From a virus: a stretch of DNA of 22,835 nt. The stretch is from positions 1-22,835 of IMG/VR virus record IMGVR_UViG_3300030117_007192. One strand, given 5' to 3'. Every line of letters begins with the position of its first letter. The first letter of the stretch is position 1. The notes beneath the pieces are model-generated. The model did not search any database. It saw only the letters and a list, made by a program, of their open reading frames with translations, and was not told the origin of the DNA. This document shows, piece after piece, positions 1 to 22,835 of this stretch. A program made the position numbers and the translations under genes.

Positions 1-1874
1 TTCAATGGAATAAACATCGTAAAAGATTTATGTTCGCTGGTGTTAGTTGTTTAGATTATCTCGCATTATATAAACTTTTTACCTATACACAATTATCATC
101 CTACAGATTAGATGCTGTAGCAGAACACGAGTTGGGTGAAAATAAGATAGAGTATTCAGGCACACTAAATGATTTATATGAAAATGATATCGATAAGTTT
201 GTAGAATATAATATACATGATGTTAGGTTAGTGAAACGAATGCATGATAAATTAGATTTTATCGACATGGCTCGTGGTGTATGTCATGTAGGTCACGTTC
301 CATATGAAGATGTTTATTTTTCTTCTCGCTATTTAGAGGGTGCTATATTAGTTTATCTTAAAAACTTAGGAGTTGTTGCTCCTAATAAACCAATAAAACC
401 TGATATGAGTAGTGGTGATAAATTCACAGGCGCTTATGTACAATCACCACAAAGAGGAAAGCATGATTGGGTATTTGATTTGGATATTACTTCTATGTAT
501 CCATCAGTTATTATGTCTTTGAATATATCACCTGAAACTAAAATTGGTAAGTTAAAGGGTTGGGATGCTGAAGAGTTTCTAAAAGGAACTAAGAAAACAT
601 ATACCTTAGAATCTAATGGTAGGGAAAAGGGAAAGTTAACTGAAACAGAACTAAAAGATTTCTTCGATAACAATAAGGTTTCAGTATCTTCTAATGGTGT
701 ATTATATCGTAGTGATAAGAAAGGATTGATTCCAGCCCTATTGGAAAAGTGGTTCGATACTCGTGTGGAGTATAGAAAGTTGATGAAGAAGTTTGGTGAC
801 GCTGGAGATAATGATAAATACACATACTTTAAAAGTCGTCAGTTGATTCAGAAGGTGGTTCTAAATTCATTGTATGGTGTGTTGGGTTTGCCAGTATTCC
901 GATTCTATGATTTGGATAATGCGGAAGCTACCACACTTACAGGTCAAGAACTAATTAAGTTTACCAAAAAGATAGGCAATCATTTCTATAATAAAGAATT
1001 AGGAACTGATAAAGATTATTGTATTTATATCGATACTGATTCAGTATTCTATTCAGCAGTTCCATTGGTTAATAAACGATTTCCAAATAAGGAGTTTACA
1101 GAAACCAGAATGAGTAAAGTAATTTTAGATGTGGCTGATGAGATGCAGACTTATCTGAACAAATCTTATGATTACTTTGGTAAGAGATTTCTTAACTTAG
1201 ATAAACATAGGTTTGAGATAAAGCAGGAGTTGATAGCTAAATCAGGTTTGTTTATTGTGAAGAAACGATACGGTATGAAGATTATCAATGACAATGGAGT
1301 AAAGGTAAACAAACTGCATGTAAAAGGTTTAGACTTAGTTCGTAGTAACTTTCCAAAGGCTATGGGGCAATTATTAAAAGATGTGTTGGAAGATATATTG
1401 GCTACCGTTCCAAAGGATAAGATAGATGAAAGAATTATAAACTTTAAGGAGTCTATGAAATTAGTAGACTTTGATAAGATAGCTATGCCAACAGGTGTGA
1501 AGAACCTAAAGAAATATAGTGCGGGTAAGAATGGAAACTTTACTCAGTTTGCTAAGGGAGCTCCAGCGCATGTTAAGGCTGCTATAACCTATAATAATTT
1601 ATTAGATCATTTTGGTGTTGGTGATAAGTATGAGAAAATAGGTAACTCAGAAAAAATTAAATGGGTATATCTAAAAACAAATGAGCTTGGTTTAGATTCG
1701 TGTGGTTATAAGGGATATGAAGATCCACCAGAAATAGTTCAGTTTATGAAAGATAATATTGATTATAAAAAAATGTATGCTCAAATGTTAGAGAAGAAAA
1801 TAATGATGTTTTATGATTCACTAACTTGGGATGAACCTGTAAACAAAAAGAAATCTATAGAGAGGTTTTTCTAA
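1..1874 (+). CDS. gp43: Family B DNA polymerase, T4 gp43-like (5' partial)
   Basis: This is the replicative DNA polymerase with proofreading exonuclease. The reading frame is open from base 3 with no stop before the first ATG at 30, so the true start lies upstream and the ATG at 30 is internal. Numbering from that ATG, the exonuclease part is visible: an Exo II region resembling T4 gp43 (residues about 5-35) and Exo III Y60-x3-D64. Polymerase motif A is DLDITSMYPS (150-159), motif B is KVVLNSLYG (275-283) and motif C contains D335-T-D337, the metal-binding pair. The C-terminus ends in KKSIERFF, which fits a sliding-clamp binding tail like that of T4 gp43. The visible 623 codons match the exonuclease-to-C-terminus part of a T4-type enzyme, about 900 residues in full. 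All catalytic motifs present are intact. The stop overlaps the glutaredoxin start by one base. Confidence 0.96.
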   Translation, partial: QWNKHRKRFMFAGVSCLDYLALYKLFTYTQLSSYRLDAVAEHELGENKIEYSGTLNDLYENDIDKFVEYNIHDVRLVKRMHDKLDFIDMARGVCHVGHVPYEDVYFSSRYLEGAILVYLKNLGVVAPNKPIKPDMSSGDKFTGAYVQSPQRGKHDWVFDLDITSMYPSVIMSLNISPETKIGKLKGWDAEEFLKGTKKTYTLESNGREKGKLTETELKDFFDNNKVSVSSNGVLYRSDKKGLIPALLEKWFDTRVEYRKLMKKFGDAGDNDKYTYFKSRQLIQKVVLNSLYGVLGLPVFRFYDLDNAEATTLTGQELIKFTKKIGNHFYNKELGTDKDYCIYIDTDSVFYSAVPLVNKRFPNKEFTETRMSKVILDVADEMQTYLNKSYDYFGKRFLNLDKHRFEIKQELIAKSGLFIVKKRYGMKIINDNGVKVNKLHVKGLDLVRSNFPKAMGQLLKDVLEDILATVPKDKIDERIINFKESMKLVDFDKIAMPTGVKNLKKYSAGKNGNFTQFAKGAPAHVKAAITYNNLLDHFGVGDKYEKIGNSEKIKWVYLKTNELGLDSCGYKGYEDPPEIVQFMKDNIDYKKMYAQMLEKKIMMFYDSLTWDEPVNKKKSIERFF

Positions 1875-2143
1875 TGGTAAAATTATACACCACTTCAAGA
1901 TTAAAAAATTGTCCAGTTTGTGATATGGCGAAAAAATTTCTACATAAACATAATGTTGAATATCAAGAAATAGATGCTGCAGTTGAAAGAGAAGCTTGGA
2001 ATGAAATGTTTAAAAAAACAAAAAAGATTATTTTCCCACAGCTGCTAATCGGAGAAGTTAGTATTGTTGGATGGCTACAACCTGAACAAGAGTATAAAAT
2101 ATTAGATTTATTAAGAGAAAATAAAATTGATTTTGAACAATAA
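1874..2143 (+). CDS. Glutaredoxin
   Basis: This 89-residue protein is a small thioredoxin-fold disulfide reductant. A VKLYTTS beta strand is followed by the redox motif C13-P-V-C16, then a helix, and a FPQLLIG segment supplies the cis-proline (P55) that packs against the active site. A GW pair later in the sequence occupies the glutathione-contact region of the family. Length is normal for a single-domain glutaredoxin. T4-like phages commonly carry one to recycle phage ribonucleotide reductase, so a role in dNTP supply is a fair inference from its place directly behind the polymerase. Its ATG shares one base with the polymerase TAA, which suggests translational coupling. Partner specificity (glutathione or thioredoxin reductase) cannot be read from the sequence. 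Confidence 0.92.
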   Translation: MVKLYTTSRLKNCPVCDMAKKFLHKHNVEYQEIDAAVEREAWNEMFKKTKKIIFPQLLIGEVSIVGWLQPEQEYKILDLLRENKIDFEQ

Positions 2144-2190
2144 CTTTGATATATATATGTATATATCTATTAACAAATAAGGAGTGATAA
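2144..2190 (+). promoter_or_regulatory. AT-rich leader of the clamp gene with strong SD
   Basis: This 47-base gap is the longest non-coding stretch in the window. It contains the near-palindrome ATATATGTATATA (2153-2165), followed by a strong Shine-Dalgarno AAGGAG six bases before the clamp ATG at 2191. An identical 13-base string occurs in the gap before the gene at 8946. I read it as a candidate phage promoter or regulator site ahead of the clamp/clamp-loader operon. No hairpin typical of a terminator is seen. AT-rich DNA yields such strings by chance, so this is tentative. Confidence 0.35.
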
Positions 2191-2907
2191 ATGAATAAAC
2201 ATTCATTAAACCGTTTCATTGACAAATATTATCTTGGAGGAAATTGCTCTTCTGTTGTAATAAAAAGTGATGGTAGTAACCTATCCACCAGATTTATTAC
2301 AGGCGATAAGAATTTGCTTGGTGAACTTAAAATGTCAGATTGGAAATTTGATAAAGCTGAGCTCGGTGTATATAATACAGAGCAGTTAGTAAAACTACTT
2401 TCAGTTATGTCAGATAATATTTCTATGAATTTGACAAAAGCTGGTGATAAGGTTGTTTCGTTGAAAGTATCGGATAGTTCTTCTGATGTAAATTATATGT
2501 TATCTGATTTATCAGTAATAAATACACCACCAAATCTTAAATCTGTGCCTGAATTTGAGGTAAAGATAAAAGTTGATAAATCTTTTATGAATAAGTTTGT
2601 CGCTGGTAAAGGTGCTCTAGCCGATACTGATAACTTTACAGTATTAACAAATGATGATGGCGTGAGGGTTGTAATTGGTTATGCTGAGATTAATACTAAT
2701 CGTGTTACGTTGCCAGTTGAAACAGAATCTTATGAAGTAATAGATAATGTTTCTTTCAATGCTAATCTATTTAAAGATGTGTTGGTAGCTAATAAAGAAT
2801 GTGAGAGCGCTACATTAGAGGTGAGTTCGCAAGGTTTAGCTCGCATCAATTTTAAAGTTGATGAGTATGATGCGACATACTATTTAGTTGCTGATACAGA
2901 TGTGTAA
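2191..2907 (+). CDS. gp45: Sliding clamp, T4 gp45-like
   Basis: This 238-residue protein is the DNA polymerase processivity clamp. T4 gp45 (228 residues) forms a trimeric ring around DNA, tethers the polymerase and also activates late transcription. The protein has alternating short beta strands and acidic/amphipathic segments, two repeated halves (about 1-115 and 116-238) as expected for clamp folds, and no catalytic motif. Assignment rests on general resemblance to T4-type clamps, on size, and on position between polymerase and clamp loader, which is the standard replisome order in this phage group. It has its own strong SD and upstream gap, so it probably opens an operon. The polymerase tail SIERFF is the likely ligand for its inter-domain pocket. 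The next gene starts immediately after its TAA with no spacer. Confidence 0.88.
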   Translation: MNKHSLNRFIDKYYLGGNCSSVVIKSDGSNLSTRFITGDKNLLGELKMSDWKFDKAELGVYNTEQLVKLLSVMSDNISMNLTKAGDKVVSLKVSDSSSDVNYMLSDLSVINTPPNLKSVPEFEVKIKVDKSFMNKFVAGKGALADTDNFTVLTNDDGVRVVIGYAEINTNRVTLPVETESYEVIDNVSFNANLFKDVLVANKECESATLEVSSQGLARINFKVDEYDATYYLVADTDV

Positions 2908-3669
2908 ATGGAGTCTTATGTAGACAAAGCAAAAGTATCTTTAAAGCCAGTCCATAAAGGACTGGCTAGAGATATGATTATAAGAAATCATTATAGCCGT
3001 AAAATGTCAGCTTGTCGATATACTCTTGGAGTATTTTACAAATCTGATGGTCATAAATTTTTTGATGGTGATACAGAAGATTTTATTGGTGTTGCATGCT
3101 ATGGTTTTCCTGTTGGTAGAAGAGTTGTCGGCTCGATATTCAAAGAAGAGATTATACAAAATAAAAATATCTTAGAATTAAAAAGACTATTTATACACGA
3201 TGGATATGGTAAAAATATTGAGTCTCATGTTATATCTTCTTCTTTTAAATGGATGAAACAATACGCGCCAGATATTAAAGTGTTAGTATCTTATGCTGAT
3301 CCTGAACAATCGCATGATGGTGCTATTTATCAGGCTACTAATTGGATATATCAAGGTTGTGGAGACTTTCAGTTAGCTCCTACATATTCATTAAGATTGA
3401 ATGAAGAGGATGATTGGATGCACAGTAGAAATGTATATTCGAGATATGGTTCAGCAGCTCCTAAAAAATTAGAAAAAGCCATAGGAAGAGATTTCTGGTT
3501 AAAAAAAGAAGCAAGTAAACACAGATACATTTATTTTCTTGGTAATAAAAAAGAGAATAGATATTTTAAAAAAATGATGAAACATCCTGTTATGGATTAT
3601 CCTAAAAACTATAAGCATGATGTGGAAATAATAAAAGTAGAGGTAGAAAATACAAAATGGGAGAATTAG
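2908..3669 (+). CDS. Mom-like DNA modification protein (paralogue 1)
   Basis: This 253-residue protein resembles phage Mu Mom, the GNAT-fold enzyme that converts adenine in DNA to N6-(1-acetamido)adenine and protects it from restriction. Seen here: an N-terminal NHYSR motif (about 27-31), an ELKRLF strand before a helix, and the family signature SYADPEQSHDGAIYQATNW (128-146). The C-terminal half ends in a FWLKKEASKHRYIYF strand. The second paralogue at 5263 repeats all of these in the same order (HYSR, ELRRL, SFAD..H.G.IYKASNF, FWKKRKSKHIYVYY). It lies directly behind the clamp stop (TAA then ATG, no gap) and its 3' end overlaps the clamp-loader start by 13 bases, so it is made together with the replisome. 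The modification product and sequence target are unknown. The N- and C-terminal extensions relative to paralogue 2 may mean a different target. Confidence 0.78.
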   Translation: MESYVDKAKVSLKPVHKGLARDMIIRNHYSRKMSACRYTLGVFYKSDGHKFFDGDTEDFIGVACYGFPVGRRVVGSIFKEEIIQNKNILELKRLFIHDGYGKNIESHVISSSFKWMKQYAPDIKVLVSYADPEQSHDGAIYQATNWIYQGCGDFQLAPTYSLRLNEEDDWMHSRNVYSRYGSAAPKKLEKAIGRDFWLKKEASKHRYIYFLGNKKENRYFKKMMKHPVMDYPKNYKHDVEIIKVEVENTKWEN

Positions 3670-4583
3670 GTTTACATACCCTTTGGGTTGAAAAATACAG
3701 GCCACAAAACTTAGATAAATATATAGGTAATGAACACCTAATTGAAAAGGCTAAGGTGTGGATAGAATCAGGTGATATTCCACATTTATTATTATATGGC
3801 AAAGCTGGTACAGGTAAAACCACATTAGCAAAGATGTTAACAAATAGTATAGATTGTGATTATTTATACATCAACGCATCAGATGAGAGAAAGCTTGAGA
3901 TGGTCAGAGAAAAGGTTAAAAGTTTTGCATCAACTATCGGTTTTAAAGATATGAAGGTTATTATTTTAGATGAGGCTGATTACATTACACCAACATCACA
4001 AGCGGCTCTTCGTAATGTTATGGAAACATTCTCTAAACATTGTAGGTTTATTTTGACTTGTAACTTTGTAGAAAGAATCATTGATCCGATACAGAGTCGT
4101 TGTCAATCATTTCAAATAATTCCACCATCTAAAAAAGAAGTTGCTATACATCTTTCAAATATTTTAAAAGAAGAAAGTATTGATTATTCAAATGATAATG
4201 TGGTTAGTTTAGTACAATCTGGTTATCCTGATATTCGTAGAGTTATTAATTCTGCACAAAGACAAGTTGTTGATGGTAAATTAGTTGTTGATCAACAGGC
4301 ACTAATAGAAAATGATTACAAATTAAGTCTTATTAAAATACTAAAAGAAGAAAGTAAAAAAGATGCTTTTAAGAATATTAGAAAGTTATTAGCTGATTCT
4401 AAGGTTACAGATTTTGCAGATGGTTTTAGATTATTGTATGATACGTTAGATGATTGGGCTGTTGGACATACTGCTGAATGTATTTTGACTTTAGCAGAAG
4501 GTCAGAGAGATGACATAGTTGTAGTGGATAAAGAGATAAACTTTATGGCTACAATGGTAAAAATATTAACAATTATAAAGTGA
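3657..4583 (+). CDS. gp44: Clamp loader large subunit, T4 gp44-like AAA+ ATPase
   Basis: This 308-residue protein is an RFC-type AAA+ ATPase that opens gp45 and loads it at primer-template junctions, working as a gp44(4):gp62(1) complex in T4. The N-terminus carries LWVEKYRPQNL, the RFC box typical of the family. Walker A is GKAGTGKTT (48-56), Walker B is VIILDEAD (101-108) and the trans-acting arginine motif is S147-R148-C149. The remaining C-terminal region is helical and matches a clamp-loader collar. Length agrees with T4 gp44 (319). The start overlaps the Mom-like gene by 13 bases. It is followed after 7 bases by the zinc-ribbon gene and then the probable small subunit. Confidence 0.96.
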   Translation: MGELGLHTLWVEKYRPQNLDKYIGNEHLIEKAKVWIESGDIPHLLLYGKAGTGKTTLAKMLTNSIDCDYLYINASDERKLEMVREKVKSFASTIGFKDMKVIILDEADYITPTSQAALRNVMETFSKHCRFILTCNFVERIIDPIQSRCQSFQIIPPSKKEVAIHLSNILKEESIDYSNDNVVSLVQSGYPDIRRVINSAQRQVVDGKLVVDQQALIENDYKLSLIKILKEESKKDAFKNIRKLLADSKVTDFADGFRLLYDTLDDWAVGHTAECILTLAEGQRDDIVVVDKEINFMATMVKILTIIK

Positions 4584-4590
4584 GGTTATT

Positions 4591-4824
4591 ATGAATATGA
4601 AACCACGAAAACCATTACCACAACCAAAAGTCAAAGTCGATTTAACAAAAGCTGATAATATGAAATGCGAGAAATGTGGTAATTACTCTTTTATACAATC
4701 TTTCTTTCTTAAAAGATTATCACCATTGGTATCGCCTACAGGTGAAGAAGCTATAATACCTATACAGGTTTATGCTTGTGGTAATTGTGGAACTGTACCA
4801 ACAAAGATGATGCCAGATGCCTAA
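4591..4824 (+). CDS. Small zinc-ribbon protein
   Basis: This 77-residue protein has two CxxC knuckles: C26-E-K-C29 in CEKCGN and C63-G-N-C66 in ACGNCGT, 33 residues apart. That is the pattern of a zinc ribbon. The first 25 residues are rich in Lys and Pro and probably disordered. No catalytic motif is present. It sits between the two probable clamp-loader subunit genes, and similar small zinc-ribbon proteins are familiar next to gp62 in marine T4-like phages. A role in DNA or protein binding at the replisome is inferred from position only. Its stop overlaps the next start by 8 bases. Confidence 0.7.
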   Translation: MNMKPRKPLPQPKVKVDLTKADNMKCEKCGNYSFIQSFFLKRLSPLVSPTGEEAIIPIQVYACGNCGTVPTKMMPDA

Positions 4825-5266
4825 TATTAAAAAGAAAGGTTTGTTTGATCATGTAAAGCAAATTACAGATTTTCAAAGTCCTAATTATTGGGATGAGATA
4901 TCAGAAGAAGATAAAAAGACTTGGTCTAATTTTATGATAAATAGATTTTTATCTATGAAAATGGATTGGATAGAAATTGTAAATGAGATTCAAAAATATC
5001 AATTAGAGCCAAAAGAATTATATAAATTTTATACAGATATATTGCCAAAGAAAAGACAATGGTTAAAATATATCAAAGGAGATAAGAAAATGAAGTATCC
5101 TAATTGGGTTTATGAAATAGTAGCTAAAGACTTACAATGTAGTCTAAAAGAAGCTGCTGAAGCTGTAGAAACATATGAGATGTCATATGGTGGTCAAGCA
5201 GAACTAACAGATATGCTAATGAAGTATGGTAAAACAGAGGATGAGTGCCGTAAGATTGGATTATGA
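4817..5266 (+). CDS. gp62: Probable clamp loader small subunit, gp62-like
   Basis: This 149-residue, mostly helical protein is best explained as the small clamp-loader subunit. It begins GLFDHVKQIT, followed by a WSNFMINRFLSM segment that corresponds to the conserved 'FMVNRALS' type region of gp62 proteins, and then an LPKKRQWLKYIK segment like the basic 'P-x-(K/R)-R' stretch after it. It has no ATPase motifs, as expected for gp62, which does not hydrolyse ATP. T4 gp62 is longer (187), and shorter versions are usual in T4-like marine phages. Support comes from these partial similarities and from its place after gp44. The stop TGA overlaps the next ATG (ATGA), coupling it to the second Mom-like gene. 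Confidence 0.68.
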   Translation: MPNIKKKGLFDHVKQITDFQSPNYWDEISEEDKKTWSNFMINRFLSMKMDWIEIVNEIQKYQLEPKELYKFYTDILPKKRQWLKYIKGDKKMKYPNWVYEIVAKDLQCSLKEAAEAVETYEMSYGGQAELTDMLMKYGKTEDECRKIGL

Positions 5267-5895
5267 GTGTAAAAGACTATACCGTAGAATCTGTTAACAG
5301 AAAGTCGGTAAAGAATTTTATTGAAAAATATCATTATAGTCGTAACATAAACGGATTACATTCTGATTATCAATTTGGTTTGTATACAGAGGGAAACTTT
5401 GGTTTACCTAAAATGATAGGAGCCATGTTATATGGAACACCATCTATGCCAGATACAGCGGCTAAATATAATCCGATCAATCCTAATAGGTGTATGGAAT
5501 TAAGAAGGTTGGTTTGTATTGATGATACACCTAAGAATACAGAGAGCTATTTTATTGGTAAAACTTTGAGATGGCTAAAACAAAATACAGATGTAGAGGT
5601 TATAGTTTCCTTTGCCGATCAGCATTATGGTCATTCGGGTGTTATTTACAAAGCTAGTAACTTTGATCATTTTGGAGAAACAGCAAAAGCGAGAGTATTA
5701 ATGGTTGATGGTAAAGAGTATCATCCAAGAACAATGAATCAAAAAGATAAACCTTATGGTCGTGCTATTAAGAAAAGATATTTAAGTGGTGATGAAAATA
5801 TATTTTGGAAGAAGAGAAAATCCAAGCATATTTATGTATACTATCTCAATAAAAAAATCAAAAGACAAATAAAAAAGTTAAATGATAACAATTGA
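5263..5895 (+). CDS. Mom-like DNA modification protein (paralogue 2)
   Basis: This 210-residue protein is a second Mom-type GNAT-fold protein. It has the KYHYSR motif near residue 23-28, a MELRRLV strand, and the signature SFADQHYGHSGVIYKASNF (116-134), which matches the SYADP..GH.GTIYKA.NW pattern of Mu Mom closely. The C-terminus ends in FWKKRKSKHIYVYYLNKK, parallel to paralogue 1 at 2908. It is therefore a genuine diverged duplicate, separated from the first copy by the clamp-loader genes. The family modifies adenine in DNA. Whether this copy is active or has another specificity is unknown. The ATG overlaps the gp62-like TGA by four bases, and the next gene overlaps its 3' end by 14 bases. 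Confidence 0.8.
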   Translation: MSVKDYTVESVNRKSVKNFIEKYHYSRNINGLHSDYQFGLYTEGNFGLPKMIGAMLYGTPSMPDTAAKYNPINPNRCMELRRLVCIDDTPKNTESYFIGKTLRWLKQNTDVEVIVSFADQHYGHSGVIYKASNFDHFGETAKARVLMVDGKEYHPRTMNQKDKPYGRAIKKRYLSGDENIFWKKRKSKHIYVYYLNKKIKRQIKKLNDNN

Positions 5896-6490
5896 ATTAG
5901 TTAAAGATTTAAGTCAAAAAAAAGTTGTAAAAAGTATTATAGAAAATCATCATAGTTATGTAGCATCTAATGACTCAGTAGGTAGAAGAATAGATTGGTT
6001 AGTTTATCATTCGGATTATACAAATGTGTTGGGGCTTGAAAAACCTATAGGGATGATTGGTATAGGATCTTCTGTTTATCCATGTCCTAAAGATATATTG
6101 AATTTCTTAGGTAAAAAGGCAGATGAGTATAAAGAACCTAAACATTTCAATACTATAGCAAACAATTGGAGATTCTGTATGACAAAATCAATAAAAAATG
6201 CAGGAACACAGATATTGAAAAAGGTTAGAAAACAAGCACCTATAGAGTGGAAGAAAAAGTATGGAGATGATTTGAAGTGGTTAATTACTTTTGTCGCTGG
6301 TGGTAATAATGGTGCTGTCTACAAAGCAGACAATTGGAAACAGATTGGTCAAACTGCTGGATTGGCGAAAGAAAGAAAATCATTTTCAGTTAAATGGAAT
6401 AGTGCAGAATATTTAAAAGAAACTTTTTTACCACCAACTGGTGAAAATAAAAAAATAATTTTTATAAAAAAGCTTGACTTGTATAGGTAA
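5882..6490 (+). CDS. DUF4338/DruA-like relative of Mom (third copy)
   Basis: This 202-residue protein is distantly related to its two Mom-like neighbours. It keeps NHHSY (22-26) in place of the HYSR motif. The signature region is FVAGGNNGAVYKADNW (137-152) followed by KQIGQTAG (153-160). The segment before it has NNWRFCM and then LKKVRKQAPIEWKKKYG. That layout (N-x-RF, helix, P-x-x-W-x-x-x-YG, FV...G..Y.A.NW..IG.T.G) is what I associate with DUF4338, the core family of DruA in Druantia defence. The usual Asp of FAD/YAD/FVD is replaced by Ala139-Gly140, so activity could be altered. It overlaps the preceding gene by 14 bases and ends the replisome operon. Function in the phage is unknown; a DNA-modifying or DNA-binding role is inferred. 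Confidence 0.6.
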   Translation: MITIELVKDLSQKKVVKSIIENHHSYVASNDSVGRRIDWLVYHSDYTNVLGLEKPIGMIGIGSSVYPCPKDILNFLGKKADEYKEPKHFNTIANNWRFCMTKSIKNAGTQILKKVRKQAPIEWKKKYGDDLKWLITFVAGGNNGAVYKADNWKQIGQTAGLAKERKSFSVKWNSAEYLKETFLPPTGENKKIIFIKKLDLYR

Positions 6491-6528
6491 AAGTGTGTAT
6501 ATTTAATCGTTAAATCAAGGAGTATAAT
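6491..6528 (+). promoter_or_regulatory. Short leader with AAGGAG site before a TTG start
   Basis: This 38-base AT-rich gap ends the run of overlapping replisome genes. AAGGAG (6517-6522) lies six bases before a TTG at 6529, the same layout as the clamp gene (AAGGAG, six bases, ATG). It therefore supports initiation at TTG for the following gene. A promoter could lie here, but no clear boxes are visible. Confidence 0.4.
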
Positions 6529-6972
6529 TTGGAGCAATCTTTATTAGATATTAAAAGAGGTGTGACTATGAGTAAAAAAATAATAAAAGAATCTAAAAAC
6601 AAAAAAGAGGTAAATTCTTATTTAACAGGTGATAATGGTGACATTGTAACAATGATGGAAAAAGAATGGCCGGTGATGACGGCTGAGTTCCGTAGATTAC
6701 AAAGAGAACAATATGAATTGTTCTTAAAAAAACAACATGACTATGGTCCAGGTAATATTTCTGTAGGTACTATGTTACAAACAGAAGAAGAAATACAATT
6801 ATCACTTACAGGTCTTTGGTTTCGTATGAACGATAAGATACAGAGACTTAAAAATATGTTGATGAGTAAAAGAGAATCTGCTGTTGATGAACCAATGGAA
6901 GATGCTTACTTAGATGTAAGTAATTATGGCATTATGGCTACCATAGTTAAGAATGGTAAATGGGGTAAGTGA
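6529..6972 (+). CDS. DUF1599/Nmad1-like nucleotide-modification-associated protein
   Basis: This 147-residue helical protein matches the DUF1599 pattern, which I recall being named nucleotide modification associated domain 1 (Nmad1): K-x-x-DYG near residues 66-73 (KKQHDYGPGN), then a WFRMNDKIQRL helix with D102-K103, then an acidic MEDAYLDVSNYGIM helix. The alternating acidic helices recall all-alpha nucleotide pyrophosphohydrolase-like folds, but I cannot show activity. Two starts compete. TTG 6529 has AAGGAG at ideal spacing. ATG 6568 (residue 14) has AGAGG seven bases upstream and would give 134 residues. The conserved domain lies after both. It follows three Mom/DUF4338-like genes, which fits a role in making or handling modified nucleotides. 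Confidence 0.66.
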   Translation: MEQSLLDIKRGVTMSKKIIKESKNKKEVNSYLTGDNGDIVTMMEKEWPVMTAEFRRLQREQYELFLKKQHDYGPGNISVGTMLQTEEEIQLSLTGLWFRMNDKIQRLKNMLMSKRESAVDEPMEDAYLDVSNYGIMATIVKNGKWGK

Positions 6973-7127
6973 TGAAACAGCCAATAAAAATTATAAGAGA
7001 TATGGTAGATAAGTATCCAAATGATATGGAACTTGGTGCTAGAGTTCGTTGGTATATAAAATGGTTATATGAGGGTATAACAAAAAAAGTTAAGGAGTAT
7101 AAAGATGACAACAAATGGAGTATATAA
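6972..7127 (+). CDS. Small protein of unknown function (51 aa)
   Basis: This is a short open frame whose ATG shares one base with the preceding TGA (TGATG junction), which is how most genes in this window are joined. The predicted 51-residue peptide is basic and amphipathic (MKQPIKIIRDMVDKYP at the start, then a WYIKWLYEG stretch and a Lys-rich end). No motif is recognised. The Shine-Dalgarno is weak (GGGGTAAG), so it probably depends on coupling to the Nmad1-like gene. Without it a 130-base coding gap would be left in an otherwise gapless region, which favours a real gene. It overlaps the next small gene by 23 bases. Confidence 0.5.
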   Translation: MKQPIKIIRDMVDKYPNDMELGARVRWYIKWLYEGITKKVKEYKDDNKWSI

Positions 7128-7239
7128 GTATGAGTGTAAGGCTGGTACTTATGAATCAGATACATTGATTGGTTTGTTATGGGAAAGGTTTACTCATAAG
7201 TTGTGGCATCTGAGAAAGCACGGAAGGTGGATGGATTGA
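7105..7239 (+). CDS. Small protein of unknown function (44 aa)
   Basis: This short gene has a clear Shine-Dalgarno AAGGAG (7093-7098) seven bases before its ATG. The 44-residue product starts MTTNGVYKYECKAG and ends with a basic, aromatic segment (FTHKLWHLRKHGRWMD). No domain is recognised. Its TGA (7237-7239) overlaps a TTG (7236-7238), the likely start of the nuclease gene, so it may exist partly to couple that gene. The strong ribosome site and exact fit between neighbours are the evidence that it is translated. Confidence 0.55.
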   Translation: MTTNGVYKYECKAGTYESDTLIGLLWERFTHKLWHLRKHGRWMD

Positions 7240-8072
7240 AGAAGATAAGTTATAGTCAGTATTCCCTTTGGAAACAATGTCCGTATCAATGGAAACTACA
7301 GTATGTTGATGGAATTAGAGAATACACAGATAGTATTCACACTATGTTTGGAACTTCAATGCATGAGGTTATACAGACATTTTTAACTGTAATGTACAAT
7401 GATACTGCTAAACTAGCAGAGCAATTACCATTGGAAGATATGTTACTAACCAGAATGAAGCGTAACTTTGAAGAGATTGTTAAGAACAATGGTGGTGAGA
7501 TGTTTTGTTCAGAAAAAGATATGGTTGAGTTCTATGGTCATGGTGTTCAGATATTAGACTTTCTCAAAAAGAAAAGAGCTCAATATTTTAGTAAGAAAGG
7601 TTATGAGTTAGTTGGCATTGAAGTTCCTTTAAATTATAATTTACCTAATAATCTAAAGTTTGTAGGTTTTTTAGACGTGGTAATTAAAGATACAGTACGT
7701 GATGTGATTAAGATATATGATATTAAGACTTCTACTATGGGTTGGAACAAATATGTAAAAGCTGATAATAATAAAACAGATCAGTTGTTATTATACAAAC
7801 AGTTTTATGCTAAACAATTTAATCACCCAATTGAAAAAATAGAGGTTGAGTATTTTATACTAAAAAGAAAGCTGTATGAAAATGTAGATTTTCCACAAAA
7901 AAGAGTTCAGAAATTTGTTCCTGCAAATGGTAAACCAAGTATAAATAAAATGGTTGCTAGATTTAAAGAATTTATAGATGCCACATATGATAAGGAAGGC
8001 AACATAAAGGATATTAAATATGAAAAGTGTGTTGGAAAATGTAAAGCCTTTAACAAATGTAAAGACTTATGA
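7236..8072 (+). CDS. PD-(D/E)XK nuclease, RecB/Cas4-like, possible Fe-S protein
   Basis: This 278-residue protein belongs to the PDDEXK_1 (RecB/AddB/Cas4) nuclease group. It begins KKISYSQYSLWKQCPYQWK, the N-terminal signature of the group with C15. The catalytic core is GFLDVV with D147, then IYDIKTS with D162 and K164, then the Q183-L-L-L-Y187 motif. Three cysteines near the end (C265, C269, C275) plus C15 fit a 4Fe-4S cluster as in AddB and Cas4, though the spacing (C-x3-C-x5-C) should be checked. Such nucleases are common in marine T4-like phages and probably act in recombination or DNA processing. I chose TTG 7236, which overlaps the upstream TGA and has GGAAGGTGG just before it. GTG 7203 is an alternative with no SD. 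Confidence 0.85.
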   Translation: MKKISYSQYSLWKQCPYQWKLQYVDGIREYTDSIHTMFGTSMHEVIQTFLTVMYNDTAKLAEQLPLEDMLLTRMKRNFEEIVKNNGGEMFCSEKDMVEFYGHGVQILDFLKKKRAQYFSKKGYELVGIEVPLNYNLPNNLKFVGFLDVVIKDTVRDVIKIYDIKTSTMGWNKYVKADNNKTDQLLLYKQFYAKQFNHPIEKIEVEYFILKRKLYENVDFPQKRVQKFVPANGKPSINKMVARFKEFIDATYDKEGNIKDIKYEKCVGKCKAFNKCKDL

Positions 8073-8100
8073 TATTTATTATTATTGATAGGAGTGACAT

Positions 8101-8535
8101 ATGGTTAGATTAAGCTTGAGAATGAATTTAACAGATATTTTAAAGTATGAAGATATTGTGATGGAAAAATTAAATGAAATACACCAAAGTTCTGTGCATT
8201 TTTTTCTTAAATTATGGTATAATGAGAAAGATTTGAAGCTGGGAATAATAAAAGAATTTGCTTTAAAAAATGAAAACAATCTCCATTTTAAAACATCCAT
8301 AAAACCTAATAGAAATTTAGGTCCAAATGATTTTGTTTGGTTTGATATTATTAATTCAAATTATTCTAATGAGTCTGATAGAGTTAGATTTGAATATTGT
8401 TACAATAAATCGGAGGAAGTTTTGATTGGATTAGATCAATTTTATAAATGTGCTAAATTTTGTATGTCAGAAAAACCACCAAAAAGAATTCAAAAAAGGA
8501 ATGATAATGAAAGTAGCAATTATCGGAAGCCGTAA
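8101..8535 (+). CDS. Unknown protein (144 aa)
   Basis: I do not recognise this 144-residue protein. It follows a 28-base AT-rich gap with an AGGAG ribosome site at normal spacing before ATG 8101. The sequence opens with a likely helix (MNLTDILKYEDIVMEKLNEIHQ) and continues with mixed alpha/beta character and several aromatic residues. It has no signal peptide, no membrane segment and no paired cysteines. The last 20 residues are Lys/Arg/Asn-rich and are encoded in the stretch that also holds the ribosome site and first codons of the next gene, an overlap of 29 bases, so this tail may be poorly constrained. Confidence 0.6.
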   Translation: MVRLSLRMNLTDILKYEDIVMEKLNEIHQSSVHFFLKLWYNEKDLKLGIIKEFALKNENNLHFKTSIKPNRNLGPNDFVWFDIINSNYSNESDRVRFEYCYNKSEEVLIGLDQFYKCAKFCMSEKPPKRIQKRNDNESSNYRKP

Positions 8536-8908
8536 ATATGAAAACAAAAGAAGAATACAAGAATTTATTTATAAACTCAAAGAGAAATGGGGAGATAAAT
8601 TAGAAATAGTAAGTGGTGGTCAGAGAGATGGTGCTGATGGATATGCTAAAAAATATTCTTTAGAGTTTGACCTAAACTATTCAGAGTTTCCACCTAAACA
8701 TTATCAATATAATCAACATTGTGTATTAGAAAGTTATAATTATGGTAAACCCTACGCTGTTTGGCATTACCATAGTAGAAATAAAGATCTGATTGAATAT
8801 TCAGATGTAGTTGTAGCATTCATACCAAAGGGAATCACATCTAAGGGAACAAATTCAGCTATAAAAGAAGCTGTAAAAAATAATAAAAAATATGTAATAA
8901 TAAATTAG
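8507..8908 (+). CDS. SLOG-superfamily protein, DUF2493/YspA-like
   Basis: This 133-residue Rossmann-type protein has KVAIIGSRKYENK at the N-terminus and SGGQRDGADGYAKKYS at 36-51. These are the two glycine-rich loops of the SLOG/DUF2493 group (SLOG includes LOG, DprA and related nucleotide-binding proteins). The SDVVVAFIPKG strand and the GTNSAIKEA helix complete the ligand pocket. The group is proposed to bind or cleave nucleotides or their derivatives, and members are frequent in phages and in defence or signalling loci. No exact substrate can be given. The start at ATG 8507 has AAAAGGA six bases upstream and gives a family-sized N-terminus. An ATG at 8450 would add 19 residues with no domain match. 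Confidence 0.78.
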   Translation: MKVAIIGSRKYENKRRIQEFIYKLKEKWGDKLEIVSGGQRDGADGYAKKYSLEFDLNYSEFPPKHYQYNQHCVLESYNYGKPYAVWHYHSRNKDLIEYSDVVVAFIPKGITSKGTNSAIKEAVKNNKKYVIIN

Positions 8909-8945
8909 TTTTATATATTTATATATGTATATACGGAGGAATCTT
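8909..8945 (+). promoter_or_regulatory. AT-rich leader with shared 13-base motif and GGAGG site
   Basis: This gap contains ATATATGTATATA at 8921-8933, identical to the string in the clamp leader (2153-2165), followed by a GGAGG ribosome site seven bases before ATG 8946. Two of the few gaps in the window carrying the same near-palindrome, each directly before a strong SD, suggest a phage promoter element or operator. The adjacent gene encodes a possible ribbon-helix-helix regulator, which could bind such a palindrome. That link is speculation. Confidence 0.35.
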
Positions 8946-9134
8946 ATGTTAAAATTAACTTCCGTAAAGTTATTGGACAATCTTTATAAAAAATTTAAGA
9001 TAAGTAATTTAGATGATAGCTTTACGTTACAAAAACTAATAAATCGTTCAATGGATTTGTATGTTCACAATGAGAGTTTTAGAAAACAAATATCTGAATA
9101 TGAAAATCTAAAGCCAAGTGGGAGTGCATTGTGA
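8946..9134 (+). CDS. Ribbon-helix-helix-like small protein
   Basis: This 62-residue protein starts with a short strand-like segment MLKLTSVKLLDNLYKKFK and continues through two helices (DSFTLQKLINRSMDLYV and a charged second helix). That order, strand then helix-turn-helix with LQKLINRSMDLY as the core, fits the Arc/MetJ ribbon-helix-helix fold, which dimerises through the strand and binds DNA with it. Small RHH proteins of this kind occur in T4-like phages as likely transcription regulators. The start is ATG 8946 behind GGAGG; an ATG at 8925 would read through the ribosome site. Targets are unknown. The TGA overlaps the next gene's GTG start. Confidence 0.55.
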   Translation: MLKLTSVKLLDNLYKKFKISNLDDSFTLQKLINRSMDLYVHNESFRKQISEYENLKPSGSAL

Positions 9135-9385
9135 GTTTAAACTTTAGAGATGATTTGATAAAAGCTAGTGAAAAACAATTTGAGGCTCTTATCCATAAAC
9201 ATAGAATAAATGTTGAAGTTTTATTAGAAAACACAGTTGGTGTAGCTGAACATTCTGATATTATGGAAACTATAGAAAAAGAGATTGCTGTTATAGCGGA
9301 GTATGAGGATAAATTGTCAGTTCTACGAAAGTATTTTAAAAGTGGTTGGGCTGCTGGTAAAAACAAAGAGGTTTTAAATGGCTAA
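9131..9385 (+). CDS. Unknown small coiled-coil-like protein (84 aa)
   Basis: This 84-residue acidic, helical protein has no recognised domain. The central part (SDIMETIEKEIAVIAEYEDK) shows heptad-like hydrophobic spacing, suggesting a helical hairpin or coiled coil. Comparable short proteins with a VGV-x-(D/E)H motif are, as I recall, found in marine T4-like phages, but I can assign no role. Initiation is at GTG 9131, overlapping the preceding TGA in a GTGA junction, with GGGAG shortly upstream. The 3' end overlaps the first glycosyltransferase gene by 8 bases, so this is the last gene before the carbohydrate block. Confidence 0.6.
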   Translation: MSLNFRDDLIKASEKQFEALIHKHRINVEVLLENTVGVAEHSDIMETIEKEIAVIAEYEDKLSVLRKYFKSGWAAGKNKEVLNG

Positions 9386-10769
9386 AAAGAAGATTTTGTT
9401 GTTCTCAGATGATTTGAGAATGTCATCTGGTGTGGGAACAATGTCAAGAGAAATTGTTTTAGGCACTTTAGATAAATTTGATTGGGTTCAAGTTGGTGGT
9501 GCTATAAAACATCCTGATGAGGGTAAATTTATAGATATGAATGAATCAGTTCGTAAAGATACTGGCATAAAAGACGCTTACCTAAAAATAATACCAACTT
9601 CAGGTTACGGTACACCTGAACTATTAAGACATTTGTTGTCAGTAGAAAAACCAGATGCTATACTACATTACACCGACCCAAGATTTTGGGAATGGTTGTA
9701 TCAGATGGAACACGAGGTAAGACAAAACATACCAATTTTCTATTACAATATTTGGGATGACTTACCATATCCAATGTGGAATGAGCCATTTTATGAGAGT
9801 TGTGATTTGATTATGAACATATCCAAACAGACAGTAAATATTGTTAATAATGTGCGTAAGGATGTTCCAACGAATGAATGGAATAATACTTATGTTCCAC
9901 ATGGCATAAATGAAAAAAACTTTTATCCTGTAAAAAAAGGTCATAAAGAATATGGTGATATGCTCAGTTTAAAGAGAAAGGTAACTCAAGATAAAGAGTA
10001 TGATTTTATAATATTTTGGAATAATAGAAACATTCGTAGAAAGTTACCTGGTGATGTTATAATGGCATACAAAACATTTTGTGATATGTTACCAAAGGAA
10101 AAGGCTGAAAAATGCGCACTAGTTATGCATACCCAACCAAAAGATCCTAATGGTACAGATTTACCAGAGGTTGTTTCTGCTGTATGTCCTGATTATGATG
10201 TTATATTTTCTACTCAAAAATTAGATGATAAAAATCTTTGCTATATTTACAATATTGCTGATGTTCAACTTAATATGGCATCTAATGAAGGATTTGGATT
10301 AGGAACTTGTGAGGCTTTGATGTGTGGAACTCCAGTATCAGTTAATGTTACTGGTGGATTACAAGACCAATGTGGGTTTAAGTACAAAGACAAGTTACTA
10401 ACCTATGAAGATTACAGTTGGGTTCACTCACTACATGATGATAAAAAGTGGAAAGGTAATTCTGATTTAACTTGGGGTGAGTGGGTAAAACCAGTTTGGC
10501 CATCCAATCGTAGTTTGCAGGGTTCAATACCAACTCCATATATATTTGATGATAGACCAAGATTTGAAGATTTTGCTGATGCTATTAAAGAGTGGTATGA
10601 TATGGGTAAAGAAGAAAGAGATAGGTGTGGTATGTTAGGACATGAGTTTGTTATGAGTGATGATGCTATGATGAGTGCTAGTGCTATGTGTAGAAATTTT
10701 GTAGATCATATGAATACAGCATTTGATAAGTGGTCGCCAAGAAAACGTTATACAATTTTTAAAGGTTAG
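9378..10769 (+). CDS. GT4-type glycosyltransferase (GT-B fold)
   Basis: This 463-residue protein is a predicted retaining glycosyltransferase. The N-terminal Rossmann half starts KKILLFSDDLRMSSGVGTMSRE, where the SGVG loop replaces the usual G-G-x-E/x motif and typically contacts the acceptor. The C-terminal donor-binding half contains NEGFGLGTCEALMCGTP with the E-x7-E motif (E304 and E312) and a VTGG loop. Donor sugar and acceptor cannot be deduced. It is followed after 8 bases by a second GT4-type gene with the same E-x7-E layout, so the two may add successive sugars. The C-terminal 80 residues are unusually rich in Met and Asp. It opens the carbohydrate block, with its ATG overlapping the upstream gene. 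Confidence 0.88.
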   Translation: MAKKKILLFSDDLRMSSGVGTMSREIVLGTLDKFDWVQVGGAIKHPDEGKFIDMNESVRKDTGIKDAYLKIIPTSGYGTPELLRHLLSVEKPDAILHYTDPRFWEWLYQMEHEVRQNIPIFYYNIWDDLPYPMWNEPFYESCDLIMNISKQTVNIVNNVRKDVPTNEWNNTYVPHGINEKNFYPVKKGHKEYGDMLSLKRKVTQDKEYDFIIFWNNRNIRRKLPGDVIMAYKTFCDMLPKEKAEKCALVMHTQPKDPNGTDLPEVVSAVCPDYDVIFSTQKLDDKNLCYIYNIADVQLNMASNEGFGLGTCEALMCGTPVSVNVTGGLQDQCGFKYKDKLLTYEDYSWVHSLHDDKKWKGNSDLTWGEWVKPVWPSNRSLQGSIPTPYIFDDRPRFEDFADAIKEWYDMGKEERDRCGMLGHEFVMSDDAMMSASAMCRNFVDHMNTAFDKWSPRKRYTIFKG

Positions 10770-10777
10770 GAGACAAT

Positions 10778-12112
10778 ATGAAACCGTTAGTTTTAGTTAC
10801 AGGTCCACCAGCAACAAGAAGTGGATATGGTGCTCATACAAGAGATTTAATTCACTCTTTACTAAGAATGGATAAATTTGAAGTAAAAATAAATTCATTA
10901 AGGTGGGGAAATACACCTATGAATGCTCTAAATGCTGAAAATCCTAAAGATAAATTGATAATAGATAGGTTGTTAAAAGAAAATAGTATGGATAGACAAC
11001 CTGATATCCATTTTCAAATAAGCGTACCAAATGAATTTACACCCGTAGGGAAGTACAATATAGGAATAACTGCTGGTATTGAAAATACTGCTCCAAAAGC
11101 GGAATGGGTTGAAGGTTTAAATAGAATGGATATGAATATAGCAGTATCTCATTTTGTTAAAAATACTTTTCAAGCTCTTGTTTATGATAAATTAAATGAT
11201 CAGCAACAAAAAATAGGAGAGTTGAGACTTGTAAAACCAATGGAAGTTTTATTTGAGGGTGTTGATTTGGACATCTATAAAAAGACTAAAGATTTTTCTA
11301 AAGAGCTTGTCGATGAAATGAATAAAATAGAAGAGAAGTTTTTATTTTTATACACAGGTCATTGGTTGCAGGGTGATCTTGGAGAGGATAGAAAAGATAC
11401 AGGTATGTTGGTTAAAACATTTTTAGAGACATTTAAAAATAAAAAAAGACCACCTGCTTTGTTATTAAAAACTAGTGGTGCTACATTTTCAATTTTAGAT
11501 AGAAATTCTATGTTAGAAAAAATAAATGAAATAAAATCAAAAGTTAAGGGTAAGTTACCTAATGTTTATCTACTACATGGAGACTTGGAAGATGAAGAAA
11601 TAAATGAACTTTATAATCACCCAAAGGTAAAAGCTCATATTACTTTCACACATGGTGAAGGATTTGGTCGTCCACTATTAGAAGCTTGTTTTTCTGAAAA
11701 ACCTATAATTGCTCCTGATTGGAGTGGTCAAAAAGACTTTCTAAATAAAAATAATGCTGTTCTTTTACCAGGTGGTTTAATTGATGTCCATCCTTCAGCA
11801 GTTCCAAAGGAAATGTTACAAGAGGGTGCAAAATGGTTTAGTGTTAATTATCAGTACGCTGGTCAAATTATGTTTAAAGTTTTTAAACAATATAAACAAT
11901 TTACTATGGCTGCTAAACGTTTATCGATGGCTAATAGAGCCTTTTCTTTAGAAAATATGGATAAAAAATTTGAAGAGATATTAAATAAATGTCTACCAAA
12001 GTTTGAAGAACAGCCAATGCCAGTAAGTCTCAAATTACCTAAACTAAAAAAGGTTAGTAAACCAGCTGAAGCTCCAAAAATGAATCTACCAAAATTAAAG
12101 AAGGTGAAGTAA
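10778..12112 (+). CDS. GT4-type glycosyltransferase with Lys/Pro repeat tail
   Basis: This 444-residue GT-B protein starts KPLVLVTGPPATRSGYGAHTRD, a nucleotide-fold strand followed by a glycine-rich acceptor loop. In the C-terminal half HGEGFGRPLLEACFSEKP holds E294 and E302 of the GT4 E-x7-E motif, and APDWSGQKDF follows in the donor pocket. After residue about 405 the enzyme fold ends and a basic, Pro-rich tail begins in which LPKLKKV occurs twice (420-426 and 437-443). The tail is probably disordered and may tether the enzyme to a partner, membrane or nucleic acid. AGGAG lies just before the ATG within the end of the previous gene. The last A of its TAA is the first base of the next ATG. 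Confidence 0.88.
   Translation: MKPLVLVTGPPATRSGYGAHTRDLIHSLLRMDKFEVKINSLRWGNTPMNALNAENPKDKLIIDRLLKENSMDRQPDIHFQISVPNEFTPVGKYNIGITAGIENTAPKAEWVEGLNRMDMNIAVSHFVKNTFQALVYDKLNDQQQKIGELRLVKPMEVLFEGVDLDIYKKTKDFSKELVDEMNKIEEKFLFLYTGHWLQGDLGEDRKDTGMLVKTFLETFKNKKRPPALLLKTSGATFSILDRNSMLEKINEIKSKVKGKLPNVYLLHGDLEDEEINELYNHPKVKAHITFTHGEGFGRPLLEACFSEKPIIAPDWSGQKDFLNKNNAVLLPGGLIDVHPSAVPKEMLQEGAKWFSVNYQYAGQIMFKVFKQYKQFTMAAKRLSMANRAFSLENMDKKFEEILNKCLPKFEEQPMPVSLKLPKLKKVSKPAEAPKMNLPKLKKVK
12035..12106 (+). repeat. Two in-frame copies encoding LPKLKKV
   Basis: Two 21-base in-frame units (12035-12055 and 12086-12106) encode the same heptapeptide LPKLKKV at the C-terminus of the second GT4-type enzyme. The codons differ (tta/cta, cct/cca, cta/tta), so the peptide rather than the DNA has been kept. 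This suggests a short linear binding motif. Confidence 0.75.
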
Positions 12113-12588
12113 TGGAAAAAAGAACAGATTGTCCTTTATGTAAAGACTTACATGATAATTGTGTAGTGGAGGAAACTAAAGATGACAATGGAAATAATTT
12201 TGAATCATACATATGTTTTGGTTGTGGAATGACAACTAATTCTTATATGGCTATAGATAGTGAACATTTAGAAAAGTCTACTGAAAATAACACAGCTTTA
12301 ATGAATGATTTAAAAATAATAGATGATGAAAGAGATTTAGTTTGGTATCCATCTGTGGTTAATATGGGAGAAAAAGGAATAATATATCCTGATGGTAAAC
12401 CAAATGATTGGTATTGGTATTATGCTAAAATAGTAGATATACCTGAGGAAGATAGAGATAAATATGATGGACATAGTAAAAGGTTAGATATAGAAAACCC
12501 TCAAAAATTTGGCCAATTTGAATTTATGGATGCTTGTAAAGCTATGGGTATAATGTTAGAGGGTGAAGGAGATAAAGTAGACTTATAA
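12112..12588 (+). CDS. Zinc-ribbon protein of unknown function (158 aa)
   Basis: This protein begins with a zinc-ribbon-like module: C7-P-L-C10 and C35-F-G-C38, separated by an acidic loop with an extra C17. Residues 45-158 form an acidic domain rich in Trp and Tyr (DLVWYPSVVNMG, NDWYWYYAKIVDI). No catalytic motif is visible. I believe relatives occur in marine T4-like phages as conserved hypotheticals. It lies between glycosyltransferase genes and may be older than the carbohydrate insertion. Its TAA and the next ATG share one base. Confidence 0.65.
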   Translation: MEKRTDCPLCKDLHDNCVVEETKDDNGNNFESYICFGCGMTTNSYMAIDSEHLEKSTENNTALMNDLKIIDDERDLVWYPSVVNMGEKGIIYPDGKPNDWYWYYAKIVDIPEEDRDKYDGHSKRLDIENPQKFGQFEFMDACKAMGIMLEGEGDKVDL

Positions 12589-13028
12589 TGGCTAAAATAG
12601 CTTACAATTGGACTAAGGTAAAACGTGGAGATATTATAGAATTTAAATATCGAAATACGAAAGGTAGTATTTTAAGAAGAACCATATTGGTTTTAGAACC
12701 TAAACTGGCAAATAAAGCAAAAAATAAATCAAGTGATTATCTATTACATGGTATACAACTAGAAGTTTCAAATGTGTCTACAAATACTAAATTACAAAAA
12801 ATATTAGAGGCTGCTGGTGATGTTAAGGTGGTGGATGAAAAAAAGAAAATATACAGAGTTGATATAGATAAAAGCACTAAACAAATATACTCTGAGTTAA
12901 AATCTGTAATAAAACAGAATGGTATTTATAGAACTTATAACTATGACAGAGCTAAAAAAAGTCAGGTATTTTTAGAAGATTTAAGGTTGCCACCATCATT
13001 CGTAAAGGAATTGATCGGTGATAATTAG
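12588..13028 (+). CDS. Conserved phage-type unknown protein (146 aa)
   Basis: This 146-residue basic protein has an N-terminal beta-rich segment (VKRGDIIEFKYRNTKG, then RRTILVLEPK) that looks like a small SH3-type barrel, and a helical, Lys-rich second half ending in LRLPPSFVKELIGDN. No enzyme motif is seen. Together with the preceding zinc-ribbon gene it is the only non-carbohydrate pair inside the block, so it probably belongs to the phage core. A nucleic-acid binding role is possible from the basic charge and barrel-like start, but this is a guess. The next GTG start lies inside its 3' end (11-base overlap). Confidence 0.6.
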   Translation: MAKIAYNWTKVKRGDIIEFKYRNTKGSILRRTILVLEPKLANKAKNKSSDYLLHGIQLEVSNVSTNTKLQKILEAAGDVKVVDEKKKIYRVDIDKSTKQIYSELKSVIKQNGIYRTYNYDRAKKSQVFLEDLRLPPSFVKELIGDN

Positions 13029-13680
13029 TTACGGTATTACAGTTTATGATGAGGCTGAAGAATTAAAAAAGTTATTAAATACTTTAATTGATAATGTAGA
13101 TTTAGGACTGGATGAAATTATAATTTGTGTGGATGGTAATGATGAAGCAGTTGAGTTTGAACTTGAGACTTTCACACAAAATCATTTTGATACAATTGAT
13201 ATTAAAGTATATCAGAGGAGTCTTAATAAAGATTTTGCATCTCAAAAAAATTCAATTATAGAAAATTCAAAGGGTGATTATATATTTCATATAGATGCTG
13301 ATGAATATCCTAATGAAATATTACTACAACAGTTAAAAGAGATATTAAAGATAAATGATGTTGATTTGGTTTGGATTCCACGCGTAAATACAATTGAGGG
13401 TATGGAAGAAGTGCACATAAAAAAATGGGGTTGGAGAATATCAGAAAAGAATTGGGTGAACTATCCAGACTATCAGGCGCGAGTATTTCGGCGTGATAGT
13501 GAAATTCGTTGGGAGAGACCTCTTCACGAGGTTATAAGAGGTTACAAAACATATTCACATTTACCACCACATGAAGAGCTAAGTTTGTATCATCCAAAAA
13601 CAATTGAAAAGCAAGAGAAACAGAATATGTTTTATAATAAAAATTTTAGTAAAGAGATGAATGTCAGGAGGGGAGTATGA
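13018..13680 (+). CDS. GT2-family glycosyltransferase
   Basis: This 220-residue GT-A enzyme starts ISYGITVYDEAEELKKLLN, the usual opening of family 2 with acidic residues after the first strand. It then has IIICVDGNDEA, where the sugar-nucleotide uracil is normally bound, and HIDADEYPNE with D93-A-D95 as the metal-binding DxD. ERPLHEVIRGYK in the last third resembles the catalytic-loop region of short GT2 enzymes related to LPS core transferases. The enzyme is compact with no membrane helices, so it probably acts in the cytoplasm on a soluble or peripheral acceptor. Translation is from GTG 13018 with AAAGGA eight bases upstream. It overlaps the following gene by four bases. Confidence 0.87.
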   Translation: MIISYGITVYDEAEELKKLLNTLIDNVDLGLDEIIICVDGNDEAVEFELETFTQNHFDTIDIKVYQRSLNKDFASQKNSIIENSKGDYIFHIDADEYPNEILLQQLKEILKINDVDLVWIPRVNTIEGMEEVHIKKWGWRISEKNWVNYPDYQARVFRRDSEIRWERPLHEVIRGYKTYSHLPPHEELSLYHPKTIEKQEKQNMFYNKNFSKEMNVRRGV

Positions 13681-15119
13681 TATTTTGGAGAATAGTAGAT
13701 AATAAAGTTTATGCTGTTGAAGAAACAGATACTCTTGGATTTTCAAAATCAGATGGTTTAGCAATACCTGATGATTATTTAGATAGACAAGAATTTATGG
13801 TTATGAGAACAGCACATGGAATAGGTGATTGGGGTATCATATCTGCTATGCCAAGACTTCTTAAAGAAAAGTATCCTAACTGTAAAGTATATGTACCATC
13901 AACTAAAATGTTAGAAAATTTATTTTCTGAACATTTTAATAATTGGAATTCTTGGAATAGTAAGTTCGGAAATGCGAAAAGTATATTTAAACACAATCCT
14001 TATGTTGATGAGTTTGTAGATCAATATGATGGTGAAATTTTTCACGACCACTATAGAATTTATGACAATGAGAATATAGATACACCCTTATTAGAACAAA
14101 TGTTAAAGTTCTGGCAATTTAAAGAAAATGAATATAAAGATTCTCAACCAGAACTATACTGGTCTGATGAGGAAAAAAGTTTAGGTGATGCTATAATAAA
14201 AGAGTATACTGATGAAAATGAATTCGGTTGTTTATTAATATCAGATAGATATGACTATACTATGGATGAACTAATAGAGGATAAAATTGACGAATTCATA
14301 CCACATTTTTATTGGACTGAACGACCAATAGAACAAACTGAATTTGATTATATAAATAAAGCTTTGGATATGCGAAATATGGATGTTAGAATTCAGTTGT
14401 ATATAAAATCTAAAGCTAAATATAATGTAGGAAATCAATGTGGTACTTCACAAATAGTAACTAGGTATTCTGATGTTTATAGTGTACAAAGACAATTTCC
14501 TATAGCTCACAACCTAGTTAGAGGTGAGCATTTATTAGATGATGAATATAAAAGAGTTCATTTAGCTAGAGCACCTGATAAATTTGAATCAAAAACTACG
14601 ACATCTCTAAAATTTAAAGCAGATTTGATAGATTTTTTAGGCGATAGATACAAAGATAAAAATGTTATTGAAATAGGATGCTCATTAGGTTATACATCAC
14701 ACGCTCTAAGTGGTTACTTTAACAAAGTAACAGCTGTGGATTTTGATCCAACTAGAATACAATCAGCTAAAGATTTTAGTAAAGATAAAACTAATATTGA
14801 TTTTATTGTAAAAGATGTTTACAGAACTGCTTGGGATTTTGATAAAAACCATCAGGTAGTTTTTATAGATTGTGTGCATGATTATCCATTTGTAAAAAAT
14901 GATATTATAAATGCTATAAATTATTTTGACAAACCAATGTTGATTTTTGATGACTATGGATTGTTTCCAAATAGTGTTATGAAAGCTGTAAATGAATTTA
15001 TAGATCAAGGTGTGTTGGAAGTTATAACAAAGATAGGTCATAAAAAAGATGTTGTTTTTGAAAAAACAGCGCATAAAATATTAAGAGATTATGAGGGTTT
15101 AATATGTCAAGTAAAATAG
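13677..15119 (+). CDS. Two-domain protein: GT9-like N-terminus plus SAM methyltransferase
   Basis: This 480-residue protein has two parts. Residues about 40-290 resemble a GT9 (heptosyltransferase-like) GT-B fold: MRTAHGIGDWGIISAMPRLL matches the family's GxGD start, and KYPNCKVYVPS and HNPYVDEFV have the spacing expected after it. Residues about 310-480 are a class I SAM methyltransferase with motif I NVIEIGCSLGYTS (329-341), the acidic end of strand 2 in VTAVDFDP, and FIDCVHDYPF as the post-strand-4 motif. The fusion suggests that transfer and methylation of one sugar are coupled. The GT9 half is weaker evidence and may be degenerate. ATG 13677 overlaps the upstream TGA (ATGA); the next gene starts 16 bases before its stop. 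Confidence 0.72.
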   Translation: MIFWRIVDNKVYAVEETDTLGFSKSDGLAIPDDYLDRQEFMVMRTAHGIGDWGIISAMPRLLKEKYPNCKVYVPSTKMLENLFSEHFNNWNSWNSKFGNAKSIFKHNPYVDEFVDQYDGEIFHDHYRIYDNENIDTPLLEQMLKFWQFKENEYKDSQPELYWSDEEKSLGDAIIKEYTDENEFGCLLISDRYDYTMDELIEDKIDEFIPHFYWTERPIEQTEFDYINKALDMRNMDVRIQLYIKSKAKYNVGNQCGTSQIVTRYSDVYSVQRQFPIAHNLVRGEHLLDDEYKRVHLARAPDKFESKTTTSLKFKADLIDFLGDRYKDKNVIEIGCSLGYTSHALSGYFNKVTAVDFDPTRIQSAKDFSKDKTNIDFIVKDVYRTAWDFDKNHQVVFIDCVHDYPFVKNDIINAINYFDKPMLIFDDYGLFPNSVMKAVNEFIDQGVLEVITKIGHKKDVVFEKTAHKILRDYEGLICQVK

Positions 15120-15793
15120 TTTATACTTCAATATTTGGTGGTTATGATGATGTTCAAAAACAAAATTTACCAGATGGTTGGGATTGGAAATGCTTTAGTG
15201 AAGAAAATAGTTTACCCTTATATGAAGATAACAATAGAAATGCTAAAAGGTTTAAAGTATTGCCACATAGATATTTAAAAGATTATAGATACAGCATTTT
15301 TATAGATGGTAATATGACTGTCAAAGGTAATTTAGATGATTTAATTGATAAATATTTAAGTGATTCTAATGTAGCATTTTTTAGTCACGCCAATAATAGT
15401 TTAGATGCCAGAAATTCTGCTTATGATGAAGCTCAGACTATTTTTAATTTAGGTGCAAAAAATATGGAAAGGACACCTGAAAGAGGTGTTTTAAACTATA
15501 AAGATAATCCATACCTAATACAAAAACAAATGGAAAGATATAGAATACTTAGGTATCCAGCAAATCATGGATTGATAACAGGTATGGTTATTTTAAGAAG
15601 GCACAATGAAGAAGATTGTATTAAGACTATGGAAGATTGGTGGACTGAAATAAAATATAACAGTAAAAGAGATCAGCTAAGTTTTAATTATTGTGCTTGG
15701 AAGAATGATTTAAATTTTAATTATATGGATGGTGACTCTAGAAATAATGAATACTTTTATAGAGATACAAAGCCACATATAGGTAAAAAATGA
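15104..15793 (+). CDS. DUF616-type putative glycosyltransferase
   Basis: This 229-residue protein matches DUF616, a GT-A-like group that includes plant TOD1/MUCI70-type proteins and many bacterial polysaccharide-locus proteins. It has KIVYTSIFGGYDDVQ at the start, an R-N-A-K-R-F-K segment before HRYLKDY, then FIDGNMTV with D68-G-N70 in the place of a DxD, and R189-D-Q-L-S-F-N in the family's conserved RDQLSF motif near the end. Enzymatic activity is established only for few members, so donor and linkage are unknown. It overlaps both neighbours (16 and 4 bases). Cytoplasmic; no signal peptide. Confidence 0.8.
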   Translation: MSSKIVYTSIFGGYDDVQKQNLPDGWDWKCFSEENSLPLYEDNNRNAKRFKVLPHRYLKDYRYSIFIDGNMTVKGNLDDLIDKYLSDSNVAFFSHANNSLDARNSAYDEAQTIFNLGAKNMERTPERGVLNYKDNPYLIQKQMERYRILRYPANHGLITGMVILRRHNEEDCIKTMEDWWTEIKYNSKRDQLSFNYCAWKNDLNFNYMDGDSRNNEYFYRDTKPHIGKK

Positions 15794-16554
15794 AAAACGT
15801 AGTCTTTATTCCTAACATAAATTTGGGTGATGGTAGAAATAATTCATATCATTATTCTGTAAAAAGCTGGAAACATTGGTGTGATAACAATAACTCTGAG
15901 CTATTAGTATGGGAAGATTTACTTTATCCAGTAGACTATATGAAAATAACTTGGCAAAGATATTATTTATTCGATATATTAGATTCTAATAAAATAGACT
16001 ATGATCAAATACTGATGGTTGATGCTGATACAATTGTTCATCCTGATTGTCCTAATTTCTTTGATGAAACAGATGGTAGGTATTGTGGTGTTAGGGTAGA
16101 TGGATGTTATGAATGGGTTTTGAGAAGCATAAGAGGATTTGGTGATAAATTGTTTGATGGTATGAGGATACATCCTTGGAACTACATCAATGGTGGATTT
16201 CAGATAGTTAATGAAAACCATGAGAATTTTTTTGATGCTATGAAAAAATACTATAATGATAATAGTCAGGAAATATCTGATACTATAGCTGAATTAAGAT
16301 GTGGTACTGATCAAACTATAGTAAATTATATGCTCCACAAAGAAAAGGTTGATGTTAAATATTTACCAAGTTGTTATAATTTACAAGATTTATACAGAAA
16401 AAATTTATTATTCTTAACTGGTCAAGAATATTGGACTGATGATTTGCATCATTTGGATGCGGGTTGGGTTTACCACTTTAATTCCATACCACCAAATCCA
16501 ATGAGTAGAGATGCTAATTATTGGATAGAGAGAACTTATAAGGAATTATTTTGA
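15790..16554 (+). CDS. GT-A-fold glycosyltransferase, GT8-like
   Basis: This 254-residue protein is a probable metal-dependent glycosyltransferase. ILMVDADTIVHPD contains D78-A-D80, the DxD that holds the nucleotide-sugar phosphate and Mn. NYINGGFQIVN in the middle and CGTDQTIVNYML further on follow the order of GT8 and related retaining transferases (NGG then D-Q). GWVYHFNSIPP near the end supplies a His as in GT8-type active sites. Family assignment beyond GT-A is not certain. Its ATG lies four bases before the end of the DUF616 gene. TTG of the next gene overlaps its TGA. Confidence 0.8.
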   Translation: MKNVVFIPNINLGDGRNNSYHYSVKSWKHWCDNNNSELLVWEDLLYPVDYMKITWQRYYLFDILDSNKIDYDQILMVDADTIVHPDCPNFFDETDGRYCGVRVDGCYEWVLRSIRGFGDKLFDGMRIHPWNYINGGFQIVNENHENFFDAMKKYYNDNSQEISDTIAELRCGTDQTIVNYMLHKEKVDVKYLPSCYNLQDLYRKNLLFLTGQEYWTDDLHHLDAGWVYHFNSIPPNPMSRDANYWIERTYKELF

Positions 16555-16979
16555 ATAGGAAGATAATTGGTTTTACTAGTGGTTATTTTGATATCATACA
16601 TCCTGGTCATGTAATGATGTTTGAGGAGTGTAAATTATATTGTGACTATTTGATTGTGGCTGTTAATGAATATAAAGTTAAGACAAAACAGCCAGATGGT
16701 AGACATAAAAATGAACCTATATGGACTCCAAAAGAAAGACTTATGATGGTTGAGTCAAATAAAAATGTAGATCAAGCTTTTTTGTATGATGGTGAACCAG
16801 CACTTTACGAATACTTATCTGAGAATGTGGATTGGATAGATGTTCGCATATTAGGAGAAGATCATAGAGGAAAGCCATTTACTGGAGATGACTTGTCAAT
16901 AGAAATAATATTCAATAGTAGAGATCATGATTATAGTACCACTAATACTATAGCTAAAATTATAAAGGAAAGAGTCTAA
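16551..16979 (+). CDS. Cytidylyltransferase-like nucleotidyltransferase (TagD/HldE type)
   Basis: This 142-residue enzyme of the HxGH nucleotidyltransferase superfamily activates a phosphorylated alcohol or sugar with a nucleotide, as in CTP:glycerol-3-phosphate cytidylyltransferase. TSGYFDIIHPGHVMMFEECK carries H17-P-G-H20, the signature ATP/CTP site. IVAVNE follows as the second strand, TPKERLMMVES matches the ERxxxLxxx helix, and DYSTTNTIAKI near the end is the counterpart of the RTxGISTT motif. Length is that of TagD. Its place among glycosyltransferases suggests it makes a CDP- or ADP-activated donor used locally. Start codon is TTG at 16551, with AGGA six bases upstream and overlap with the previous TGA (TTGA); no ATG lies near. 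Confidence 0.85.
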   Translation: MNRKIIGFTSGYFDIIHPGHVMMFEECKLYCDYLIVAVNEYKVKTKQPDGRHKNEPIWTPKERLMMVESNKNVDQAFLYDGEPALYEYLSENVDWIDVRILGEDHRGKPFTGDDLSIEIIFNSRDHDYSTTNTIAKIIKERV

Positions 16980-17728
16980 TGAACATAGAATTTATATTTG
17001 CTGAATTTGGTTTAAGGTCTAATGCTAATCAACCAGATAGTTTTACTGATGAGCATAGATTAGATCCCACATACTCCTCTGTAAAGAAATTTTTTCCAGA
17101 GGCTAAGCTAACTCTTTATACTGATGTAGCTGATTTAGCTAAGAACTATTCTGATGTTGAGGTAAGGTTAGTTGATGTGAATAAAAGTCCATTCTCAAAA
17201 TCAAATCACAGGTGGGGTTGGCATTGTTGTGATTATTATGAAGCTAAAGGTTTGTTAGAATCAACTGCTGATGTAGCTATATCAGTAGACTCTGATTTGA
17301 TGTTTGTGTCTAACGAAATTAAAACAATTTTACCGATAACTAAAAGGTTTGGAGTTTGTGTTCCAACTAATGAAAGACAGATGGTTAAAATTGATGGGAT
17401 ATACACTAGGGGGAATGATGGCGATTATCGTTTAGATGAAGATGAGAGTCGTGGTAACTTACTAACTTATGATTTATGGTGGTGTAGTTTCAATACAGAG
17501 GATAACAGAGGAAGAGCTTGGTTAAGTGAATTCTGTGAACTAATGGAAACAAATCCAAAAAGAGCACCACTACAAATGAGTAGAGCTAGTTGGAATACTG
17601 GTATACATCCATATTCAATGCCACAACAATGGGGAGTTGGAAGTGGTTATATAGGATGTGGTAATGAAATTATACTACACGTAGGACATACAAATGTTCA
17701 GGATCATTATTTAGAAAAGAGGATATGA
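16979..17728 (+). CDS. Putative GT-A-like glycosyltransferase
   Basis: This 249-residue protein has the outline of a nucleotide-diphospho-sugar transferase. ADVAISVDSDLMFVS contains D104-S-D106, a plausible DxD metal site after a hydrophobic strand, and TLYTDVADL earlier gives a first strand and loop. A WGWHCCDYYEAKG segment with two adjacent Cys precedes it, and PQQWGVGSGYIGCGNEII with a C-terminal HVGHT follows. I do not know the family. The DxD context and the neighbours make a sugar transfer role likely. It starts at ATG 16979, sharing one base with the previous TAA, and its TGA overlaps the next ATG. Confidence 0.65.
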   Translation: MNIEFIFAEFGLRSNANQPDSFTDEHRLDPTYSSVKKFFPEAKLTLYTDVADLAKNYSDVEVRLVDVNKSPFSKSNHRWGWHCCDYYEAKGLLESTADVAISVDSDLMFVSNEIKTILPITKRFGVCVPTNERQMVKIDGIYTRGNDGDYRLDEDESRGNLLTYDLWWCSFNTEDNRGRAWLSEFCELMETNPKRAPLQMSRASWNTGIHPYSMPQQWGVGSGYIGCGNEIILHVGHTNVQDHYLEKRI

Positions 17729-18432
17729 TGGCTACACTTAAAGAATTAACAATTAAATATGATGTAGATGCTCTTGAATTAGGATATACAAGACACTATT
17801 CTGATATATTAGAAAGTAGTAGATACGATATTACAAAAGTTTTAGAGATAGGTGTAGAGACTGGCAGATCACATAGAATGTGGTTAGAGTATTTTGAAAA
17901 TGCGACCATTTATGGTTATGATATTTTTCAGTATGGTGTTGATGAATTTAATAAACTACAGGAGGGTAATCCCTACTTAGACAGATCAGTAATGTTTAAA
18001 GGAGATCAAGCAAACATAGTTGACCTACAAAGATTTATATCAGAGAATGGTAGTGATTTTGATCTAATTATAGATGATGGTGGCCACACTATGGAACAAA
18101 TGCAGATATCGCTAAATTATTTATGGGATCAAGTTAAGCCGGGTGGTTTATATGTTATTGAAGATTTACATAGTTGCAGTAACCAATGGCCAACTTTATA
18201 TGGTTATGAAGTTGTAAAAGAGAATGATACTTTAACTACTGATTTATTGGATAGCTTTTCAAATAATGATGATTACGTTACTGAAACAAATTACATACCA
18301 GCTTCTAGAATTAGTAAAATTAGAAGTGAGTTGGATTGGTGTGAAACAAGAATTGGTGTACAAAGCTATGTTAGTAAAAAAGGTCAAAGATATTTATGGC
18401 CAACGATGTTATGTTTCATGAGAAAGAAATGA
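17725..18432 (+). CDS. Class I SAM-dependent methyltransferase (sugar O-methyltransferase-like)
   Basis: This 235-residue protein has motif I LEIGVETGRSHRMW (40-53), an IYGYDI strand end with the ribose-binding acid, and I116-D-D-G-G-H121 followed by PGGLYVIEDLHS. The IDDGGH motif with a following histidine recalls metal-dependent sugar O-methyltransferases such as MycE and the TylF/macrocin group, in which Asp and His bind Mg. An O-methyltransferase acting on a sugar hydroxyl is therefore the best reading; the substrate is unknown. Two adjacent ATGs (17725 and 17728) can serve as start, with AGAGG just before. The end overlaps the next gene by four bases. Confidence 0.83.
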   Translation: MMATLKELTIKYDVDALELGYTRHYSDILESSRYDITKVLEIGVETGRSHRMWLEYFENATIYGYDIFQYGVDEFNKLQEGNPYLDRSVMFKGDQANIVDLQRFISENGSDFDLIIDDGGHTMEQMQISLNYLWDQVKPGGLYVIEDLHSCSNQWPTLYGYEVVKENDTLTTDLLDSFSNNDDYVTETNYIPASRISKIRSELDWCETRIGVQSYVSKKGQRYLWPTMLCFMRKK

Positions 18433-19169
18433 AGAAAGTAGCCTTAATAGTAGAAACAAGAAAGCACAAAGCTTTACCTTTTGTTTTAAATAATGTTATG
18501 TCCGTTTTGCCAAACGATTGGAGATTGCAAATATTTCATGGAAATAATAATTTAGAATATTTAAATGATTTAATAAGTAACGATATTATTCTTAAAAATA
18601 AAGATATATTTTTAAATGAATTAGAAATTGATTCAATAACTGCTGATGATTCTAGTTTAGAGATTATGTTAAAAAGTGAATTTTGGGATAAAGTAGTTAG
18701 CGAAACTGTTTTATATTTTGAATGTGATACTATATTATGCTCTAAATCTAAATATAAAGTTAGTGACTTTGAAAAATTTGATTACATAGGCGGATGGTGG
18801 GGCCAACCATTTTCAGTATTATCATTAAACGAAACCTATGATAGAGTTATGAATGGCGGTTTATCCATTAGAAAAAAAAGTTGGATGATAGATATTATAG
18901 AGAAAAATTTAGAGATGTATTTAAAAAGAGGTGGTAATTCTTGTGAGGATTATTTCGTTTCAGACTCGGTTGTGAAAAAGCCATTAGTAAAAGAAGTTTT
19001 AAGTTTTTCAATCGATGGTGGATATATGTATCCTTTATTCGATGAGCCGCCCTTTGGACTTCATAAACCTTGGGGTGTTAAAGGTAAAGGATTTAGTGGA
19101 ATGTATTATGAAAAAATAAGACAAGTCGTTGAAGAAGTAGACATTTTAAGGAGCTTACACAATGTATAA
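18429..19169 (+). CDS. DUF5672-type putative glycosyltransferase
   Basis: This 246-residue protein fits DUF5672, a family found in glycan clusters and thought to be GT-A-like. VALIVETRKHKALPFVLNN opens the domain, YFECDTILC has E97-x-D100-like acidic residues in place of a DxD, YIGGWWGQPF and VMNGGLSIRKKSW (140-152) are the family's strongest features, and HKPWG near the end is the usual Trp-containing motif. Catalysis has not, to my knowledge, been shown for the family. I use ATG 18429, which overlaps the preceding TGA as ATGA. An in-frame ATG at 18396 would place 11 residues without homology inside the preceding gene. It overlaps the next gene by 8 bases. Confidence 0.76.
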   Translation: MKKVALIVETRKHKALPFVLNNVMSVLPNDWRLQIFHGNNNLEYLNDLISNDIILKNKDIFLNELEIDSITADDSSLEIMLKSEFWDKVVSETVLYFECDTILCSKSKYKVSDFEKFDYIGGWWGQPFSVLSLNETYDRVMNGGLSIRKKSWMIDIIEKNLEMYLKRGGNSCEDYFVSDSVVKKPLVKEVLSFSIDGGYMYPLFDEPPFGLHKPWGVKGKGFSGMYYEKIRQVVEEVDILRSLHNV

Positions 19170-19809
19170 AGAAGGCGAGGAAATGAGATTATATGAACTG
19201 AAAGATTTGGGTATTGGGATTGATAATATTTTAGATATAGGTGCTCATACAGGTCAATTTCATCGTTGGGCTAGGGTGTATTGGCCTGATTCTTTTATCT
19301 ATATGATTGAAGCTAATTCAGTTCATGAAACTTCCTTAGACAGATTATCAATGATTAGTGGAGATACAAAATATAAAATAGCAGCTTTAGGTGATGAAGA
19401 ACGAGAAGTTACTTTCTATACTCGAAGTGATAAACCAGAAACAGAGGGCAACTCATACTATAAGGAGGCTAATTATTGGGATATCCCACAATTGGTTCAA
19501 GAAAATACTATGACTCTACAAAGGTTGGATAATATATTTAAGGATAGCTATGTTTTTGATCTAATTAAAATAGACACCCAAGGTTCTGAGCTTGATATTT
19601 TAAAAGGTGGTAAAGATTTAGTCAGTAAGTCTAAAGCTGTAATATTAGAAGTTGCTTATATTGAATATAACTTAGGAGCTCCAAGTAGTGATGAGGTTAT
19701 AGAATATATGCGAGATATAGGATTTGAGAATAAAATGAGCATAGGTGAACACTATGAAGGAAAGGATGTTTCTCAAAAAGATTTATTATTTTTAAGTAAG
19801 GAGTTGTAA
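19162..19809 (+). CDS. FkbM-family methyltransferase
   Basis: This 215-residue SAM-dependent O-methyltransferase has motif I ILDIGAHTGQFHR (23-35), MIEANSVHETSL at the ribose-binding acid, AALGDEEREVTFY typical of the FkbM middle, and LIKIDTQGSELDILKGG (134-150) with D138, the most diagnostic stretch of the family. FkbM-type enzymes methylate hydroxyls of sugars or secondary metabolites. In this context a glycan hydroxyl is likely. It starts at ATG 19162 with AAGGAG eight bases upstream; a second ATG at 19183 behind GGCGAGG is also possible and would remove seven poorly conserved residues. Its TAA shares a base with the next ATG. Confidence 0.92.
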   Translation: MYKEGEEMRLYELKDLGIGIDNILDIGAHTGQFHRWARVYWPDSFIYMIEANSVHETSLDRLSMISGDTKYKIAALGDEEREVTFYTRSDKPETEGNSYYKEANYWDIPQLVQENTMTLQRLDNIFKDSYVFDLIKIDTQGSELDILKGGKDLVSKSKAVILEVAYIEYNLGAPSSDEVIEYMRDIGFENKMSIGEHYEGKDVSQKDLLFLSKEL

Positions 19810-20996
19810 TGAAAAAAGAGTTTTTAGATTTGGGCAAGCAGCCAATAGCAAATAAGTTTTTAAAAGAAGATGAAATTAAAGATGAGTTTTTCTTTGATTT
19901 GAAAGTGGTATTTGATGAGGAAACAAAGTTAGTTTCTTTAAAAGAATTTGTAAAGCCAGAACTGATGTTTAATGAAAACTACGCTTACAATACTTCAATG
20001 TCCACACCTATGGTAAATCATTTTAGAAATACTGCTAGCGTATTAAAGGGTAGATTCAACCCAAAATCAGTTTTAGAAATAGGTTCTAATGATGGTCCAT
20101 TTATCTCAAATTTCCCTACTGATACTTCTTTTTGCGTAGAGCCATGTGATAACTTTGCTAAAGTAACTGGCGACATGGGATACAAAACTAGAACAGATTT
20201 TTGGACTACTGATTTGTCAAAAGAAATAGAAGAAGATATTGGTAAAGTAGATTTAATTTACTCTGCTAATTGTATATGTCACATACAGAACTTAGATGAT
20301 TGTTTTAGTGCAGTTGCTAATTTACTTAGTGATAAGGGAGTATTTGTATTTGAAGACCCATCACTTCTTAGGATGTTAGAAAGAGGTTCATATGATCAAA
20401 TATATGATGAACACGCACATGTATTTTCTGTAATAGCATTGGATAATATTTTAAGAAAAAATGGTTTAATGATATTTGATGTTGAAAATCTTTCTGTTCA
20501 TGGTGGTTCAAATAGGATATATGCAAAAAAACCAAATATACCATCTGATAATGTTATAACTCAAAATTATTATGATAATATTGCTGAAGAGGCTGTATTC
20601 GGAATTGATGAATTTGAAACTTATAAAATATTCGCTGAAAGAGTAGAGGAATCAAAAGATAAATTATTTAGGTGTTTGGGAAATCTTAGACATAATGGTA
20701 AAAAGATATTAAGTATAGGTGCTACATCTAAATCTACTACTGTATTTAACTATTGTGGTATTGATGATTCCATCGTAGATTGTATTACAGATACAACTCC
20801 AAGTAAACAAGGTTTACTCGCACCTGGCAGTCATATACCTGTAGTGAATAGAGATTCAGTAAACTTAAATGATTACGACTACGCTTTCTTAGGAGCTTGG
20901 AACTTTAAAGATGTTATAGCAAATAAAGAAAGAGACTTTGTAAAAAATGGTGGTAAGTTTATCACACATGTGCCAGAAATAATGATATTTTCATAA
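19809..20996 (+). CDS. Sugar C-methyltransferase (NovU/TylCIII-like)
   Basis: This 395-residue protein has the three-part layout of sugar C-3 methyltransferases. The N-terminal domain reads FLDLGKQPIANKFL and FNENYAYNTSMSTPM, then motif I VLEIGSNDGPF (88-98), then YDQIYDEHAHVFS with E201-H202 in the family's Y-x-E-H catalytic stretch. The C-terminal Rossmann domain begins GKKILSIGATSKST. Known relatives such as TylCIII, EvaC and TcaB9 methylate C-3 of a dTDP-4-keto-deoxysugar. Their N-terminal zinc site uses about four cysteines, and here those are absent: the protein starts after the usual first CxxC, and the second pair is replaced by DEETKLVSL. Length is only slightly short. It fits with the RmlC-, FdtA- and RmlD-like genes just downstream. 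Confidence 0.87.
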   Translation: MKKEFLDLGKQPIANKFLKEDEIKDEFFFDLKVVFDEETKLVSLKEFVKPELMFNENYAYNTSMSTPMVNHFRNTASVLKGRFNPKSVLEIGSNDGPFISNFPTDTSFCVEPCDNFAKVTGDMGYKTRTDFWTTDLSKEIEEDIGKVDLIYSANCICHIQNLDDCFSAVANLLSDKGVFVFEDPSLLRMLERGSYDQIYDEHAHVFSVIALDNILRKNGLMIFDVENLSVHGGSNRIYAKKPNIPSDNVITQNYYDNIAEEAVFGIDEFETYKIFAERVEESKDKLFRCLGNLRHNGKKILSIGATSKSTTVFNYCGIDDSIVDCITDTTPSKQGLLAPGSHIPVVNRDSVNLNDYDYAFLGAWNFKDVIANKERDFVKNGGKFITHVPEIMIFS

Positions 20997-21006
20997 GGAG
21001 AATGAT

Positions 21007-21390
21007 ATGTATTATAATGAAGATGATAGAGCTCAGAGGTTATTTGATGTGTTTGATGTTTTAGATGGACAGATAAATGTATCATATGTCAATAGTACAG
21101 ATCATATAGTTGCTTGGCATAAACACAATATACAAACAGATTATTGGACTTGTCTCAAAGGTTCATTTAAGGTGGGAATGGCTACTCCAGAGGATGGTTG
21201 CGAGTTTGTATATTTATCAGATAAACAACCAAGAGTTATTGAAATGAAACCAGGTGTTTATCATGGATATAAAGCTTTAGAACCTGGTTCTATACTATTG
21301 TATTATTTAACAGAGAAATATAATCCAGACGATGAGAAGAGAGCACCCGTTGGATATTTTAATGAGGAGTGGAAAGCCGAAAATAAATGA
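21007..21390 (+). CDS. RmlC-like cupin, probable nucleotide-sugar epimerase
   Basis: This 127-residue single-domain cupin resembles dTDP-4-dehydrorhamnose 3,5-epimerase (RmlC) in its second half: GSFKVGM, MKPGVYHGYKALEPG, then LLYYLTEKYNPDDEKRAP. These correspond to the 'PxGxxHGF' and 'YxxT..Y.P..E' features of RmlC. AWHKHN (36-41) stands where RmlC has the catalytic GLHxQ, so His38 or His40 may be the base. At 127 residues it is shorter than RmlC (about 180) and lacks the N-terminal arm, so it may be a mono-epimerase or isomerase. It has a strong SD (AAGGAG, six bases from ATG). It overlaps the next gene by four bases. Confidence 0.76.
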   Translation: MYYNEDDRAQRLFDVFDVLDGQINVSYVNSTDHIVAWHKHNIQTDYWTCLKGSFKVGMATPEDGCEFVYLSDKQPRVIEMKPGVYHGYKALEPGSILLYYLTEKYNPDDEKRAPVGYFNEEWKAENK

Positions 21391-21806
21391 CAACAATTGA
21401 TGATGTAAAAAGATTTAACCTAAAGTATTTTGATGAGTCGGATGGAAGGTTAGCACCGATTGAATTTCACAAAGATGTTCCATTTGAGGTTAAGAGAATG
21501 TTTTATGTTTTTGGTGTGCATAACCAAAATGATAGAGGTAAACATAGTCACCATGAAACTAAACAGCTGCTTATTTCTATCAATGGTTCTATTGATGTAA
21601 AATGCGATGATGGTTTAGGTGGTGTGAGAACTTGGACACTAACTCAACCTTGGAACGCTATTTATATTCCTGAAATGATTTGGGATGAACAGAAATATAA
21701 TACTAAGGATGCGATATTATTAGTATTATCAAATACAAACTATGATAAATCTGATTATATTGAGGATTATGAAGTATTTAGGAGATTGAAAGGTGAAAAT
21801 AAATAG
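21387..21806 (+). CDS. FdtA/WxcM-like sugar 3,4-ketoisomerase
   Basis: This 139-residue cupin is similar to FdtA/QdtA, which move the keto group of dTDP-4-keto-6-deoxyglucose from C-4 to C-3 on the way to 3-amino or related deoxysugars. RGKHSHHETKQLLISINGS (50-68) parallels the family's RGxHAHK motif, with H53 and H55 as the likely catalytic pair. VKCDDG follows, PWNAIYIPEMIW gives the second cupin strand set, and LVLSNTNYDKSDYIEDYEVF matches the C-terminal 'Y-x-x-x-DYI-x-DYxxF' signature. It is a complete single-domain protein of normal length. With the RmlC-like neighbour it implies that the phage or host supplies dTDP-4-keto-6-deoxyglucose. ATG overlaps the previous stop. Confidence 0.87.
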   Translation: MTTIDDVKRFNLKYFDESDGRLAPIEFHKDVPFEVKRMFYVFGVHNQNDRGKHSHHETKQLLISINGSIDVKCDDGLGGVRTWTLTQPWNAIYIPEMIWDEQKYNTKDAILLVLSNTNYDKSDYIEDYEVFRRLKGENK

Positions 21807-22440
21807 AATAACAAAACCATATCCAGCAGTTTATATAGAGAACTTTTTTCCTAACGAATCACTTCTCAGAGCAGCTGCTGAAAGTTATGATACTGTTTTT
21901 GATTGGGTAAAATATGGGGGTGATGATTCAAATCAAATTCAATGGTGTAATAAATTAGGTCGTGAAAACATTCCATCTCCAGCCTTATTAGTTATGGACT
22001 ATATTGTTTCTAATTTTGATCCAAATAAAGTCTTTGGATTAACTAAAAATGCTTTTCCTGATTTATCTTACTATGGTGGTGGTATGATGGTTACTCCAAA
22101 TGAAAATGGAGAGGGTGGTTATTTAGGAATGCATGTTGATGCTACATATCATGGAGTAAATAAAAATTGGAAAAGAGAGTATAGTGTTTTAATTGGTCTT
22201 TCAGAACAATATGATGAGTCTTTTGATTTATTAATACATGATGGTAAGGATGGACATTCTAAAATACCATATAAATTTAATAGTTTATGGGCATTCAAAA
22301 CATCTGAAAATTCATGGCATGGTCTTAATGAAATTACAAAAGGTCTAAACAGAAAATCTTTGGGGATTATGTATTGGTCAAAAAGTGAGAAGGGAAATCA
22401 AATAAAAGCTAAGTTTAATAATGAGTTGAGGTTTGATTGA
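21793..22440 (+). CDS. 2OG-Fe(II) oxygenase
   Basis: This 215-residue non-haem iron dioxygenase of the 2-oxoglutarate-dependent superfamily has the metal facial triad H114-V-D116 in LGMHVDATYH and distal H176 in SWHGLNEI, with R187 (RKSLGIMYW), eleven residues later, placed to bind 2-oxoglutarate. The spacing and the double-stranded beta-helix pattern are complete, so the enzyme is probably active. Such enzymes hydroxylate proteins, sugars or DNA bases; T4-like marine phages often carry several of unknown target. Its place between sugar-nucleotide genes suggests sugar or lipid hydroxylation. Initiation is at GTG 21793 with AGGAG (21780-21784) eight bases upstream, inside the end of the preceding gene. 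Confidence 0.86.
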   Translation: MKINRITKPYPAVYIENFFPNESLLRAAAESYDTVFDWVKYGGDDSNQIQWCNKLGRENIPSPALLVMDYIVSNFDPNKVFGLTKNAFPDLSYYGGGMMVTPNENGEGGYLGMHVDATYHGVNKNWKREYSVLIGLSEQYDESFDLLIHDGKDGHSKIPYKFNSLWAFKTSENSWHGLNEITKGLNRKSLGIMYWSKSEKGNQIKAKFNNELRFD

Positions 22441-22835
22441 AAATACTGATCACAGGCGGAGATGGAGAGTTTTGTAAAAACTTAGTTAAATGTGGAGAAG
22501 ATTTTACATTTTTAACACCAACAAAAAAAGAGGCTGATGTTAGGCATTACTGGCAGTTAGATAGATATTTTTATCAACATCAATCAGAGTTTGATATCGT
22601 GATACACGCAGGAGCTATAACAAGACCAATGGTTATACACGAGGATAATCCGAATTTGAGTATAGAAACAAACATAGTCGGAACTGCTAATGTCGTATTG
22701 ATGTGTGAAAGATATGATAAAAAGATAGTTTACATTTCTACTGATTATGTTTATGAAGGGATAAATGGTGATTACAAAGAAACTGATGCTATGAAACCAT
22801 TCACTAAATATGGATGGTCTAAATTAGGTGGGGAA
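22437..22835 (+). CDS. RmlD-like NAD(P)-dependent sugar reductase/epimerase (3' partial)
   Basis: The first 133 codons of an extended short-chain dehydrogenase are visible; the gene runs off the window. KILITGGDGEFCKNLV is the nucleotide-binding loop, in which the third Gly of TGxxGxxG is a Cys. DIVIHAGAITRPMV matches the family's HxAA strand, ETNIVGTANVV the next helix, VYISTDYVYEG the Ser-Thr-Asp catalytic stretch, and KYGWSKLGGE the YxxxK with Tyr and Lys. The YISTDYVYEG and PFTKYGWSKL context is that of RmlD/dTDP-4-dehydrorhamnose reductase, although GDP- or UDP-sugar epimerases are close alternatives. The start is a TTG at 22437 overlapping the previous TGA, with GAGG five bases upstream. 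Confidence 0.85.
   Translation, partial: MKILITGGDGEFCKNLVKCGEDFTFLTPTKKEADVRHYWQLDRYFYQHQSEFDIVIHAGAITRPMVIHEDNPNLSIETNIVGTANVVLMCERYDKKIVYISTDYVYEGINGDYKETDAMKPFTKYGWSKLGGE

What the first reader, a model, noticed from the sequence alone, without database searches (positions are those of the whole stretch)
2908..6490. Three Mom/DUF4338-like genes woven into the replisome operon
The clamp is followed without spacer by a Mom-like gene, and the clamp-loader genes are followed by a second Mom-like gene and a third, more divergent relative. Copies 1 and 2 share HYSR, EL(K/R)RL, S(Y/F)AD...H.G.IY.A.N(W/F) and a FW..(E)...SKH.Y.Y tail in the same order, so they are duplicates. Known: Mu Mom adds an acetamido group to adenine in DNA and is expressed late. 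Inferred: placing these genes between clamp and loader would make modification simultaneous with fork movement, possibly with different sequence targets for each copy. I know of no described system of this layout.
Basis: partly seen in the sequence, partly recalled or inferred. Interest (0 to 1): 0.85.

Follow-up and report, generated by a model that had tools for sequence, protein, structure and literature searches.

The report
Phage replisome operon carries DNA-modification slot
Uncultured, mostly aquatic phages carry DNA-modifying enzymes (in this window two true Mom enzymes and a relative of the defence protein DruA) inside the gene cluster for their replication machinery, and in related phages one position there, between the sliding clamp and its loader, is usually either empty or filled by such an enzyme, which suggests a dedicated place for protecting new phage DNA.

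Summary
MOM1 (2908-3669) and MOM2 (5263-5895) are Mom-family proteins (Pfam E 6.5e-43 and 4.6e-44), match the solved Mu Mom structure, and keep every residue invariant across 13 compared Moms, including the serine mutated in the inactive Mu enzyme. MOM3 (5882-6490) is a short DruA/DUF4338-type GNAT, only remotely related to Mom. All three abut or overlap genes of a T4-like replisome operon and are under strong purifying selection. MOM1 and MOM2 are not in-situ duplicates: they belong to two old Mom lineages. The layout recurs in dozens of contigs. Main new result: the clamp|clamp-loader junction behaves as an exchangeable slot. In 68 clusters fetched with loader queries only, 17 slots are empty and 46 of 51 occupied ones hold Mom, full-length DruA or DNA amino-methyltransferases. 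Cultured cyanophages also carry DruA beside clamp-loader genes. Best reading: anti-restriction DNA modification made together with the replisome. Modification at the moving fork is not shown: the slot enzymes lack the clamp-binding-like tail seen on the polymerase. No chemistry was tested. If right, DruA/DUF4338, of unknown function, gains a testable role.

The parts
30..1874 (+). family B DNA polymerase, C-terminal part; ends in KKKSIERFF, a clamp-binding-like tail conserved in relatives
   Evidence: ORF; C-termini of relatives; identity as PolB from synteny with Mel-JY01 and reading
1874..2143 (+). glutaredoxin-like protein
   Evidence: reading of CPVCDMAKKFL; not in most relatives
2191..2907 (+). 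gp45-type sliding clamp
   Evidence: phrog_223 E 5e-13
2908..3669 (+). MOM1, Mom-family enzyme, occupant of the clamp|loader slot
   Evidence: PF25680 E 6.5e-43, phrog_1384, PDB 8bv8 by sequence 4.5e-11 and by fold 1.2e-13; dN/dS about 0.04-0.10
3657..4583 (+). gp44-type AAA+ clamp loader
   Evidence: phrog_168 E 1e-81
4591..4824 (+). small zinc-ribbon protein; a gene at the same place is also present in Mom-less relatives
   Evidence: weak zinc-ribbon hits
4817..5266 (+). gp62-type clamp-loader small subunit
   Evidence: phrog_225 E 1.7e-13
5263..5895 (+). MOM2, second Mom-family enzyme, of another Mom lineage
   Evidence: PF25680 E 4.6e-44, phrog_1384 1e-59, 8bv8 3e-17; tree
5882..6490 (+). 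MOM3, short DruA/DUF4338-type GNAT
   Evidence: all 23 family members match PF14236, best 8.9e-22; the window protein alone is 2e-5, below the curated cut-off; AF2 GNAT fold
6568..6972 (+). DUF1599, 'nucleotide modification associated domain 1'; also kept in Mom-less relatives
   Evidence: PF07659 E 1.3e-7
7203..8072 (+). PD-(D/E)XK exonuclease of the replication/recombination operon
   Evidence: PF12705 E 2.8e-20, phrog_69

Best explanation
The three genes are accessory DNA-modification genes of a phage with a T4-like replisome. MOM1 and MOM2 are GNAT-fold Mom enzymes expected to place the Mom group (carbamoylmethyl/acetamido) on adenine N6 of phage DNA, each probably with its own sequence preference. 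MOM3 is a DUF4338/DruA-type GNAT that most likely also acts on DNA bases or assists a Mom. They are written into the replication operon with abutting or overlapping start and stop codons, so they are made together with clamp and clamp loader, and new genomes can be modified as they accumulate rather than late as in Mu. The clamp|loader junction is an exchangeable slot: over evolution Mom, full-length DruA and several amino-methyltransferases replace one another there, as expected if hosts' restriction systems keep changing. SHOWN: gene order, family membership of MOM1/MOM2, conserved active-site residues, purifying selection, slot exchange. INFERRED: DNA as substrate, early/middle expression, anti-restriction role, different specificities, MOM3 activity.
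For: Family and fold. Residues invariant in 13 Moms are all present in MOM1 and MOM2, including MOM1 S106 and MOM2 S95, which align with Mu S124, mutated in the 'inactive mutant S124A' structure 8bv8 (titles). Purifying selection as strong as for clamp and loader: dN/dS about 0.04-0.12. Layout pol-clamp-Mom-loader-62-Mom(-DUF4338)-DUF1599-exo recurs in many contigs. Slot: with loader queries only, 68 clusters = 17 empty, 14 Mom, 19 MT405, 11 DruA, 2 further methyltransferases, 5 unassigned 463-aa family (families). Junction contrast: 50 of 66 occupants of 150 aa or more are modification-type at clamp|loader, 0 of 32 at loader|gp62 (Fisher p about 3e-14, ignoring kinship). At least 17 changes of slot state on the loader tree. 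The same enzymes lie near other replication genes: Mom beside ribonucleotide reductase and DnaB-type helicase, DruA beside or between gp44 and gp62 in cyanophages, MOM3 homologues between gp33 and gp59/gp32.
Against: No modified base was measured and no expression data exist. Mom specificity cannot be read from sequence. MOM3 lacks the aspartate of the Mom S(Y/F)AD motif, so it may be inactive on bases or act on something else. Promoter scans were uninformative. The slot counts come from the best 80 loci per query, not a census, and from related phages, so they are not independent events.
Confidence: 0.66

Rival explanations
1. Neutral cargo hotspot: the clamp|loader junction is merely a safe, recombination-prone landing site, and modification enzymes are found there only because phages carry many of them. 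The position has nothing to do with replication.
For: High turnover of occupants (at least 17 changes); one 463-aa family without a database hit and a 2OG oxygenase also occur there; MOM3 shows recent exchange relative to its neighbours (dS 0.28 against 1.4-1.7 for neighbouring genes with the same relative L084).
Against: The neighbouring loader|gp62 junction takes many genes but none of the modification families scanned (0 of 32); the enzymes recur beside other replication genes; overlapping frames and strong purifying selection.
Confidence: 0.22
2. Fork-coupled modification: the enzymes bind the clamp and modify adenines directly behind the polymerase.
For: Position next to the clamp gene and overlap with loader and gp62; replacement by other DNA-modifying enzymes at the same place.
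Against: No clamp-binding-like C-terminal peptide on Mom, DruA or MT405, whereas the polymerase keeps one (...ERFF) across relatives. Internal interaction motifs were not searched; gene order is not protein contact.
Confidence: 0.1
3. The GNATs are not DNA modifiers but acylate proteins or small molecules (host takeover or counter-defence).
For: MOM3 resembles many GNATs about equally and lacks the Mom aspartate; a phage GNAT that acylates RNA polymerase is known (Rac, as cited in PMC7824862).
Against: MOM1 and MOM2 match Mom far better than any other GNAT and keep all Mom-invariant residues; they alternate with DNA methyltransferases at one locus.
Confidence: 0.1

Closest known systems
Phage Mu Mom (PF25680 / phrog_1384; PDB 8bv8)
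   Same: Sequence family and all residues invariant in 13 Moms are shared by MOM1 and MOM2; fold match for MOM1.
   Different: Mu has one mom gene at the genome end with the overlapping regulator gene com and late expression (general knowledge; PMC4461284 abstract); here two Moms from different lineages are embedded in a replication operon and no com-type gene overlaps them.
DruA / DUF4338 (PF14236, phrog_19197) of Druantia and of cyano- and pelagiphages
   Same: MOM3 family members match DruA best; full-length DruA occupies the same clamp|loader slot in a sister lineage and lies next to or between gp44 and gp62 in S-PRM1 and S-SSM7.
   Different: MOM3 is 202 aa instead of about 400, and no other Druantia component was seen in the window.
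Mom genes near replication genes in cultured phages (Enterococcus LoneStar, Klebsiella RaK2, Geobacillus PK3.6)
   Same: Mom next to DNA polymerase, dihydrofolate reductase/Dda helicase, or HNH/SSB genes.
   Different: Single Mom, not between clamp and loader, no DUF4338 partner seen nearby.
Phage DNA amino-methyltransferases (PF01555, PF02086)
   Same: Occupy the same slot in relatives, the expected functional equivalents.
   Different: Unrelated fold and chemistry (methylation).
Microcystis phage Mel-JY01 replication operon
   Same: Closest annotated isolate by clamp loader; similar order of pol, clamp-position gene, loader, small gene, gp62 and exonuclease.
   Different: No Mom annotated or detected in the operon.

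Membership tests
Mom family (PF25680), MOM1 and MOM2 | Profile match above curated cut-off (27.1 bits) | tested here: met
   147.2 and 150.9 bits
Mom family (PF25680), MOM1 and MOM2 | GNAT fold matching Mu Mom | tested here: met
   MOM1 model, best hit 8bv8 E 1.2e-13; MOM2 by sequence 3e-17, its fold was not modelled
Mom family (PF25680), MOM1 and MOM2 | Residues invariant in Moms, including the Ser of inactive Mu S124A | tested here: met
Mom family (PF25680), MOM1 and MOM2 | Adds the Mom group to adenine in DNA | not testable with these tools
   needs nucleoside mass spectrometry
Mu mom-com control | com-like zinc-finger gene overlapping the start of mom | tested here: not met
   the only small zinc-ribbon gene (4591-4824) lies before gp62, and the place is also filled in Mom-less relatives
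Mom family, MOM3 | Profile match above cut-off | tested here: not met
   15.6 bits against 27.1; only 8 of 23 relatives match, weakly
DruA / DUF4338 (PF14236), MOM3 | Profile match above cut-off | tested here: inconclusive
   window protein 24.3 bits against 27; family members up to E 8.9e-22, 23 of 23 match at E 0.1 or better
Druantia defence system | DruA together with the other Druantia proteins, among them a very large helicase | tested here: not met
   no ORF above 614 aa in the window; PADLOC finds nothing for the three window proteins
In-situ duplicates (MOM1/MOM2) | Sisters in a tree of Mom proteins | tested here: not met
   MOM2 groups with Moms of Staphylococcus, Klebsiella, Vibrio and other phages (100/98), MOM1 with other marine Moms and Polaribacter phage

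The most novel reading that the evidence does not exclude
Phages with a T4-like replisome keep a dedicated, swappable DNA-modification slot between the sliding-clamp and clamp-loader genes; DUF4338/DruA is, like Mom, a DNA-base-modifying GNAT, so Druantia's DruA would be a DNA modifier or a reader of modified DNA; and several such enzymes with different targets act together on one genome while it is replicated.
Probability: 0.28. Interest if true: 0.82.

Novelty: new variant of a known kind. Interest (0 to 1): 0.62.

Why it matters
It turns an odd gene order into a pattern: Mom, DruA/DUF4338 and several amino-methyltransferases replace one another at one place in the replisome operon. That is evidence by analogous replacement for DruA/DUF4338, whose function is unknown although it names a defence system, and it suggests that many phages protect DNA as it is made rather than late as Mu does. 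It points to concrete genes to express and to phages whose virion DNA should be examined for modified adenines.

Tried and rejected
In-situ duplication of MOM1 and MOM2: rejected by the tree. MOM3 as a Mom: below cut-off and better as DUF4338. MOM3 as part of a Druantia system: no other component seen. The small zinc-ribbon gene as a Com-like Mom regulator: the position is also filled in Mom-less relatives. T4 late promoter TATAAATA: 9 matches against 7 expected, uninformative; sigma-70 and terminator scans no better than shuffles. Clamp-binding tail on the slot enzymes: none seen. MOM3 against annotated phages: no tblastn hit. MOM3 profile against cellular genomes: three distant or probably viral contigs. 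Literature: no paper found that describes Mom, DruA or methyltransferases between clamp and loader genes; the main Mom mechanism papers are not in the library. One search failed on wrong coordinates and on a length limit; neither is used.
Full report
WHAT IS THERE. The window is an uncultured virus fragment of 22,835 bases. Its first 8 kb are a T4-like replication operon read on the + strand: family B polymerase, glutaredoxin-like gene, sliding clamp, MOM1, gp44 loader, small zinc ribbon, gp62, MOM2, MOM3, DUF1599, PD-(D/E)XK exonuclease. MOM1 starts on the base after the clamp's stop codon, and MOM1/loader, gp62/MOM2 and MOM2/MOM3 overlap, as in translationally coupled operons (inference).

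FAMILIES. MOM1 and MOM2 match the curated Mom model far above cut-off and the PHROG 'Mom-like DNA modification protein'. Both find the solved structure of Mu Mom by sequence (8bv8; E 4.5e-11 and 3e-17). An AlphaFold2 model of MOM1 (pLDDT 87.5) has Mu Mom as its best structural match at E 1.2e-13, with the next fold at 5e-5. In an alignment of 13 Mom proteins every invariant residue is present in both: HY(S), two glycines, EL.R, N.(E)S, S.(A)D, G..Y.A.N, a histidine and a tyrosine. The serine of N.ES is Mu S124; the solved structure is titled 'inactive mutant S124A'.

THE THIRD GENE. MOM3 is not a Mom by the curated cut-off. All 23 aligned relatives match DruA/DUF4338 (best 8.9e-22) and only 8 match Mom, weakly. 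The window protein alone is just under the DruA cut-off. Profile comparison links it to MOM2 with probability 94, and its model is a GNAT in which Mu Mom is one of many similar matches. It keeps the histidine, the N..(S/T) position (as Thr109) and the G.VY.A.NW motif, but lacks the aspartate. DUF4338 is described as a GNAT domain in PMC10853773, and DruA-like proteins were noted in Synechococcus phages in PMC12774648.

NOT DUPLICATES. In a 61-protein maximum-likelihood tree MOM2 lies with Moms of Staphylococcus, Corynebacterium, Klebsiella, Geobacillus, Vibrio and Enterococcus phages (100/98), while MOM1 lies with other marine Moms and, less firmly, Polaribacter phage P12002L. The two lineages are old and were brought together. 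MOM3 moves separately: against relative L084 its synonymous divergence is 0.28, while MOM1, MOM2 and the loader are at 1.4-1.7, a sign of recent exchange.

CONSERVED LAYOUT AND SELECTION. The order pol-clamp-Mom-loader-zinc ribbon-gp62-Mom-DUF1599-exo recurs in dozens of loci, with MOM3 added in a subset (several loci can come from one contig). dN/dS against near relatives is about 0.04-0.12 for all three genes, like clamp and loader; several synonymous distances are near saturation, so these are approximate.

THE SLOT. Comparing relatives by what lies between clamp and loader gave the main result. In loci fetched only by loader queries (68 clusters at 95% loader identity) the junction is empty in 17, holds Mom in 14, a 405-aa amino-methyltransferase family in 19 (three times doubled, once with a D12-class N6-adenine methyltransferase, once with a 2OG oxygenase), full-length DruA in 11, further methyltransferases in 2, and an unassigned 463-aa protein in 5. 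The 405-aa family shows invariant LDFS.GWGDRLAGF and FTSPPYF motifs and hits N6_N4_Mtase, one member above and others below the curated cut-off, and PHROG DNA methyltransferases. So 46 of 51 occupied slots hold a base-modification-type enzyme. At the neighbouring loader|gp62 junction none of 32 occupants belongs to the families scanned; at gp62|DUF1599 nine of twelve do. The loader tree requires at least 17 changes of slot state (a quick tree, and fewer are forced by its best-supported branches). These counts are samples of related phages, not independent events or a census.

ELSEWHERE. Larger related records carry two or three Moms and usually one full-length DruA. One 207-kb relative has a Mom pair near thioredoxin and ribonucleotide reductase-type genes and DruA between clamp and loader (thioredoxin and reductase by reading, clamp, loader and DruA by profile). 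Other Moms lie beside ribonucleotide reductase and a DnaB-type helicase. Of 28 MOM3 homologues, 10 lie next to or near a Mom and 12 beside gp33 and/or gp59/gp32. In cultured cyanophages DruA follows gp44 in S-PRM1 and lies between gp44 and gp62 in S-SSM7; Enterococcus phage LoneStar has pol-Mom-thioredoxin. The association with replication genes is therefore wider than this window.

MECHANISM. Most likely MOM1 and MOM2 modify adenines of phage DNA as genomes are replicated, blocking host restriction, with MOM3 adding or assisting another modification. Shown: family, residues, operon position, selection, slot exchange. Inferred: substrate, timing, targets, MOM3 activity. Physical coupling to the fork is not supported by what was tested: the polymerase keeps a clamp-binding-like C-terminus (...ERFF) across relatives, the slot enzymes do not.

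NOVELTY. Mom enzymes, DruA and phage methyltransferases are known kinds. New here, as far as the searched library shows, is their shared, exchangeable place between clamp and loader genes and the pairing of two Mom lineages with a DUF4338 protein. I file it as a new variant of a known kind.

Noticed in passing
L089:7295-10547: Five GNAT genes in a row: two MOM3/DruA-type and three Mom-type, the largest array seen.
   Followed up: partly
L161:3561-5995 and L168:3550-5963: Two tandem 405-aa methyltransferases between clamp and loader.
   Followed up: partly
L177:415-1803 and relatives: A 463-aa protein without Pfam or PHROG hit occupies the clamp|loader slot in 5 clusters; it reads like a glycosyltransferase, which would fit DNA glycosylation but is unproven.
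   Followed up: partly
L362:4083-4487: A T4 endonuclease V-like repair enzyme (phrog_1183, E 2e-44) beside a DNA methyltransferase in the slot.
   Followed up: no
window 5882-6490: MOM3 is far closer to that of L083/L084 (dS about 0.27) than its neighbours are (1.4-1.7 with L084): a recent exchange of this gene alone.
   Followed up: partly
L452 (Pelagibacter phage Mosig) and L451 (HTVC008M): Full-length DUF4338 proteins in pelagiphages; in Mosig next to a putative peptide deformylase. Role unknown.
   Followed up: no
LR756508.1:268714-270039 (L209): Clamp loader of a 484-kb uncultured phage matches in two pieces, possibly interrupted by an intron or intein.
   Followed up: no
L090:1022-3798 and L030: DNA polymerase read as two adjacent ORFs in relatives: a frameshift, split gene or assembly error.
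   Followed up: no
window 9378-22440: Long run of glycosyltransferase, methyltransferase and sugar-nucleotide-type genes after the replication operon.
   Followed up: no
L211:3139-3711: MOM3 homologue (56%) on a short contig labelled Bacilli MAG from horse faeces, probably a phage contig.
   Followed up: no

Follow-up and report, generated by a model that had tools for sequence, protein, structure and literature searches.

Proteins of the DruA family (DUF4338, Pfam PF14236), which are encoded in type I Druantia and as stand-alone bacterial genes, have already been reported to be GNATs (PMC10853773), as has Mom (PF25680), the adenine-modifying protein of phage Mu, according to references given in PMC7824862. 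The title of PDB entry 8bv8 describes the S124A form of Mu Mom as inactive. Fusions of Mom with restriction endonucleases are on record for jumbo phages (PMC7824862), and DruA-like folds, found with Phold, for Synechococcus phages (PMC12774648). A statement on the function of DruA within Druantia was not found in the open-licence literature. Here, we describe a small phage relative of DruA, termed DruL, encoded in a stretch of viral DNA of 22,835 nucleotides (hereafter, the window), and compare it with these systems.

DruL aligns with DruA over the full-length core and shares with it the motifs NN-x-RF, N-x-x-S/T, W-x-x-x-Y, TFV, and G-x-x-Y-x-A-x-N-W-x-x-x-G-x-T-x-G, but it is shorter (~200 versus ~300–400 aa), lacks the N-terminal extension and the Druantia partner genes, and has lost the Asp of FVD. 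With Mom (Mu Mom, 8bv8), it has in common the predicted GNAT fold, the His, the Arg, the Ser/Thr-124 position, and G-x-x-Y-x-A-x-N-[WF], whereas it differs in carrying Ala or Gly at the D149 position and in having a longer helix and an extra W-K-x-x-Y-G-D segment, as in DruA. The Synechococcus phage proteins resemble DruL in being phage-borne members of the DruA superfamily in or beside a clamp-loader or polymerase operon, yet they are longer (~350–385 aa), have a large C-terminal extension, and form a separate branch that tblastn did not link to DruL. The jumbo-phage fusions, in which a GNAT-type DNA modifier is tied to a restriction-type nuclease, are comparable to the pairing of DruL with a putative nuclease seen in many of its loci; however, the fusions carry a fused Mom domain, whereas DruL is a separate protein of the DruA branch, next to a probably HinP1I-like family that has a methyltransferase as its partner in other loci.

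The window covers part of a T4-like phage, including genes for a family B polymerase, a glutaredoxin-like protein, a sliding clamp, and both clamp loader subunits, and the genes for MomA, MomB, and DruL are threaded through this replication operon (Table 1). The order clamp–MomA–gp44–gp62–MomB–DruL is kept in the close relatives of the window, and the DUF1599 gene, which encodes a domain known as nucleotide-modification-associated, is found at the same place after DruL in these relatives. Farther downstream, a long block (9378–22440) contains ORFs that resemble, by eye in the ORF list, glycosyltransferases, FkbM/SAM-type methyltransferases, a cytidylyltransferase, and cupin-like proteins, perhaps for glycan or nucleotide-sugar decoration. 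The HinP1I-like nuclease was absent from the window when searched with its family profile, which does detect known carriers. The earlier note on this DNA had linked the gene to Druantia protection; no Druantia genes, including that of the large helicase DruE, lie near DruL on this fragment contig, of which the largest ORF (614 aa) is the DNA polymerase, and the partner genes are instead replication genes, Mom genes, and, in other phages, a restriction-enzyme-like gene.

Table 1. Genes of the replication operon in the window and positions of interest within DruL
Feature	Position	Strand	Basis or remark
DNA polymerase, family B (T4 gp43-like), truncated on its 5' side by the contig border	30..1874	+	PHROG 262
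Sliding clamp (T4 gp45-like)	2191..2907	+	PHROG 223
MomA, Mom family, directly after the sliding clamp gene	2908..3669	+	PF25680, E 6.5e-43
Clamp loader large subunit (T4 gp44-like)	3657..4583	+	PHROG 168
Clamp loader small subunit (T4 gp62-like)	4817..5266	+	PHROG 225
MomB, Mom family, after gp62; ORF overlaps the start of the DruL ORF by 14 nt	5263..5895	+	PF25680, E 4.6e-44
DruL, DruA-superfamily protein with predicted GNAT fold, 202 aa; ATG at 5882, stop at 6490	5882..6490	+	Profile, alignment, structure model
DruL H24-S25-Y26	5951..5959	+	Alignments: every DruL and phage DruA has the His and Tyr; counterpart of HY in Mom
DruL R97 of NNWRFC	6170..6172	+	Alignments: invariant across DruL, DruA, and Mom
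DruL N106-A-G-T109 loop	6197..6208	+	Helix start after strand 92–100; T109 aligns with Mu Mom Ser124
DruL A139-G140	6296..6301	+	Site at which Mom FAD/YAD and some DruA FVD have the Asp
DruL G144-x-x-Y-x-A-D-N-W-x-x-x-G156	6311..6349	+	Core motif present in all of DruL, DruA, and Mom
DUF1599 protein, next gene downstream of DruL	6565..6972	+	31.6 bits against a cut-off of 25; PHROG 1485

DruL is a member of the DruA (PF14236) superfamily. It contains NNWRFCM at residues 94–100, W-x-x-x-Y-G at 123–128, and FVAGGNNGAVYKADNWKQIGQTAG from 137, and it matched PF14236 over residues 4–160 with E = 2e-5 and 24.3 bits, by which the window protein falls below the gathering score of 27 bits that serves as the membership threshold. 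Many of its relatives exceeded this cut-off (e.g., L057, L073, and L008 with 40.5, 33.9, and 31 bits, respectively), and all members of a diverse alignment (A2; 48 of 48) matched PF14236 at E ≤ 0.01. The match of DruL to Mom (PF25680; E = 0.013, 15.6 bits) was also below the gathering score (27.1), and that to the Mom-like PHROG 1384 (E = 1.9e-7) was confined to residues 97–161, while PADLOC and NCBIfam scans and a sequence search of solved structures returned no match for DruL. When an HMM built from 17 DruL proteins only was run on the pool of locus ORFs, it retrieved annotated or canonical DUF4338 proteins (L130, L136, L137, and L131; E from 3e-9 to 9e-7) as well as Mom proteins (E from 3e-5 to 9e-4).

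Profile–profile comparison gave 97.4% for DruL and canonical DruA, 99.9% for DruL and the phage DruA proteins of ~240 aa, 90.8% for DruL and Mom, and 73% for Mom and canonical DruA; in addition, the canonical DruA L130 had a weak Mom match (E = 0.0078). The canonical set comprised three proteins, its small size being due to the two canonical records obtained from PLSDB plasmids and to a survey of 195 genomes from the same phylum as the MAG match, which added none. The ~240-aa phage DruA group bridges DruL and canonical DruA, and was found through a locus (L007) that carries one of its members beside DruL. Five GNAT-type genes stand in a row at this locus (L007:7307-10547), namely those of a 233-aa DruA (PF14236, E = 1.8e-16), DruL, and three Mom-family proteins. 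The resemblance to DUF4338 and the kinship of DruA-type with Mom-type proteins, both proposed in the earlier note, are thus borne out by HMM retrieval and profile–profile scores, as well as by the joint alignment and the shared GNAT fold described below. The gene had also been counted there as a third copy; DruL is a relative from the DruA branch and not a copy of MomA or MomB, which are true Mom-family proteins (E about 6e-43 and 5e-44).

A first AlphaFold model of DruL, based on 17 close sequences, was discarded (pLDDT 60), and a second, based on 48 diverse sequences, reached a pLDDT of 86.4 and a pTM of 0.81. The latter is a GNAT fold, for which Foldseek listed GNATs and Mu Mom at E ~1e-5. 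After VIA re-alignment, Mu Mom (8bv8) was the top solved match (Z = 14.5, rmsd 3.8, 161 residues) and a generic GNAT was the next entry (Z = 13.5), a margin of about 1, with many solved GNATs at Z 12–14.5 over 130–160 residues. In the joint alignment, DruL, DruA, and Mom share the His, the Arg (R97), the Ser/Thr (T109), and G-x-x-Y-x-A-x-N-[WF], and the position of Mom Ser124 (Thr109 in the window DruL) is Ser or Thr in 48 of 48 aligned members. The N106-A-G-T109 loop would correspond to the position of the acyl-CoA loop of GNATs. DruL is basic (pI 9.7 for the window protein and 9.6 on average in the family), as are Mom proteins, which lends weak support to DNA modification.

In Mom FAD/YAD, the Asp is D149 of the 241-aa Mu ORF, and we take it to be catalytic in Mom; all 41 DruL proteins aligned have Ala or Gly in its place. 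At the same position, the phage DruA group is non-acidic, L136 has Asp, and L130 has Glu. As the loss is seen in both DruL and the phage DruA group, it is a property of phage branches rather than of the window copy; the replacement at A139-G140, to which the earlier note had drawn attention, is real but not peculiar to this copy. The dN/dS values of DruL against seven relatives ranged from 0.08 to 0.27, and the DruL family is under strong purifying selection. A changed activity of DruL is possible.

Relatives of DruL numbered 42 with a single-sequence query and 196 with an alignment query, nearly all of them from uncultured viruses, and the gene is present in ~200 phage contigs, often inside replication operons. 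DruL was not found in 50,697 isolated phages when the window protein or a divergent member served as the tblastn query. When redundant contigs were counted, 51 of 120 loci had gp33-like (late transcription coactivator) and gp59-like (helicase loader) genes no farther than 3 kb from DruL, and gp44 or polB was nearby in about 16 of the 120. Dependence of DruL on Mom was rejected, as Mom is absent from three DruL records of 173–177 kb. One DruL gene (L112:3139-3699) comes from a Bacilli MAG obtained from horse faeces; the contig, of 7.8 kb, may be a stray one of phage origin.

Another DruA branch, distinct from DruL and with longer proteins, was present in 31 records of isolated phages and marine single-cell viruses, for the most part Synechococcus and Pelagibacter phages. 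In isolated cyanophages and a pelagiphage, these relatives (~350–385 aa) are located at gp44/gp62 or gp43 positions (L117, L132, L134, L135, L161, L162, L164, and L165); among the records opened, the gene lies between gp44 and gp62 in S-PRM1, S-SSM7, S-T4, S-CREM1, S-SM2, S-SRM01, and S-SCSM2R, adjoins gp43 in HTVC008M, and is near gp47 in S-B68. Most of them bear the annotation hypothetical or ‘putative cytoplasmic protein’, and two annotators named them ‘methylcarbamoylase mom’ and ‘iron-binding protein’. Nine isolated phages examined for Mom had none. A second phage DruA branch (~395–432 aa) was observed in L113, L118, L119, L120, and Pelagibacter phage Mosig (L133:5551-6849), and a member of this branch is also carried, in addition to DruL, by each of the records G002, G198, G200, and G203.

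The gene next to DruL encodes, in many loci, a protein of a 220–245-aa family without a name in Pfam, PHROG, or NCBIfam, for which the NCBIfam scan gave scattered weak matches only. Judging from sequence comparison, this family is probably a HinP1I-like restriction endonuclease. A 24-member profile of the family ranked R.HinP1I (1ynm) first of 177,635 PDB sequences (E = 0.029), and one of the 24 members matched R.HinP1I PF11463 with E = 2.3e-4 and 21.2 bits, below the cut-off of 25. Moreover, D47, S58, K60, and Q68 are invariant in 24 of 24 members, in agreement with the D...[E/Q/S]xK active-site pattern, and the invariant S-x-K aligns with Q-x-K of 1ynm. A match of an 8-row profile to MJ0754 in the PDB was taken as chance, since the 24-row profile ranked HinP1I first and did not return MJ0754. 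According to the nuclease profile, with known carriers as a positive control, most DruL genes, including that of the window, have no nuclease partner.

A search from the nuclease side yielded 57 loci, which were reduced to 25 non-redundant proteins by removing near-copies (90%). DruL was within 100 nt of 13 of these (a proportion biased by seeding the search with DruL-adjacent members), a PF01555 methyltransferase was within 100 nt of six and within 5 kb of a further two, and four had neither; the methyltransferases beside the nuclease matched PF01555 at E ~1e-45. DruL (13 loci) and the methyltransferase (eight loci) occurred together in none of the 25 (hypergeometric P = 4.6e-4), an exclusivity not obviously affected by the seeding; the contigs are fragments and in part related, and the relatedness inflates the statistics. 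Over whole records, PF01555 was absent in 12 of 12 with DruL and above the cut-off in five of eight without it, and none of the eight nuclease records without an adjacent DruL had DruL elsewhere on the record.

DruL is located either upstream or downstream of the nuclease, with overlaps or 3–13 nt gaps, and well-supported branches require that nuclease pairing changed at least four times on the DruL tree and DruL pairing at least twice on the nuclease tree. One such pair is that of L193, with the nuclease at 5893–6558 and DruL at 6561–7136. The nuclease-first DruL group has the same gene order as the nucleases paired with a methyltransferase and is closer to them in sequence, suggesting that the partner of the nuclease was swapped in place. 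A HinP1I-like nuclease overlapping or abutting a PF01555 methyltransferase was observed at L202:4589-5970, L206:5926-7340, and L215:3947-5292, the last being a pair with a 4-nt overlap in the isolated Synechococcus phage S-CAM22; this combination is probably an undescribed restriction-modification pair of cyanophage-type viruses. Compared with such a type II pair, the DruL pair has the same nuclease-like family and equally tight pairing but a different modifier. Three nuclease members (L184:6001-6759, L185:6001-6738, and L187:6001-6738) had neither a nearby DruL nor a clear methyltransferase, and a conserved ~420-aa protein follows there.

We consider it reasonably likely that DruL is a phage GNAT-fold transferase that modifies the phage’s own DNA, like Mom or a modification methyltransferase, and that it stands for the methyltransferase beside the HinP1I-like nuclease. 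The observations underlying this reading are the superfamily, the predicted fold, the conserved residues, selection, the operon position, and the exclusive alternation with the methyltransferase. During replication, DruL would add a small group of the acyl type, or a derivative of one, to phage DNA bases. In phages of the window type, it would act beside two Mom enzymes as a solitary modifier, presumably against restriction, and in nuclease-paired phages it would replace the cognate methyltransferase, giving a restriction-modification pair with a GNAT modifier. We infer DNA as the substrate, acyl-CoA or a similar donor, the chemical product, and DNA cleavage by the partner. Points against DNA modification are that the Mom Asp is absent, that the HinP1I match is below the cut-off and found in one of 24 members, that most DruL genes are without the nuclease, and that a GNAT could target protein.

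Acylation of a protein rather than DNA, whether of the replisome, of the host, or of the partner nuclease to tame it, appears unlikely, although GNATs mostly act on proteins or small molecules, the generic GNAT scored nearly as well as Mom on the DruL model, and the position of DruL among replisome genes would fit. The specific sequence link of DruL is to Mom, a DNA modifier; the alternative partner of the nuclease in the same slot is a DNA methyltransferase; and no nuclease to tame is found beside most DruL genes. We give still less credence to the idea that the DruL–nuclease pairing simply results from insertion of both genes at the same hot spots within replication operons, with DruL serving another replication function. 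DruL is indeed often found at gp33–gp59, an insertion site of other small genes, and the nuclease member L180 is at gp59 without DruL, but this idea is at odds with the occurrence of both gene orders with such tight spacing, with several independent pairings, and with the exclusive methyltransferase alternation. The inactive decoy suggested in the earlier note, taken here as a catalytically dead DruA mimic shielding the phage from type I Druantia, is in keeping with the loss of the Asp from every DruL and with the resemblance to DruA, yet we reject it as highly improbable because of the strong purifying selection and the Ser/Thr kept at the Mom Ser124 position; the Arg, His, Tyr, Asn, and Trp are likewise kept throughout, canonical DUF4338 proteins can also be without the Asp (L130), the gene is widespread in phage contigs, and the repeated pairing with a restriction-like nuclease would be left unexplained.

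In the open-licence literature, we found neither the DruL family, a direct DruA–Mom sequence link, nor mention that phage relatives of DruA lie in replication operons, and likewise no DruL/methyltransferase alternation beside a HinP1I-like nuclease; the genomic context of DruL appears to be the new part of the finding. Returning to DNA modification as the role of DruL, we tentatively extend it, at somewhat less than even confidence, to the DruA superfamily as a third class of DNA-modification enzymes beside methyltransferases and Mom, with methyltransferase-free restriction-modification pairs in phages and with the DruA of Druantia itself a DNA modifier. The alternation of DruL and a methyltransferase beside one nuclease family offers a testable function for the whole DruA superfamily, namely covalent DNA marking. 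If this is true, restriction-modification would gain a new enzyme class, there would be an explanation for the way in which many uncultured T4-like phages may keep their genomes safe, and a gene of bacterial defence would be tied to one of phage anti-restriction.
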